Source: Neotabrizicola shimadae
Lineage (GTDB): Bacteria; Pseudomonadota; Alphaproteobacteria; Rhodobacterales; Rhodobacteraceae
Assembly (NCBI RefSeq): GCF_019623905.1
Contig: NZ_CP069370.1
Span: 2,232,001 to 2,296,000, forward strand
DNA length: 64,000 nucleotides
Direction of reading: 5' to 3'
The position numbers were made by a program, and so were the translations under genes. Each line of letters opens with the position of its first letter. Position 1 is the stretch's first letter. A model generated the notes under the pieces. It did not search any database. It had not been told where the DNA came from and saw only the letters and a list, made by a program, of their open reading frames with translations. Below are positions 1 through 64,000 of the stretch, one piece after another.

Positions 1-1
1 C

Positions 2-799
2 CTGTTCCTTGTGCCCACGGTGGCGTCGTTCTGGTTCAGCCTGACGCGGTGGGACCTGATCAACACCGAATTCATCGGCCTGGACAATTACCGCCAGTTC
101 TTCAAGGAACCCTTCCTCGTCCAGGGCCTGACCAACACGGTGATCTACGCCGTGCTGACATCAGGGTCCAAGACGGTGATCGGGCTCTTGCTGGCCGTGC
201 TGCTGACCTCGGGCCTGCGCGGGCAGGGCTTCCTGCGCTCGGTCGTGTTCTTCCCGGTTCTGGTCTCGACCATCGGCGTCGGCATCACCTTCTCGGTGCT
301 GATGCACCCGACCAAGGGCCTCATCAACCTGGGCCTGGCCGAAATCGGCCTGCCAAGGGTGGGCTGGCTGACCGAGGCGTCGCTGGCGCTCTATTCCATC
401 GCCTTCGTCGATCTGTGGAAGGGCGTGGGCCTTGCTACCCTCATCTACATCGCGGGCCTTGCCGCAATCAGTCCCGACTACTACGAAGCCGCCCGCATCG
501 ACGGCGCCACCCGGCTGCAACGCTTCTGGCGCGTGACCGTGCCGCTGGTCCGACCCGCCACCGTGACCGTCGTCACCCTGTCGCTGATCGGCGGCCTGCG
601 CAGCTTCGATCTCATCTGGGCGATGACGCGAGGCGGCCCCGGCTTTTCGTCCGATGTGCTGGCAAGCGTCATCTACAAGCAGTACCAGGCCGGCTTCTAT
701 GGCCTGTCCACCGCCGGCAACGTCATCCTGTTCCTGCTGATCGCTCTCATCATCCTGCCGCTTACCTGGTGGTTCAACCGAAGGGAGGTGGACCTGTGA
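2..799 (+). CDS. Sugar ABC transporter permease, MalF/UgpA type (5' truncated)
   Basis: Inner-membrane permease of a CUT1-family carbohydrate importer. The reading frame is open to the first base, so the gene starts before the window; the GTG at position 11 is internal, since LFL is encoded in frame before it. Hydrophobic segments alternate with loops, and the cytoplasmic EAA loop that contacts the ATPase is visible as EAARIDGATRLQRFWRVTVP at about 490-550. The stop TGA overlaps the GTG start of the second permease, so the two are translationally coupled. The substrate-binding protein expected for this family would lie upstream, outside the window. Substrate unknown; the sugar-enzyme operon that converges on the transporter suggests a related carbohydrate. 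Confidence 0.9.
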   Translation: MFLVPTVASFWFSLTRWDLINTEFIGLDNYRQFFKEPFLVQGLTNTVIYAVLTSGSKTVIGLLLAVLLTSGLRGQGFLRSVVFFPVLVSTIGVGITFSVLMHPTKGLINLGLAEIGLPRVGWLTEASLALYSIAFVDLWKGVGLATLIYIAGLAAISPDYYEAARIDGATRLQRFWRVTVPLVRPATVTVVTLSLIGGLRSFDLIWAMTRGGPGFSSDVLASVIYKQYQAGFYGLSTAGNVILFLLIALIILPLTWWFNRREVDL

Positions 800-1632
800 C
801 CGCCCGCGATGCCCGCCGCCAATGGATCACCGGCATGATCGCTATGGCCGTGGCCACCGTGATCTTCATCGTCCCCTTCGCCTTCATCTTCCTGACCGCG
901 GCCAAGACCAAGCAGGACGCCTCGCGGCTCCTCTTCACCTGGCCTGAACAATGGCAGCTCTGGCAGAACTTCACCGAGGTGCTGAAGGCGCGCAACTACA
1001 TGCTCCTGCTCGCCTATTTCAACTCGACCGTCATCACGGTAGGCGCGGTCGCGGCCCTGGTCGTATTCGGCGCGATGGTGGGCTATGTGCTTCAGCGCCG
1101 CCGTACCGGCTGGAACAAGGTCATCTACGCCATGGTGCTGGTGGGCCTCATGGTGCCCCCGGCCGTGGTGCCCACGATCTGGGTGCTGCAGGGCCTTGGC
1201 CTCTTCAAGACGATCCACGGCATGATCCTGATCCAGATCGCCTATGGCCTGGCCTTCTCGGTGCTTCTGTACCGCAGCTTCATCGCCACCATCCCGCGCG
1301 ACCTTGACGAAGCCGCCATCATCGACGGCGCCAAGCCGCTGCAGGTGTTTTTCAAGGTCATCCTGCCACTTCTGAAGCCGGTGACGGTGACGCTGATTGT
1401 GGTGCAGTCCATCGCGATCTTCAACGATTTCACCAACCCGCTCTATTACCTGCCGGGCAAGGAAAACGTGACCGTCCAACTGACGCTCTACAATTTCCAA
1501 AGCCAGTTCACGACGCAGTTCAACCTCCTGTTCATGAACATCCTGCTGGTCACCATCCCGCCCCTCATCGTCTTCATCTTCTTCAACCGCCAGATCGTCG
1601 CCGGCATGACGGCGGGCGCGGTGAAAGGCTGA
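796..1632 (+). CDS. Sugar ABC transporter permease, MalG/UgpE type
   Basis: Second membrane subunit of the CUT1 importer (278 aa). The start is GTG at 796, overlapping the upstream stop, with a good ribosome site AGGGAGGTG just before it. The protein opens with a short cytoplasmic tail and a hydrophobic helix. It carries the EAA loop ([21 protein letters not shown], about residues 172-192) and ends with the MalG-like sequence [17 protein letters not shown]. Only 4 bp separate it from the ATPase gene, so the three genes form one operon. Confidence 0.92.
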
Positions 1633-1636
1633 CCCC

Positions 1637-2617
1637 ATGTCCTCTGTCGTTCTGGACCGCATCACGAAAAGCTTCGGCGCCGTCGATGTCATAAAGGGCG
1701 TCGATCTCAGCATCGCCGAGGGCGAGTTCTGCGTCTTCGTCGGCCCCTCGGGCTGTGGCAAATCCACACTTCTGCGCATCATTTCGGGGCTGGAAGAACA
1801 GACCTCCGGCAGGCTGATGATCGGCGGGCGCGACGTGTCGGGGGCAGAGCCGTCGGAACGCGGCATCGCCATGGTGTTCCAGTCCTATGCGCTTTACCCC
1901 CATCTCACCGTGCGCGACAACATCGGCTTCGGCCTGTCGCTGGCCAAACGCCCCAAGGCCGAGATCAGGGAAAGGGTCGAAGCCGCCTCCGCCAGCCTGC
2001 AACTGTCGCACCTGCTGGACCGCAAGCCGAAAGAGCTTTCCGGCGGCCAGCGCCAGCGCGTCGCCATCGGCCGCGCCATCGTGCGCAACCCCAAGGTGTT
2101 CCTCTTCGACGAGCCGCTGTCGAACCTCGACGCCGCCCTGCGCGCCCAGATGAGGCTGGAACTGACCGAGCTTCATGCCAAACTGAAGGCGACGATGATC
2201 TATGTCACCCACGACCAGGTCGAGGCGATGACGATGGCCGACAAGATCGTGGTGCTGAACGGCGGCCGGATCGAACAGGTGGGCAGCCCGATGGAGCTCT
2301 ACAACCGCCCCGCCACCCCCTTCGTGGCGGGCTTCATCGGCAGCCCGAAGATGAACCTCTTCGAGGGCGACGTGGCGCGCAAGATGGGCTGCGGCACCTA
2401 TGGCATCCGCCCTGAACATGTCACGCTGTCGCCCGAAGCGGGGCTGTGGTCCTGCACCGTGCGCCATGTCGAACACCTGGGCGCCGATGCCGTCGTGCAT
2501 ATGCAGGCCGATGGTCTGGGCCCCCTCGTCGCCCGCACCACGGGCGACATCACCCACGTCCCCGGCGACCGGCTGTTCGCCAGCCCCATGCCGGGCCGCG
2601 ACCACCGCTTCGCCTGA
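1637..2617 (+). CDS. Sugar ABC transporter ATP-binding protein, UgpC/MalK type
   Basis: ATPase (326 aa) that powers the two permeases. Visible motifs are Walker [10 protein letters not shown] (about residues 36-44), signature LSGGQRQR, Walker [13 protein letters not shown] and the H-loop histidine in [11 protein letters not shown]. The C-terminal 90 residues form the regulatory TOBE/OB-type domain of MalK-like proteins, with [10 protein letters not shown]. That domain is somewhat short compared with the usual 350-370 aa family members. The gene converges on the FGGY kinase gene with only 16 bp between the two stop codons. Confidence 0.92.
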
Positions 2618-2633
2618 GCGAAGGCCCGGTTCC

Positions 2634-4070
2634 TCAGGCGCGCGTCCGGCGCAGCGCCGCCGCCCATCTTGCGCGGGCCGCGGGGTCGGCAGCCCCCGGC
2701 CGGAAGGCGCGCGACGGCTCGGGCAGGCGCATGGCGACCCCCTGCCCCGCCATGGCCATCGCCGCCACGCCAAGCGCGCCGATCTCCTCGACATCCGCCG
2801 TCTCGACCGGGCGGCCCAGAAGGTCGGCCTGCATCTGCATTAGAACCGCGTTGCCCGAGGCCCCGCCATCCGCCCGCAGCCCGGTCAACGGATGGCCGAC
2901 GTCCCGCTCCATCGCCTCGAACACATCGGCGATCTGCTGGGCAATCCCGTCCAGCGCGGCGCGCGCCAGATGGGCGGGCAGCGTGCCATGGGTCATTCCG
3001 GTGATCGTCCCGGTGGCCGCATCGTCCCAATGTGGCGCGCCAAGCCCCGCCAGCGCCGGCACAAAGCTCACCCCGCCGCTGTCGGGCACGGTCAGCGCCA
3101 GCTCGGTCAGCGCCGCCGCATCGGTCACGCCCAGAAGCCGCGCCATGAAGGCCGCCGCCTGCGCCGAAACGGTGATGTTGCCCTCCAGCGCATGGGCCGT
3201 GCCCTTCCGGTCGGTCCAGGCGATGGTGCCCGAAAGACCGTTGGACGAAGCCCGCCGCCCCGGCGTCAGCGTCATCAGCGAGGATCCGGTGCCATAGGTC
3301 GCCTTCACCGGCCCCGGCGCCCTTACCCCATGGCCATAAAGGGCGGCATGGCTGTCGCCCATCATCGCCAGGATCGGCACCCCCGCCGGCAGCACCGTCG
3401 CCCCCGCCGCCGTCTCGCCAAACCGGCTGTCCGAGGGGCGTGGCTCGGGAAGGCAGCGCACATCGGCGCCGAACAACTCTGCCAGGTCTGCACTGAACGA
3501 AAGCGCCCGCGTATCGAACAACTGCGTCCGGCTGGCGTTGGAATGGTCGGTGGCAAAGGCTCGGCCCCCGGTCAGGTTCCACAGGACCCAGGCATCCACC
3601 GTCCCGGCGCGCAGCCGCCTCGCGGCCAACAACTCGCGCGCTCCGGCCACATGCTCCAGCACCCAGGCAAGCTTCGAGGCCGGGAAAAGCGGGTTGATCC
3701 CCAGCCCCGTGGCCTCCACCACCTGCGCATCATGCCCCGCTGCGATCAGCCGGGCACAGGCCTCCGCCGTGCGGCGGCATTGCCAGATCGGCGCGGGGCA
3801 GATGGGGGCCGAGGTCGCGGCATCCCAGATCACCAGCGTCTCGCGCTGGTTCGCGATGGCAATGGCGTCGGGCACACCGTGTGCCTCCGCCACACGGGCA
3901 ATCACCGCCTGCACACTGGCCCAGATGTCACCCGCCGACTGCTCGGCCCAGCCGGGCTGCGGATAGGCCGTGGTCAGGGCCGCAGAAGCCCGCGCCAGCA
4001 TGGCACCGCTCTCGTCCACCAGCACCGCCTTGGTGTTGGTCGTGCCCTGGTCGATGGCCAGCACGCGCAT
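2634..4070 (-). CDS. FGGY-family carbohydrate kinase
   Basis: Cytoplasmic ATP-dependent sugar kinase (478 aa) of the xylulose/glycerol kinase superfamily. The phosphate-binding loop IDQGTTNTKAVLVDE begins at residue 6, and the C-terminal FGGY signature region is seen as GGASGNAVLMQMQADLLGRP near residue 400. It is the last gene of a tight minus-strand operon, 3 bp after the transketolase C-terminal subunit. In that setting it probably phosphorylates the ketose made by the isomerase, giving the substrate for the transketolase. The closest pathway logic known to me is D-apulose kinase in D-apiose catabolism, but sequence alone does not fix the substrate. Confidence 0.88.
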   Translation of the reverse strand: MRVLAIDQGTTNTKAVLVDESGAMLARASAALTTAYPQPGWAEQSAGDIWASVQAVIARVAEAHGVPDAIAIANQRETLVIWDAATSAPICPAPIWQCRRTAEACARLIAAGHDAQVVEATGLGINPLFPASKLAWVLEHVAGARELLAARRLRAGTVDAWVLWNLTGGRAFATDHSNASRTQLFDTRALSFSADLAELFGADVRCLPEPRPSDSRFGETAAGATVLPAGVPILAMMGDSHAALYGHGVRAPGPVKATYGTGSSLMTLTPGRRASSNGLSGTIAWTDRKGTAHALEGNITVSAQAAAFMARLLGVTDAAALTELALTVPDSGGVSFVPALAGLGAPHWDDAATGTITGMTHGTLPAHLARAALDGIAQQIADVFEAMERDVGHPLTGLRADGGASGNAVLMQMQADLLGRPVETADVEEIGALGVAAMAMAGQGVAMRLPEPSRAFRPGAADPAARARWAAALRRTRA

Positions 4071-4073
4071 GGC

Positions 4074-5033
4074 TCAGCCCCTCTTGCGCGCCAGCGCCCG
4101 GCGGGCGGCGGCGGCTATCCCCTCGGCGCTCAGGCCATATTCCGCGAACAGCCAGTCCACCGATCCGGTCGGCAGAAAGCCCGGAAAGCCCAAGCGCTCC
4201 ACCGGCACCGGGTCATGCGCGGTGACATATTCCGCCACCGCCCCACCCAGGCCGCCGCGGACATGGGCTTCCTCGGCCGTCACGATGGCCCCCGTCGCCG
4301 CCGCGGCGGCTACCGCCTCTTCGTCCAACGGGTTCAGCGTCGCCATGTTCAACACGCGCGCCGCAATGCCCTCGCCTGCCAGCAGGTCGGCGGCCGCAGC
4401 GGCCAGATGCACCACGGTGCCATTGGCGATGATCGTCACATCGCCCCCCTGCCGCACCACCTCGGCCTTGCCGGGCCGGAAGACACGGCCCGCAACCTCC
4501 AGATCAGGCACCGGCATCCGCGACAGGCGCAGATAGACCGGACCCTCATGCGCCGCCGCCCATTTCACCGCCTCGGCGGTTTCCCAGGCATCGGCAGGCA
4601 CGATCACCGTCAGGTTGGTCAAGGGCCGCAGCCAGGCGAAATCCTCGATGGAATGGTGCGTCGCCCCCAATTCGCCATAGGCTATGCCCGACGACTGGCC
4701 CACCAGCTTCACGTTGAAATTGGCATAGGCGACATCGGCCTTCACCTGTTCCAGCGCACGCCCGGTGATGAAGCACGACGCAGCCGAGACAAAGGGAATG
4801 CGACCGCCATTTGCCAGCCCCGCGCCCACGCCGACCATCACCTGCTCGGCGATTCCCACATTCACCAGACGGTCGGGGAACTTCTTCTGAAAACCGTTCA
4901 GCTTGGACGAGCCGACCGAATCGTTCACCACCGCCACGATGCGCGGATCGGCCTCGGCCAGCGCCTCCAGCGTGGCAACCCAGGCCTCGCGGCAATCCTT
5001 CAGCCCCTCGGCAACCGGCGCTGCGTGACCCAT
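4074..5033 (-). CDS. Split transketolase, C-terminal subunit (AptA/AptB-like)
   Basis: Carries the pyrimidine-binding and C-terminal domains of transketolase as a separate 319-aa protein. The conserved catalytic glutamate that activates thiamine diphosphate is in VNVGIAEQVMVGVGAG (E63). The start ATG overlaps the stop of the N-terminal subunit as TGATG, which favours equal synthesis of the two halves. Split transketolases of this kind occur in dedicated sugar or apulose-4-phosphate pathways rather than the central pentose phosphate pathway. Here the partner kinase and isomerase support a dedicated role. Confidence 0.9.
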   Translation of the reverse strand: MGHAAPVAEGLKDCREAWVATLEALAEADPRIVAVVNDSVGSSKLNGFQKKFPDRLVNVGIAEQVMVGVGAGLANGGRIPFVSAASCFITGRALEQVKADVAYANFNVKLVGQSSGIAYGELGATHHSIEDFAWLRPLTNLTVIVPADAWETAEAVKWAAAHEGPVYLRLSRMPVPDLEVAGRVFRPGKAEVVRQGGDVTIIANGTVVHLAAAAADLLAGEGIAARVLNMATLNPLDEEAVAAAAATGAIVTAEEAHVRGGLGGAVAEYVTAHDPVPVERLGFPGFLPTGSVDWLFAEYGLSAEGIAAAARRALARKRG

Positions 5034-5860
5034 CAGACCAACTCCCTCATCGCCTGGGCGAACTGTTCGTCATTCGGCACGCCATGGTGCCACTTCGCCT
5101 GGTTCTCCATGAAGGACACACCCTTGCCCTTCACGGTATTGGCAATCACGCAGCGCGGCCGGTCCCCCGGCGTCGCCCCCAGAACGGCCAGCAAGGCCTC
5201 GGGGTCATGGCCATCCACCTCCACCACTTCCCAGCCGAAGGCCCGGTACTTTGCATCCAGCGGGTCCAGGCCCGAGGTCTCTTCCGTCCCCGCGCCCTGC
5301 TGCAGCCGGTTGCGGTCGATGATCAGCGTCAGGCGGCCCAGCTTGCGGTGCCCCGCCACCATCGCCGCCTCCCAGTTCGACCCCTCCTGCTGCTCGCCAT
5401 CGCCGGTCAGCACAAAGCTGCGCCAGTCCGCCCCTGCCAGTTGCCCGGCAATGGCAATGCCCACGGCCACCGGGAACCCATGTCCCAGAGGCCCCGTATT
5501 CGTCTCCACCCCCGGCAGGTAGTTCCGGTTCGGATGCCCGTTCAGCATCGACCGGGGCTGCATGTAGGTTTCCAGCCACCCTTCCGGGAAATACCCCGCC
5601 CCGCACAGAGCCGTGTAAAGCGCCCCGGTGGCATGGCCTTTCGACATCACGAACCGGTCGCGGTCCGCCCAGTCCGGCCGCGCCGGATCGAACCGCAGAA
5701 CGCCCACATACAGCGTCGCGATGATGTCGATCGCCGAAAAGTCGCCGCCCGGATGGCCAAGCTGCGCCTTGTGCACCATGCCAAAGGCGGTGCGCCGCAT
5801 CCACAGCGCGCGGTCGCGGATGGCCTGGATCGTGTCGTTGGTCTGAAGGGCGGGCAGCAT
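5033..5860 (-). CDS. Split transketolase, N-terminal subunit (AptA/AptB-like)
   Basis: Thiamine-diphosphate-binding half (275 aa) of a two-subunit transketolase. The diphosphate/Mg motif GDGEQQEGSN starts at G153 and ends with the metal-ligand Asn (N184, in IIDRN). Phosphate or substrate histidines are seen in LGHPGGD (H36) and SKGHATGALY (H76). It is 6 bp after the isomerase gene and overlaps the C-terminal subunit gene. Expected reaction: transfer of a two-carbon ketol unit from a phosphorylated ketose. Confidence 0.92.
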   Translation of the reverse strand: MLPALQTNDTIQAIRDRALWMRRTAFGMVHKAQLGHPGGDFSAIDIIATLYVGVLRFDPARPDWADRDRFVMSKGHATGALYTALCGAGYFPEGWLETYMQPRSMLNGHPNRNYLPGVETNTGPLGHGFPVAVGIAIAGQLAGADWRSFVLTGDGEQQEGSNWEAAMVAGHRKLGRLTLIIDRNRLQQGAGTEETSGLDPLDAKYRAFGWEVVEVDGHDPEALLAVLGATPGDRPRCVIANTVKGKGVSFMENQAKWHHGVPNDEQFAQAMRELV

Positions 5861-5866
5861 GGGGCC

Positions 5867-7333
5867 TCAGAAGCGGTTGGGGTGGAAAAGCTGCGGTTCG
5901 GGCTCTTGCCCATGGTGATAGATCGGCCAGCCCAGATAGCGGACCACCGCCTCGTTCACGACATCGGCGTGATGGCCGCGCACCATGGCAACGTGATGCT
6001 CAAAACCGTTCTGCGTGACGAACCGCAACAGCCGGCGCAGGTCCTTCACGCGCGTAGTGGCAATGCCGCCGTCCATCGGGAAGGGGTGATCCGTGAACTC
6101 GCCCTCGCCCAGATAGCATTTCACCGTGCCGGCCCGGTCGTCGGTGGACAGCCGGAAGAACGTCATCGGCCCGGGCTTCACCTTGCCCTTCACCGCGCCA
6201 AAGCACTTCTCGCGCCCGATGGTCTCACCCAGCACATCCAGCTCGCCCACTTCCGGCGTGTCGCCGATGAAGCTCTTCGGATAGTTGCCGCAATGGGTGC
6301 AGACGCACAGGTCGGGCTCGTGCCCGTAGTTGTTGTTCCAGTCCAGGATCGCCGGCGGCGCGCCACTGGCCAGCGCCAGCGCATACATCGACAGCGCGCC
6401 CATGATGTCCACCTCGCAGGCCGAGGGCATCAGATCCTCGCCCATCATCGACATGGTCAGGCAGGTGGCGCAGCCGAAATTGTCCTGCAACGACCGCCAG
6501 CACTGGATGGCACTGGCGTCGCAGCCGTTCTCCTCGATCCAGCGGTTCACGGCCAGCGTCCAGCGCGCCTGCTTCTCGATCTGCGCCGGCTTGATATGGG
6601 CCGGGATACGGCCATAGCCCTTCACCTTCTCCAGCACCGCCAGCAGCGCCGGGTCATCGCCCTTGATCGCCCCCGCCGCGCCCATCATCTCGGACAAGTC
6701 CACGGTAACGACGGTGATCCCCGCCGCCTGCAACAGCTTTTCCGAATAGCGCATGGTCTGGAACGCCCCGGTGCGCGCCCCGATCGCGCCAAGCCGCGCA
6801 CCGCGCAAGCCCCGCACCGTGCGGCACAGCCGCGCAAACCGCTCCAGATCCGCCCCGAACTCGTCCGAGGACACATCGCAGGTGTGGCTCGTCGTTTCGG
6901 TGAACGGCACGCCATATTGCCAGAAGTTGTTGGTCACGCTGATCTTGCCGCAGAAGGCGTCGCGCCGGTCGTGGACCGAGACCTTGTCCACCTCGTCATT
7001 GCTGGCCTGCAACAAGATCGGCACGTTCAGCCGCGCGCGGTTCACCAGTTCCGCCACCGCGATCTCGTCGCCAAAGTTCGGCAGGCAGATCACCAGCCCG
7101 TCGATCCGGTCGGCATGGGCCCGGAAATGCGCGGCATACAGGTCGGCGTCCGCGATGGACTGCACCGCGCCATTGGCCGTGGCCTCGAAGGGCAGCGTCA
7201 CCACCTCGACCCCGATCCGCGCCAGCTGCGCCAGTGCCTCGTCGCGCGCCGCCTTGCAGGGCGCCGGGCTGAAGAAGGCCCGGCTGCCGATCACCAGCCC
7301 CAGAGTCACCTTCCTGCGGATTGTCAGCGCCAT
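5867..7333 (-). CDS. L-fucose/L-arabinose isomerase-family sugar isomerase
   Basis: Aldose-ketose isomerase-like protein of 488 aa. The ATG at 7333 is chosen because GGAGG lies 5 nt upstream; an upstream in-frame ATG at 7366 has no such site. The metal ligands of the FucI/AraA fold are recognisable: Glu in SACEVDIMG (about E307), Asp in AILDWNNN (about D331) and His in MVRGHHADV (about H454). A cysteine-rich stretch (CVCTHCG) follows the Asp. First gene of the isomerase-transketolase-kinase operon and divergent from a ribose-type ABC transporter, so it probably makes the first intracellular change to the imported sugar. Substrate unknown. Confidence 0.85.
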   Translation of the reverse strand: MALTIRRKVTLGLVIGSRAFFSPAPCKAARDEALAQLARIGVEVVTLPFEATANGAVQSIADADLYAAHFRAHADRIDGLVICLPNFGDEIAVAELVNRARLNVPILLQASNDEVDKVSVHDRRDAFCGKISVTNNFWQYGVPFTETTSHTCDVSSDEFGADLERFARLCRTVRGLRGARLGAIGARTGAFQTMRYSEKLLQAAGITVVTVDLSEMMGAAGAIKGDDPALLAVLEKVKGYGRIPAHIKPAQIEKQARWTLAVNRWIEENGCDASAIQCWRSLQDNFGCATCLTMSMMGEDLMPSACEVDIMGALSMYALALASGAPPAILDWNNNYGHEPDLCVCTHCGNYPKSFIGDTPEVGELDVLGETIGREKCFGAVKGKVKPGPMTFFRLSTDDRAGTVKCYLGEGEFTDHPFPMDGGIATTRVKDLRRLLRFVTQNGFEHHVAMVRGHHADVVNEAVVRYLGWPIYHHGQEPEPQLFHPNRF

Positions 7334-7372
7334 CTCCCCCTCCGGTCCTGCTGGCGTGGCGGTCAAGCCGCC

Positions 7373-7466
7373 TTTCGATTGCTTGCGTTTGATTTCGCTT
7401 CATACCTATTGCCACCCCTGACCACAAGGGCAGATTTCGTCATGCCTAGCAAAACAAGGGATTTCG
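7373..7466. promoter_or_regulatory. Array of TTTCG direct repeats, candidate operators
   Basis: The 266-bp gap between the divergent isomerase and binding-protein genes holds four TTTCG half-sites in the same direction, at 7373, 7393, 7435 and 7462. Three of them extend to GATTTCG. The first two spacings (20 and 42 bp) are close to whole helical turns. DeoR-family regulators such as GlpR recognise TTCG-containing half-sites, and a DeoR-family gene sits at the end of the divergent operon. Binding is inferred only. Confidence 0.35.
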
Positions 7467-7521
7467 CTGCAACGCCATTGCCGCGCCGCAGAATAATCCA
7501 ATGGCAAAAGTCAATGATTGA

Positions 7522-8541
<1,020 letters not shown>

Positions 8542-8611
8542 CGGCCCGAACGGCCTGCCGGCGCGCCCCGCTCCCGGGCGCGCCGGCCCCATTTGCCAGA
8601 GACCGAACCCC

Positions 8612-9256
8612 ATGCGCGCCCAGACCCTCGCGGCCCTTCTCCTCGCGGTCCTGCCGGTTTCCGCCTGCAAGATCGTTCCCACCGAAAAGGCCCAGACCAC
8701 CGAAGCCGCCAATGCCACCGAGGCCGGCGACGACGCGCGCATCGCGGCGCTGCTCGACAAGACCTATGACGCGGACCTCCTGCCGCTGATCCGTGACAAG
8801 GCCGTGCCGCTACCGGACCTGCGCGCCGCCGTGGCCGCCGGCCTCGATGCCGCCGGCTCCGCCCAGGGCAACCGCGGCGCGGGCGAAGGCGCCGCCTGGT
8901 CCTTCCCGGTCAAGGGCCAGGGCACGGTGATCGCGGCCAACCTGCAAAGCCGCGCCCGCAAGGCCGAACTGGATACCGATGGCGACGGCAAGGCCGATGT
9001 CACGCTCCAGCTTGGCCCGGTCATCAAGGGCACCAGCCTGCGCGACGTGGCGCCCTTCTACGATTTCAACGACTTCCGCGACCAGATCGAGTTTGCCAAG
9101 CTCGCCCGCGCCATCAACGACCGCACAACGGCGGCGCTCGTCGTTCCCGAGGGCGACCTGACCGGCAAGACGCTCGCCTTCTCTGGCGCCGTCTCGATGA
9201 AGGCCGCAACCGACCCCTGGCTCGTCACCGTCGTCACGCTGGAGCCCGCACCATGA
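8612..9256 (+). CDS. DUF2291-family lipoprotein of a sugar ABC operon
   Basis: A 214-aa lipoprotein: the signal peptide ends in the lipobox LPVSAC, so Cys19 should be acylated. The rest matches the DUF2291 pattern, including FPVKGQGTVIAANLQSRARKA and FYDFNDFRDQIEFAKLARAIND. DUF2291 proteins are usually encoded between the binding protein and the ATPase of ribose-type transporters, as here. A role in transporter assembly or substrate delivery in the periplasm is plausible but unproven. Its last codons overlap the ATPase start (ATGA). Confidence 0.85.
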   Translation: MRAQTLAALLLAVLPVSACKIVPTEKAQTTEAANATEAGDDARIAALLDKTYDADLLPLIRDKAVPLPDLRAAVAAGLDAAGSAQGNRGAGEGAAWSFPVKGQGTVIAANLQSRARKAELDTDGDGKADVTLQLGPVIKGTSLRDVAPFYDFNDFRDQIEFAKLARAINDRTTAALVVPEGDLTGKTLAFSGAVSMKAATDPWLVTVVTLEPAP

Positions 9257-10779
9257 CCGATGCGCCCATCGGCCTGACCATCCGCGGCGGGGTGAAGGTC
9301 TATCCCGGCACCCGGGCGCTGAAGGGCGTGGATTTCGACCTGCGCATGGGCGCGGTCAACGTTCTGGTGGGCGAGAACGGGGCCGGAAAATCCACGCTGA
9401 TGAAGGTGATCGCCGGGGTCGAACCGCTCACCGAAGGCCGGATCGAGATGGACAGCCGAGAGGTGCAGTTCCGCACCAAGTCCGATGCGGTCAAGGCCGG
9501 CATCGGCATCGTGTTCCAGGAGCTGAACCTCTTTCCGAACCTCACGGTGGCGGAGAACATCTTCATCGGCCGCGAACCCGTGCGCGGCGGCATCGACATC
9601 GACGCCACCGCACAGCGCGAGGCCGCGCGCGCCCTGATGCAGCGGCTGGAACAGCCGATCGACCCGGACACACCGCTTGGCGAACTTCGCGTCGGCCAGC
9701 AGCAGATCGTCGAAATCGCCAAGGCGCTTGCCCAGGACGCCAGGATCCTCATCCTGGACGAGCCCACCAGCGCCCTCTCCGCCGCCGAGGTCGAGGTGCT
9801 GTTCCGCGTGATCCGCGACCTGAAATCCCAGGGCGTCGGCATCGTCTACATCAGTCACCGCCTCGAAGAGCTGATCCGCATCGGCGACCACATCACCGTG
9901 CTGCGCGACGGCATCATCACCGGCGCGCGCCCGATGGAGGGCGTGGACCTGCCCTGGATCGTGCGCGCCATGATCGGCGATGCCTCCAAGGACTACCCCC
10001 GCGCCGAAGATCACCAGCTTGGCCCCGAGGTGTTCCGCGCCGAAGACATCACCCTGCCCCGCATGGGCGGCGGCTTCACCGTGGACCACGTCTCGCTCTC
10101 GGTCCGCGCGGGCGAGATCGTGGGGCTCTACGGTCTCATGGGCGCGGGCCGCACCGAATTTCTCGAATGCATCATGGCCCAGCATCCCCATGCCAGGGGC
10201 CGCTTCTTCGTTGAAGGCCGCGCGCTGACCGAACCCGATGTCGCCGGCCGCATTGCCCGCGGCATCGCACTCATCCCCGAAGACCGCAAACGCGACGGCC
10301 TCGTGCAGATCATGGCGATCCGCGAAAACCTCACGCTCTCCGCCCTGAAGCGCTTCACCCGCCTCTTCCACCTGGACCTGAAGGCCGAGGCCGCGACGGC
10401 GATGGATTTCGTCCGCCGCCTTACCATCAAGATCGCCAGCCCCGAAAACCCGGTGTCGTCGCTCTCGGGCGGCAACCAGCAGAAGGTGGTCATCGGCAAG
10501 GCGCTGATGACCGGGCCGAAGATCCTTCTGATGGACGAACCCTCGCGCGGCATCGACATCGGCGCCAAGGCCGAGGTGTTCCGCACCATGCGCCGCCTGG
10601 CCACCGAAGGCCTCGCCATCCTGTTCGTCACCTCCGACCTCGACGAGGTGCGCGCCCTCTCGGACCGCATCCTGGTGATGTCGGAAGGCCGTCTCACCGC
10701 AGACCTGCCCCGCGGCGCCGATGCCGCCGCGGTCGTCGCCGCCGCCTCTCCCCGCTCGACCAAGGACAAAGCCGCATGA
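9253..10779 (+). CDS. Sugar ABC transporter ATP-binding protein, RbsA type (duplicated ATPase)
   Basis: A 508-aa protein with two fused nucleotide-binding domains. The first has Walker A GENGAGKST and Walker B ILILDEPTSALS. The second has a degenerate Walker A (GLMGAGRTE), signature LSGGNQQK and Walker B ILLMDEPSRGID. This one-good, one-degenerate pattern is typical of RbsA/MglA/XylG proteins. It overlaps both neighbours by 4 bp, indicating translational coupling within the transporter operon. Confidence 0.94.
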   Translation: MTDAPIGLTIRGGVKVYPGTRALKGVDFDLRMGAVNVLVGENGAGKSTLMKVIAGVEPLTEGRIEMDSREVQFRTKSDAVKAGIGIVFQELNLFPNLTVAENIFIGREPVRGGIDIDATAQREAARALMQRLEQPIDPDTPLGELRVGQQQIVEIAKALAQDARILILDEPTSALSAAEVEVLFRVIRDLKSQGVGIVYISHRLEELIRIGDHITVLRDGIITGARPMEGVDLPWIVRAMIGDASKDYPRAEDHQLGPEVFRAEDITLPRMGGGFTVDHVSLSVRAGEIVGLYGLMGAGRTEFLECIMAQHPHARGRFFVEGRALTEPDVAGRIARGIALIPEDRKRDGLVQIMAIRENLTLSALKRFTRLFHLDLKAEAATAMDFVRRLTIKIASPENPVSSLSGGNQQKVVIGKALMTGPKILLMDEPSRGIDIGAKAEVFRTMRRLATEGLAILFVTSDLDEVRALSDRILVMSEGRLTADLPRGADAAAVVAAASPRSTKDKAA

Positions 10780-11828
10780 CCGCGATTCCCGCCGCCGCCC
10801 CGCACCGCACGCCGCTGGTCCTGCACCTCCTGCGGCTGCGTACCTTCGTGGCCCTCATCCTCGTGCTTGGCTTCTTCTCCTTCGCCGCGCCCAATTTCCT
10901 GACAGCCGCCAACGCGGTCATCGTCTCCAAGCATGTCGCGCTGAACGCCTTCCTCGCCATCGGCATGACCTTCGTCATCATCACCGGCGGCATCGACCTG
11001 TCCGTCGGCTCCATCGTCGGCCTCTGCGGCATGGTCGCGGGCTGGCTGGTGCTGAACGGAGTGGACACCGGACTTGGCTGGACCATCTGGTTCAACACCT
11101 TCGAAATCTCGCTGATCGTGGGGCTGGTGGGCATCGGCGTCGGCCTCATCAACGGCCTCCTCATCACCCGCCTGAACGTCGCGCCCTTCATAGCCACGCT
11201 CGGCACGCTCTATGTCGCGCGCGGCGCAGCCCTCCTCTCCTCGGGCGGGCGCACCTTCCCCAACCTGTCGGGCAATGCCGAATACGGCACCGCCTCCTTT
11301 CCCTGGATCGGCACCGGCACCCTCCTCGGCCTGCCGGTCATGGTGTGGCTTCTGGTCCTCGTCGGCCTCGCCGCCGCCTATATCGCCCGCCGCACCCCCC
11401 TCGGTCGGCACATCTATGCCGTGGGCGGCAACGAACGCGGCGCCGCGCTCTCGGGCGTCAAGGTCAACCGGGTCAAGCTCTTCGTCTACATGTTCTCGGG
11501 CTTCTGCGCCGCCCTCGTCGGGCTCATCATCGCCAGCCAGCTCCAGGCCGCCCACCCCGCCACCGGCGAGACCTTCGAGCTGAACGCCATCGCGGCCGCC
11601 GTCCTCGGCGGCACCTCGATGTCGGGCGGGCGCGGCCGCATCGGCGGCACCATCGTCGGCGCCTTCGTCATCGGCATCCTGTCCGACGGCCTCATCATGA
11701 TGGGCGTCTCCAGCTTCTGGCAGACCGTCATCAAGGGCGTCGTCATCATCGTGGCCGTGGTCATCGACCAGGCGCAAAGCCGGCTTCAGGCCCGCGTGGC
11801 CCTCGCGCAAGAGGCCGCCACGCGCTGA
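10776..11828 (+). CDS. Sugar ABC transporter permease, RbsC type
   Basis: Membrane subunit (350 aa) of the CUT2 importer, with about ten hydrophobic segments. Family-typical sequences include FVIITGGIDLSVGSIVGL, the cytoplasmic stretch TPLGRHIYAVGGNERGAALSGVKV that contacts the ATPase, and AAAVLGGTSMSGGRGRIGGT. The stop codon lies within the first unit of a 13-bp tandem repeat. Confidence 0.93.
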   Translation: MTAIPAAAPHRTPLVLHLLRLRTFVALILVLGFFSFAAPNFLTAANAVIVSKHVALNAFLAIGMTFVIITGGIDLSVGSIVGLCGMVAGWLVLNGVDTGLGWTIWFNTFEISLIVGLVGIGVGLINGLLITRLNVAPFIATLGTLYVARGAALLSSGGRTFPNLSGNAEYGTASFPWIGTGTLLGLPVMVWLLVLVGLAAAYIARRTPLGRHIYAVGGNERGAALSGVKVNRVKLFVYMFSGFCAALVGLIIASQLQAAHPATGETFELNAIAAAVLGGTSMSGGRGRIGGTIVGAFVIGILSDGLIMMGVSSFWQTVIKGVVIIVAVVIDQAQSRLQARVALAQEAATR

Positions 11829-11862
11829 GCCCTAGAGCTGAGCCCTTGAGCTCAGCCCTTGA
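11824..11862. repeat. 13-bp tandem repeat, three units, at the 3' end of the permease gene
   Basis: Three contiguous units: GCTGAGCCCTAGA, GCTGAGCCCTTGA and GCTCAGCCCTTGA. The first unit contains the permease stop codon TGA. Units 2 and 3 can also pair GCTGAG with CTCAGC to form a small hairpin. No T-run follows, so a terminator role is doubtful. Confidence 0.9.
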
Positions 11863-11916
11863 CCGGGCCCGCCCCGGCAGCGCATCCCTTGAGGCCAAAG
11901 CACCAGCGAGGCGACG

Positions 11917-12726
11917 GTGAACCAAAAGGCAGCACGGCCGCAGGGCGAGCAGATGGTGGGGCTTCTCTCCGAACCCCGCCGCCGCCGCATCCTCGACTGG
12001 ATCCAGGAAGAAGGCGCGGCCCGCGTCCGCGACCTCGCCGCCGCCTTCCAGGTCTCCGAGGCCACAATCCGACAGGATCTCGAACGCCTGGAACAGGACG
12101 GCGCCATCACGCGCGAACATGGCGGGGCCTTCCTCAATTCCGTGCCCACCCAGGTCGGCACCATGACGCTGCACCATCAGGAAAACATGGACCGCAAGCG
12201 CCGCATCGGCGCCCTGGCCGCCTCCCTGGTCGAAGACGGCGAAACCATCATCCTCGACGCCGGCACGACGACGACCGAAATCGCCACCCGCCTCACCGCG
12301 CGGCGCAACCTCACCGTCATCACCAATGCGCTGAACATCGCCGTCATCCTCGGCGCCGTGCCCGGCAATGCCGTCCACATGCCCGGCGGCCAGTTCAAGG
12401 CGCCCACGCTCTCGCTCTCGGGCGACAAGGCGGCCGAATACTTCCGCTCGATCTTCGCCGGAAAGCTCTTCCTCGCCACCGCCGGGGTCGCGCTCGACGC
12501 CGGCCTCACCTATCCCAGCTTCGCCGACCTCCAGCTGAAAGAGGCGATGATCAAGGCCGCCTCCCGCGTCTATCTCGTGGCCGACAGCACCAAGATCGGC
12601 AAATCCTCCTTCACCCGGCTCGGCTCGCTGGAACTGATCCACGCCTTCATCACCGATGACGGCATTGCCGACGCCGATGCCAAGGCCTTCCAAAGCCGCG
12701 GGATCGAGATGCTCATCGCCGGCTGA
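11917..12726 (+). CDS. DeoR-family transcriptional regulator of sugar metabolism
   Basis: A 269-aa regulator with an N-terminal DeoR helix-turn-helix (RRRRILDWIQEEGAARVRDL then VSEATIRQDLERLEQDGAI). A C-terminal sugar-phosphate sensor domain follows, with the conserved LDAGTTTTEIATRL and VADSTKIGKSSF motifs. GTG at 11917 is the annotated start; an ATG at 11953 (MVGLLSEPRRR) is also possible and closer to the usual family start. As the last gene next to the transporter, it probably represses or activates both divergent operons in response to a phosphorylated sugar intermediate. Confidence 0.88.
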   Translation: MNQKAARPQGEQMVGLLSEPRRRRILDWIQEEGAARVRDLAAAFQVSEATIRQDLERLEQDGAITREHGGAFLNSVPTQVGTMTLHHQENMDRKRRIGALAASLVEDGETIILDAGTTTTEIATRLTARRNLTVITNALNIAVILGAVPGNAVHMPGGQFKAPTLSLSGDKAAEYFRSIFAGKLFLATAGVALDAGLTYPSFADLQLKEAMIKAASRVYLVADSTKIGKSSFTRLGSLELIHAFITDDGIADADAKAFQSRGIEMLIAG

Positions 12727-12749
12727 ACCAACACGGCCCGAAACGGAAA

Positions 12750-12788
12750 GGCCTCCCGGGCGGATGTCAACCATCCGCCCGGGAGGCC
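12750..12788. terminator. Strong hairpin between convergent genes
   Basis: Perfect 17-bp inverted repeat GGCCTCCCGGGCGGATG / CATCCGCCCGGGAGGCC with a 5-nt loop (TCAAC). It lies 24 bp after the DeoR-family stop and before the convergent DUF4405 gene. No clear U-run follows on either strand, but stem length and position favour a bidirectional terminator. Confidence 0.75.
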
Positions 12789-12835
12789 AAACTCTTGAAA
12801 TCATTACGCCTGAACACGCGTCCGGGCCGGACGCC

Positions 12836-13342
12836 TCAGCTCGCCGGCGCGACCAGCACCGCCATCAGCTCCATCGGGTTCTTGCCCGATCCGGTGGCCA
12901 CATCGACCAGCGCCTCATCCGGCCCGGTGACGGTGAAGCCCGCCGCGGTCAGCCGCGCCGTCAGGTCCTCCGCCGTGGTCCCCAGAACCGGCGCGACATC
13001 CGCCAGGGGCCGCGCGATCACGGCCTGCGCCAGCGCAAAGGGCGGCGGCCCGCCTGCGGTTGCCCCGGTCTCGCCCGAGGGGATGAAGAACAGCGCCGAA
13101 GACACCAGCGTCACCGCCAGCGCAATGATCATCGGTGCCCGCTTGAAGTAGGCCAGCATCGGTCGCCAGTTCTTCCACAGGTGCAGCACGAAGGGCAGGA
13201 TCAGCACGAGGCTCAGGATCTCGTGCATCTCGCGAAAGGCCGCAGGCCCGACATGAACATACAGCGCCACCCCCGTGACCAGCGAAACCAGAAAGAACCC
13301 CGTGATGAACGGGGTCGCATATCGTTGCAGAGCCTGAGCCAT
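12836..13342 (-). CDS. DUF4405-domain membrane protein
   Basis: A 168-aa inner-membrane protein; the ATG at 13342 is preceded by GGAAG. The N-terminal half has the DUF4405 layout of two or three helices with conserved histidines (GVALYVHVGPAAF, MHEILSLVL, LHLWKNW), as in small b-type-cytochrome-like membrane proteins. Another hydrophobic helix follows. The C-terminal 75 residues are a soluble region with a TAEDLTARLTAAGFTVTGPDE segment. Heme binding is possible from the His pattern but not shown. It is separated by hairpins or gaps from both neighbouring systems. Confidence 0.7.
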   Translation of the reverse strand: MAQALQRYATPFITGFFLVSLVTGVALYVHVGPAAFREMHEILSLVLILPFVLHLWKNWRPMLAYFKRAPMIIALAVTLVSSALFFIPSGETGATAGGPPPFALAQAVIARPLADVAPVLGTTAEDLTARLTAAGFTVTGPDEALVDVATGSGKNPMELMAVLVAPAS

Positions 13343-13494
13343 GATGATCTTCCGTGAACCGGCGGGCTCCCATCGCCCGCTCTTGCCCGGTCCAACGTCG
13401 CGTGCCGCCGGTTCCGTCGTAGCCACGGCAGGAAATCTTCACCGCCCCGATGGTCTGCGTCAGGAAGACGCACCCCGGAGCCGCAGGTCAGCCC

Positions 13495-15598
<2,104 letters not shown>

Positions 15599-15613
15599 CT
15601 TGGGCCGGCAGAA

Positions 15614-15634
15614 GCCCCGGCTCAGGGCCGGGGC
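15614..15634. terminator. Hairpin between pobA and pcaB, overlapping the pcaB stop
   Basis: GCCCCGGC / GCCGGGGC, an 8-bp stem with a 5-nt loop, between convergent genes. The pcaB stop codon (TGA on the minus strand) falls in the loop. There is no strong U-run, so efficiency as a terminator is uncertain. Confidence 0.45.
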
Positions 15635-16950
15635 AAGGACACTGCCGCAGCGAAGGCCCGCGCCTCGGCAGGCGCCTGACCGACTCCCCCGGCCTCCATC
15701 GCCGCCAGGTCCAGCCCTGCCCAGTCCCGTGCCGCCAACCGCCGCAGGTCGGTGCCCTGCGCCAGCGCCTCGCCCACCAGCGCCTTCACCTTCGCCTCCG
15801 CCTCGGGCCGGGGCATCCTCCCGGCCAGCGCAAAGGTCAGCGCCTCGGCCCAGATCGTGCCGGAATCGTGCTCCAGCCCCCGCGCCATCGCCGCCGCATC
15901 GGGCCGCAGCCGCCCCGCCAGATCGCCCGCCAGCGCCAGCGCCCGCCCGGTCGAGATGCAAAGCTGCGGCAGGGTCAGCCATTCGGTGAACCAGGCCGCC
16001 CCGTCGCGCTGCTGCCGATGCGCCCCCGCCCCGGTCATCAGCCCGGCCAGCGCCATCACCTGCCGCGACAGCGCCACCAGCGCCGAAGGCCCGACCGGGT
16101 TCTGCTTCTGCGGCATGGTGGACGACCCGCCCGCGCCCTCGATCCGGACTTCGGAAATCCCGGTCTGGGTCAACAGGAGCAGGTCCTCACCCATCTTGGC
16201 CAGTGTCGCCGCCAATCCCGCCATCCACCCGGCCAGCGCCGCCATGCCATCGCGTTCGCCATGCCAGCCCGCACCGGGGTCGGCCAGCCCCAGAGCCTCG
16301 GCCAGCCCGGCCCGCACCTCCGGCCCCCGCCCGCCCATCGCCGCCAGCGTCCCCGCCGCGCCCGACAGCGACACCTGCAGCACATCCGCCCGCACCGCCT
16401 CCAGCCTTGTGCGATGCCGCAGCAGGGGCCGCCCCCACCCGGCCACCACCGCGCCAAAGGTCGTGGGCACCGCCCCCTGCCCATAGGTCCGCGCCGCCAT
16501 CGCCAGATCGGCATGCGTCTCCGCCAATACCCCCAGCACGGCCACCAGCGCGTCCAGCCGCGCCGCCCAGATCTCCAGCACCCGCCGCAACCGCAGCGCC
16601 AGCGCCGTGTCCACGATGTCCTGCGAGGTCGCGCCCCAATGCAACCAGCGCATCATCTCGGGCGCCCCCGCCTCCTTGCGGAAGGCGGCCAGCAGCCCCG
16701 GCACCGGCACCCCGTTGCGCGCCGTCTCGGCCGCCAGCGCCGCAGGGTCCACCTGCACCTCGCGCGAGGCCCGGTCGATATAGGCCCCCGCCTCTGCCGG
16801 GATCAGCCCCAGCTCGCCCTGCACCCGCGCCAGCGCCCCCTCGACCAACAGCATCGCCCGCACTTCGGCGGCGTCGGTGAACAGCCGCGCCACCTCGGCA
16901 TCGCCGAACAGGCCGCCATAGATCGCACTGTCCGCCACCGCCCCCGGCAT
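15622..16950 (-). CDS. pcaB: 3-carboxy-cis,cis-muconate cycloisomerase
   Basis: A 442-aa enzyme of the fumarase/aspartase superfamily. It lactonises beta-carboxymuconate, the ring-cleavage product of protocatechuate. The superfamily signature GGSSTMPQKQNPVGPSAL and the upstream WLHWGATSQDIVDTA are both present. It is the last gene of pcaDCHGB, separated from pcaG by 113 bp, a larger gap than elsewhere in the operon. The C-terminal 100 residues are Ala-rich and include the extension seen in bacterial PcaB. Confidence 0.95.
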   Translation of the reverse strand: MPGAVADSAIYGGLFGDAEVARLFTDAAEVRAMLLVEGALARVQGELGLIPAEAGAYIDRASREVQVDPAALAAETARNGVPVPGLLAAFRKEAGAPEMMRWLHWGATSQDIVDTALALRLRRVLEIWAARLDALVAVLGVLAETHADLAMAARTYGQGAVPTTFGAVVAGWGRPLLRHRTRLEAVRADVLQVSLSGAAGTLAAMGGRGPEVRAGLAEALGLADPGAGWHGERDGMAALAGWMAGLAATLAKMGEDLLLLTQTGISEVRIEGAGGSSTMPQKQNPVGPSALVALSRQVMALAGLMTGAGAHRQQRDGAAWFTEWLTLPQLCISTGRALALAGDLAGRLRPDAAAMARGLEHDSGTIWAEALTFALAGRMPRPEAEAKVKALVGEALAQGTDLRRLAARDWAGLDLAAMEAGGVGQAPAEARAFAAAVSLPRP

Positions 16951-17063
16951 CAGGCGCCCCCGGGCACCCGGCCCGCCACCCTGGCCCGGACAGCCGGCCC
17001 CGGACAGGACCGGCCAGGCCGCACATCGACGCGAAGGAGGCAGTCGGGAAGCATCATGAACCC

Positions 17064-17681
17064 TCAGATGTCGATGAACACGGTCTCGCCCTCGCCCTGA
17101 AGGCGGATATCGAACCGATACTGTCCCGGCGCCTCGGCCTTCGCAATCAACGTCGCCACCCGCTGCCGCTGCTCGATCGACCGCAGCACGGGGTCAGTGT
17201 CATGCAGACCCGCATCCTCGGGGAAATACATCCGCGTGGCGAGGCCAACATTGATCCCCCGCGCCACCAGCCACAACGTCAGGTGCGGCGCCTGCACGCC
17301 CCCCGCCTTCATCGGCACCGCGCCGGGCCGGATGGTCTCGAAGGCCCATTCCCCGGTCTCGAACTCGGTGATCACCCGTCCCCAGCCCCGGAAGCCCGGC
17401 GCGCACTCAGCCACACGCGGGTCCTCGGGATGGGGATAGATGCCGTTGGCATCGGCCTGCCAGACCTCGATCAGCACATCCTTCACCGGAGCGCCCGTGC
17501 CGTCGCGCACCACGCCCGAAACCCGGATCCGCTCGCCCGGCACGCCCGGCGCGGCAATCACCTGCCCCAACTCCTGCTCGAACAGCCTGAACCCTGCCGC
17601 CCCCGGCGCCAGCCCGATGTGAACATAGGGCCCGGCGGTCTGCGACGGCGTCTCTTTCAGATAGTTCAACGGTTGAACCAT
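17064..17681 (-). CDS. pcaG: Protocatechuate 3,4-dioxygenase alpha subunit
   Basis: A 205-aa alpha subunit of the intradiol dioxygenase. It has the family beta-sandwich sequences (TAGPYVHIGL; GAPVKDVLIEVWQADANGIY; APHLTLWLVARGINVGLATRMYFPE) but no complete iron-ligand set, as expected for the alpha chain. The active site is formed with PcaH. It is separated from pcaH by 64 bp that contain a palindromic repeat instead of the usual overlap. Confidence 0.95.
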   Translation of the reverse strand: MVQPLNYLKETPSQTAGPYVHIGLAPGAAGFRLFEQELGQVIAAPGVPGERIRVSGVVRDGTGAPVKDVLIEVWQADANGIYPHPEDPRVAECAPGFRGWGRVITEFETGEWAFETIRPGAVPMKAGGVQAPHLTLWLVARGINVGLATRMYFPEDAGLHDTDPVLRSIEQRQRVATLIAKAEAPGQYRFDIRLQGEGETVFIDI

Positions 17682-17700
17682 GCTCCGCCCCCCTTTTTTC

Positions 17701-17745
17701 GCATGTTCGAACCGGAAAACCGGTCCCCACTTTTCCTGAACATGC
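17701..17745. repeat. Alphaproteobacterial palindromic repeat between pcaH and pcaG
   Basis: Outer arms GCATGTTC (17701-17708) and GAACATGC (17738-17745) enclose GGAAAACCGGTCCCCACTTTTCC. This inner core, as I recall, is a very common dispersed intergenic repeat of rhizobia and other alphaproteobacteria. Inside an operon it would form a hairpin in the pcaDCHGB transcript, next to the pcaH stop and about 20 nt before the pcaG start. Confidence 0.75.
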
Positions 17746-18847
<1,102 letters not shown>

Positions 18848-18851
<4 letters not shown>

Positions 18852-19627
18852 GCCAGCCCCTCCACAAAGCCGCCAATCAGCGCGGCCGTGCGGTCCGGGT
18901 TGTCGATGGCCGGAATATGCCCCGATCCCTCGATCACCTCGACCCGCGCCCCGGGAATCGCCGCCGCCGTCGCCCGGACCAGATCAACCGGGGTGGACAG
19001 GTCCGCCGACCCGCCGATCAGCTGCACGGGGCAGGCAATCCTCGGGCTCTCCGCCGTCAGGTCAGCCGCCGCCAGCACCCGGCAGGTGCCGATGTAGCCC
19101 TGTGCATCGCCTCGGGCCAGCATCGTGACCCAGGGCAGCACCTCGTCGGTCGCCCGGAACGGCGCCGCGAACCAGCGTTCAATCACCTGCGGCGCCAGCC
19201 CTGCCATGCCCAGGATGCGAACCCCCTCGATCCGCGCCGCCCAGCTTTCCGCCGTCCCCACCTTCATCGCGGTGTTGGAAAGCACCAGCCCGCGCACGCG
19301 GTCGGGATGACGCGCGCCCAGCATCTGCCCGATCATGCCCCCGATGGAACAGCCCGCCACCACGGCCCGCCCTATCCCCAGATGGTCCATCAGCGCCACC
19401 GCATCCGCCGCCAGATCGGCCAGCGACCAGTCACCCGAAGGCGTGGCCGAAAGCCCGTGGCCGGGCTTGTCCAGCCCCACCGCGCGGACGCCCGGCAGCC
19501 GGTCCACCACTGCATCCCACATGCGCAGGTCAGTTCCCAGCGAGTTCAGGAAGACCACCGGCACGCCGTCCTGCGGCCCCCGGACACGAAAATTCATATG
19601 CCCCCAGGGGCGCATCAGAACAGGCAT
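18848..19627 (-). CDS. pcaD: 3-oxoadipate enol-lactonase
   Basis: Alpha/beta hydrolase (259 aa). The nucleophile elbow is VAGCSIGGMIGQ. The acid (GGSADLSTPVDL) and the His (EGSGHIPAIDNPD) complete the triad. It hydrolyses beta-ketoadipate enol-lactone to beta-ketoadipate. First gene of the operon, divergent from pcaQ. The later steps (pcaIJ, pcaF) are not in this window. Confidence 0.95.
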
Positions 19628-19669
19628 CGAAGTTCCTCCCCTACGCAGATTGCCATAAACGCAAACCTC

Positions 19670-19685
19670 GATAAAATAGAATATC
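19670..19685. promoter_or_regulatory. Candidate PcaQ operator between pcaD and pcaQ
   Basis: The 83-bp divergent gap is AT-rich for this genome and contains the interrupted palindrome GATA-N8-TATC. The centre includes the T-N11-A type spacing favoured by LysR regulators. PcaQ sites in rhizobia differ (ATAACC-N4-GGTTAA as I recall), so this is a positional candidate only. Confidence 0.35.
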
Positions 19686-19710
19686 CGCCACGTTCCATAA
19701 TCCAGAAATT

Positions 19711-20622
19711 ATGCATCCCGCCATCAAGCTGCGCCACATCCGCTTGTTCCTTGCCGTGGCCGATCTTGGCAGCCTCACCGCCGCCGGTCGCGCGGAAGGT
19801 ATCTCGCAGCCTGCCGTCTCCGCCTCGCTGGCGGAACTGGAAACCCTGCTCGGTGCGCCCCTCCTCACCCGGCAGGGCCGCCGCATCGCGCTGACGCCCC
19901 AGGGCGACGGCTTCCGCCGCCATGCGCGCGAGGCGCTCGCCGCGCTGGAGGCCGCCGCACGGGCAACCCTGCCTGAAGCCGGTCCGCAGCGCCTGTCGGT
20001 CGGGCTCCTGCCCACGGTCTCCACCCGTTTCTTCCCCGAAGTCGTGGGCCGCTTCCTCGCCACCCGGCCGGGCGTCACCCTCTCCATCGAGACCGGCGCC
20101 CACCCTGACCTGTTGCGCAAGCTGAAGGACCGCCGCATCGACCTGATGATCGGGCGGATGCCGCAGGCCGCCGAACTGCCGGGCCTCGATTTCGAGTTTC
20201 TCTATGAAGAGCCCGTTGTCGCCGCCGTCCGAAGCGGCCACCCCGGCGCCGACCTGCCGATCATCACCGCGCTGCGCGACCATCCCGTGGTGCTGCCCAC
20301 CCGCGACGCCATCATCCGCAAGACGGTGGACGACTACCTTGCCCAGCATGGCCTTGCCACGCTGGTGCCGGCGGTGGAAACCTCGACCCTCGCGCTTGGC
20401 CGCGGCCTCCTGATGGCCACCGATGCGATCTGGTTCATCAGCCAGGGCGTGATCGAGGCCGAGCTTCACGCAGGAACCGTCCGCACCCTGCCGCTTGGCG
20501 CGGCTTACCTCTCTGGCGCCGTGGGAATGACCCGCCCCGCCGGCCTGAGCCCGCCCGACAGCCTGGCCCGCCTGATGCAGCTGATCCGCGACGCCGCCGA
20601 GGCGCGCCGCAGCGGGGCCTGA
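19711..20622 (+). CDS. pcaQ: LysR-family activator of the pca operon
   Basis: A 303-aa regulator with an N-terminal winged helix-turn-helix (IRLFLAVADLGSLTAAGRAEGISQPAVSASLAELE, quoted here as its key region at residues 10-44). A LysR substrate-binding domain starts with RLSVGLLPTVSTRFFPEVV. The order pcaQ divergent from pcaDCHGB is the classic Agrobacterium/Rhodobacteraceae arrangement, in which PcaQ responds to beta-carboxymuconate. Start codon ATG; a repeat element follows 9 bp after the stop. Confidence 0.88.
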   Translation: MHPAIKLRHIRLFLAVADLGSLTAAGRAEGISQPAVSASLAELETLLGAPLLTRQGRRIALTPQGDGFRRHAREALAALEAAARATLPEAGPQRLSVGLLPTVSTRFFPEVVGRFLATRPGVTLSIETGAHPDLLRKLKDRRIDLMIGRMPQAAELPGLDFEFLYEEPVVAAVRSGHPGADLPIITALRDHPVVLPTRDAIIRKTVDDYLAQHGLATLVPAVETSTLALGRGLLMATDAIWFISQGVIEAELHAGTVRTLPLGAAYLSGAVGMTRPAGLSPPDSLARLMQLIRDAAEARRSGA

Positions 20623-20631
20623 AGGCCAATT

Positions 20632-20705
20632 GTTAAGTCCAAGTTAATGCGGTCGCGCAAGCCCTTGATTCAAAAGGGCCGGACAAAGCGTCCGAGCTCG
20701 GACGC
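20632..20705 (-). repeat. Palindrome-tailed dispersed repeat, copy 1
   Basis: On the plus strand it begins TTAAGTCCAAGTTAAT, continues through CAAGCC and TTGATT (20665-20670), then 17 nt, and ends with the 18-bp palindrome GCGTCCGAGCTCGGACGC (20688-20705). It fills the gap between the convergent pcaQ and methyltransferase genes. The palindrome shares its last base with the methyltransferase stop codon. Read from that gene, the hairpin is followed by a short T-run (CTTTG). Confidence 0.9.
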
Positions 20706-21328
20706 TATCGCCGCCGGGCCACGACCGCCAGCGAAGGCACCGTCCCCGCCTCACCCGGCATCGAGACGTAAGGCAGGGTCTCCTCCACCACCTCCACACC
20801 CGGATGCCCCTTCAGAGCCGCCTCGAATCCCCCCGTCCAGACCGTGGTCTTGACGGTCAGCACCAGCGGCCCGCCCCGCCGGGTGATGCGGATCAGCTCG
20901 GGCAACCCCTCCGGCCCCACATGCCCCGTGGTGAAGACCCCGGTGCAGATCACCGCGGCAAAGGCATGGTCGGCAAAGGGCAAGGCCCCGCCCAGGGCCA
21001 GCCGGTGCAGCGCCGCATAGGACCCCCGGGCGCGGGCCTTCGCCAGCATCCCTTCCGAAAGATCCAGCCCCTCGACCGGGGCAAAGCCCAGGATGCCCAG
21101 CCAGTCCCCCAGCACCCCCGTGCCGCAGCCCGCATCCAGCACCGGCCCCGTCCCCCGCGCCGCGTGCCGCGCCAGCAAGGCCAGCCCCACCGTCGGGTGC
21201 CGGTACCCCGCCCGCGCCATCTCGTCGTCATAGCTCGCCGACCAGCTGTCATACAAAGCCGCGATCTGGTCCGGCGTGCCCGCGTCATAGACCGCGCCCA
21301 GATGCCCCTCGTGCCTGCCGTCGCCCAT
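20705..21328 (-). CDS. Class I SAM-dependent methyltransferase
   Basis: A 207-aa methyltransferase. Motif I is VLDAGCGTGVLGDWL, followed by GLDLSEGMLAKA (motif II), ALPFADHAFAAVICTGVFTTGHV and LPELIRITRRGGPLVLTVK. The N-terminal YDSWSASYDDEMARAGYRHP resembles WBSCR27-like methyltransferases. Substrate unknown. Its stop codon abuts the palindrome of a dispersed repeat. It is divergent from a phosphotransferase gene across 68 bp. Confidence 0.8.
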   Translation of the reverse strand: MGDGRHEGHLGAVYDAGTPDQIAALYDSWSASYDDEMARAGYRHPTVGLALLARHAARGTGPVLDAGCGTGVLGDWLGILGFAPVEGLDLSEGMLAKARARGSYAALHRLALGGALPFADHAFAAVICTGVFTTGHVGPEGLPELIRITRRGGPLVLTVKTTVWTGGFEAALKGHPGVEVVEETLPYVSMPGEAGTVPSLAVVARRR

Positions 21329-21396
21329 ATCCGCCCCCGCTTCCCTGCGGCCAAACCTTGCGGCAGGATGCCGCCCAAGGCAACCGGAGACGAACC

Positions 21397-22296
21397 ATGC
21401 AGGACGACATCCCCGCCATCGCCCGCACCATCCCGGCGCTTGCCGGCTGGAGCGGCACAGCCGAACGGCTCGGGGGCCTGACCAACCGCGTCTACCGCCT
21501 GGGCGACGCCATCCTCCGCATCCCCGGCGAAGGCACCGCCGAATACATCGACCGCAAGAACGAGGCCGAGGCCGCCCGCGCCGCCGCAGCCGCCGGGGTC
21601 AGCCCCGACCTGCTGCACGCCGACCCGGCGACCGGCCTCATGGTCACCCGCTTCCTGCCCGGCACCACCACCATGTCGCCCGAGGCCTTCCGCACGCGGC
21701 CCGGCTCCCCCGCCCGCGCCGCCCGCGCCCTGCGGCGGCTGCACCTCTCGGGCCAGATACTCCCGGCCCGGTTCGAGCTCTTCGCCATGATCGACGACTA
21801 CCTCCGCCTCCTGTCGGGCAAGGAGGTGGCCCTGCCCGAAGGCTACCACGCCGTCGTGTCCGAGGCAGGGATCGTCCGCGCCGCGCTGGCCCGCGCGCCT
21901 GCCTCCCTCGTTCCCTGCCACTGCGACCCCCTGTGCGAGAACTTCCTCGACACCGGCGAGTCGATGTGGATCGTGGACTGGGAATATTCGGGCATGAACG
22001 ACCCGATGTGGGATCTGGGCGACTTGTCCGTCGAGGCCGGCTTCGGCGCCGCGCAGGACGAGGAAATGTTGACCGCATACCACGACGGCCCCGCCCCGGC
22101 CGAGGCCCGCGCCCGCATGGTGATCTACAAGGCCATGTGCGACCTGTTGTGGACGCTGTGGGGCCTGATCCAGCTGGCCAACGGCAACCCCGCCGACGAT
22201 TTCCGCGCCTATGCCGATGGACGGTTCGCCCGCTGCCGCGCGCTGATGGCAACGCCGGAATTCGCCGCCCATGTCGCGCTACTGGCGCGCGCCTGA
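21397..22296 (+). CDS. Choline/ethanolamine kinase-like phosphotransferase
   Basis: A 299-aa protein of the aminoglycoside/choline kinase fold. It has the Brenner-type catalytic loop (PCHCDPLCENFLDTGE) and the metal-binding VDWEYSGMNDPMWDLGDL. The ATG at 21397 (after CGGAGACGAACC) replaces an in-frame ATG 13 codons upstream. Choline or a related alcohol is the likely acceptor, but other small-molecule kinases share this pattern. It lies 12 bp before the WYL regulator, so the two are probably co-transcribed. Confidence 0.78.
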   Translation: MQDDIPAIARTIPALAGWSGTAERLGGLTNRVYRLGDAILRIPGEGTAEYIDRKNEAEAARAAAAAGVSPDLLHADPATGLMVTRFLPGTTTMSPEAFRTRPGSPARAARALRRLHLSGQILPARFELFAMIDDYLRLLSGKEVALPEGYHAVVSEAGIVRAALARAPASLVPCHCDPLCENFLDTGESMWIVDWEYSGMNDPMWDLGDLSVEAGFGAAQDEEMLTAYHDGPAPAEARARMVIYKAMCDLLWTLWGLIQLANGNPADDFRAYADGRFARCRALMATPEFAAHVALLARA

Positions 22297-22308
22297 CCCG
22301 GAGCCGCC

Positions 22309-23304
22309 ATGTCCTTCCAGAAAGCCTCCGACCTGCTGCGCCTCGCCGAAATGGCCTCGGCCCGCCACTTCGGTATCGGCCTGCAGGAAATCACCGAAGA
22401 ATTCGGCTGCGACCACCGCACCGCGCAGCGCATGACCCGCGCGCTTGAGGACTGCTTTCCCAATGTCGAGACCCTGACCGACGAGCAGCGCCGCAAGTAC
22501 TGGCGGCTGAAGGGCGGCGACGCGCAGCTTCTGAAGGTTCAGGGCATCCGCGACAGCGAGCTTGCCGCGCTGGAACTCGCCATCCGCCGGGCCGAACGCG
22601 ACGGCGTCCAGACAGAGGTGGCCGCGCTGCAAAGCCTGCGTGACCGGCTGCTCGCCACCATGCCGCGCCCCCATGCCCGCCGCGCCGAGGCCGATGCCGA
22701 AACGGTGCTCGAAGCCTATGGCTTCGCCTCGCGCCCCGGCCCGCACGTGAAGGCCGATCCCGTCGTCATCGCAACGGTGGCCGAGGCGCTGAAGGGCTCT
22801 CATCCCCTGGTCATCACCTATGCCGGCGGCAGCGACCCCGGACGCGAACGGGTGCTGGAACCCCACGGCCTGCTGATCGGCACGCGGCGGTATCTGGTGG
22901 CGCGCGAACGCGGCGGCAACGGGCGGCTCCAGCACTTCCGGCTGGACCGCATCCGTTCGGCCCGGATCGAGGCGCAGGCCTTTTCGCGCGATCCCGATTT
23001 CAATCTTGAAGACCACGCCGCCCGCGCCTTCGGCAGCTATCACGACGATGCCGAGCATGGCGAGGTGATCTGGCGCTTCCGCCCCGAGGCCGCGCCGGTG
23101 GCGCGCGAGTTCCAGTTCCACCCCCGGCAAGAGGTGACCGAGGAAGCCGACGGCGCCCTGACCGTGCGCTTCCACGCTTCGGGCCAGCTGGAGATGGCCT
23201 GGCACCTGTATCTCTGGGGCGACAAGGTCGAAGTTCTGGCGCCTGACCGCCTGCGCGATCTGGTTCAGGGCTTCCAGCGGGGCGACTTCCCCGCCCTGCC
23301 CTGA
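22309..23304 (+). CDS. WYL-domain transcriptional regulator
   Basis: A 331-aa protein. The N-terminal helix-turn-helix (IGLQEITEEFGCDHRTAQRMTRALED) is of the HTH_11/YafY type. A WYL ligand-binding domain begins near residue 160 (HPLVITYAGGSDPGRERVLEPHGLL) and ends with a WCX-type C-terminal region (HLYLWGDKVEVLAPDRLRDLV). WYL regulators often sense nucleotides or nucleic acids, but the target here is unknown. It converges on the glycosyltransferase gene with 3 bp between stops. Confidence 0.85.
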   Translation: MSFQKASDLLRLAEMASARHFGIGLQEITEEFGCDHRTAQRMTRALEDCFPNVETLTDEQRRKYWRLKGGDAQLLKVQGIRDSELAALELAIRRAERDGVQTEVAALQSLRDRLLATMPRPHARRAEADAETVLEAYGFASRPGPHVKADPVVIATVAEALKGSHPLVITYAGGSDPGRERVLEPHGLLIGTRRYLVARERGGNGRLQHFRLDRIRSARIEAQAFSRDPDFNLEDHAARAFGSYHDDAEHGEVIWRFRPEAAPVAREFQFHPRQEVTEEADGALTVRFHASGQLEMAWHLYLWGDKVEVLAPDRLRDLVQGFQRGDFPALP

Positions 23305-23307
23305 CCG

Positions 23308-24357
23308 TCAGCTCGCATCCAGCCGCGCCCGCTCTGCCGCCCAGTCCGGGTCAAGAAAGGGCGCGGGCGCTCCGCTCAGGGCTGCTTCGACCAGCAGATC
23401 AAGCCGTTGGCGCGCGGCGGCATGGGACATGAACCGCCCCGCCAGCCGCCGCCCGGCCTCGCCCAGCCTTTCGGCCAGCGCCGGATCGCGGCGCAACCGC
23501 TGCACCGCATCCGCCAGCGCGGCATCGTCGCCCAGGGGCACGACCAGCCCGTTCACCCCGTCCAGCACATAGTCGGCAATCTGCGGCGCGGCCGATACGA
23601 CCAGCGGTCGCCCTAAATGCATGGCTGACACCAGCGTGATATGCCCCGCCCCGCGTGAGGCATCCAGAAGCGCCACCACGTTCACTTCGGCCGCCGCCAT
23701 GGCCGAAATGCAGTCTGCCATCGGGATGTCGAACCGCGCCGTCACGCCCGGCGCAGGGTCGGCGGGCAAGCCGGCATAGGCGGGGGCCACGATCAGGCCG
23801 CTCAGCCCCAAGCCGGTCGCAAGCCGCAGGAAGGCCGCCCAGTCGCGGTTGTTCCGGCCCACCATGCACAGTTCAACGGGCGCGACCGGGGCACCGGGCG
23901 CGGGAAGGTCATAGCCCCAATGCGCAAAGGCAAAGCGATCCGCCGGAATGCCATGCAGCGCGCTGAACTGCCCGGCCTCGGCCACCGAATGCACGACAAC
24001 CAGCCGCAGCCGCCGGAAGATGCGGTCGATCAGCCCGTCCAGCGGGCGAAAGCCAAAGTGCAGAAGCCGCCGCGACTGGTTCATCGCCACCGAGACCAGC
24101 ACCACCCCGGACCGCATCCCGAACCACAGGCAGGCGAAGAAGGTGCAGTAATATTCGCCCGCAATCACAACCTGGGGCCGGCGCCGCAGCGCCAGCCGCG
24201 CGACGAACAGAAGCCCCGATAACAGGTTCCGCGTGTTGACCATGTAGCCTTCGACACGCAGCCCGCGCCTCTCAAGCGCCGGCAGGGTGAAGGCATCCTC
24301 GGGCAGTGCGGCGTTGCGGTCTCCCGCGTTCAGGCAGATCGCCAGCTTTTCGGCCAT
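23308..24357 (-). CDS. Glycosyltransferase, family 1/4-like
   Basis: A 349-aa GT-B type protein. ATG at 24357 is preceded by GGAGGGCGG. The N-terminal domain has hydrophobic stretches (LLFVARLALRRRPQVVIAG). The C-terminal domain carries the sugar-nucleotide region of GT4 enzymes (ASRGAGHITLVSAMHLGRPLVVSAAPQIADYVLDGVNGLVVPLGD, given here by its key residues GHI, GRP and NGLVVP). Acceptor unknown. No polysaccharide operon surrounds it, so it may act alone. Confidence 0.75.
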   Translation of the reverse strand: MAEKLAICLNAGDRNAALPEDAFTLPALERRGLRVEGYMVNTRNLLSGLLFVARLALRRRPQVVIAGEYYCTFFACLWFGMRSGVVLVSVAMNQSRRLLHFGFRPLDGLIDRIFRRLRLVVVHSVAEAGQFSALHGIPADRFAFAHWGYDLPAPGAPVAPVELCMVGRNNRDWAAFLRLATGLGLSGLIVAPAYAGLPADPAPGVTARFDIPMADCISAMAAAEVNVVALLDASRGAGHITLVSAMHLGRPLVVSAAPQIADYVLDGVNGLVVPLGDDAALADAVQRLRRDPALAERLGEAGRRLAGRFMSHAAARQRLDLLVEAALSGAPAPFLDPDWAAERARLDAS

Positions 24358-24422
24358 GTCCGCCCTCCGCCCGGTTGCCTGCACCCTGCCGAAGCCCCGG
24401 CGCAGGTGCAAGCCCGCCGCGC

Positions 24423-25199
24423 TCAGACCGCCACGGCCTGCGGCAGCACCCAGGGCCCGAACGAAGGCACGGCATTGGCGCGCAGCCGGCAACCATAGGT
24501 CGCCTCCAGCACCTCGTCGCGCAGCACATCGGCCGGCGCGCCCTCAGCCAGCACGCGGCCCCCGGCCATCAGCACCAGACGGTCGGCGAACATCGCGGTC
24601 AGGTTCAGGTCATGCATCACTGCCACCACGCCGCCGCCCGCATCGGCAAAGGCCCGCGCGCGCCGCATCACCTGCAACTGGTGCGCGATGTCCAGCGCCG
24701 CCACCGGCTCGTCCAGGAACAGCCAGCGCGGGCCGGACGGCCCCACCGGCTCCCAGACCTGCGCCAGCGCGCGGGCCAGATGGCCCCGGCTCTGCTCGCC
24801 GCCCGAAAGCTCGGGCAGCGGGCGATGCGCCTTGTCGGCAAGGTCCACCGCGGCCAGCGCCGCCTCGACCACGCCGCCTTGCCCGGCGGCCTCGCCCGCC
24901 TCGTGCCCCATGGCGACGATCTCGCGCAGCGTGAAGGGAAAGGCCACCTGCACCGCCTGCGGCAGCACCGCGCGCAGCCCGGCCAGCCGGCCCGGCGCCG
25001 TGCGTGCCACGTCCAGCCCGTTCAGACGTGCCCGGCCGGGCAGCGGCGCCTCGCCCGTCAGCACTCGCATCAGCGAGGTCTTGCCCGATCCGTTCGGCCC
25101 GGCAATGGCCGTCACATCACCCGCCCGCGCAAAGAAATCCACGCCGCGCAACACCTCGGCCCGGCCCAGGCGCAGGGTGATGCCCTTGGCCTCCAGCAT
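24423..25199 (-). CDS. hmuV: Heme ABC transporter ATP-binding protein
   Basis: A 258-aa ATPase starting at the ATG at 25199, which overlaps the permease stop (TGATG). Walker A GPNGSGKTS, signature LSGGEQSRGHLARALAQ, Walker B WLFLDEPVAALD and the H-loop VMHDLN are all present. It drives heme import across the inner membrane with HmuT and HmuU. Last gene of hmuSTUV. Confidence 0.93.
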   Translation of the reverse strand: MLEAKGITLRLGRAEVLRGVDFFARAGDVTAIAGPNGSGKTSLMRVLTGEAPLPGRARLNGLDVARTAPGRLAGLRAVLPQAVQVAFPFTLREIVAMGHEAGEAAGQGGVVEAALAAVDLADKAHRPLPELSGGEQSRGHLARALAQVWEPVGPSGPRWLFLDEPVAALDIAHQLQVMRRARAFADAGGGVVAVMHDLNLTAMFADRLVLMAGGRVLAEGAPADVLRDEVLEATYGCRLRANAVPSFGPWVLPQAVAV

Positions 25200-26254
25200 C
25201 AGATCGCCCCTGTCCCGGCCCGGCGCAGCAGGATCCACAGGAAGACCGGCGCCCCAAGAACCGCCGTCACCACGCCGATGGGCAGTTCCGCGGGCGCCAC
25301 GATGCCCCGCGCCACGATATCCGCCGCCGCCAGAAGCGCCCCGCCCAGAAGCGCCGCACGCGGCAAAAGCATCCGGTGACCGGGGCCGGACGCCAGGCGC
25401 AACAGATGCGGCACCACGATGCCCACAAAGGCGATGCCGCCCGACAGCGCCACCGCCGCCCCGGCCGCCGCCGCAGTGGCCAGGATCGCCAGCCGCTTCG
25501 TCCGCTCCACCGGCACGCCCATGTGCTGCGCCGCCGCCTCGCCAAGCGCCAGCGCATCCAGCCCGCGCCCAAGCCGCGGCGCCAGCGCCAGCACCGCCAG
25601 GATCAGGGGCGCCGCCGCGGCCAGCTTCACCCAGCTTGCCCCGGCGAGCGAGCCCATCGACCAGAAGGTCAGGTCGCGCAGCTGCGTGTCGTCGGCCAGA
25701 AAGACCAGCACCCCCGTCGCCGCACCAGCAAGCGCGCCGATGGCGATCCCGGCCAGCAAAAGCGTCGCGACCGAGGTGCGCCCGGCCCGTGTGGCAATGC
25801 GCGCAAGAAGCATCGTCACTGCCCAGCCCCCGGCAAAGGCTGCCATCGGCACCAGCGCCGGGCCGGCCCAGGCGCCCAGGGACCCGCCCAGCACGATGGT
25901 CAGCACCGCACCCAGCCCCGCCCCGGCGCCCACGCCCACCAGCCCCGGATCGGCCAGCGGATTGCGGAACAGCCCCTGCATGAGCCCGCCCGCCACCGCA
26001 AGCGCCGCGCCCACCAGCAACCCCATCGCCAGCCGCGGCAGGCGGATGTCCCACAGGATCACCGCGTCGCGCCGGTCCAGCGCCTCGATCCCCGCCAGCG
26101 CCGGCAGCACCCGCGACAGCGGCACCCCCGCCGCGCCGCTGCCCAGCGACAGGACCGACACGCCCGCCACCAGCGCCACCAGCGCCAGCGTCAGCCCGTC
26201 CGGCCGCAACCAGGGACCACGCAGCGCATCGGGCAGCACCGGCACATCGGCCAT
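25199..26254 (-). CDS. hmuU: Heme ABC transporter permease
   Basis: A 351-aa FecCD/BtuC-family permease with about ten hydrophobic helices. Typical sequences are IRLPRLAMGLLVGAALAVAGGLMQGLFRNPLADPGLVGVGAGAGLG (residues 69-114; key motif RLPR...NPLADP) and VGIVVPHLLRLASGPGHR. The start at 26254 gives the normal family length. It is encoded 1 bp after hmuT. Confidence 0.93.
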   Translation of the reverse strand: MADVPVLPDALRGPWLRPDGLTLALVALVAGVSVLSLGSGAAGVPLSRVLPALAGIEALDRRDAVILWDIRLPRLAMGLLVGAALAVAGGLMQGLFRNPLADPGLVGVGAGAGLGAVLTIVLGGSLGAWAGPALVPMAAFAGGWAVTMLLARIATRAGRTSVATLLLAGIAIGALAGAATGVLVFLADDTQLRDLTFWSMGSLAGASWVKLAAAAPLILAVLALAPRLGRGLDALALGEAAAQHMGVPVERTKRLAILATAAAAGAAVALSGGIAFVGIVVPHLLRLASGPGHRMLLPRAALLGGALLAAADIVARGIVAPAELPIGVVTAVLGAPVFLWILLRRAGTGAI

Positions 26255-26255
26255 C

Positions 26256-27125
26256 TCAGCCGGCCTTCGGATACAGCGCGTCGTGCAGCTTTTCTGCCGC
26301 TTCCGGGGTGCGCGGACCAAAGCCCAGAAGCAGCAGCCCGTCCATCCGCAGGATGCGACCGTCCCGCGCCGCGGGCGTCTCTGCCAGCGCGGGCAGCGCC
26401 AGCACATCGGCGTCCGAAATCGCCATGCTGCCCTCACGGTCCATCATCAGGATCACATCGGGCGCCGCGGCGATCACCGCCTCGTCCGTGACCTGCGCAT
26501 AGCCCTTCACGCCCTCCAGCGCATTCACTCCGCCCGCCAGCGCGATGATGCTGGCGGCCGAGCTTCCCTCGCCCGCCGCCATGATCCGTCCGCCCTGCAG
26601 CGACAGCACGAACAGCACCCGCTTCGGCGCCGTCACCGCCGCCGCCCGCGCCTCTGCCGCCTCCAGCCCCGCGCCCACCTTGTCGGCCAGCGCCGCGCCT
26701 TCTGCCTCCAGGTCCAGCGCCGCAGCCACCGCCTCGATCTTGTCCAGGATGCCCGCGTGATCGGTCGCGCCCGGCATGGCCACATAGGGCACACCCGCCG
26801 CCTTCAGCGCCTCCACCGCCTCGGGCGGGCCGGCATCCGCCTCGGCCAGCACCAGATCCGGCCCCAGCCCCAGCACACCTTCCGCCGAAAGGGCGCGCAG
26901 ATAGCCCACATCGGGCAGATCCATCACCTCCGGCGGCCAGGTCGAGGTGGAATCGCGCCCGACCAGCCGGTCGCCCGCGCCAAGCGCCACCACGATCTCG
27001 GTCACCGACCCGCCAAGCGACACCACGCGGCTTCCGCCATCGGCCAGCGCCACGTCAAAGACCGGCAGCGTCCAAAGCGCCAGCGCCAGACCCAGGTGCA
27101 GCCGACCACAAGTCAGGCGGATCAT
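26256..27125 (-). CDS. hmuT: Periplasmic heme-binding protein
   Basis: A 289-aa class III substrate-binding protein with a Sec signal peptide ending near ALADGG. The fold is recognisable by RVVSLGGSVTEIVVALGAGDRLVGRDSTSTWP, with the conserved Tyr heme ligand region around DVGYLRALSAEGVLGLGPDLVLA. Its ATG overlaps the hmuS stop (ATGA). It delivers heme to HmuUV. Confidence 0.92.
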   Translation of the reverse strand: MIRLTCGRLHLGLALALWTLPVFDVALADGGSRVVSLGGSVTEIVVALGAGDRLVGRDSTSTWPPEVMDLPDVGYLRALSAEGVLGLGPDLVLAEADAGPPEAVEALKAAGVPYVAMPGATDHAGILDKIEAVAAALDLEAEGAALADKVGAGLEAAEARAAAVTAPKRVLFVLSLQGGRIMAAGEGSSAASIIALAGGVNALEGVKGYAQVTDEAVIAAAPDVILMMDREGSMAISDADVLALPALAETPAARDGRILRMDGLLLLGFGPRTPEAAEKLHDALYPKAG

Positions 27126-28162
27126 GCCGGCACCTCCTCGCGGCGCGGCAGGCTGGCCGCCAGCGCCTCCCAGGCACTGGAATCCCCGTCCTTGCGCCAG
27201 CCGAAGATCTGCAGGATCAGCTCGCCCGCCGCGTCGAAAGCCTCCACGCTGACCGCCGGGCCGGTGCGGGTGGGCTTCGTCACCCAGAACACCTCGGCCA
27301 CCTTGTCGGCCCGCAGATGCAGGTTGAACCGCGCATCCATCACGTTGATCCAGGGCCCCATCGGCACGATCTTCTCGACCGGGCCGGAGTGAATCTGGAT
27401 GCACCCCCGGTTGCCCACGAAGATCATCACCGGCACCGCCGCCGCCGAAGCGCCGTTCAGAAGCGCCGTTACCGCATCCCGCGCCAGCGGCCGCGCATGG
27501 GCCTCGCCCACCATGCGATAGGCCCCAAGACGGTTCATCCCCAACCGCTTCACCAGAGCCAGGAACTGGTGTGTGTCGGTCATGCGGTCCCAGGCCTCGC
27601 GCAGGTCGCCCGCTCTCGCGGTGTCGCCCTTCGCCGGCTCCACCGCTGCCCGCGCCCCGACCGTCACCGCCGCGCCCTGGTCCGCGAGCCGCAGCTCAGC
27701 CACGAGCCGGTCGAAGGCCGCCACGTCGCTTTCGGGCTTCAGGTGAACCTTGTGCACCGCGTCGCCCGCCGCATCGAACACCTGCAGGCTGCGCTTCACG
27801 CCCTCGTCCCCCGCATCCTCGACCGCGAAGGCATGGACCCAGTGCGAAGGGAAGATTCGCAAGTCGATCTCGTGCCCCAGCACCATCGAGGCGTGGTGCC
27901 CACCCCGGTAATCCAGATAGGTCCCGCGCCGTTCATGCACGCAATGCTCGTTGCGCGTCAGCGCCATCACGTCGCCAAGCGCCTCCAGCCCCGCCACCAG
28001 CCGGTCCGGGTCGGCCGAAATCCGGGTCACGCCGCGCCCGGCATGGGCCGCCACCAGCTCGGCCTCGGAAATACCAAGGCTCTCGGCCAGGTCACGCGCC
28101 CGCAGGCGGGGTTTGTCGGCGCGCGCGGCGCGGATGGCTTCGGCAGTCAGGGTTCCGCTCAT
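27122..28162 (-). CDS. hmuS: Hemin-degrading/heme-trafficking factor
   Basis: A 346-aa cytoplasmic protein of the HemS/HmuS/ChuX superfamily with two repeated halves. The proposed axial His region is in the first half (VMALTRNEHCVHERRG). A GCIQIHSGPVEKI segment in the second half matches the conserved HemS fold. First gene of hmuSTUV. The outer-membrane heme receptor and a TonB system are not nearby. Transcription probably starts in the 280-bp gap shared with the divergent nuclease gene; no Fur or Irr box was recognised there. Confidence 0.9.
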   Translation of the reverse strand: MSGTLTAEAIRAARADKPRLRARDLAESLGISEAELVAAHAGRGVTRISADPDRLVAGLEALGDVMALTRNEHCVHERRGTYLDYRGGHHASMVLGHEIDLRIFPSHWVHAFAVEDAGDEGVKRSLQVFDAAGDAVHKVHLKPESDVAAFDRLVAELRLADQGAAVTVGARAAVEPAKGDTARAGDLREAWDRMTDTHQFLALVKRLGMNRLGAYRMVGEAHARPLARDAVTALLNGASAAAVPVMIFVGNRGCIQIHSGPVEKIVPMGPWINVMDARFNLHLRADKVAEVFWVTKPTRTGPAVSVEAFDAAGELILQIFGWRKDGDSSAWEALAASLPRREEVPA

Positions 28163-28442
28163 GCGGCACGGTCCTTTCACAATCGGGTGCAAGGCGCGTG
28201 TCTGGCAAGCCGCCCTCATCGGGGGCCGAACGCTGGCGGCGCGATCGACAGTCAGTCCGGGCCACGCCCGGAACCTGCCGACATCTTCGGCCAAACTCCT
28301 AGCCGCCTTTTCCTGAGCGTTCAAGTCGGGAAAGGCGACCCTTGACGCCCCGCCCCCCGCCACACACCCTGCCGGACAGGATTTGCCACCCTTGCAGGCG
28401 AAGCATCCCGCCAAAGCCCGATTCTACACCCGCGAGTGCCCC

Positions 28443-29579
28443 GTGACCGAGTTCCGATTCCTCCACACCGCCGATCTTCATCTGGGCCGCCGTTTTGGTG
28501 CCCTGCCAGAGGATCTGCGCGGCCGCCTCGTCGAGGCGCGCCACGCCCTTCTGCCCAACCTGTCCCAGGCCGCAGCCCGCTTCGGGGCGGGCCATATCCT
28601 GCTGGCCGGCGACACTTTCGATTCGGAAACCCCCTCCGATCCCGTCTGGCGCCAGGCCCTTGTCGCCATGGGGGCGGCGCCCGACCTTCACTGGTGGATC
28701 ATCCCCGGCAACCACGACAGCCTGGCCGCAGAGTCGCTCTGGTCGCGGCTGGCGCAGCACGCGCCAGCCAATGTCCATCTGCTCACCGAGGCCCGGCCCG
28801 TCCAGATCGCCCCCGGCGTCACGCTGCTGCCCTGCCCGCTGCCGCGCCGCTATCCCGGCCGTGACTTGACCGCCTGGATGGCCGAGGCCGAAACCCCACC
28901 CGGTCAGGTCCGCATCGGCCTGGCCCATGGCGCAATCCGCGACTTCTCCTCCGATGGCAGCGGGGCGGATGGGATCATCCCGCCCGACCGCGCCGCGACC
29001 GCCCGGCTGGACTACCTCGCGCTTGGCGACTGGCATGGCCGGATCGAGGTGAACCCGCGCACCTTCTACCCCGGCACGCCCGAACGCGACGCCGCCCATC
29101 CCGATGCCCGCGGCACCTGCCTCGCCGTCACCCTGCCCGCGCCCGGCGCCTTGCCAGTGGTCGAAACCCTCTTCACGGGCCGGTTCCAATGGACCGAGGA
29201 CTCGCTAGCCCTCCTGCCCGGCCAGGATGCCGCCGCCCTTCTGGCCGACCGCCTGCCGGCCGACCGACCCGCCCGGCGCGACCAGCTTCTGCGCCTGCGC
29301 GTGACGGGCCGCGCCACGCTTTCGGAACGCGCCGCGCTGGCCGAAGCCGTGGCCGCCGCCGCGCCCGATTTCGCGGCGCTGGACCTCGACCTTGCCGCGC
29401 TCGACACCGAGGTCGAAGCCGCAGACCTGGACGAGATCGACCGCGCCGGCGCCCTGCGCCTGGCCGCCGAACGCCTGCGCGCCGCCGCAGATGACCCCGC
29501 CCGAGCGGAAGGCGCGCGCCGCATCTCTGCTGCCGCGCTCAACCGGCTCTTCGGCTACCTGCGCGAGGACCGGGCATGA
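28443..29579 (+). CDS. SbcD/YhaO-like DNA repair exonuclease
   Basis: A 378-aa calcineurin-type metallophosphoesterase starting at GTG 28443. Metal motifs are DLHLG near the N terminus (ADLHLGRRFG), LLAGDTFD, GNHDS and LALGDWHGRIE, in the SbcD/Mre11 order. The start of the next gene overlaps its stop, and that gene encodes an SbcC-type ATPase, so the two probably form a nuclease complex that processes DNA ends. It is shorter and simpler than E. coli SbcD, closer to YhaO. Confidence 0.85.
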   Translation: MTEFRFLHTADLHLGRRFGALPEDLRGRLVEARHALLPNLSQAAARFGAGHILLAGDTFDSETPSDPVWRQALVAMGAAPDLHWWIIPGNHDSLAAESLWSRLAQHAPANVHLLTEARPVQIAPGVTLLPCPLPRRYPGRDLTAWMAEAETPPGQVRIGLAHGAIRDFSSDGSGADGIIPPDRAATARLDYLALGDWHGRIEVNPRTFYPGTPERDAAHPDARGTCLAVTLPAPGALPVVETLFTGRFQWTEDSLALLPGQDAAALLADRLPADRPARRDQLLRLRVTGRATLSERAALAEAVAAAAPDFAALDLDLAALDTEVEAADLDEIDRAGALRLAAERLRAAADDPARAEGARRISAAALNRLFGYLREDRA

Positions 29580-32173
29580 GACTGGTTTCCGTCACCCTCG
29601 CCAATGTCCGCCGCTTCACCGATCCCGTGCAGATCCTGGGGGTCGGGCCTGGGCTCAACGTGCTTTCCGCCGCCAACGAACAGGGCAAGTCCACGCTGTT
29701 CGATGCGCTCCACGCGGTGTTCTTCCTCCCACACCGCGCCAAGGGGAAAGAGATCAAGGCACTGCGCCCCCATTCAGGCGGCAATCCCGAAGTCACGGTC
29801 GAAATCGACCTGCCCGAAGGCCGCCACCGCATCACGAAACGCTGGATGGGGCGCGAGACCGCTACGGTCCACCGCGACGGCCAGCTTGTCGCCCAGGCCG
29901 ATGCCGCCGAGGATTTCATCGCCCGTCTGATGACGGCCGACAGCGACGCAGGCCCCGCCGGGCTTCTCTGGGTCCGCCAGGGCCTGACCCGGCTGGAGGA
30001 TGACGCCGGCACCGCGACCGAACGCGAAAAGGCCCGCGCCAACCGCCGCGGCCTGATGACCTCGGTGGCAGGCGAGGTGGACGAACTCACCGGCGGCCGC
30101 CGCATGGACCGCGCGCTCCACCGCTGCCGCGAGGATCTGGCGCAATACCTCACCGCCTCCGGCCGCCCGCTGAAGGGCGGCCCGCTGGCCCTGGCCGAAG
30201 CCGCGGTGGAAGACCTCACCGCCCGCAAGGCCGAACTGGACAGCACCGCCCGGACGCTGGCCGATGGCATCGCCCGCCGCCTCGACCTGCGCCGCACCCT
30301 TGCCGAGTTGACCGAGCCCGAAGCCGCCGCCGCCCGCAAGGCGCGACTGGACGAAGCTCGCGCCCGGCACGAAGCCGCCGAACGCCACGCCGGCGCGCTG
30401 GAGCAGGCCGATGCCCGCCTCCGCGCCGCCGATCTGGCGCAGCGCAACGCGACCGACCGGCTCGCCGCCCTCAACCGCGCCCGCACCGAGGCCGACGCCG
30501 CCGCCCGCGCCGCTGCACAGGCCCGCGCCGCCGCCAGCGCCGCCCGCATCGCACGCGAAGAGGCCGAGGCCGCCCTCGCCCCGTTGGCGACAGGGCTCGC
30601 AGAGGCCCGCAAGGCCCGGCAAGAAGCCGAGGCGCTGCACCACCGCGCCACCGCCGCCGCGCTGGTCAAGGCCAACGCCCACCGCCGCGCCGAGCTGCAA
30701 TCCCGTCTCGACACCGCCCGCGCGCTCCTGGCCGACCGCACCGCCCTCGCCCGCGCCGCCGCCACCGGCCCCGATGCCAAGGCCCTGGCCGAGATGGAGA
30801 AACTCGCCCAGGCGCTCGACATCCAGCGCGGCCTGCGCGACCGTTCCGCCCCGCATCTGCACTTCCGCCACGACGGCCCCGCCCGCGTGCAGCAAAACGG
30901 CCAGCCCCTCGCCGCCGACGCCATCCTCGCCGTCACCGAACCCGCGACCTTCGACCTGCCGGGCCTCGGCCAGCTCACCGTCACCCCCGGCTCTTCCACC
31001 AGCGGCGCCGGGCTCGACAAGGCCGCCAGCGACCTTGCCGCCGCCCTCTCCCGCCTCGGCCAGCCCGATCTCGACACCGCCCGCGCCGCCGCGACCGCCC
31101 GCGCCACCGCCCAAGCTGCCCTCTCCGACCTCGACAGCCGGCTCAAGCTCCTCGCCCCCGACGGCCTCGCCCGGCTGGAGGCCGACCTCGCCGCTCTGCC
31201 CGCCGCAGCAGCGGATCCGGCGGACCTCCCCGACCCCGCCACCGCCGCCGCCGCGCTGAAATCGGCCACCGACCGCCTGACCCAGGCCGAAGCCGCCGCC
31301 GAGGCCGCCCGCACCCGGCTCGACCACCTGCGCGAGGCCGACACCCGCGCCGCCGTCCTGGCCGACGCCGCCGCCACCGCCGAGGCCAAGGCCCGCGCCG
31401 CCCTGGCCGTCGACAGCCCCGAGGCCGAGGCCGCGCTCCTTGCCGATCTCGCCACCGCCCGCCAGTCGCGCGACGCGGCATTGGCCGAACGCGACAGCCT
31501 CGCCGCCGCCGCCCCCGACCGCGCCGCCGTCGCCGCCGCGCTGGCCCGCGCCACCTCGGTCGCCACCGGCGCCGAGGATGACATCCGCAAGGCCGAACTC
31601 GAACTCGCCCGGCTGGACAGCGAAATCGCGCTCCGCTCCGGCGAAGGCGTGCTGGAGGACCTCGCCGACACCGCCGCCCGGCTCCAGGCCGCTGAAGCCC
31701 GCCTCGCCGCCACCCGCACCGAGGTCGAGGTGCTGAAGGAACTCGCCGCCGCGCTGGAAGCCGCCCGCAACGAGGCGCGCGACCGCTACCTCGAACCCGT
31801 GATGGCCGAACTTCGCCCGCTCCTGCGCGCGCTCTGGCCCGATGCCGAGCTTCACTTCGACGGCGAAAGCCTGCTGCCCACGCGCCTTGTCCGCGGCGGC
31901 ACGGAAGAGGATCTCGACGTCCTCTCCGGCGGCACGCAGGAACAGGTGGCGCTGCTCGTCCGCCTGGCCTTCGCGCGCCTTCTGGCCAAACGCGGCCGGC
32001 CCGCGCCCGTGATCCTGGACGATGCGCTGATCTTCACAGACGACGACCGCATCGAAAAGATGTTCGACGCCCTGACCGCGCTCGCCGCCGACCAGCAGAT
32101 CCTCGTCCTCACCTGCCGCCAGCGCGCCTTCCGCGACCTTGGCGGCACCCGGCTCGCCCTCTCGCCGCCCTGA
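29576..32173 (+). CDS. SbcC/YhaN-like SMC-family ATPase
   Basis: An 865-aa protein with a split ATPase. The N-terminal Walker A is SAANEQGKSTLFDALHAVFF. The C-terminal signature is LSGGTQEQVALLVRLAFARLL, with Walker B VILDDALIFTDDDR. Between them lies a long Ala/Arg/Glu-rich coiled coil (roughly residues 190-760). A central non-coiled segment at about 430-480 (HLHFRHDGPARVQQNG) probably replaces the zinc hook, since no CxxC is seen there. It should pair with the preceding phosphoesterase in DNA-end processing. Confidence 0.85.
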   Translation: MRLVSVTLANVRRFTDPVQILGVGPGLNVLSAANEQGKSTLFDALHAVFFLPHRAKGKEIKALRPHSGGNPEVTVEIDLPEGRHRITKRWMGRETATVHRDGQLVAQADAAEDFIARLMTADSDAGPAGLLWVRQGLTRLEDDAGTATEREKARANRRGLMTSVAGEVDELTGGRRMDRALHRCREDLAQYLTASGRPLKGGPLALAEAAVEDLTARKAELDSTARTLADGIARRLDLRRTLAELTEPEAAAARKARLDEARARHEAAERHAGALEQADARLRAADLAQRNATDRLAALNRARTEADAAARAAAQARAAASAARIAREEAEAALAPLATGLAEARKARQEAEALHHRATAAALVKANAHRRAELQSRLDTARALLADRTALARAAATGPDAKALAEMEKLAQALDIQRGLRDRSAPHLHFRHDGPARVQQNGQPLAADAILAVTEPATFDLPGLGQLTVTPGSSTSGAGLDKAASDLAAALSRLGQPDLDTARAAATARATAQAALSDLDSRLKLLAPDGLARLEADLAALPAAAADPADLPDPATAAAALKSATDRLTQAEAAAEAARTRLDHLREADTRAAVLADAAATAEAKARAALAVDSPEAEAALLADLATARQSRDAALAERDSLAAAAPDRAAVAAALARATSVATGAEDDIRKAELELARLDSEIALRSGEGVLEDLADTAARLQAAEARLAATRTEVEVLKELAAALEAARNEARDRYLEPVMAELRPLLRALWPDAELHFDGESLLPTRLVRGGTEEDLDVLSGGTQEQVALLVRLAFARLLAKRGRPAPVILDDALIFTDDDRIEKMFDALTALAADQQILVLTCRQRAFRDLGGTRLALSPP

Positions 32174-32234
32174 TCCGCCACGGCCCTTGCCGCACCCGCC
32201 TCCCCGGCGCTACCGTCCGGGCGGGAGGAACGCA

Positions 32235-33431
32235 ATGCCACAGCCGCGGCCCGAAAGCCTCGCCGCCGCACTGGCGGCCACCAGAGCAACCGGCGCCGCC
32301 GGGGCCGTCATGACCACCGCCACCATTCCGGTCAACGACCCGCAGGCACCCGAACGGCTGGCCGCCGCGCTTGGTCCCGGCCCCTTTTCCTGCGTGATCT
32401 GCTTCGTCTCGCCCGACACCGATGTCGAAGCCTTCGCCCGCCGCTTCGCTGCGGCCCTGCCTGGCGTGGCGCTCATGGGCTGCACCACGGCGGGAGAGAT
32501 CTCGCCCGAAGGCTATGCCGAGGGCGAGGCCGTTGCCATCGCGCTCTCGCAAGACCATTTCGCGGTGGACCTGATCCCCATCCACGACCTCGCCCACCTG
32601 CGCCCCGAAGACCTGATCGGCCGCATGATCCGGGCCCGCGCCTCTCTGATGCGCGACCATCCCGGCTGGGACCACGAATTTGCCTTCCTCGTGGTCGATG
32701 GCCTCTCGGTGCGCGAAGACGCCCTCACCGCCGCGCTGGCCCCCGGCCTTGGCCCGGTGCCGCTCTTCGGCGGCTCGGCCGGCGACGGCACGCGGTTCGA
32801 GCGTACGCTTGTCATCCACGGCGCAAAGGCGATGCAGGATGCCGCCGTGCTTGCCATGGTCCGCACCGATTGCCGCGCCCGTGTGTTCAGCCTCGATCAC
32901 CTGCGCCCCACCGAACGCCGCATGGTAGTGACAGAGGCCGACCCCGCCCGCCGCATCGTGCGCCAGATCAACGCCGAACCCGCCGCACGCGAATATGCCC
33001 GCCTCCTTGGCCTCGACCCCTGGCAACTGGATACCTTCACCTTCGCCGCCCACCCGGTCGTGGTGCGCATCGGCGGCAAGCACCATGTCCGCGCCATCCA
33101 GCAGGTCGCTCCAAACGGCGACCTCGTGTTCTTCTCGGCCATCGACGAAGGCGTCGTCCTCACCCTGGCCGAACCGCAGGACATGGTCGCCCACCTCGAC
33201 CATGCGCTCGCCGGCCTCGCGCAGGGTGGCGCGCCCGCCGCCGTCCTCGCCTGCGACTGCATCCTGCGCCGCATGGAAGCGATGGAGAAACAGCGTTTCG
33301 GCGCGCTGTCCGAAGTCTTGCGCAAGCATCGCGTCCTCGGCTTTTCCACCTATGGCGAGCAGGTGAATTCCATGCACGTCAACCAGACCATGACAGGCGT
33401 GGCCCTCTATCCGCCCGATCCCGCCGCATGA
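32235..33431 (+). CDS. FIST-domain sensor protein, NosP-like
   Basis: A 398-aa protein; ATG at 32235 follows GGGAGG. The FIST_N domain (VICFVSPDTDVEAFARRFAAALPGVALMGCTTAGEISPEGY, residues 56-96) has the family GCTTAGEI motif. FIST_C contains GFSTYGEQVNSMHVNQTMTG, with a conserved His. Its stop overlaps the start of a PAS hybrid histidine kinase. In Pseudomonas and Vibrio, NosP is a FIST heme protein that senses NO and regulates a co-encoded kinase, NahK. The gene pair here fits that system, so NosP is the best guess. Heme binding is inferred, not seen. Confidence 0.82.
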   Translation: MPQPRPESLAAALAATRATGAAGAVMTTATIPVNDPQAPERLAAALGPGPFSCVICFVSPDTDVEAFARRFAAALPGVALMGCTTAGEISPEGYAEGEAVAIALSQDHFAVDLIPIHDLAHLRPEDLIGRMIRARASLMRDHPGWDHEFAFLVVDGLSVREDALTAALAPGLGPVPLFGGSAGDGTRFERTLVIHGAKAMQDAAVLAMVRTDCRARVFSLDHLRPTERRMVVTEADPARRIVRQINAEPAAREYARLLGLDPWQLDTFTFAAHPVVVRIGGKHHVRAIQQVAPNGDLVFFSAIDEGVVLTLAEPQDMVAHLDHALAGLAQGGAPAAVLACDCILRRMEAMEKQRFGALSEVLRKHRVLGFSTYGEQVNSMHVNQTMTGVALYPPDPAA

Positions 33432-35626
33432 GCGAATGGCTCATCAACCCCGCCGACAGCCCGGATCGCCAGAAGCAGAAGCTCCTGACGATCACCGAGG
33501 TGCTCATGCGCCGGGTCGAACAGATCACCGACGATTCAGGTGCCGCCTATGCCCAGTTCCAGCGCGCCGCCATGCTGGAAGATCAGGTCCGCGAACGCAC
33601 CCGCGACCTCGAACATGCGCTCGACCTGCTGAACGCCTCCAACGCCAAGCTCGGCGAGGCCACGCGCGCCGCCGAAGCCGCGCGCCAGAACCTTGCCAGC
33701 GCGATCGAGACCATCCAGGAAGGCTTCGCCCTCTTCGACGCGCAGGACATCATGGTGATGTGCAACTCGCGCTTCGGGATGCACATGGCCGATGTGCAGG
33801 GCCAGCTTCACCCCGGCCTGCCCTTCGACGGCTATGTGGACCGCGTCAGCCGTTCGCGCCACATCGTCCTGCCCCCCGGCGAAGCCCCCGCCATCTGGGC
33901 CGACCGCCGCCGCCAGCGCCACCGCGACCGCCACGTCATGTTCAACGTGCAGATGTCGGGCGACCGGTGGGTGCAGGTCAGCGAACACCGCACCGCCGAG
34001 GGCGGCACCGTGGTCCTGCAGACCGACGTGACCGACATCATCCGCCTCGAACGGCTGGAACGCGGCAAGCTGCTGGACGATCAGGCCCGCGCCATCCGCG
34101 CCACCCTGGAACATATCAACCAGGGCGTCTGCATCTTCGACGCGCACCTGCAACTCGCCGGTCGCAACGACAGGCTGGGCGCGCTGCTGGCGATCCCCGT
34201 CGCCCGGCTCCTGCCGGGCACCGGCTTCGACATCCTCTTGCACCGGATGCGCCAGACCAGCCGCATCGGCAGCGGGCTCGATTGGGCGCGGCTCGAATCC
34301 TGGGCACGCCTGCCCCAGGGCCGCCCGCCCCTGTCCTTCGAACTGCGCCGCGACGATGCCATCCTCGACGTCTTCGCCCAGGAAATGCCCGATGGCGGCT
34401 TCGTGATGAGCTTCACCGATGTCACCGCCGAACGCGCGGCGCTGGAAGCACTCAGCCAGGCGAACGAGACGCTGGAACAACGCGTCATGGAACGCACCCA
34501 CGATCTCGAAGACGCGCTTGCCCAGGCCGAACGCGCGAACGCCTCGCGCAGCCGCTTTGTCGCCGCCGCCAGCCACGACCTGCTGCAACCCCTTTCCGCC
34601 GCCAAGCTCTTCATGTCCGCCATCGAGGACGAGGCGGTGACGCCCCGTGCCCGCGAAACCCTGCTCAAGGCGCAGAACGCGCTCACCTCGGTCGAATCGA
34701 TCCTGGCCGCGCTTCTCGACATCTCGAAATTGGAAAGCGGCCGCGCCTCGGTGACCATCGCGCCCCTGGACCTTGCCCGCCTCCTCCGCCAGCTGCGGGA
34801 TGAGTTTGCTCCCCTGGCCGCCGGCAAGGGCCTGCGGCTGGACGTCCTGCCCTGTTCCGCCGTGGTCCTGTCGGATGCCGCCTACCTGCGCCGCATCCTG
34901 CAGAACCTCATCGGCAACGCCATCCGCTACACCGAACGCGGCCGGGTGCTGGTGGGCGCGCGCCATCAGCGCGGCGCCATCCGGCTTGAAGTCTGGGATA
35001 CCGGTCCCGGCATCCCGGAACAGGACCAGGACGCCATCTTCCGCGAGTTTCACCGCCTGAACGCCCGCGCCTCCGCCTCCGAAGGCATGGGCCTTGGCCT
35101 TGCCATCGTGGAACGCGCCTGCGCGCTTCTCGGTCACCCGCTCGGCCTTGCCTCTCGCATCGGTCGCGGCACCTGCTTCATGGTCCAGGTGCCCCTCGCC
35201 GAAGGACGCGAAGAGCCCGTCACCCTGGCCCCCCCGCCCCGCAGCGCCCCCCGCCCCGCCGCCAAGGACCGCATCGCCTTTCTCGTGGAAAACGACCAGG
35301 ATCTGCGCCGCGCGCTCGGGCTCCTGCTGGAAAAATGGGGCATCTCGGTACTCGACGCCGCCACCGGCGAAGAGGCGCTGGACCTGATCGAGGAGCTTGG
35401 GATCCTCCCCGACTTCTTCCTGGTGGATTACCAGCTTGGGCAGGGCATGACGGGGATCGAATTCCTCCGCCTCATCGCCACCCGACACGGCCCCGTCCCC
35501 GCCCGCGTCATCACAGCGCACCGCGGCCCCGAGATCCGCGCCCAATGCGCCGCCGCTGGCATTGGCCTGCTGATGAAGCCCATCGACGCCGACGCGCTCG
35601 CCGCCTTCCTGCACGACCTGCCCTGA
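33428..35626 (+). CDS. PAS-domain hybrid histidine kinase, NahK-like
   Basis: A 732-aa soluble sensor kinase with no membrane segments. Coiled coil about 45-90; PAS-like domains about 90-205 and 222-335; second coiled coil 338-378. The H-box has the phospho-acceptor His383 (SHDLLQPLSAAK). The ATPase boxes are NLIGNAIRYTERG, DTGPGIP and GMGLGLAIV. The C-terminal receiver has Asp667 (FLVDYQLGQG), Lys717 and an acidic pair reduced to E621-N622-D623. The ATGA overlap with the FIST gene means coupled translation. By analogy it is inhibited or activated by the FIST partner. No output regulator is encoded nearby. Confidence 0.88.
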   Translation: MSEWLINPADSPDRQKQKLLTITEVLMRRVEQITDDSGAAYAQFQRAAMLEDQVRERTRDLEHALDLLNASNAKLGEATRAAEAARQNLASAIETIQEGFALFDAQDIMVMCNSRFGMHMADVQGQLHPGLPFDGYVDRVSRSRHIVLPPGEAPAIWADRRRQRHRDRHVMFNVQMSGDRWVQVSEHRTAEGGTVVLQTDVTDIIRLERLERGKLLDDQARAIRATLEHINQGVCIFDAHLQLAGRNDRLGALLAIPVARLLPGTGFDILLHRMRQTSRIGSGLDWARLESWARLPQGRPPLSFELRRDDAILDVFAQEMPDGGFVMSFTDVTAERAALEALSQANETLEQRVMERTHDLEDALAQAERANASRSRFVAAASHDLLQPLSAAKLFMSAIEDEAVTPRARETLLKAQNALTSVESILAALLDISKLESGRASVTIAPLDLARLLRQLRDEFAPLAAGKGLRLDVLPCSAVVLSDAAYLRRILQNLIGNAIRYTERGRVLVGARHQRGAIRLEVWDTGPGIPEQDQDAIFREFHRLNARASASEGMGLGLAIVERACALLGHPLGLASRIGRGTCFMVQVPLAEGREEPVTLAPPPRSAPRPAAKDRIAFLVENDQDLRRALGLLLEKWGISVLDAATGEEALDLIEELGILPDFFLVDYQLGQGMTGIEFLRLIATRHGPVPARVITAHRGPEIRAQCAAAGIGLLMKPIDADALAAFLHDLP

Positions 35627-35706
35627 TCCCCTTCTGCCCTGATCGCAGTGGCGCTCCCGCCGCCCGCCATGTCGCCTTTCCGCCATGCCCGGTCGCTTCG
35701 CCCCGA

Positions 35707-35724
35707 TATGTTCGGCGCAACATA
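35707..35724. promoter_or_regulatory. Inverted repeat upstream of aldehyde dehydrogenase
   Basis: TATGTT-N6-AACATA, a perfect 6-bp inverted repeat 28 bp before the aldehyde dehydrogenase start. Position and symmetry suit a repressor or activator site, but no cognate regulator is next to it. Confidence 0.35.
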
Positions 35725-35752
35725 ATCCCGGCACGTATGCGAAGGAGCCGCC

Positions 35753-37183
35753 ATGATCCCCGCCCACATGGACAAGTTCTACATCAACGGCGCCTGGGTC
35801 GCGCCGCTCTCGGCCAACCGCATGGGCGTGGAAAACCCCGCGACCGAGGAAATCGTCGCCGAAATCGCCCTCGGTTCCGAAGCCGATGCCGACCGCGCCA
35901 TCCTCGCCGCCCGCGCCGCCTTCGACGCCTGGACCGTCACCCCCGTCGCCGACCGCATCGCGCTGGTGAAGCGCATCCTCGATATCTACAACGACCGCTA
36001 CGAGGATTTCGCGCAAGTGATGTCCACCGAGATGGGCGCCCCCATCGAATGGGCGCGCGGCGCCCAGGCCTGGGCCGGCCAGGTGCATATCGAAAGCACC
36101 ATCCGCGCCGCCGAGCAGATGGCCTGGGAATCCATGCGCGGCACCACCCGCATCGTCTACGAAGGCATCGGTGTCTGCGCGCTCATCACGCCCTGGAACT
36201 GGCCGATGAACCAGATCGCCTGCAAGGTCGCCCCGGCCCTAGTCGCCGGCTGCACCATGGTGCTGAAACCCTCCGAAATCGCCCCCCTCTCCGGCACCCT
36301 CTTCGCCCAGGTCTGCCACGATGCCGGTGTGCCGCCGGGCGTCTTCAACCTCGTCCACGGCACCGGCCCCGAGGTCGGCGCCCGCCTCTCCTCGCACCCC
36401 GAGGTGGATATGGTCTCCTTCACCGGCTCCACTCGCGCCGGCACCGCCGTCGCCGCCGCCGCCGCCCCCACGGTCAAGCGCGTGGCGCAGGAACTGGGCG
36501 GCAAGTCGCCCAACATCATCCTGCCCACGGCGGACCTCGCCGCCGCCGTCACCGCGGGCGTCGAGGGCTGCTTCGGCAACACCGGCCAAAGCTGCGACGC
36601 CCCCACCCGTATGTTCGTCCCCCGCGACCGGCATGACGAGGCGCTGGCCGTGGCCAAAGCCGCCGCCGAAGCCGTGGTCGTGGGCGACCCGGCCGACAGC
36701 GCCACCACCATGGGCCCGCTGATCTCGAAGCTGCAATTCGACAAGGTCCAGCGCCTGATCCAGGCCGGCATCGACGAAGGCGCCACACTCGTCTGCGGCG
36801 GCACCGGCCGGCCCGCCGGGCTCAACCGCGGCTGGTTCGTCCGCCCCACCATCTTCGGCAATGTCACCAACGACATGACCGTCTCGCGCGAGGAAATCTT
36901 CGGCCCGGTCCTGGCGATCCTGCCCTACGACAGCCTCGACGACGCCGTGCGCATGGCCAACGACACGCCCTATGGCCTCGCCGCCTACATCGCCGGCCCG
37001 GTCGCCGATGCGCAGCCCGTTGCCCGCCGCCTGCGCGCGGGCACCGTGAACCTCAACTACCCAGCCTGGGATACCTTCGCCCCCTTCGGCGGCTACAAGC
37101 AGTCGGGCAACGGCCGCGAATATGCCGACTGGGGCATCCACGACTTCTGCGAGGTGAAGGGCATCGTCGGCTGGGGCGCGTAA
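35753..37183 (+). CDS. NAD(P)-dependent aldehyde dehydrogenase
   Basis: A 476-aa enzyme of the ALDH superfamily. The general-base Glu motif is VAQELGGKSPNII. The catalytic Cys is in GCFGNTGQSCDAPTRMF, and the cofactor-binding FTGSTRAGTAVAAAA is also present. ATG at 35753 follows GAAGGAGCC; a second Met at 35768 is possible. The substrate aldehyde is not evident. The final codons (VGWGA-stop) are the first unit of a 40-bp tandem repeat. Confidence 0.9.
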   Translation: MIPAHMDKFYINGAWVAPLSANRMGVENPATEEIVAEIALGSEADADRAILAARAAFDAWTVTPVADRIALVKRILDIYNDRYEDFAQVMSTEMGAPIEWARGAQAWAGQVHIESTIRAAEQMAWESMRGTTRIVYEGIGVCALITPWNWPMNQIACKVAPALVAGCTMVLKPSEIAPLSGTLFAQVCHDAGVPPGVFNLVHGTGPEVGARLSSHPEVDMVSFTGSTRAGTAVAAAAAPTVKRVAQELGGKSPNIILPTADLAAAVTAGVEGCFGNTGQSCDAPTRMFVPRDRHDEALAVAKAAAEAVVVGDPADSATTMGPLISKLQFDKVQRLIQAGIDEGATLVCGGTGRPAGLNRGWFVRPTIFGNVTNDMTVSREEIFGPVLAILPYDSLDDAVRMANDTPYGLAAYIAGPVADAQPVARRLRAGTVNLNYPAWDTFAPFGGYKQSGNGREYADWGIHDFCEVKGIVGWGA

Positions 37184-37275
37184 GGCGACCCGACAAGGAA
37201 AGACTGTCGGCTGGGGCGCCTAAAGCGCCCCGAGAAGGAACGATCGTCGGCTGGGGCGCCTGAGGCGCCTCAGCC
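37166..37275. repeat. 40-bp tandem repeat, three units, covering the aldehyde dehydrogenase stop
   Basis: GTCGGCTGGGGCGC recurs at 37166, 37206 and 37246, an exact 40-bp period. The first unit is the 3' end of the coding region. Unit 2 forms GGGGCGC-CTAAA-GCGCCCC, and unit 3 contains the palindrome CTGAGGCGCCTCAG. Each copy keeps an in-frame stop in the same relative place (TAA, TAA, TGA). The array runs into the 3' end of the convergent acetyltransferase gene. Confidence 0.92.
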
Positions 37276-37767
37276 GCAAAAGGCAGCGGGCTCCAGCCGC
37301 ATCTCGACATGCGGGCGCTCGCGGCCCATCGCGCGGCAGTATTTCGGGAATCGCCCGACCTCGGCAAAGCCCAGCTTCTCCAGCACCCGGGCCGAGCGCA
37401 GATTGCCCTCGAAATAGCCCGATGCCACCGGCGATGGGTCCACCGCCAGTTGCTCGGCCAGGATGGCGCGGGCGGCTTCCGTGGCATAGCCTTGGCCATG
37501 CGCGCGCGGCGCAAGCCAGTAGCCCAGCTCGCGCCCCGCCCCCATGATGCCCACCAGACCCGCATCATCTTCCAGCGCGAAGGTCTCGCCCGGCCGCGCC
37601 ATATTGCCCAGGAACCAGCGGAAATCCTCGGGCGCATAGGGGTGCGGCACCACCGCCAGCCAGCCCGTCACCGCGATGTCGTTCAGCACGGCCACGACCG
37701 CCTCCTCGTCGGAAGCGGCGACCGGGCGCAGCCGCAGCCGCGCCGTCAGGATGCGCTCGGGCATCAT
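37270..37767 (-). CDS. GNAT-family N-acetyltransferase (RimJ/RimL type)
   Basis: A 165-aa acetyltransferase. Acetyl-CoA binding is shown by ELGYWLAPRAHGQGYATEAARAIL and the family end-motif NLRSARVLEKLGFAEVGRFPKYC. Two adjacent ATG codons (37767, 37764) are both possible starts. Substrate unknown; RimJ-like members acetylate protein N termini or small molecules. It follows a related acetyltransferase gene by 4 bp. Confidence 0.82.
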   Translation of the reverse strand: MMPERILTARLRLRPVAASDEEAVVAVLNDIAVTGWLAVVPHPYAPEDFRWFLGNMARPGETFALEDDAGLVGIMGAGRELGYWLAPRAHGQGYATEAARAILAEQLAVDPSPVASGYFEGNLRSARVLEKLGFAEVGRFPKYCRAMGRERPHVEMRLEPAAFCG

Positions 37768-37771
37768 CGGC

Positions 37772-38332
37772 TCAGTCCAGCTTGCGCAGATAGGTCCAGG
37801 TCGGAACCCGCGCCTCCCGTGCGACCGAAAAACTTTCGGCATCGCCCAGGTACTGGAAGCCCGCATTGGTCAGCACGCGCGCCGAGCCCGGATTGTCCTG
37901 GAACACCTGCGCGAAATAGGTCCGGTCCTTCAGCGGATTGGCCGCGATCATGGCCCGCACCGCCTCCGAGGCGATGCCAAGGTTCCAGAAGGCCGGCGCC
38001 ACCCAATAGGCCACTTCCGACTGCCCGCCCTTGCCGGGGGCAGCCTCCATCGGCTTCAGGCTGATCACGCCCAGAACCTCCGGCAAACCCGTCGCGGTGC
38101 CGTCCATCACAAAGACCTTCTCCGAGGCACCCGGCGCCGTGGCGCGGGTCACGAAGGCATCTGCCGCGCCCGGCGGCAGCGGATGGGGAATCGACCGCGT
38201 GGCCTCGGCCACGCGGCGGTCGCCGGCATAATGCGAGAACAGCCCCGCATCCGACCGGCGCACCTGGCGCAGCACGAACCGGCCTGCCGCGATCTCGCCC
38301 GCACCCGCGCTGGCGATCATGTCCAGTGTCAT
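37772..38332 (-). CDS. GNAT-family N-acetyltransferase (RimJ/RimL type)
   Basis: A 186-aa acetyltransferase related to its downstream neighbour. Motifs are EVAYWVAPAFWNLGIASEAVRAMIA, with an atypical WNLGIA in place of the usual QGxGxA-type loop, and NPGSARVLTNAGFQYLGDAESFSVA. The ATG at 38332 is preceded by GGAGGG. Together they form a two-gene unit, probably from an old duplication; the substrates need not be the same. Confidence 0.82.
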   Translation of the reverse strand: MTLDMIASAGAGEIAAGRFVLRQVRRSDAGLFSHYAGDRRVAEATRSIPHPLPPGAADAFVTRATAPGASEKVFVMDGTATGLPEVLGVISLKPMEAAPGKGGQSEVAYWVAPAFWNLGIASEAVRAMIAANPLKDRTYFAQVFQDNPGSARVLTNAGFQYLGDAESFSVAREARVPTWTYLRKLD

Positions 38333-38483
38333 GGCTTCCCTCCTTCGTGAAGCGCATGGCGGCCCTCGCAGGCCGTTCCTCCCCCCGCCTCCTCCCTCGA
38401 GATGGGGGCTTTTTCGTGTTCTGCCAGACAAAGCTGGCAGAACCATGAATATTCCGCGCCCTACCAGGTCCGGAAAACAGGAA

Positions 38484-38509
38484 GGGGACCGGCCCTTCGG
38501 CCGATCCCC
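38484..38509 (-). terminator. Terminator of the rplU-rpmA operon
   Basis: On the minus strand, GGGGATCGGCC-GAAG-GGCCGGTCCCC (11-bp stem with one G-T pair and a GNRA-like loop) is followed by TTCCTGTTTT. It lies 29 bp after the rpmA stop. A separate 10-bp hairpin (GTTCTGCCAG/CTGGCAGAAC, 38418-38443) follows further downstream. Confidence 0.8.
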
Positions 38510-38538
38510 CCTTTACCTGTCCGGTTGCCGGGTTCGGC

Positions 38539-38808
38539 TTACTCGGCGGCCTCCTGAGCGGGAAGCACCGAAATGAAGGTGCGGCCCTTGAGACCCTTCT
38601 TGAACGTCACCTTGCCTTCGACGACGGCAAAGATGGTGTGGTCGGTGCCCATGCCGACACCTTCACCCGGGAACCAGGTGGTGCCGCGCTGGCGCACGAT
38701 GATGTTGCCGGGAATGGCATGCTCGCCGCCATAGAGCTTCACGCCCAGACGACGACCGGCCGAGTCGCGGCCGTTGCGGGACGAACCGCCTGCCTTCTTG
38801 TGTGCCAT
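38539..38808 (-). CDS. rpmA: 50S ribosomal protein L27
   Basis: An 89-aa ribosomal protein with the invariant N terminus [16 protein letters not shown] and the core [22 protein letters not shown]. The N-terminal tail reaches toward the peptidyl transferase centre. It is 6 bp downstream of rplU, the usual pairing. Confidence 0.98.
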
Positions 38809-38814
38809 GGGGGA

Positions 38815-39267
38815 TTACTCCGTAACGGCAGCGGCCTTGGCGGCGCGCTTCGGTTTCGCGGGGGCTTCGGCAGCCGGGGCGGCCGCAGCGTTGTGGGCAG
38901 CGCGGCGCGCGTCGGCAGTGCCGGTCGCGGCGGCCACACCGGTCTTGTCACCACCGGCGGCCAGCACTTCGGTCACGCGCACCAGCGTCAGCTGCTGGCG
39001 GTGGCCCTTGGTGCGCTGGCTGGAATGCTTCCGGCGGCGCTTGACATAGTGGATGGTCTTTTCGCCCTTGATCTGGTCGATCACCTCGGCCTGCACGGCC
39101 GCGCCCGCGACCAGCGGGGCACCGACGGTCACGGTGTCGCCACCGACCATCAGGATTTCGTTGAACTGGATCTTGTCGCCGGCAATGGCGTTCAGCTTTT
39201 CAACGCGCAGGACGTCGCCCGCCTGCACCTTGTATTGCTTGCCGCCGGTCTTGAGGACCGCAAACAT
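38815..39267 (-). CDS. rplU: 50S ribosomal protein L21 with C-terminal extension
   Basis: A 150-aa protein. Residues 1-103 are canonical L21 (MFAVLKTGGKQYKVQAGDVL; signature IHYVKRRRKHSSQRTKGHRQ). The last 45 residues are an Ala/Lys-rich tail absent from short L21 proteins but common in alphaproteobacteria. First gene of the L21-L27 operon, with a good promoter about 150 bp upstream. Confidence 0.97.
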   Translation of the reverse strand: MFAVLKTGGKQYKVQAGDVLRVEKLNAIAGDKIQFNEILMVGGDTVTVGAPLVAGAAVQAEVIDQIKGEKTIHYVKRRRKHSSQRTKGHRQQLTLVRVTEVLAAGGDKTGVAAATGTADARRAAHNAAAAPAAEAPAKPKRAAKAAAVTE

Positions 39268-39414
39268 GGGTCGTTCCTTTTGTCACCCGCGCCCTGCGGC
39301 CCCCGTTTCCGGGCGTTCCGGGGGCTGATGCCCCGCCTTCGGACAGCGCGCCCCTTGTGGAGGCGTCATTAAAACCGATATCCCGGCCACCCAAGAAGGG
39401 TGCCGGGACGCGGC

Positions 39415-39443
39415 CTTATGCGTCAGGCGCCCCGCCCTGTCAA
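39415..39443 (-). promoter_or_regulatory. Sigma-70-type promoter of rplU-rpmA
   Basis: Minus strand: -35 TTGACA at 39443-39438, a 17-bp spacer, and -10 CATAAG at 39420-39415. It predicts an rplU leader of about 140 nt containing the hairpin CCCGGCACCC...GGGTGGCCGGG. Spacing and the perfect -35 box support it. Control by the leader is unproven. Confidence 0.65.
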
Positions 39444-39479
39444 GCAGGCTTTGCCACCCCTCGCCCGAAGGCCCCGCCC

Positions 39480-40355
39480 ATGCCCCTGCCCCTGTCGCGC
39501 CGTGCCACGCTCGCGGGTCTCGCCACGCTCGCCCTGTCCCCGTCCCGCGCCGGGGCCAGCGGCGCGGGCGACCTCGCCTCGCTTCTGAGCGGCCACGAAT
39601 CCGCCCTCGGCGGCCGCATCGGGCTGGCCTGCCTCGATACTGGCACCGGCCGCCGGACCCTCTGGCGCGCGGAAGAACGCTTCCCGATGGCCAGCACCTT
39701 CAAGCTTCTCCTCGCCGCCGCCACCCTCGCCCGCATCGAAGCGGGGATCGAGCCCACCGACCGCGCCCTTCCGGTCCGGGCCGGCGACCCGGTGGGCCAC
39801 TCCCCCGTGACCGCCGCCCATGTCGGCGGCAGCCTGACGCTCACCCAACTCTGCGCCGCCACCGTGACCGAAAGCGACAACGGCGCCGCCAATCTCCTGC
39901 TTGACACGATGGGCGGCCCCGCGTGCCTGACGCTCTGGCTCCGCTCAACCGGCGATGACGTGACGAGGCTCGACCGCAACGAACCCGCCATGAGCGAGGC
40001 CACCCCCGGCGACCCGCGCGACACCACCACCCCGGAGGCGATGGCCGCAACACTGCAGCGCCTGCTTCTCGGCCCCGTGCTGTCCCCCGACCGACAGGCA
40101 CAACTGATTGGCTGGATGGAGGCCAGCCAGACCGGCCTCACCCGCCTCCGCGCCGGCCTCCCCTCCGGCTGGCGCGCGGGCGACAAGACGGGCACCGGCG
40201 GACATGGCAGCGTGAACGACGTGGCGATCCTCCATCCGCCCGGTCGGGCGCCGTGGATCCTTTGCCTCTACATGACGGAAACGACGGCGCCCCGCCCGGA
40301 CGCCGAGGCGGCGATGGCCGCCATCACGCGGCACCTGACCTCGGACAATCCTTAA
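39480..40355 (+). CDS. Class A beta-lactamase
   Basis: A 291-aa serine beta-lactamase. The active-site motif STFK is at S72, SDN at 132-134, the general-base Glu at E168 (RLDRNEPAM) and KTG at 236-238; all class A residues are present. The signal sequence begins PLSRRATLAGLATLAL, a twin-arginine type start, so export may go through Tat. It resembles chromosomal class A enzymes known in Rhodobacter. No adjacent AmpR-type regulator is found. The stop codon lies in a dispersed repeat. Confidence 0.92.
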   Translation: MPLPLSRRATLAGLATLALSPSRAGASGAGDLASLLSGHESALGGRIGLACLDTGTGRRTLWRAEERFPMASTFKLLLAAATLARIEAGIEPTDRALPVRAGDPVGHSPVTAAHVGGSLTLTQLCAATVTESDNGAANLLLDTMGGPACLTLWLRSTGDDVTRLDRNEPAMSEATPGDPRDTTTPEAMAATLQRLLLGPVLSPDRQAQLIGWMEASQTGLTRLRAGLPSGWRAGDKTGTGGHGSVNDVAILHPPGRAPWILCLYMTETTAPRPDAEAAMAAITRHLTSDNP

Positions 40356-40424
40356 GTCCAAGTTAATTCGCGCGCGCAAGCCGTTGATTTTGCTGTAATC
40401 GGCAAGGCGTCCGAGCTCGGACGC
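40351..40424 (-). repeat. Palindrome-tailed dispersed repeat, copy 2
   Basis: Starts CTTAAGTCCAAGTTAATTCG, continues through CAAGCC and TTGATT followed by 17 nt, and ends with GCGTCCGAGCTCGGACGC (40407-40424). The first five bases of the element include the beta-lactamase stop TAA. The palindrome ends 1 bp before the stop codon of the convergent DUF2177 gene. Confidence 0.92.
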
Positions 40425-40425
40425 C

Positions 40426-40827
40426 TCACCCGCCCGGCCGCAGCGCCCGCACAATGGCCACCCCGGCCCAGGCCGAAACCCCGGTCAGCACCGCTCCCCA
40501 GGTCAGGTCGGTGACCACCATCGAGACATGCCAGTCCCTCAGGATCGCATAGTTCGTCAGCTCATAGGTGCCATAGGCCATCGCCCCCAGCACCGCCCCC
40601 GGCACCAGAACCGCCCGCCCCTCGCGCAAGCCGGGCCAGGACACCAGCGCCACCAGACCCGCCACATAGCCCGCATAAAACACCAGCGCCGGCCCCCACC
40701 GCGGGCTCTCCAGCATCAGCCCCCCGATATGCGAGGCAAACAGCGGCTGCATCACGAAGGTCAGCATCACCGCATCAAGGGCCAGAAACACCACGGCGGT
40801 CACGACATACAACAGGATCAGGGTCAT
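40426..40827 (-). CDS. DUF2177-family membrane protein
   Basis: A 133-aa inner-membrane protein with four hydrophobic helices, matching the DUF2177 pattern (FLALDAVMLTFVMQPLF; GAVLGAMAYGTYELTNYAILRDW; VTDLTWGAVLTG). ATG at 40827 is chosen because GGAGG lies 6 nt upstream; GTG at 40830 is too close. Function unknown. Confidence 0.8.
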   Translation of the reverse strand: MTLILLYVVTAVVFLALDAVMLTFVMQPLFASHIGGLMLESPRWGPALVFYAGYVAGLVALVSWPGLREGRAVLVPGAVLGAMAYGTYELTNYAILRDWHVSMVVTDLTWGAVLTGVSAWAGVAIVRALRPGG

Positions 40828-40944
40828 CACGGTCCTCCTTGCCCCCAGCTAGTCCGCAAGTCGTGAAGGTCCAGAGGACCGCCCCGCATTGCACCTGCCC
40901 TCCGGCCCCTCTACCCTTGCGCCCGCGGAAACAGGAGCGCCAGC

Positions 40945-41376
40945 TTGACCATCGTCCCGGGAACCATCGACCACCTCGCCCAGATCATCTCACAGGTGGT
41001 GGCGCCCTCCTTCGTCTTAGGCGCGGTGGCCGGCTTCCTGTCCATGGTCCACGCCCGCCTGACCGGCGTGATCGACCGCATCCGCTATCTCAACGCCATC
41101 CCCGCCACCGATCCCGACCGCGCCTTCCTGAAGGAAGACATCCAGCGCCAGAGACGACGCGCCCGATACCTCGCCAAGTCCATCTTCTTCGGCATCGCCG
41201 CCGGCATCACCACCACGCTCCTGATCATCATCGCCTTCGGCATGGCCTTCCTCAGCCTGCCCCATGTCTGGGCGACGGCCTTCATGTTCATCCTGTCGCT
41301 GGCCCTGTTCTGCGTCGCCCTCGTGATGCTGGTCATGGACAGCTTCATCTCGGTCGACGACTACGATCACTTCTGA
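40945..41376 (+). CDS. DUF2721-family membrane protein
   Basis: A 143-aa protein starting with TTG at 40945 (AGGAG is 8 nt upstream). Three predicted membrane helices, with a basic loop between the first and second (RQRRRARYLAKS), match DUF2721. It ends with an acidic tail (VDDYDHF). It is followed 22 bp later by another small membrane protein gene. Function unknown. Confidence 0.8.
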   Translation: MTIVPGTIDHLAQIISQVVAPSFVLGAVAGFLSMVHARLTGVIDRIRYLNAIPATDPDRAFLKEDIQRQRRRARYLAKSIFFGIAAGITTTLLIIIAFGMAFLSLPHVWATAFMFILSLALFCVALVMLVMDSFISVDDYDHF

Positions 41377-41398
41377 TCCCGCCGCGGAGCCAGCCTCC

Positions 41399-42007
41399 AT
41401 GTCCCGCCTCTCCAAAGCCGATCTCGCCGTCCTCGCCTTCACCCTCGCCTACTCGGCCATCTTTGCCGCCGTGATCTGGTGGCGCGGCAATACCGAGTTC
41501 CTGGTCTATGCCGCCACCATGGCGGTGCTGATCCTGATTGTCGGCCTCACCCGCTTCCGCGCCGCCTATCCCACCTCCATGCTGTGGGCGCTGTCGGTCT
41601 GGGGTCTGCTGCACATGGCGGGCGGCAACCTGCAGGTCGGGGGCGACGCGCTGTACAACCTGACGCTCTGGCACCTTACGGGCGAAGGCGAATGGACCAT
41701 CCTGAAATACGACCAGGCCGTCCATGCCTGGGGCTTCGGCGTCACCGCCTGGCTTCTGTGGCACCTTCTCGTCACGGCCCATCCCGGCACGCGCGGCAGC
41801 CGCATCGCTACGGTCTATCCTGTGATCGGCGCCATGGGCCTCGGCGCGCTGAACGAGATGATCGAGTTCACCGCCGTGGCGCTGACCCCGCACACCAATG
41901 TGGGCGGCTATGTGAACAACGCCCTCGACCTGGTGTTCAATGCGCTCGGCGCAGTGATCGCCATTCTGCTGATCCGGATGTTTTCGCGACCCGTAAGCGC
42001 AGGCTGA
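41399..42007 (+). CDS. DUF2238/YjdF-like membrane protein
   Basis: A 202-aa multi-helix membrane protein. Conserved polar residues within helices (LKYDQAVHAWGFG; GALNEMIEFTA; GGYVNNALDLVFNALGA) match the DUF2238 pattern of acidic and His residues. Function unknown. It is probably co-transcribed with the DUF2721 gene just upstream. Confidence 0.78.
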   Translation: MSRLSKADLAVLAFTLAYSAIFAAVIWWRGNTEFLVYAATMAVLILIVGLTRFRAAYPTSMLWALSVWGLLHMAGGNLQVGGDALYNLTLWHLTGEGEWTILKYDQAVHAWGFGVTAWLLWHLLVTAHPGTRGSRIATVYPVIGAMGLGALNEMIEFTAVALTPHTNVGGYVNNALDLVFNALGAVIAILLIRMFSRPVSAG

Positions 42008-42070
42008 CGCAGCGGCCTTTCCTTTTTGTGCCGGAAGGCCCATTTAGGGTGAAACAGCAAGGAGCCGACG

Positions 42071-42460
42071 ATGCGCGCATTCCTGGTCACCGCCCTTCTA
42101 GGTGCAGCCTCGCTCGCGGCACCCGCCCATGCGTGGGTCGCCAGCAACGGCTTCGTCGTCCAGCCCATCGACGCCCTGCATTTTCAGGTCAACTCACGCG
42201 GTCGCCTTGGCCCATCGAATGCCTGGTGTGCGGCCGGCGACTACGTGATCAAGAACCTCGGCCTGCCCTATCCGACGATGATCTGGCGGGCCTCCCCCCC
42301 ACCACAGGCCGGGGGCGCCCCGATCGTGTTCACGCTCGATCCGTCCGACCGGCACTATGACACCGGCCTTGCGCAGATCGGCAACAAATCCGGGGGCGTT
42401 TCGGCCTCGCTGGCGCAGCAGTTGTGCTGGGTCTCCGGTTCGCGCGGATACCGGGACTGA
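42071..42460 (+). CDS. Small secreted protein, paralogue of the next gene
   Basis: A 129-aa protein with a Sec signal peptide (cleavage near PAHA-WVA). The mature part holds the motif string FVVQPI, RGRLG, AWCAAGDYV, IWRASPPP, IVFTLDP, TGLAQIG and a late Cys (QQLC). These are shared in order with its neighbour. The two Cys residues could form one disulfide. I recognise no domain; periplasmic location is inferred. RBS AAGGAGCC. Confidence 0.75.
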   Translation: MRAFLVTALLGAASLAAPAHAWVASNGFVVQPIDALHFQVNSRGRLGPSNAWCAAGDYVIKNLGLPYPTMIWRASPPPQAGGAPIVFTLDPSDRHYDTGLAQIGNKSGGVSASLAQQLCWVSGSRGYRD

Positions 42461-42468
42461 GGAACGCC

Positions 42469-42858
42469 ATGGCCCGCCCGCACCGCCTTTTGCCTCTCGC
42501 CGTCGTCGCCTTGTTGTCGGCAACGCTTCCGGCGTCGGCCTTCCTGTCGTCGCGCAACTATGTCGTCCAGCCCGTCGGCGGCCCCCGGTTCGAGGTGCGC
42601 CCCCGCGGCCGGCTCTCCGACCAGGAGGCATGGTGCGCCGCAGGCGAATACGTCTCTCGCGGTTTGGGCCAGATGACGGCCCGCATCTGGCGCATCTCGC
42701 CGCCGCCGCGCCCCTCTGGGCAGGGCATCGTCTTCTCGACCTCGCCTGAAGGCGCGGCCAGATCGACCGGCCTTGCCACCATAGGCGGGGGAAACTCGAT
42801 GTCGGCCTCTGCCGCCATGGCGATCTGCAACGGGCTGAAGAACACCAATCGCCGCTGA
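42469..42858 (+). CDS. Small secreted protein, paralogue of the previous gene
   Basis: A 129-aa protein of exactly the same length as its neighbour. Signal peptide to about PASAF, then YVVQPV, RGRLS, AWCAAGEYV, IWRISPPP, IVFSTSP, TGLATIG and a late Cys (MAIC). It begins 8 bp after the previous stop, with GAGGAACG as ribosome site. Clearly a tandem duplicate. Unknown function. Confidence 0.75.
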   Translation: MARPHRLLPLAVVALLSATLPASAFLSSRNYVVQPVGGPRFEVRPRGRLSDQEAWCAAGEYVSRGLGQMTARIWRISPPPRPSGQGIVFSTSPEGAARSTGLATIGGGNSMSASAAMAICNGLKNTNRR

Positions 42859-43012
42859 TCTGAGTCCGTCTGGCCACAGTGCGGACCCTGCATCATGGGG
42901 CCGGAACTTCCCACTGGTCTAGATGCGCCGCCTGCCCCTATAGTTTGCGGACAAGACGGGGATACCCCGCGACACGGCAGGCGGAAATCAGGCAAGACGG
43001 GGGGACAGGCGG

Positions 43013-43480
43013 ATGCGCTGCCCATTCTGCGGCAACATAGATACCCAGGTGAAAGACTCGCGACCGGCCGAGGATCATGTTTCGATCCGCCGCCGCCGCT
43101 TCTGCCCGGCCTGCGGCGGCCGCTTCACCACCTATGAACGGGTCCAGCTGCGCGACCTGGTGGTCATCAAATCATCGGGAAAGCGTGAGGACTTCGACCG
43201 GACCAAGCTGGAACGCTCGATCCGCATCGCGATGCAGAAGCGTCCGATCGACCCCGAGCGCATCGACCAGATGATCAGCGGGATCGTGCGCCGGCTGGAA
43301 AGCCTGGGCGACACGGACATCCCCTCCAAGGTCATCGGCGAGATCGTGATGGAAAGCCTCGCCCGGATCGACACCGTAGCCTATGTGCGCTTTGCCAGCG
43401 TCTACAAGAACTTCCAGGCCGCCGACGACTTCGACCGCTTCGTGTCGGAACTCCGCCCCGGCGGCGCCTCGGACGAGTGA
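43013..43480 (+). CDS. nrdR: Transcriptional repressor NrdR
   Basis: A 155-aa regulator of ribonucleotide reductase genes. The N-terminal zinc ribbon is MRCPFCGN...[13 protein letters not shown]. An ATP-cone domain follows ([21 protein letters not shown]). It senses ATP/dATP ratios. Its stop overlaps the ribD start (GTGA). The pairing nrdR-ribD is common in proteobacteria. Confidence 0.97.
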
Positions 43481-44574
43481 ACGACGATCTTGCGCACATG
43501 GACCACGCGCTTGCCCTCGCGGCGCGTGGTCTGGGCAATACCTGGCCCAACCCGGCTGTCGGCTGCGTGATCGTCAAGGATGGCCGCGTCCTTGGCCGCG
43601 GCTGGACCCAGCCCGGCGGACGGCCCCATGCCGAACCCGTGGCCCTGGCCCAGGCCGGTGCAGCCGCGCGCGGAGCCACCGCCTTTGTCACGCTGGAACC
43701 CTGCGCCCACCACGGCAAGACACCCCCTTGCGCCGAGGCGCTGGTGGCGGCCGGTCTGGCCCGAGTGGTGACTGCGCTCACCGACCCGGACCCCCGTGTC
43801 GCCGGTCGCGGCCACGCCACGCTGCGCACAGCCGGCATCGAGGTGACCGAAGGCATCCGCCGCGCAGAGGCCGCCGCGCTGAACGAAGGATTCCTCAAGC
43901 GCGTCACCCGCGGCCTGCCCTTCGTGACCGTCAAGCTTGCCGCCACGCTGGACGGGCGCATCGCCACCGCCAGCGGCGAAAGCCGCTGGATCACCGGGCC
44001 CGAGGCGCGCCGCTCGGTCCACGCGCTCAGGATGCGCCACGATGCGGTGATGGTGGGCTCGGCCACCGCCATCGCCGACGACCCCGACCTGACCGTGCGC
44101 GACATGGGCGCCCCGCGCCAACCCGTGCGCGTGGTGCTCGACCGGCTTCTTCGTCACTCGCCCGACAGCCGCCTGGGCCGGACCGCCCGCGATGTCGCGG
44201 TCTGGATGGTCCACGGCCCCGACGCGCCCCCCGCTGCGCGCGCGGCCTGGGCCGCCACCGGCGCCGAACTGATCGAGACCGCCGCCACGCCACAGGGCCT
44301 CGACCTCGACGCCGCGCTGCGCGCGCTGGCGGCCCGCGGCCTGACGCGCATCCTGTCCGAAACCGGCGGCACGCTGGCCGCCGCCCTGATCCGCGCCGGG
44401 CTGGCGGATGAACTGATGCTTTACCAGGGCGGCCTTCTCATCGGCGCCGAGGGAAAGCCCATGCTGGGCCCCCTCGCGCTTTCGACCCTGGCCAGCGCCC
44501 CCCGTCCCCGCCTCATGTCGCAAGACCGGCTTGGCCCGGATATCCTCAGCCGCTGGCGCATCGCGCCGGACTAG
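43477..44574 (+). CDS. ribD: Bifunctional riboflavin biosynthesis protein RibD
   Basis: A 365-aa protein with an N-terminal deaminase and a C-terminal reductase. The zinc motif is HAEPVAL then [16 protein letters not shown]. The reductase domain starts near [26 protein letters not shown]. The start is GTG at 43477, coupled to nrdR. It converts the GTP-derived pyrimidine to 5-amino-6-ribitylaminouracil phosphate. No FMN riboswitch was recognised upstream. Confidence 0.95.
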
Positions 44575-44581
44575 CGCAAGC

Positions 44582-44603
44582 CAAATTCCTTGGAAGGAAT
44601 TTG
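44582..44603. terminator. Perfect hairpin between convergent ribD and pth
   Basis: CAAATTCCTT-GG-AAGGAATTTG, a perfect 10-bp inverted repeat in the 31-bp gap. Its AT-rich arms stand out in this genome. A bidirectional transcription end is likely. Confidence 0.65.
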
Positions 44604-44605
44604 CC

Positions 44606-45289
44606 CTAGCGGAACCGGTCCATCAGCTTCTGCAACGGAGACTTCGCTTCCTCGACCGGGCTTTCCGCCACAGGCTTCGCCGCGGCGGGCTTCGCCTCGC
44701 GCGCCCCGCCCGATGACCGCGGCGGCGCCACGCGCAGGGACACCGCGTTCATGAACCGCGTCGCATCCCCTTCGGCCAGTGCCACCGCCCCGTCCGACAC
44801 GCCGCGCAGCACATCCTCCAGCCAGTCCTGATCGGCCTTGGCGAAATCGTGCAGCACATAGGACGCCACGGCATCCTTGTGCCCCGGATGGCCGATGCCC
44901 ATCCGCACCCGGCCATAGGCCTCGCCGATATGGCCGTGGATCGACCGCAGCCCGTTGTGCCCGGCATGGCCGCCGCCCTGCTTCACCCGCAGCTTTCCGG
45001 GCGCCAGGTCCAGTTCATCGTGGAACACAACCACGTCGGCAGGGGCCAGCTTGTAGAAGGCCATCGCCGCCTGCACTGCCTCGCCCGACAGGTTCATGAA
45101 GGTCTCGGGCTTCAGAAGCACCACCTTTTCCGCTCCAAGCCGGCCTTCGCTCGCCACGCCCCTGAACGCGCGCTTCCACGGGCCGAAGCCATGGTCGGCC
45201 GCGATCCGCTCCACCGCCATGAAGCCGATGTTGTGCCGGTTGCCGGCATATTTCGCGCCCGGATTGCCAAGGCCCACGAACAGCTTCAT
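44606..45289 (-). CDS. pth: Peptidyl-tRNA hydrolase
   Basis: A 227-aa enzyme that recycles peptidyl-tRNA. Motifs are [18 protein letters not shown] with the catalytic His, the [13 protein letters not shown] segment, and [30 protein letters not shown]. The C terminus is extended by about 35 residues (Ala/Lys/Pro-rich) compared with E. coli Pth. It sits in the rplY-pth region, separated here by a glycosyltransferase gene on the other strand. Confidence 0.97.
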
Positions 45290-45371
45290 CGCATCGGGCC
45301 TCCTGCCGCCCGGCCCTTCCTTGACGCGCCCTGCCCGCCCGGTCAAGCATCACCGCCCAAGCAGAGGGATC

Positions 45372-46349
45372 ATGCGCAGTACCGTCCTCGCCTCGATGCG
45401 CAACGAAGGCCCCTTCCTCGTGGAATGGGTCACCTGGTATCGCCGCCTCGGCTTCACCGACATTCTTGTCGTCACCAACGACTGCACCGACCACTCGCCC
45501 CAGCTTCTGGCCGCGTTCCAGGCCGCGGGCTGGCTCACCCAACTCGACGCGACTATCCCCGAAGGCCGCCGCATCACCCCCACGAAACTCGCCGCCGCGA
45601 AGCGCCTGCCGCAGGTGGCCGGCGCCGACTGGGTCTTCACCTGCGACGTGGACGAGTTTCTCGTCATCCACCCCGGCGACGGCACTCTGGCCGACCTGCT
45701 GGCCATCCCTGCCCGCCCGGTGCTGGGAATCTCGGTCAACTGGCGCCCCTTCGGCGCCGATGGCCAGACCGCCTGGCAGGATGGACTTGTCCACCGGATG
45801 CACCGCCGCGCCGCAGCCCCCGGCAATGCCCTGAACCGCTGGGTCAAGTCGATGGTGCACGAGCCCCGCCGCTTCCGCGCGCTCGGCGAACATGGCCCGG
45901 TCGGCCTCATCCACCCCGAAGACGCCGCGCTGCCCTGGGTCAATGCCGATGGCGCCCCGGTCCCCGGCTGGGCGCCCGAGCCCAACCGCATCCGCACCCT
46001 GCCGCCCGCGCTCACCAGCCATGCCACGGCTCAGGTGAACCACTACATGGTCCGCAACCCCGAAAGCTTTGCGCTGAAGCGCGGCACGCTTTCTCCCGTG
46101 GCGGGCAAGGACCGCTATACCGACGACTACTACGCCCGCTGCGACCGCAATGAGGTGCACGACGATTCGGCCCTCCGCCATGCCGCCGCCTTCGACGCGC
46201 TCCACGCCGAAGCCATGGCCTTGCCCAATGTCGCGCGCCTGCATCACCTGTGCTGCATGGACTACGTCGCCCGCCTCGCCGCGCTCACCGGCCGCGCGCC
46301 GCAGGACGACCCCCGCTGGCAGGCGCACCGCGCCCTGGCCGAAGCCTGA
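45372..46349 (+). CDS. Glycosyltransferase family 2/DUF23-like protein
   Basis: A 325-aa protein of the Glyco_tranf_2_4 type. The N-terminal MRNEGPFLVEWVTWYRRLGFTDILVVTNDCTDHS and the DxD-like VFTCDVDEFLVIH are characteristic of enzymes often linked to surface glycans. It is an isolated plus-strand gene inserted between pth and rplY. Acceptor unknown. Confidence 0.8.
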   Translation: MRSTVLASMRNEGPFLVEWVTWYRRLGFTDILVVTNDCTDHSPQLLAAFQAAGWLTQLDATIPEGRRITPTKLAAAKRLPQVAGADWVFTCDVDEFLVIHPGDGTLADLLAIPARPVLGISVNWRPFGADGQTAWQDGLVHRMHRRAAAPGNALNRWVKSMVHEPRRFRALGEHGPVGLIHPEDAALPWVNADGAPVPGWAPEPNRIRTLPPALTSHATAQVNHYMVRNPESFALKRGTLSPVAGKDRYTDDYYARCDRNEVHDDSALRHAAAFDALHAEAMALPNVARLHHLCCMDYVARLAALTGRAPQDDPRWQAHRALAEA

Positions 46350-46362
46350 GCGCAAAACGAAA

Positions 46363-46390
46363 GGGGCGCGGCCCAACAGGACCGCGCCCC
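46363..46390 (-). terminator. Terminator of rplY
   Basis: Minus strand: GGGGCGCGG-N10-CCGCGCCCC followed by TTTCGTTTT. A typical intrinsic terminator 25 bp after the rplY stop; it also faces the end of the convergent glycosyltransferase gene. Confidence 0.88.
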
Positions 46391-46415
46391 CGACTCCGCC
46401 CGTAAGGGCAGAAGA

Positions 46416-47012
46416 TTAGCCTTCCGCGTCCGACGCCGCCAGGCCCGAAGGCGCGGCGATGTTGGCCACCACGAAGTTCCGCTCGATGGTCGGGCGAACA
46501 CCTTCCGGCAGCTGGATGTCGCGGATGTGGATCACGTCACCAATGACCTTGCCGGTCAGGTCCACCGTGATGTGGTCCGGAATGTCGCCCGCCACCACTT
46601 CCAGTTCCACTTCGTGACGCACCACGGTCAGCGTGCCGCCGCGCTTCAGGCCGGGGCTGGCTTCGTGGTTCACGAATTCGACGTGGATGAACAGGTTGAT
46701 CCGGCTCTCGTCATGGATGCGCATGAAATCGACATGGACCGGCAGGTCCTTGACGACATCGCGCTGCACGCCGCGGCAGATCACGTGAACGTCGGGCTGG
46801 CCCTCGACCTTCAGGTTGAACAGCGACTGCAGGAAGCGGCCTTGCTTCAGGCGCTTCAGGAGGTAGTTGTAGTTCATCTGGATCGGCTGGGGCTCTTGCC
46901 CGTCGCCGTAGATGATGCCAGGTACGTTGCCCGCTCTGCGGGCTTGACGGGCGGCCCCCTTGCCTGTCCCCGTCCGTACCTCGGCCTGAAGATCGGTGAT
47001 CTCGCGTGCCAT
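46416..47012 (-). CDS. rplY: 50S ribosomal protein L25/general stress protein Ctc
   Basis: A 198-aa 5S-rRNA-binding protein of the long CTC type. The N-terminal L25 domain includes [29 protein letters not shown]. The C-terminal TL5 domain includes LHVDFMRI-like [25 protein letters not shown] at 47012 is preceded by GGAGAG. Confidence 0.96.
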
Positions 47013-47203
47013 AGGTCTCTCCAATGTGTCTCGTCCGCCATCCTCCAAGGGTGCATGGCGCGACCGGGGGCCTATAGCCGCGCTTGGCCGCGAAGGAAAG
47101 CCCTGAATCGCGGCCCCCGTCGCAAAGGGCCCCAGCCCTGCCGGTCGCGGACTTGCCGCGCTCTGTCCGAAGGGCTAGCTCTCCCGGACAAGCCGAGAGC
47201 CCG

Positions 47204-48355
47204 ATGCCCGTCCTTCCCACCCTTGCCGCCGCCCGCCCCGCCGCCGTGGTCTTTGCCGCCATGGGCGTGCTCTGGGGCGGCTATGCCGCGGCGCTCCCCG
47301 ACATCAAGACCATGCTGGATGTCAGCGAAACCCAGCTTGGCCTTGTCCTGTTCATGACGCCGATCTCGGCGGTCATCGCCATGCTTCTGGCCCCGCGCAT
47401 CGGGGCCGCGCTTGGCCGCGTGGCGCTGCCTGTGGCCGCCGCGGCCATGGCGCTGGCTTTCGCCCTGCCCGGCCAGACCGCCAGCCTCGTGCTCTTTCCG
47501 CTGGCCATGCTCGCTTGCGGCGCGACCACGGGCTTGGCCGATGTGCTGATGAATGCCCGCGTCGCCACGCTGGAGACCGAGCGCAAGCTGCACCTGATGA
47601 ACCTCTGCCACGCGGCCTATTCCTTCGGCTATGCCGGGGGCGCGGTCGGCACCGGCGCCATGCGAGCGGCGGGCTGGCCGCCTTCGGCCGTCATGGCCTG
47701 CCTCGCTGGCGCGGCGCTCGTGATGGCGGCAATGTCACTGGAACGCGATGGCACGATCCACGGACTGCGCAAGCCCGGCGGGGCAAAGGGCGGCGGCCTT
47801 GGCCTGGTGCCCTTCATCGGCGGCGTCATCGTGCTCATCGCCTTCATGACGGAGAACGCAGCCGAAAACTGGTCGGCGCTGCATATCGAGACCAGCCTCG
47901 GCGCCGCCCCCGGCGCAGGCGCGCTTGGCCCCGCCGCGCTGGCCCTGACCATGGGCCTCGCCCGCCTGGCCGGTCAGGGCCTGTCGGGCCGCATCTCGGG
48001 CGCCGCACTCCTGGGCGGCGGCGCGGCGATCTCGGCCGCAGGTCTCATCATCGCCGCCGCCGCCACCAGCCCGGCCATGGCCTATGCCGGATTCATCGTC
48101 ATGGGCCTCGGCTCCTCGGTGATCGCGCCGACGGCCTTCTCGATGGTCGGCCGCGCCGCACCCGACAATGCCCGGGCCCGCGCCGTGGCCCGCGCCACGC
48201 TCTACGGCTATTTCGGCTATTTCTTCGGCCCGCCGCTCTTCGGCTTCCTTGCCGGAAGCGCCGGCCTGCGCGCCGCCTTCGTGCTGGCCGCCTGCCTCTT
48301 GCTGGCCGTGCCCTTCCTGGCCCGGCGCCTTGCATCGGATGCCGACAAGTCTTGA
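47204..48355 (+). CDS. MFS transporter
   Basis: A 383-aa membrane protein with about twelve hydrophobic segments. The gene is typical of short MFS sugar/fucose-like or drug permeases (MGVLWGGYAAALPDIKTMLDVSETQLG; LMNLCHAAYSFGYAGGAVGTGAM). No motif identifies the substrate. Its stop codon lies at the start of a dispersed repeat, and it converges on lldD. Confidence 0.82.
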   Translation: MPVLPTLAAARPAAVVFAAMGVLWGGYAAALPDIKTMLDVSETQLGLVLFMTPISAVIAMLLAPRIGAALGRVALPVAAAAMALAFALPGQTASLVLFPLAMLACGATTGLADVLMNARVATLETERKLHLMNLCHAAYSFGYAGGAVGTGAMRAAGWPPSAVMACLAGAALVMAAMSLERDGTIHGLRKPGGAKGGGLGLVPFIGGVIVLIAFMTENAAENWSALHIETSLGAAPGAGALGPAALALTMGLARLAGQGLSGRISGAALLGGGAAISAAGLIIAAAATSPAMAYAGFIVMGLGSSVIAPTAFSMVGRAAPDNARARAVARATLYGYFGYFFGPPLFGFLAGSAGLRAAFVLAACLLLAVPFLARRLASDADKS

Positions 48356-48423
48356 CGAAACGTTAATTCGATCCGTCAAGCCATTGATTTCATTGGCGCA
48401 GAAAAGCGTCCGAGCTCGGACGC
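48351..48423 (-). repeat. Palindrome-tailed dispersed repeat, copy 3
   Basis: CTTGACGAAACGTTAATTCG, then CAAGCC and TTGATT, then 16 nt and GCGTCCGAGCTCGGACGC (48406-48423). The palindrome is immediately next to the lldD stop codon (48424-48426). Read from lldD, the palindrome is followed by TTTTC, like an intrinsic terminator. Confidence 0.92.
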
Positions 48424-49587
48424 TCAGGCCCAGTCGCCCTCGAAGTCCTTGGGGACCAGAAGGTTGTGGCGGCCGATCTCGGTCACCTTCCGCTCCCCCA
48501 GAAGGGCCATGGTCACGTCCATCTCCTTGCGGATCACCTCCAGCGCCTTGGTCACGCCCGGTCCGCCCATGGCGCCCAGCCCGTGCACGAAGGCCCGCCC
48601 GATCATCGTGCCCTTGGCCCCAAGCGCCAGCGCCTTCAGCACGTCCTGCCCCGACCGGATGCCGCCATCCATCCAGACCTCGGTCTGGTCCCCCACCGCC
48701 CGCACCACCCGCGGCAGCATGGAAATCGACGACACCGCCCCGTCCAGTTGCCGCCCGCCGTGGTTCGACACCACAATGGCATCGGCCCCGAAATCGGCCG
48801 CCCTGCGGGCATCCTCCTCGTCCAGGATCCCCTTCAGAATGAACTTGCCGCCCCACTGGTCGCGGATGCGCGCCACCTTGCCCCAATCCAGCTTGGGATC
48901 GAACTGCTCGTTCGCCCAGGCCGTCAGGTCAGACAGCTTCTGCACCCCCTTCACATGGCCCACGATGTTGCGGAACTGCCGCCGCGGGGTCTGTGCCATG
49001 GCCAGCGACCAGGCGGGCTTGGTCGCCATGTTCAGGATGTTGGGAATGGTCAGCTTCGGCGGCGAGGTGAGCCCGTTCTTCAGGTCCTTGTGCCGCTGGC
49101 CGAGGATCTGCAGGTCCAGCGTCAGCACCAGCGCCGAACATTTCGCCTTCTTCGCCCGCTCGATGATCGCATCGACGAAATCTTCGTCCCGCATCACATA
49201 AAGCTGGAACCAGAACGGCTTGGAGGTATGAGCCGCCACGTCCTCGATCGAACAGATCGACATGGTGGACAGGGTGAAGGGCACGCCGAACTTTTCCGCC
49301 GCCCGCGCCGCGAGGATCTCGCCATCCGGCCACTGCATCCCGCAGCTGCCCACCGGGGCCAGAGCCACCGGCATCGCCACCGGAAAGCCCGCCATGGTGC
49401 TTTCCGTCGTGCGCCCCGTCATGTCCACCGCGACCCGCTGGCGGAACCTGAGCTTCCCGAAATCCGAGACGTTGTCGCGGAAGGTCTGTTCGGTGTAGCT
49501 GCCGCTCTCGCAGTAATCCCAGAACATCTTCGGCGTCCGCTTGCGGTGCAGCTTCTTCAGGTCGTCGATGCAGGTGATGACGGGCAC
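48424..49587 (-). CDS. lldD: FMN-dependent L-lactate/alpha-hydroxy-acid dehydrogenase
   Basis: A 387-aa flavoenzyme. GTG at 49587 is preceded by GGAGG at 7-nt spacing. FMN and active-site motifs are SNHGGRQLDGAVSS (catalytic His and Arg), VWMDGGIRSGQDVLKALALGAKGTMIGRAF and the N-terminal YCESGSYTEQTFRDN. It oxidises L-lactate or a related 2-hydroxy acid to the keto acid. The symbol is by closest family; other hydroxy acids are possible. Confidence 0.85.
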   Translation of the reverse strand: MPVITCIDDLKKLHRKRTPKMFWDYCESGSYTEQTFRDNVSDFGKLRFRQRVAVDMTGRTTESTMAGFPVAMPVALAPVGSCGMQWPDGEILAARAAEKFGVPFTLSTMSICSIEDVAAHTSKPFWFQLYVMRDEDFVDAIIERAKKAKCSALVLTLDLQILGQRHKDLKNGLTSPPKLTIPNILNMATKPAWSLAMAQTPRRQFRNIVGHVKGVQKLSDLTAWANEQFDPKLDWGKVARIRDQWGGKFILKGILDEEDARRAADFGADAIVVSNHGGRQLDGAVSSISMLPRVVRAVGDQTEVWMDGGIRSGQDVLKALALGAKGTMIGRAFVHGLGAMGGPGVTKALEVIRKEMDVTMALLGERKVTEIGRHNLLVPKDFEGDWA

Positions 49588-49657
49588 GCGCAGTCCTCCG
49601 GTTTTGTCGCCCCTGCCTAGCAATCCGCGCCGGCGGGGGCAAAGGGGTTTTCACCGG

Positions 49658-50137
49658 TCAAACCGGCGCGATGCGCCCGATGCGCGCCGCCTGCCCATGC
49701 ACGCGGCCGGTCACATCGCGCACCGTCCATAGGACAGTGTCCAGGATCATGAACCGCCGCCCGGTCGCCGAGATGCGGATGCCGCGATAGCCGTCGGTCC
49801 ATCCCCTTTCGCGCGCCTCGGCCAGCAGACGATCACGGTCGGCCTGCACCGCCGGGTCGTCCTCGGCCGACAGGCGAGAGGGCAACCGCGTGAAACCGTC
49901 CCACCCCATCTCCCACAGCGCCAACGCTGCGGCATTGCCATAGCGGAACAGCGGGTCAGCCTCGGTGCCGTGCGACACCACCGGCAGTGGCAGGGCGAAC
50001 AGCGCCTCCGCCAGCGCGCGATCGTCATGCGGCGCCGGATGGCCCAGGATCGGCGCGCCGGTCAGGAGCTGGTAGCTGTCAGACAGCAGCCGGGCATAAG
50101 CCACCGCCGCCACTGTCTGCCAGCCCTCAGGCGGCAT
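49658..50137 (-). CDS. MEKHLA-domain protein
   Basis: A 159-aa protein with a PAS-like MEKHLA domain ([50 protein letters not shown], key motif FRYGN...LWE). Its start lies inside the end of trpA (11-bp overlap), so it is translated with trpA. The function is unknown, and the link to tryptophan synthesis may be only positional. Confidence 0.8.
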
Positions 50138-50918
50138 GGGCTCCCGCCGCCAGCGCCTTGACCTTGGCCAGAACCTCGGCCACGGGCTTGCCCTCGCCGA
50201 TATCCTTCACGATGGCCGATCCCACGACACAGCCATCAGCCACCCCGGCGATGGTCGTCGCGGCCTCGGGCGTGGTGATGCCGAAGCCCACGATCACTGG
50301 CAGCTCGGTCTGCGACTTGATCCGCGCCACTTCGGGGCCCACGTCCGTAGCCTGTGCCGCCGCCGCCCCGGTGATCCCGGTGATCGAGACGTAATAGACG
50401 AAACCGGAGGTGTTCTGCAGTACCTTGGGCAGGCGCTTGTCATCGGTGGTGGGTGTCGCCAGCCGGATGAAGTTCATCCCCGCCGCCTGCGCCGGCAGGC
50501 ACAACTCGCTGTCCTCTTCCGGCGGCAGGTCCACCACGATCAGCCCATCCGCCCCAGCCTCCACCGCCTCTGACAGGAAGCGGTCCACGCCGCGGGAATA
50601 GATCGGGTTGTAATAGCCCATCAGCACGATCGGCGTCACCGCATCGCCCGCCCGGAACTCGCGCACCATCTGCAAGGTGCGGTCCATGGTCTGCCCGCCT
50701 TCCAGCGCGCGCTGTCCCGCCGCCTGGATCGTCGGGCCATCCGCCATCGGGTCGGTGAAGGGCATCCCCAGTTCGATGATGTCCACGCCCGCCGCCGGCA
50801 TCCCCTTCATCACCTCAAGCGAGGTCGCCACATCCGGATCGCCCGCCATGAGATAGGCCACGAAGGCCTTCTTGCGGTCCGCCCTCAGCCGGGCAAAGCA
50901 ATCGTCGATGCGGGTCAT
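50127..50918 (-). CDS. trpA: Tryptophan synthase alpha subunit
   Basis: A 263-aa enzyme that cleaves indole-3-glycerol phosphate to indole. Motifs are [22 protein letters not shown] (catalytic Glu) and [13 protein letters not shown] (catalytic Asp). The phosphate-binding [10 protein letters not shown] and [10 protein letters not shown] are also present. ATG at 50918 follows AGGGAGA. trpB and trpF are not adjacent in this window. Confidence 0.97.
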
Positions 50919-50967
50919 TCCGGTCTCCCTGTGGCTGGCCTTGGCGTGGGGCAGCCGCCGGCGAAAG

Positions 50968-51480
50968 TCAACCTCCCGCCCCCGGCAAGGCGCGCACCAG
51001 ATAGCGCACCGTCTTGCCCGGCGCGGGCGAACCCCGCCCCATCTCCTCAAACCCCATCGCCGCGTGAAACGCGTCCGAGCCCGGATTCGGCGGATGCGAG
51101 TTCACCTCGCAGACCACGCGCTCCAGCCCCGCCCCGGCGGCAAACGCCTCGAACCGCGCATAAAGCCGCCGCGCCAGCCCCTGCCCCCGCGCCGCCTCGG
51201 ACACCACCACCCGGTCCACATAGGCGAACCGTGCGAGCCTGTCGCAGAACCAGCGGTAGTTCGGGCTGGCGTAATCCGCCCCCGGCGCAAAGCCGATGAG
51301 GAAGGCCAGCACCTCGCCACCCGGCCCGATGATCGCCGGCGCATCGCAGCTGGCCGCCAGCAGCCGGTCCAGCGCCGCCCCGTCCAGCACCGAGGTCTTT
51401 TCCTCCACCGCCCGGTTCAGCCGCAGCACCCCGGCCAGAACCTCCGGCCCCGCCCCCCTCAGGTCGACAGTGCCGTGCAT
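50968..51480 (-). CDS. GNAT-family N-acetyltransferase
   Basis: A 170-aa acetyltransferase. Acetyl-CoA binding region [27 protein letters not shown], with the late motif [17 protein letters not shown]. It begins 3 bp after the ychF stop and is probably co-transcribed with it. Substrate unknown. Confidence 0.8.
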
Positions 51481-51483
51481 GGC

Positions 51484-52581
51484 TCAGCCGTTGAACAGGA
51501 AGTGCAGCACGTCGCCGTCCTTGACCTCATAGGTCTTGCCCTCGACGCGGAACTTGCCCGCCTCCTTGGCCCCGGCCTCGCCGTTGCCGGCAATGTAGTC
51601 GTCATAGGCCACGGTCTCGGCCCGGATGAAGCCCTTCTCGAAATCGCCGTGGATCACGCCCGCCGCCTGCGGGGCCAGCGTCCCCTTCGTGATCGTCCAG
51701 GCGCGCGCCTCTTTCGGCCCCACGGTGAAATAGGTCTGCAACCCCAGAAGCTCGTAGCCCGCACGGATCAGACGGTCGAGCCCGGCCTCGTGCAGCCCCA
51801 TCTCCTCCAGGAACATCGCCGCCTCGTCGTCGGGCAGCTGCGCAAGCTCCTCCTCGATCCGCGCCGAAATCACCACCGAGGCCGCGCCCTGCGCCTTCGC
51901 CATCGCCGCCACCCGGTCCGACTGGCTGTTGCCCGCCGCGGCCTTGGCCTCCTCGACATTGCAGACGTAAAGCACCGGCTTCGCGGTCAGAAGCTGCAGC
52001 AGACGCCACGCCCGCGCGTCCTCCTCGCTCACCGTCACCGTGCGGGCCGGCTTGCCCGCCTCCAGCGCCGCCTGGGCCAGCGCCAGCAGGCGGTCCTGGT
52101 CCAGGCTGTCCTTGTCCCCGCCCTTCAGCTTGCGCGCCAGGTTCGCCCGCCGCCGCTCGATCGACTCCAGATCGGCCAGCATCAGCTCGGTCTCGATGGT
52201 CTCGGCATCGGCCACCGGGTCGATGCGCCCCTCGACATGGGTGATGTCCCCGTCCTCGAAACAGCGCAGCACATGGGCGATGGCGTCACATTCGCGGATG
52301 TTGGCCAGGAACTGGTTGCCCAGCCCCTCGCCCTTCGACGCGCCGCGCACCAGGCCCGCGATATCGACAAAGGTCATGCGCGTTGGGATGATCTGCTTCG
52401 ACCCGGCGATGGCAGCCAGCTTTTCCAGCCGTGCATCCGGCACCGCCACCTCGCCCACATTGGGCTCGATGGTGCAGAACGGAAAATTCGCAGCCTGCGC
52501 GGCAGCGGTGCGCGTCAGCGCGTTGAACAGGGTGGACTTGCCGACATTCGGCAGCCCGACGATGCCCATCTTGAAACCCAT
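51484..52581 (-). CDS. ychF: Redox-regulated ATPase YchF/OLA1
   Basis: A 365-aa Obg-family protein. The G1 motif is [18 protein letters not shown] and the G3 is [19 protein letters not shown]. The altered G4 YVCNVEE (NxxE instead of NKxD) explains ATP rather than GTP preference. A C-terminal TGS domain ends at DVLHFLFNG. Conserved ribosome-associated stress factor. Confidence 0.97.
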
Positions 52582-52653
52582 GCCGCATACTCCCGTCGCT
52601 GACGGGCCGCTCATAAGCCGCAGCCCGCGCAGGATCAAGCTGGCGCCCGCCCA

Positions 52654-53349
52654 TTACCCCGGCAGGCGGCCCGGCCGCACATCCTCCGCCACCTGGTCGG
52701 TCAACTCGCGGATCAGCTTGCGCCGGATCGCGGCAGGAAAATCCGACTGGCGCGGCGCCACCTCGACAAAGGCGCCGGGGCCGCGCAACAGCTCGCGGCT
52801 GAAATACTGCGGCAACAGGCTTTCATGCTCGCCGATGGCCAGGCCGTTCACGGTGATCCCGGTCCAGTCGGCCCGCGCATAGGACCTGGCGGGCGGCGGA
52901 CCCTCGTTGTTCTGTCCGTCGCCCGAGACATCCAGAACCAAACGCCGGCAGTCGGGCGCGCGGCGCATCAGGTCCAGCCCATAATCCAGCGCCGCGCCAA
53001 GCGCCGTCAGATGGCGTTCCGTGGGCCGGGTCAGCGCACGCATCCGGGTGGCCAGCGCATCCAGCCCGGCCTCGTCCTGAACAATAACCCAGTCCTCGAC
53101 CATGGCCTGATCGGCGACCCCGCTCCACTCGTAAACCGCAAAAGCCACCGGGGCGTCGCCCGACAGGAAGGCGCGGCGCACCGCCGGATCGGTCAGGGCA
53201 TCGGCCAGCCCTTCAGCCTGCACGCGGTAATCCCGCCCGTCCACCGAGCGCGACACATCCATCGCCAGCGCCAGTGCAATCCGGCACTCGCTCGCTGCCG
53301 CAGGAGCGGCAGCGCCAAGCAGCAGGAAAAGGGCGGACAGGCAGCGCAT
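52654..53349 (-). CDS. DUF1194-family secreted VWA-like protein
   Basis: A 231-aa protein with a Sec signal peptide (cleavage near AAAS-ECR). A von Willebrand A-like fold follows, with a MIDAS-type start ([16 protein letters not shown]) and [17 protein letters not shown] at 53349 is preceded by GGGAGG. Typical of DUF1194 proteins; role unknown, probably periplasmic metal-dependent binding. Confidence 0.85.
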
Positions 53350-53392
53350 CGGCACCTCCCGCCCGCCAGACTACACGGGCACGGGGCCTGCG

Positions 53393-54901
53393 TCAGCCTC
53401 TGGCAAGCTCGGCCGCGAAGAAGGGCTCGGGACTGTCCACCTCGACCAGCCGCTTGCCCTCGATCAGCCAGAACCGGTTGGCGATGGCGCGCACGAAGCC
53501 CCGGTCGTGGCTGACCACCAGGCAGGTCGCCTGGGGCGCGGTCAGCTCCGATTCCAGCGCCTCCTGCCCCTCGATGTCCAGATGGTTGGTCGGCTCGTCC
53601 AGCAGGTGGAAGTTCGGCCGCATCAGCCGCAGCATCAGCATGGCCAGCCGCGCCTTCTGCCCGCCCGACAGGCTCGCCAGCGGCTTGCCCTGACGGTCGC
53701 TGCGGATGCCCGCCCCCGCCAGAAGGCTGCGCGTCGCCGCATCGCCCTGGCCAAAGGCCGACACCAGATCGAAAGGCGTGCCCTTCGGCGGCAACATCGT
53801 CAGCGCCTGGTCGGCATGACCCAGCACCAGCGAGGGCGCGGCGCGGATGGCTCCCGCTTCCCCCCGGCAGGCCGCCAGCACGGCCTCGACCAGCCGGGTC
53901 TTGCCCGCGCCGTTGCCGCCAAGCAGCACGATCCGGTCGCCCGGCTCGATCCATTTCTCACCGGTGCGATACAGAGGCCGCCCGTCCGGCGCAGAGATGG
54001 CCGCATCGGCCAGCGTGACAAGCGCCTTGGCATGGCTGCCGGAATGGGTCAGCCGGATCGCCCCGCTCGATCCCTCGCGGTGCACGGCACGGGCCGCCGC
54101 CTCGATCTTCTCGGCGCGCTCGGTCAACTGCTTGGTCTTGACGACCAGCAGGTCAGACCCCGAGTTGATGCCGATGTTCTTCAGCTTCGCTGCCTGCCGG
54201 CGCAGTTGCTCGGCCCGCGCCAGGTCATTGGCCTGGGCACGGGCATCCGCCGCATCCGCCTCGTCCAGCGCGGCGCGGGCGCGCGAATAGGGCAGCGCAA
54301 AGCTGCGGCTCGCCACGGGGCGCAGGAACAAGGTGGAACCGGTCGCCTCGTCCAGAAAGGCGCGGTCATGGCTCGCCACGATCACCGCCACGTCGCGCGG
54401 CAGGTCGGCCAGCCAGCGCGTCAACACGCCGATACGGGCCAGGTCCAGGTGGTTGGTCGGCTCATCCAGCAGGTAAAGGTCCGGCTCGCCCACCGCCGCC
54501 GCCGCCAGAAGCGCCGTGCGTTGCCAGCCGCCCGACAGTGCCGCAAAGGTCGTGTCGCGCAACTCCCACGGCACCGCCAGTTCGTCCAGCACCACATCCG
54601 CCCGCCAGTCCATCGACCCATCCGCCGGTAGGCCACGCGCGACGGCATCGCGCAGCGACAGCCCGGCAAGCGCGGGATCGGGGTCCTGGCTCACATGAGC
54701 CACGGTCAGGCCGCGCGCTCTGGTGATCTGGCCCGAAGACGGCTCGATCTCGCCCGCGATCAGCTTCAGAAGCGAGGATTTGCCCCGGCCATTGGCCGCC
54801 ACCAGGCCAAGCCGGGCACCGGGGACAAGGGAAAAGGTCAGGTCGGAAAACAGCGGCTCGGCCAGGACCAGGCCAACGGAACGCAGCGACAAGACGGACA
54901 T
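53393..54901 (-). CDS. ABC-F family ATPase
   Basis: A 502-aa soluble protein with two ATP-binding domains. The first has Walker A VAANGRGKSS, signature LSGGWQRTALLAAA and DEPTNHLD. The second has LGGNGAGKT, LSGGQKARLAM and DEPTNHLD. A linker of about 70 residues between them is rich in basic residues (QLRRQAAKLKNIGINSG). ABC-F proteins act on the ribosome in translation or antibiotic protection. ATG at 54901 is preferred over ATG at 54949. The gap to suhB downstream holds no coding region. Confidence 0.85.
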   Translation of the reverse strand: MSVLSLRSVGLVLAEPLFSDLTFSLVPGARLGLVAANGRGKSSLLKLIAGEIEPSSGQITRARGLTVAHVSQDPDPALAGLSLRDAVARGLPADGSMDWRADVVLDELAVPWELRDTTFAALSGGWQRTALLAAAAVGEPDLYLLDEPTNHLDLARIGVLTRWLADLPRDVAVIVASHDRAFLDEATGSTLFLRPVASRSFALPYSRARAALDEADAADARAQANDLARAEQLRRQAAKLKNIGINSGSDLLVVKTKQLTERAEKIEAAARAVHREGSSGAIRLTHSGSHAKALVTLADAAISAPDGRPLYRTGEKWIEPGDRIVLLGGNGAGKTRLVEAVLAACRGEAGAIRAAPSLVLGHADQALTMLPPKGTPFDLVSAFGQGDAATRSLLAGAGIRSDRQGKPLASLSGGQKARLAMLMLRLMRPNFHLLDEPTNHLDIEGQEALESELTAPQATCLVVSHDRGFVRAIANRFWLIEGKRLVEVDSPEPFFAAELARG

Positions 54902-55363
54902 GGGACAACCTTCATATGACGGGAAAAGCGCCACCGGGGCGCGGGTCATGGGCTGTCCGAATATGCGACCGGCCAGCCCTGCTTCAGGAAAGCAGGGCGG
55001 AAACAGGGCCAGGTCGGCGCTCGCGGGTGAAGGCGTGTTTCATGGCTCCATCCTGCCACCGCCGTCGCCCCCCTGCAACTCCTCCCGGCTTCTTCTTTGC
55101 CCAAATACTCCGGGGGGAGTCGCCGCCCCGGCGGCGACGGGGGCGGGACGCCCCCCTGCCCTTGCGCCAGCCCTTCGCAGGCGCAAGGGCGCAACGACTT
55201 GCGCGGCCCCGGCCGCGCGCATCCTAACAAACGGTAAATGCGCGAAGGCAACCCATTGATTTTACTTGCATCGTTCAGGCGTCCGAGCTCGGACGCCCCT
55301 GCCCCCTTCCCTTCCGGCCCCGTCTCGGCTAAGGGGTCGGCCTCACCCGATCCGGAGCCCGCC
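54902..55363. other. 462-bp non-coding region with three strong hairpins and repeat copy 4
   Basis: No gene is evident between the divergent ABC-F and suhB starts. After a stretch resembling a common Rhodobacteraceae intergenic sequence (TTTGCCCAAATACTCCGGGGG, 55097-55117), three hairpins follow in 100 bp. These are 55119-55138 (9-bp stem GTCGCCGCC, 2-nt loop), 55159-55189 (10-bp stem CCCTTGCGCC, 11-nt loop) and 55201-55218 (8-bp stem GCGCGGCC, 2-nt loop). The dispersed repeat comes next. Confidence 0.75.
55224..55296 (-). repeat. Palindrome-tailed dispersed repeat, copy 4
   Basis: CTAACAAACGGTAAATGCG, then CAACCCATTGATT, then 17 nt and GCGTCCGAGCTCGGACGC (55279-55296). It is the only copy not next to a stop codon. 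It sits upstream of suhB and downstream of a hairpin cluster, pointing the same way as copies 1-3. Confidence 0.9.
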
Positions 55364-56152
55364 ATGGCCGCCAGCGCCAACCTGAACCTGATGATCAAGG
55401 CCGCCCGCAAGGCCGGCCGCTCCCTCGTCAAGGATTTCCGCGAGGTCGAGAACCTTCAGGTCTCGTCCAAGGGCCCCGGCGACTTCGTGTCCCGTGCCGA
55501 CCGCGAGGCCGAGCGGATCATCAAGGAGGAACTCCTCGGCGCCCGCCCGACCTACGGCTGGCTGGGCGAGGAGACCGGCGAGCAGGACGGCGCCGACCCG
55601 ACCCGCCGCTGGATCGTGGACCCGCTCGACGGCACCACCAACTTCCTGCACGGGATGCCCCACTGGGCCGTCTCGATCGCCCTGGAACACAAGGGCGAGA
55701 TCGTCTCGGGTGTGGTCTTCGACGCCGCCAAGGACGAACTCTTCTGGGCCGAGAAGGGCGCCGGCGCCTGGATGAACGACCGCCGCCTGCGGGTCTCGGG
55801 TCGCCGCCACCTGCACGAGGCGGTCTTTGCCACCGGCATCCCCTTCGGCGCCAAGTCCACCCTGCCCGCGATGATGCAGGACCTCGCCCGGCTGATGCCG
55901 GCCTGCGCCGGTGTCCGCCGGTGGGGCGCCGCCGCGCTGGACCTGGCCTGGGTCGCCGCCGGCCGCTTCGACGGCTTCTGGGAGCGGGAGTTGCACACCT
56001 GGGACATCGCGGCCGGGCTGATCCTGGTCAAGGAGGCCGGCGGCTTCGTCTCTGGCATCCGCGACGGGCAGGACCCGTTGGAGTCGGGCTCGATCCTGGC
56101 CTGCAACGACGCGCTTTTCTCGACCTTCCAGAAGACCCTGCGCGGCGAGTGA
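55364..56152 (+). CDS. suhB: Inositol-1-monophosphatase family protein
   Basis: A 262-aa Mg-dependent phosphatase. Metal motifs are GEETGEQDG, WIVDPLDGTTNFLHGMPHWAVSIA and the C-terminal WDIAAGLILVKEAGG. SuhB hydrolyses inositol phosphates and, in other bacteria, also assists rRNA transcription. ATG at 55364 follows CCGGAGCC. It leads into the his genes, 63 bp before hisB. A histidinol-phosphatase role is possible in this setting but unproven. Confidence 0.88.
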   Translation: MAASANLNLMIKAARKAGRSLVKDFREVENLQVSSKGPGDFVSRADREAERIIKEELLGARPTYGWLGEETGEQDGADPTRRWIVDPLDGTTNFLHGMPHWAVSIALEHKGEIVSGVVFDAAKDELFWAEKGAGAWMNDRRLRVSGRRHLHEAVFATGIPFGAKSTLPAMMQDLARLMPACAGVRRWGAAALDLAWVAAGRFDGFWERELHTWDIAAGLILVKEAGGFVSGIRDGQDPLESGSILACNDALFSTFQKTLRGE

Positions 56153-56215
56153 CCCTGCGGCTTGCCCTGCGCCGGGGCGCCGCCCTATAAGGCCCCGTCA
56201 GCGTCAGGAGCCGCC

Positions 56216-56803
56216 ATGCGCGAAGCGAGCGTCACCCGCACCACCGCCGAGACCTCGGTCGAGGTCGCCGTCAACCTGGACGGCACCGGCCGGTATGACT
56301 GCCAGACCGGTGTGGGCTTCTTCGACCACATGCTGGACCAGCTGGCGCGCCATTCGCTGATCGACCTGACCATCCGCGCCAAGGGCGACACCCATATCGA
56401 CGACCACCACACGGTCGAGGATGTGGGCATCACGCTGGGTCAGGCCCTGACGAAAGCCCTGGGCGACAAGCGGGGCATTCGCCGGTACGGCGCGTTCCGG
56501 CTGGCGATGGACGATGCCCAGGTGGCCTGCGCGCTGGATTTGTCGGCGCGGCCTTATCTTGTTTGGAACCTGACCTTCCCCGCGGGGAAGATCGGCAGCT
56601 TCGACACCGAGCTGGTGCGGGAGTTCTTCCAGGCCCTGTCCACCCATGGCGGCATCACGCTTCATGTGGACCTGATCCACGGAATCAACGCCCACCACAT
56701 CGCCGAGGCCGCCTTCAAGGCGGTCGCACGGTCACTGCGCGAGGCGGTGGAACCCGATCCGCGTATGGCGGGCGTGCTACCCTCGACCAAGGGCGCGCTG
56801 TGA
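56216..56803 (+). CDS. hisB: Imidazoleglycerol-phosphate dehydratase
   Basis: A 195-aa Mn-dependent enzyme of histidine synthesis. Repeated metal motifs are [24 protein letters not shown] and [12 protein letters not shown], the duplicated structure of the family. ATG at 56216 follows GTCAGGAGCC. It is the dehydratase only, not the bifunctional HisNB of enterobacteria. A 136-bp AT-rich gap follows. Confidence 0.97.
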
Positions 56804-56939
56804 CGGCGGCGGGTGAGGTGTGCAGGGTTTTCGGATGTGCGCACCGAGCCGAAGACGAAGTTAAGTCTATGATATCAGTATATAAAATTTGGATTCGAGT
56901 CTGCGCACCCGTCTTGCCGGCCCGATCCGGGGTGGCAAG
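56804..56939. other. AT-rich gap between hisB and hisH
   Basis: The centre (56860-56895) is strongly AT-rich for this genome and contains TGATATCA and TATATAAAATTT. Two adjacent GANTC sites follow (GATTC 56892, GAGTC 56897). CTTGCC/GGCAAG pairing just before the hisH start could form a hairpin over its leader. No DnaA box was found. The strand-composition switch of the window lies close to this gap. Confidence 0.5.
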
Positions 56940-57581
56940 ATGAGCCTTACGGTTCTGGTCGACTACGACAGCGGCAATCTTCACTCGGCCGAGAAAGCCT
57001 TTCAGCGCATGGCACTGGAGGTCGGCGCGGGCGAAGTGCTGGTCACATCACGCCCCGAGGATGTGGCCCGCGCCGACCGCGTGGTGCTGCCCGGCGACGG
57101 GGCCTTTCCGGCCTGCCGTCGCGCGCTTGGCGCCTATGGCGGGCTGGCCGAAGCGATCGAAGAGGCCGTGACCGTCCGCGCCGTGCCGTTCCTTGGCATC
57201 TGCGTGGGGATGCAGATGCTGGCGACCTGGGGGCGCGAATACGAGGATACCGCCGGTTTCGGCTGGATCGGGGGTGAAGTGGTGCGCATCACGCCGGCCG
57301 ACCCGGCGCTGAAAGTGCCCCACATGGGCTGGAACGACCTGGTGATCGACCGGGCTCATCCGGTGCTGGACGGCATCGCCACGGGCGACCATGCCTATTT
57401 CGTGCATTCCTATCACTTCCGGGTGGACGACCCGGCGCATCTTCTGGCCCATGCCGACTATGCCGGCCCCATCACCGCCATCGTCGGGCGCGACACCATC
57501 GTCGGCACCCAGTTTCACCCCGAGAAGAGCCAGGCCACCGGCTTGCGGCTGATCGGCAATTTCCTGCGCTGGCGACCCTGA
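56940..57581 (+). CDS. hisH: Imidazole glycerol phosphate synthase, glutamine amidotransferase subunit
   Basis: A 213-aa class I amidotransferase. The nucleophile Cys is in FLGICVGMQMLATWG, and the His/Glu pair is in QFHPEKSQ. It releases ammonia for HisF. ATG at 56940 lies at the end of a GGCAAG hairpin arm, with no strong ribosome site visible; translation may depend on that structure. Confidence 0.96.
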   Translation: MSLTVLVDYDSGNLHSAEKAFQRMALEVGAGEVLVTSRPEDVARADRVVLPGDGAFPACRRALGAYGGLAEAIEEAVTVRAVPFLGICVGMQMLATWGREYEDTAGFGWIGGEVVRITPADPALKVPHMGWNDLVIDRAHPVLDGIATGDHAYFVHSYHFRVDDPAHLLAHADYAGPITAIVGRDTIVGTQFHPEKSQATGLRLIGNFLRWRP

Positions 57582-57690
57582 CCGCCCGGCGTGGCACCTG
57601 CGGCAAAGCGGTTCAAGAGACTTCAGCCTAGACCGGCGGCGCACGGCGGGCGCCCAAGCGCCCGGCCCTGCCAAACCAGGAGACGAGTAC

Positions 57691-58182
57691 ATGAAACGCA
57701 TCCTTCTGCCGCTGCTACTGGCCACTGTCGCCGCTCCGGCATTCGCCCTCGACCTGACCGAATGGGGCAAGGAAGGCGACTGGGTCATCCTCATCGACCC
57801 GAACCATGACAATAACTGCTTGGCCCAGGTGTCCTATTCCGACGGCAGCCTTCTGCGCGTGGGCTTCCGCGAAAAGGGCAAGGAAGGCATCCTGGCGGTG
57901 GTCAACCCCGCCTGGGACTTCAAGAAGGACGACAAGTACCTTCTCAACTACTCGGTGGACGGTGGCGCCGGTATTGATGCCGAATCGAAGGGCGTCGCTG
58001 TGGGCGAGATGAAGGGCGTCGAAGTTCCGTTCAAGGATCCGGCCGTGCTGTACGCTCTGGTCAAGGGCAACAGCCTGGCGCTGACCTATGAAGGCAACAA
58101 GCTGGCAGACGTGTCGCTGGCCGGCAGCGCCGCGGCGCTGGAAAAGGCCGCGGTCTGCGAGCTGGAACAGCATCCGGGCTGA
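57691..58182 (+). CDS. Secreted hypothetical protein
   Basis: A 163-aa protein with a Sec signal peptide (MKRILLPLLLATVAAPAFA-LD). The mature part has two cysteines, an early DNNC and a late VCELE, that could form a disulfide. It reads as a compact beta-rich domain (VILIDPNHDNNCLAQVSY; AVVNPAWDFKKDDKYLL). I do not recognise the family. RBS GGAGACG. A strong terminator follows. Confidence 0.65.
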   Translation: MKRILLPLLLATVAAPAFALDLTEWGKEGDWVILIDPNHDNNCLAQVSYSDGSLLRVGFREKGKEGILAVVNPAWDFKKDDKYLLNYSVDGGAGIDAESKGVAVGEMKGVEVPFKDPAVLYALVKGNSLALTYEGNKLADVSLAGSAAALEKAAVCELEQHPG

Positions 58183-58202
58183 GCGCGACCCAAGGCTTCA
58201 GG

Positions 58203-58230
58203 GGGGCGCCTTCGGGCGCCCCTTTCGTTT
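58203..58230 (+). terminator. Intrinsic terminator after the secreted-protein gene
   Basis: GGGGCGCC-TTCG-GGCGCCCC with an ultra-stable UUCG loop, followed by TTTCGTTT. It ends 10 bp before the convergent DUF2147 stop codon. Confidence 0.9.
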
Positions 58231-58240
58231 GCGCGCAGGG

Positions 58241-58630
58241 TTATTGCACCCGCGTCCAGGTGCCACCGTCGCGGCAGATCATCAGAACGCAGCCGGACAC
58301 TGAAAGCTTGTTGCCGCTCAGCTGCATCTTGGCGTCATAGGTCTTGTCGCGGTCCGGGCTCCAGACCTTGCCGTCGCCATAGGCACCGTCGCCTTCCGGT
58401 ATCATGTCCCAGACGATGCGCTTGCCGATGTTGGGCGAGGAAATCTCCTTGCCCGCTCCGTCGAAGGCCTTTTCCAGCTTGCCGCAGAAGGCAGGTCCGC
58501 AGGACGTGATGCGTATCAGGCCGGTGTTGCCGTTGTCGTCGGGCTTGGTACGCCACAGCCCTTCCACCGGATCGGCCAGAGCCGCGCCGGCGGACAGCAT
58601 CAGAATCATCGCCGATGTCAGGAACTTCAT
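58241..58630 (-). CDS. DUF2147-family secreted protein
   Basis: A 129-aa protein with a Sec signal peptide (ends near GAALA-DPV). DUF2147 features are [30 protein letters not shown] and the closing [16 protein letters not shown], with four Cys. Probably periplasmic; function unknown. ATG at 58630. Confidence 0.85.
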
Positions 58631-58776
58631 GTGATCCTCCCTCTTCCGGGCCGCATCATCCGGCTGAAGGGCGGGGCCGGGCAAGTCTGACGCTGGGTCA
58701 CGACTGCGGTTACCTGTCGTCTTGGCATCGGCGGATGGTCGTGGCAATGGAATGGCGACCAGCCTTGGGGGGCATC

Positions 58777-59493
58777 ATGATCCTGTATCCGGCCATCGAC
58801 CTGAAGGACGGCAAATGCGTGCGCCTGCTGCGCGGCGACATGGCGGCCGCCACCGTGTTCGGCGAGGACCCGGCGGCCCAGGCCGCAGCCTTCGAGGCGG
58901 CGGGGTGCGAGTGGTTGCATCTCGTGGACCTGGATGGCGCCTTTGCCGGGCACCCGGTGAATGGCGCGGCAGTCGAGGCGATCCTTGCCCGCGTCTCCGT
59001 GCCCTGCCAGCTTGGCGGCGGCATCCGCAACCTTGCCACCATCGGGATGTGGCTGGAAAAGGGGCTATCTCGCGTCATTCTGGGCTCGGTCGCGGTGGAC
59101 AAGCCCGAACTGGTGCGCGAGGCCTGCAGCAGCTTCCCCGGCAAGATCGCCGTGGGGATCGACGCCCGCAAGGGCCGGGTCGCCACCCATGGCTGGGCGG
59201 ACGAGACCGAAACGATGGCGGTGGATCTTGCCCGCAGCTTCGAGGATGCGGGGGTGGCGGCGATCATCTACACCGACATCGACCGCGACGGCGCGATGCA
59301 GGGCCCGAACATCGAAGCCACCGTGGCGCTGGCACAGGCCGTGTCCATCCCCGTGATTGCCTCGGGCGGGGTGTCGCGGCTGGAGGATCTGCTGGCCCTG
59401 CGCGATTCCGGCGTGATCGCGGGCGCGATCTCGGGCCGGGCGCTTTATGACGGCGCGCTGGATTTGCGCGGGGCGCTGGCGGCGCTGCGGTAG
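58777..59493 (+). CDS. hisA: ProFAR isomerase (HisA)
   Basis: A 238-aa TIM-barrel isomerase. Catalytic Asp residues are in [14 protein letters not shown] and [15 protein letters not shown]. It converts ProFAR to PRFAR, the substrate of HisHF. Its last 49 bases overlap the 3' end of the convergent membrane-protein gene. No trpF activity is implied, since trpA is present separately and trpF is outside the window. Confidence 0.96.
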
Positions 59494-60392
59494 GCCCGCC
59501 ACAGAAGCCAGAGCCACAGGCCAAGCCCGGCGGGCGCGGTGATGGCCAGCACGATCAGGTTCGTGGGGATCGGCTCTTCGCTCGACCAGAGCGCGGCGGC
59601 AACGGGCGCGGCGATCAGCGGCAGGGCCATGCCAAGGGCGTGGCGCCAGGCCGGGGCGGCGGGTCCGAGGCTTGCGACCTGTCCCCTCCCCAGGCGGAAC
59701 ATGGACCAGGCCGTGACCAGGGCCATGACCGGACCGGCCAGCCTTTGCGGCGCGGGGGCCAGCGCCGACTGCACCAGCCATATCAGAAGCACCAGCATCG
59801 GGGCTGCCCACAGCACGGGACGTGGCGGGAGGCGCAGCGGTTGCAGCCGGTCCAGCGCGATCTGCGCGGCGACGGCCAGCGCGGCAGCGGCCCCCAGGTA
59901 GACGAGGCTGGGCAGAGGGCCGGTCAAGGCAAGCCCCGGCCGCTCGGTGACCCAGTAGCCGCCCCAGAAGCCGAACCCCAGGCCGGATAGGACGAGAACG
60001 GCGATCTGGCGCCAGAGCGGGCCGGCGGCGGCCCATCTTGACGCAGCGAAGACGATCCCCGCCGTCAGCAGGCTGTGCCAGGCCAGCGGCGTCCAGACCA
60101 GCTGTACCGGGAAGGCATCGTACATGGTCGAGACCACCGCGCCTTCGACGGAAATCCCCATCAATGCCCCGCCCAGGATGACGCCCCGCCAGCCGCCGCA
60201 GCCGCTGGCGAGCACGACCGAGAGCCCGGTGGCGGCGCAGAGCGCGTAGACGAGCACGGTCAGCAGCGCCTGTCCCGCGACCTGCAGGGCCGGCAGGCCC
60301 GCGGGCGGCACCGTCCAGAACAGCGCCTCGGACCCGTAGAACCCGATGACCCCAAGCGACAGCGAGGCGGCGAGGAAGCGAAGGCTGTGCAT
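59445..60392 (-). CDS. Multi-spanning membrane protein of unknown function
   Basis: A 315-aa hydrophobic protein (about nine helices) starting at the ATG at 60392 (GGTGGAGCCC upstream). Helix-rich stretches include [20 protein letters not shown] and [20 protein letters not shown]. It lies between hisA and hisF on the opposite strand. The end overlaps hisA by 49 bp, so the two mRNAs share complementary 3' ends. I recognise no family. Confidence 0.65.
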
Positions 60393-60520
60393 GGGCTCCA
60401 CCGGTGACGACCGCGACCAACCTGTCACGCGGGCCCGTCCGTGCATAGCCGGCGGTGGGGCGGCTTGTCATCGGCCGGCGGATCGGGCTAACAGGAACCG
60501 CCCGGCGCAAAGGCCCGCCC

Positions 60521-61282
60521 ATGCTGAAGACCCGCATCATCCCCTGTCTGGACGTGGCCGATGGCCGCGTGGTGAAGGGCGTGAACTTCGTGAACCTGAT
60601 CGACGCCGGCGATCCGGTGGAAGCGGCCCGCGCCTATGACGCGGCGGGGGCGGACGAGCTGTGTTTCCTGGACATCCATGCCACGCATGAAAACAGGGGC
60701 ACGATGTTCGACCTGGTCACGCGGACGGCGGAGCAGTGCTTCATGCCGCTGACGGTGGGCGGCGGGGTCAGGACGCCCGAGGATGTGCGGGCGCTGCTGC
60801 TGGCGGGGGCGGACAAGGTCAGCTTCAACTCGGCCGCGGTGGCGAACCCGGATGTGGTGGCCGAGGCGGCGGACCGGTTCGGCAGCCAGTGCATCGTGGT
60901 GGCCCTGGATGCCAAGACGGTGGCGCCGGGGCGGTGGGAGATCTTCACCCATGGGGGCCGCAAGCCCACCGGGATCGACGCGGTGGAATTTGCCCGCACG
61001 GTGGCGGCCAGGGGGGCGGGCGAGATCCTGCTGACCTCGATGGATCGCGACGGCACCAAGCAGGGGTTCAACATCCCGCTGACCCGGGCGATTGCCGATG
61101 CGGTGGCGATCCCGGTGATTGCCAGCGGCGGGGTGGGAAACCTGGACCACCTGGTCGAGGGCGTGCTGGAGGGCCATGCCTCGGCGGTGCTGGCGGCCTC
61201 GATCTTCCACTTCGGGACCTACACCATCGGGGAGGCCAAGGCGCGGATGGCGGAGGCGGGCATTCCCGTGCGGCTGTCATGA
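60521..61282 (+). CDS. hisF: Imidazole glycerol phosphate synthase cyclase subunit
   Basis: A 253-aa TIM-barrel synthase partner of HisH. Catalytic Asp residues are in [15 protein letters not shown] and VALDAKT; the closing [27 protein letters not shown] is typical. ATG at 60521. It overlaps hisE by 4 bp. Confidence 0.97.
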
Positions 61283-61587
61283 GCGCGCTGGAGCGGCTGG
61301 CGGCGACCGTCGAGGCGCGGCGGGGGGCGGATCCGGAAACGTCCTGGACTGCCAAGCTCTTGGCCAAGGGGCCGGAGAAATGTGCCGAGAAGTTCGGCGA
61401 GGAGGCGGTCGAGGCGATCATCGAGGCGGTGAAGGGGGACCGGGCGCGGCTGACCTCGGAGGCGGCGGATGTGCTGTACCACCTGTTGGTGATGCTGGCC
61501 TCCCGGGGGGTGACGCTGGCCGAGGTCGAGGCCGAACTGGCCCGGCGCGAGGGCACCTCGGGGATCGAGGAAAAGGCCTCGCGCTGA
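61279..61587 (+). CDS. hisE: Phosphoribosyl-ATP pyrophosphatase
   Basis: A 102-aa MazG-fold pyrophosphatase. The metal motif [34 protein letters not shown] contains the conserved Glu/Asp residues (EE...EAADVLYH). It catalyses the second step of histidine synthesis. The ATG overlaps the hisF stop (ATGA). The stop codon is 1 bp from the palindrome of repeat copy 5. Confidence 0.95.
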
Positions 61588-61588
61588 G

Positions 61589-61663
61589 GCGTCCGAGCTC
61601 GGACGCTTTTCGCAACCAATGAATTCAATGAGTTGCGGCTCGGACTTCATGAATCGTTAAGGA
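61589..61663 (+). repeat. Palindrome-tailed dispersed repeat, copy 5 (inverted)
   Basis: Begins with GCGTCCGAGCTCGGACGC (61589-61606), then TTTTC, 16 nt and ATTCAATGAGTTG, ending in ATCGTTAAGG. It is the reverse orientation of copies 1-4. The palindrome starts right after the hisE stop and is followed by a T-run, so it may end hisE transcription. Confidence 0.9.
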
Positions 61664-61785
61664 TTCGCCGCGCCACTGCCCCTTCGGAAGCCGGAAGCCG
61701 ACGCTGCGTCACTGCTGTTGCGGGGTATCCAAGCCCGCCCGACGTCGTATCAAGGCGGCGAGGCATCCGGAGCGGAGCGGGTGGC

Positions 61786-63180
61786 ATGGACAGGGACGGC
61801 ATCGTGGCACGGGTGGCGGCGCTGCGCGCGGGGAATGACGCGCGACGCCTGACCTTTGGCATGGCCGAACGGCGCGCGGCGCTGGAGCGGCTGGCAGCGG
61901 CGGTCAAGGCCGAGGAAGCGACGATCCTTGCGGCGCTACGCGAGGATTTCGGCAAGCCGGCCCCCGAGACGGTGCTGACCGAGATCCTGCCGGTGCTGCA
62001 GGAGATCGGCCATGCGCGGCGGCACCTGCGGGCCTGGATGGCGCCGCGGCGGGTGGGCGGGTCGCTGAACACCCTTGGCACAAGTGCACGCATCGTGCCG
62101 CAGGCAAGGGGCACCTGCCTGATCATCGCGCCCTGGAACTACCCTTTCCTTCTGGCGATTGGTCCGCTGATCTCGGCCTTGGCCGCGGGCAACGCGGCGG
62201 TGATCAAGCCGTCGGAGATGACGCCCGCGACCTCGGCCCTGATCGCCCGGCTGGTGGCCGGTGCGTTTCCGCCCGATCTGGTTACGGTGATCGAAGGCGG
62301 GCGGGAGGTGGCAGAGGTCTTGCTGGACCAGCCCTTCGACCATGTGTTCTTCACCGGCAGCCCGGCAGTCGGGCGGATCGTCATGGCGGCGGCGGCGAAG
62401 CACCTGGCCTCGGTCACGCTGGAACTGGGCGGCAAGTCGCCCTGCATCGTGGGACCGGGGGCGGATCTTGACCGGGCGGCGGCCTGGATTGCCTTCGGCA
62501 AGTTCGCCAATGCCGGGCAGACCTGCATCGCGCCGGATCATCTGTTCGTGCACGAGACGGTGAAGGACGCCTTTCTGGGCAAGCTGCGCGCGCGGATTTC
62601 GCGGGCCTATGGCGCCGGCGCCAGCAGCCCGCATCTGGCGCGGATCGTGAACGATGGCCATGCCGCCCGGTTGGCGGGGCTGGTGCGCGATGCGGTTGCC
62701 AAGGGCGCGCGGGTGGTGCTGGACGGCGGGCAAGACGGGCGGGCGATGGGGCCGACCCTGCTCGAGGCGGTGACGCCCGAGATGGAGATCGACCGCGAGG
62801 AAATCTTCGGCCCGGTGCTGCCGGTGATGACCTACCGCGACGAGGCCGAGGTAATCGCCCGCATCAACGCGCGACCGAAGCCGTTGGCGCTGTACGTCTT
62901 CGACCGCGACCGGGCGCGGGTGGACCGGGTGGTGGGGGCCACCACATCGGGCAGCGTGGGGGTGAACCTGACGGTGGTGCAGTTCAGCCATGCCGGCCTG
63001 CCCTTTGGCGGCGTGGGCAATTCGGGCCTTGGCGCGGCGCATGGGGAGCACGGCTTTCGCGCCTTCAGCCATGAGCGCGCGGTGCTGGCAAACCGCTTTT
63101 CCGCGCTGCCTGCGGTGTTTCCGCCCTATACGGCGGGCGTGAAACGGTTGATCGGTCTGGCGCGGCGGATGCTGGGGTAG
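61786..63180 (+). CDS. Aldehyde dehydrogenase (coniferyl-aldehyde-dehydrogenase-like)
   Basis: A 464-aa ALDH of the shorter, membrane-tail type. Motifs are LIIAPWNYPFLLAIGPLISALAAGNAAVIKPSEM, VTLELGGKSPCIVGPGADL and the catalytic Cys in KFANAGQTCIAPDHLFVH. ATG at 61786 follows AGCGGAGCGG. A hydrophobic C-terminal end (YTAGVKRLIGLARRMLG) may reach the membrane. It is followed 3 bp later by a GMC oxidoreductase, so the pair may oxidise an alcohol to the acid. Confidence 0.88.
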   Translation: MDRDGIVARVAALRAGNDARRLTFGMAERRAALERLAAAVKAEEATILAALREDFGKPAPETVLTEILPVLQEIGHARRHLRAWMAPRRVGGSLNTLGTSARIVPQARGTCLIIAPWNYPFLLAIGPLISALAAGNAAVIKPSEMTPATSALIARLVAGAFPPDLVTVIEGGREVAEVLLDQPFDHVFFTGSPAVGRIVMAAAAKHLASVTLELGGKSPCIVGPGADLDRAAAWIAFGKFANAGQTCIAPDHLFVHETVKDAFLGKLRARISRAYGAGASSPHLARIVNDGHAARLAGLVRDAVAKGARVVLDGGQDGRAMGPTLLEAVTPEMEIDREEIFGPVLPVMTYRDEAEVIARINARPKPLALYVFDRDRARVDRVVGATTSGSVGVNLTVVQFSHAGLPFGGVGNSGLGAAHGEHGFRAFSHERAVLANRFSALPAVFPPYTAGVKRLIGLARRMLG

Positions 63181-63183
63181 GTG

Positions 63184-64000
63184 ATGGAGCATGATATCAT
63201 CATCGTTGGCGCGGGCTCGGCGGGCTGCGTTCTGGCGAACCGGCTGTCGGCCGATCCGACGCGGCGGGTCTGCCTGATCGAGGCGGGGCCCAAGGACCGC
63301 AACCCGCTGATCCACATCCCGCTTGGGCTGGCGCTTCTGGCACGGAGCCGACGGGTGAACTGGGGCTATGCGACCGAGCCGGAGCCGGCGCTGGCGGGGC
63401 GGCGGCTTTATTGGCCGCGGGGCATGACGCTTGGCGGGTCAAGTTCGATCAACGCGATGATCTACATGCGGGGGCATCCGGAGGACTACCGGGGCTGGGG
63501 CCGCGCGGCAGGGCCGATGTGGGACTGGCCGCGGATGCGCGAGCTGTTCCTGCGGCTGGAAGACAATGGCGCGATAGCCGATGGGCATCATGGGGTCGGC
63601 GGGCCACTTTCGGTGCAGGACTTGCGGGCGCCCAATCCCCTGAGCCGGGCTTTCGTGGAAGCGGCGGGGGCGGTGGGGTTGCCGGTGCTGGGCGAGTTCA
63701 ATGGCGCGGCGCAGGAGGGCGCGGCGCTCTACCAGGTGACGCAGAAAAACGGCCAAAGGTTCAGCGCGGCGCGGGCCTTCTTGGAGCCAGTGCGCGGGCG
63801 GCGGAATCTGGAGGTGCTCACCGGGGCGCAGGTGGAACGGGTGCTGTTCGAGGGCCGCCGCGCCGTGGCGGTGCGGCTGGCGGGGCGCGACTTGCGGCTG
63901 AGGCCGGGCGGCGAGGTGGTGCTCTGCGGGGGGGCGGTGAACTCGCCCCAGCTTCTGATGCTGTCGGGCATCGGGCCGGGGGCGGAATTGAGCCGCATGG
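63184..64000 (+). CDS. GMC-family oxidoreductase (3' truncated)
   Basis: FAD-dependent alcohol dehydrogenase or oxidase; 272 codons are in the window and the gene continues past its end. The flavin motif DIIIVGAGSAGCVLANRL is at the N terminus. GMC signature 1 is seen near YWPRGMTLGGSSSINAMIYMRG, and signature 2 begins at GGAVNSPQLLMLSGIGP. The GTG at 63181 or the ATG at 63184 is the start. Choline-dehydrogenase-like; substrate unknown. Confidence 0.88.
   Translation, partial: MEHDIIIVGAGSAGCVLANRLSADPTRRVCLIEAGPKDRNPLIHIPLGLALLARSRRVNWGYATEPEPALAGRRLYWPRGMTLGGSSSINAMIYMRGHPEDYRGWGRAAGPMWDWPRMRELFLRLEDNGAIADGHHGVGGPLSVQDLRAPNPLSRAFVEAAGAVGLPVLGEFNGAAQEGAALYQVTQKNGQRFSAARAFLEPVRGRRNLEVLTGAQVERVLFEGRRAVAVRLAGRDLRLRPGGEVVLCGGAVNSPQLLMLSGIGPGAELSRM

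Follow-up and report, generated by a model that had tools for sequence, protein, structure and literature searches.

In alphaproteobacteria, the region of the replication origin, oriC, has a layout with parAB, gidAB, trmE, rho, hem genes and maf. The idea that a locally reversed sign of GC skew is the trace of a past inversion is discussed in PMC9836097. Compared with reversals read in this way, the locus described below is alike in that plus and minus genes both have a sign opposite to that of their arm, on a rearranged chromosome of apparently the same order. It is unlike them in that the orientation of its genes to parS is unchanged with respect to several relatives, so that more than one flip is needed.

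The window, i.e. the whole stretch of 64,000 nucleotides analysed here, covers 2.232-2.296 Mb of the 4,154,010-bp chromosome of Neotabrizicola shimadae. The first-pass annotation had claimed a switch from a C-rich to a G-rich plus strand at 55-59 kb, and this switch is real: GC skew goes from -0.132 in 1-55,000 to +0.122 in 59,001-64,000, with the minimum of the cumulative curve within the window at 56,412, and the five 60-base G/C counts given there were all exact on recount. Of the 916 60-base lines on the left, 732 have more C than G, and none of 101 overlapping 5-kb blocks exceeds a skew of -0.092; of the 83 lines on the right, 63 have more G than C; and 55,001-59,000 is balanced, with 28 C-rich and 34 G-rich lines of 66. 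The observed step was reached in none of 20,000 trials permuting 1-kb blocks. Segmentation puts the change-point at 55,901, and the two sides are as follows.

1..55900, no strand: plus strand rich in C, as would be expected on this arm with an origin at about 3.52 Mb
55901..64000, no strand: in-window part of the reversed, G-rich patch, which ends outside the window at 73,701 (window frame)

The G-rich side is short. Segmentation gives a skew of +0.077 for 55,901..73,701 and then -0.069 up to 87,301, so that the return to negative values comes at 73.7 kb, only 9.7 kb past the window end, and the patch is bounded on both sides with a size of 17.8 kb. The switch is thus the left edge of this reversed patch. 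We read the patch as the relict of old chromosomal rearrangements, an ordinary scar; this is the most likely explanation, with a probability of roughly 0.55. The patch would have gained its G-rich plus strand while lying the opposite way relative to replication; a rearrangement in an ancestor of the genus would then have set it in its present orientation, and its composition would still be unrelaxed.

The polarity of the switch is the correct one for a chromosomal replication origin, as the first-pass annotation had proposed, and a local minimum of the cumulative curve is clearly visible here. We nevertheless give this proposal next to no credence. The origin marker genes (parB, parA, mnmG, mnmE, rho and hemJ; maf, aroE and dnaQ) are clustered at 3.514-3.525 Mb, about 1.23 Mb from the window, the names parA, hemJ and maf coming from matches below curated cut-offs. 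Within this cluster are two parS sites, and there are DnaA boxes as well, one exact at 3,522,047 and three with one mismatch within 3,521,797-3,525,102, in agreement with the alphaproteobacterial oriC region. The window is different: it contains the his operon, hemE lies about 41 kb from that operon, and more than 1.1 Mb separates either of them from parS. The exact DnaA box TTATCCACA is not found in the window, and boxes with one mismatch are at chance level there (2 against 2.28 expected), none of them at 54-60 kb. A global skew minimum at 55-59 kb, which had been put forward as the check, does not appear either, since the chromosome-wide minimum, from samples covering 14.5% of the chromosome, is near 3.13 Mb, with a roughly flat curve to 3.8 Mb. 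Over 84 samples, the two arms differ in skew by -0.003 if the window is taken as the origin and by +0.054 if parS is, the best value being 0.062 at 3.30 Mb. The dif-like pattern search gave no match, so the terminus is only assumed, opposite parS at about 1.44 Mb. The assembly begins with dnaA, which some 632 kb separate from the origin markers, so position 1 is no guide to the origin. Besides the distance to these markers, the return to negative skew from 73.7 kb also speaks against an origin, and both support the relict, as does the fact that the patch is one of several in the 224 kb around the window, where the skew sign changes repeatedly. Samples of wrong sign are common on both arms (beyond 0.03, 15 of 42 on the left and 8 of 42 on the right), which again favours the relict.

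Scanning the window for tRNAs and for Rfam families gave no hit, and an SSU rRNA search of the genome was without result; Paracoccus records stand first among the plasmid matches. The genes around the switch are listed below.

51484..52593, minus: YchF GTPase gene; in the sister species G001 inverted and separated from the SuhB-like gene by about 5 kb
52654..53355, minus: DUF1194 protein; the skew at third positions is -0.14 here and +0.34 in the G001 orthologue
53393..54949, minus: ABC-F-like protein (probable name) containing two ABC-transporter ATPase stretches; the skew at third positions is -0.13 here and +0.21 in G001
55361..56152, plus: inositol monophosphatase (SuhB-like), left of the junction; probable start codon
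56153..56215, no strand: SuhB|hisB junction, common to this genome and G001
56216..56803, plus: hisB, imidazoleglycerol-phosphate dehydratase
56937..57581, plus: hisH-like gene, named by its place and by the hisH annotation at its match in a Paracoccus plasmid record; no NCBIfam match at 1e-60
57691..58182, plus: 163-aa protein without Pfam match; two loci in the genome-contig scan, with relatives in CP059262.1 and one Rhodobacter MAG
58241..58645, minus: DUF2147 protein, probable start; the frame is open to 58,747
58771..59493, plus: hisA
60521..61282, plus: hisF
61279..61587, plus: hisE, phosphoribosyl-ATP pyrophosphohydrolase domain

The skew had also been described as holding whatever the gene direction. 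This stands for the left side, where third positions have a plus-strand skew of -0.317 across 26 plus genes and of -0.174 across 28 minus genes, while the right side is weakly tested inside the window, as only two minus genes lie at 55-64 kb (+0.034, total skew 0.000; nine plus genes have +0.072; the false frame opposite hisE is excluded from both figures). Over 56.2-73.7 kb, third positions are positive in both directions, +0.070 in 11 plus genes and +0.149 in five minus genes, i.e. opposite to the arm, in favour of the relict. This result bears on a serious rival, which we consider possible rather than probable, namely that the patch is regional composition, such as codon choice, amino-acid content or other local asymmetry, and involves no inversion. 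It can draw on PMC9836097, according to which 62.6-66.8% of genes follow the typical skew in four alphaproteobacterial orders, GC-skew peaks are where core genes are concentrated, and in Rhodobacterales skew and codon choice are correlated. However, the same sign at third positions in plus and minus genes of the patch, and likewise on the negative left side, is not expected from gene-directed selection. The edge, for its part, is not sharp, which counts against the relict: the switch is gradual, third positions of plus genes being negative from hisB to hisA and positive only from hisF at 60.5 kb, so that they turn inside the his operon, 4 kb to the right of the SuhB|hisB junction.

The genome of the sister species, a separate assembly, retains the gene order of 52,683-88,681. 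Between the two genomes the sign of total skew is equal in 13 of 14 gene frames over 56.2-71.4 kb (one of the 14 being the false frame opposite hisE), so that the patch must be old and is no artefact of assembly; as a patch common to both species, it also favours the relict. A misassembly at the switch is thus very improbable, and so is the reading that the switch bounds an integrated plasmid or a secondary replicon carrying an origin of its own. Misassembly can show as skew breaks, as stated in PMC9836097, and ParB-family genes are also present on contigs C2, C3 and C4; against this, the sister assembly has the same order to the right of 52,683 with mostly the same skew, and contig C1 carries one DnaA-family match and three ParB-family matches, each of them a long way from 2.29 Mb. 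At a nucleotide identity of about 79-88%, the G001 orthologues have retained their sign, in line with the composition reading. On the other hand, the DUF1194 and ABC-F-like genes differ in sign between the sister species with the same gene order and the same orientation to the his genes, which counts against that reading and against the relict as well.

Rearrangement is seen directly nearby, in support of the relict: 33-52.7 kb of the window is scattered to four places in G001, and gene order, which differs much between the two species of the genus, is changing fast around the patch. In addition, a switch from negative to positive skew at 112.0 kb lies beside a breakpoint between the two genomes at 112,107, again for the relict. 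Overall, however, change-points of skew are not enriched at such breakpoints, since only 3 of 15 have one within 2 kb (p = 0.46), which weighs against it. An inversion boundary, the other possibility raised by the first-pass annotation, is kept in a changed form: a rearrangement boundary is the best reading, but an old one, as no breakpoint with G001 falls inside 55-59 kb.

The his genes of relatives from other genera are informative on both sides. Pooled third-position skew of these genes is +0.001 here, -0.021 in G001, -0.056 in G004, -0.284 in G010 and -0.282 in G014, and hisB points toward parS in all five (orientations worked out by hand, contigs taken as circular), so the negative values in G004, G010 and G014 at the same orientation speak for the relict. 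In G035, hisB points away from parS, and the his genes are also negative (-0.160, two genes). Altogether the pooled value is negative in 11 of 12 relatives, whatever their orientation where known, the exception being G021 with +0.041; this is as if the genes' own composition set the skew, and counts for the composition reading and against the relict. The same is true of the skew rise from hisB to hisE, which recurs in part in several relatives. A SuhB-like gene stands to the left of hisB in none of the 11 relatives with 9-10 kb of left flank, but the left neighbour of hisB varies across the relatives compared, and a junction there therefore says little. Judged by hisB, the patch is not inverted to the origin with respect to G001, G004, G010 and G014, so that one inversion is insufficient; a past double flip of the segment is conceivable. 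On the whole, we infer that a past inversion, rather than the genes' own composition, made the patch.

A further observation concerns a repeat of about 84 bp, palindromic at one end and often located directly behind stop codons. Dispersed short palindromic repeats of bacteria include REP/BIME, MITEs and uptake-sequence terminators. The present repeat is like them in being palindromic, in having many copies and in its frequent place after stop codons, and unlike them in that its exact 18-bp palindromic core occurs in only two of 394 family genomes searched, both of this genus (148 and 127 copies), and is absent from the other 392. The copies in the window are listed below.

20624..20705, plus: repeat copy at a synteny breakpoint with G001
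40343..40426, plus: repeat copy at a synteny breakpoint
48344..48424, plus: repeat copy at a synteny breakpoint
55224..55297, plus: repeat copy in the ABC-F-like/SuhB-like spacer, not at a synteny breakpoint; the skew change-point is about 0.6 kb away
61587..61669, minus: repeat copy that directly adjoins the stop codon of hisE; no copy found at the same place in G001

The G001 spacer matching the copy at 55224..55297 has no palindrome and possibly contains a decayed copy, and at 83.2 kb the repeat is present in both genomes. A clean insertion of the repeat is not upheld, as G001 has unrelated sequence at 61.6 and 122.2 kb, and no target duplication is seen at the copies at 55.2, 61.6, 83.2 and 122.2 kb. 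RNA folding gives z near -3 in three of four copies and -0.9 in the fourth. Neither the plasmid collection nor Rfam has a match to the repeat, and it is not described in the titles and abstract openings listed for the topic of intergenic palindromes and rearranged genomes in the Rhodobacteraceae. It is present at five of the 10 synteny breakpoints listed in the 224 kb, and five of 15 skew change-points lie within 2 kb of a copy (p = 0.10). It might be supposed that a genus-restricted repeat with a nearly invariant palindrome spreads through the lineage and acts as the recombination substrate by which gene blocks are shuffled, the skew mosaic being the record of repeat-driven rearrangement. We regard this as unlikely; a length of only about 84 bp counts against it, the long repeats that enable homologous recombination being over 800 bp in PMC9836097.

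Our analysis thus removes a false origin call. In such chromosomes the origin is not placeable by skew from a 64-kb window, because 18 of 42 left-arm samples carry an unexpected sign. As for the repeat, it may help explain the large difference in gene order between the two species of the genus.

Skew in the window changes well beyond chance. It is -0.132 in the left 55 kb versus +0.122 in the right 5 kb, with the minimum of cumulative GC skew in the window at 56,412, and the five base counts quoted in the first-pass annotation are all exact. The left side was described there as C-rich whatever the gene direction, and this is borne out by third-position skews of -0.317 in 26 plus genes and -0.174 in 28 minus genes. 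On the right side, independence from gene direction stands less firmly: with the false frame opposite hisE left out and start codons corrected, third positions at 55-64 kb give +0.072 in nine plus genes and +0.034 in two minus genes, a thin test in which the total skew of the minus genes is 0.000. Third positions of plus genes become positive only from hisF, at 60.5 kb. Over the whole G-rich patch (56.2-73.7 kb) third-position skew is +0.070 in 11 plus genes and +0.149 in five minus genes; both gene directions are positive, and therefore the patch carries an asymmetry of replication type.

The same annotation took the switch for a possible replication origin, with the global skew minimum to be sought at 55-59 kb. 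The assembly has 4,392,453 bases in five contigs, and the window is C1:2,232,001-2,296,000 of the chromosome C1 (4,154,010 bases, first gene dnaA). Cumulative skew, interpolated from 87 C1 stretches plus the window (14.5% of C1), has its minimum near 3.13 Mb and not in the window, is roughly flat from there to about 3.8 Mb, and peaks within 1.2-1.5 Mb. The top ParB match is at C1 3,514,541, and two parS-like sites (at most two mismatches) are found at 3,516,542 and 3,518,462. Near them lie parB, parA, mnmG, mnmE, rho and hemJ, with maf, aroE and dnaQ divergent from these; parA, hemJ and maf are named from matches under curated cut-offs, the remaining genes from matches over one. Two DnaA boxes fall in the hemJ-maf spacer as delimited by our own frame calls, an exact one at 3,522,047 and one with a single mismatch at 3,521,797; two more boxes with one mismatch occur at 3,524,499 and 3,525,102 (raw matches, uncorrected for chance). 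Comparable criteria have served to locate oriC in Rhodobacteraceae (PMC6699656): a site close to parAB and to the minimum of GC disparity, with a local GC minimum. The arm difference in skew, from 84 samples (80 short stretches plus the opening 5 kb of each of four long ones), is -0.003 with the origin assumed in the window and +0.054 with it at parS; it is greatest, 0.062, for an origin at 3.30 Mb. Since sampled skew, origin markers and arm difference all point elsewhere, the window is rejected as the origin.

The assembly starts at dnaA (G000:C1:1-2352 in this genome), yet some 632 kb separate that gene from the origin markers. No SSU rRNA match was obtained in this genome, which is rated 99.89% complete; the gene may be missing or have been withheld. 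parS was searched in 11 genomes, with none in two and a site on another contig than hisB in two. The distance from hisB (his genes at window 56216-61587) to parS is 1.23 Mb here and 0.95-1.38 Mb in the sister species G001 and in G004, G010, G014 and G035 of other genera, whereas in G045 and G050, distant members of the class, it is no more than about 26-30 kb; hemE, at 2.33 Mb, is likewise distant from parS.

Negative skew is the expected sign in the arm containing the window. Samples have the expected sign in 24 of 42 cases on the left arm and 27 of 42 on the right, which agrees with a reported 62.6-66.8% of genes following typical skew in four alphaproteobacterial orders (PMC9836097). Segmentation of 224 contiguous kb delimits the patch at 55,901-73,701 (skew +0.077); the patch is short and reversed, and the window takes in its left edge. 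To its right, negative skew extends as far as 87.3 kb; positive skew follows up to 96.7 kb, negative again up to 112.0 kb and positive up to 142.0 kb, and from there to 164 kb skew is close to zero. The left flank of the window has a neutral stretch at -38.0 to -29.6 kb and a short positive stretch at -7.4 to -5.1 kb. Skew reversals like this one are elsewhere taken as traces of inversion; the switch here is old and ordinary, and its cause may also be compositional. The inversion boundary, which the first-pass annotation named after the origin, is kept as the likelier reading, in the form of an old trace, with composition as its main rival.

Among the relatives searched, G001 is the sole other genome of the genus. 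It is collinear with 52,683-88,681, with gaps up to about 2 kb, and total skew has the same sign in both genomes for 13 of 14 gene frames at 56.2-71.4 kb. The DUF1194, ABC-F-like and SuhB-like genes have positive skew in G001 and negative skew here; the first two (52654-54949) differ in this way between the sister species, yet keep the same orientation to the his genes. The chromosome CP059262.1 carries the label Exiguobacterium profundum, which looks wrong; it is closely related to our alphaproteobacterium-like genome, and its his locus coordinates are identical to those in G001.

A hisB match was present in 34 family relatives of other genera, and 20 kb round it were read in 12. Neighbours left of hisB differ among relatives, and in the 9-10 kb of left flank in 11 of them (G014, with only 1.3 kb, being left out) there is no ABC-F-like, SuhB-like, YchF, DUF1194 or TrpA gene. 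The orientation of hisB to parS is the same in our genome, G004, G010 and G014, contigs being taken as circular. Pooled third-position skew of the his genes is -0.056, -0.284 and -0.282 in these three relatives, +0.001 in our genome and -0.021 in G001. The patch probably had the opposite orientation at one time, in the ancestor of the genus; such a reversal is suggested because the his genes of the three relatives are negative at the same parS orientation. Several results speak against inversion: more than one flip would be required, the pooled his value is negative in 11 of 12 relatives, the rise in skew from hisB to hisE is partly seen again in relatives, and in G035 hisB is directed away from parS, yet its his genes are negative too (-0.160, two genes). 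Nor are skew change-points enriched near breakpoints between our genome and G001 (3 of the 15 lie within 2 kb of one; p = 0.46). The main rival is composition set by the genes themselves.

Rearrangement itself is observed directly, since window 33-52.7 kb is scattered over four places in G001: 1.004-1.009, 1.169-1.177 and 3.002-3.005 Mb, and an inverted YchF gene at 1.168 Mb. Ten breakpoints were listed in the 224 kb, few-kb gaps inside blocks being counted as insertions or deletions. Half of them lie near a palindromic element of about 84 bp, whose copies in the window are as follows.

Copies of the palindromic repeat in the window
20624-20705, repeat copy
40343-40426, repeat copy
48344-48424, repeat copy
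55224-55297, repeat copy
61587-61669, repeat copy

A copy centre lies within 300 bp of five of the ten breakpoints (11 copies in 224 kb; rotation p = 0.0016), within 150 bp of four (p = 0.0007) and within 1 kb of five (p = 0.010); these p-values are optimistic, as the list was drawn up after the association was noticed and the null is a random position, not ordinary gene ends. In G001, a copy lies no more than about 150 bp from five of 15 block ends counted by eye; one of these copies is weak and partial. The skew change at 112.0 kb adjoins the breakpoint at 112,107 and a copy centred at 111,887. A 19.8-kb block (20624-40426) has directly repeated copies at each end, and its 14.4-kb counterpart in G001 (1.0036-1.0180 Mb) also has a copy at each end. 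Beside a FIST-domain gene, three long frames on the plus strand (25419-32173; 657, 398 and 865 aa) have no Pfam match at 1e-8.

The exact 18-bp palindrome at the core of the repeat occurs 148 times in our genome and 127 times in G001, and is absent from the remaining 392 of 394 family genomes examined. In 32 aligned copies (34 profile hits minus one duplicate and one partial) it is nearly invariant, against a mean column identity of 78% for the alignment. Many copies, including 40343-40426, contain TTAA-N7-TTAA, which resembles the CtrA box of Alphaproteobacteria. Copies often come straight after a stop codon. Among 40 palindromes from most of the sampled stretches of the two genomes, 25 lie at most 15 nt from the stop codon that closes an open frame of 80 codons or more, versus 12% of 5,000 random positions. 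Four copies were folded in the sense of the gene; each opens with a strong hairpin, and in two of them four U come next. The repeat may cause the rearrangements or may only mark gene ends; it is the more interesting by-product of the skew analysis.
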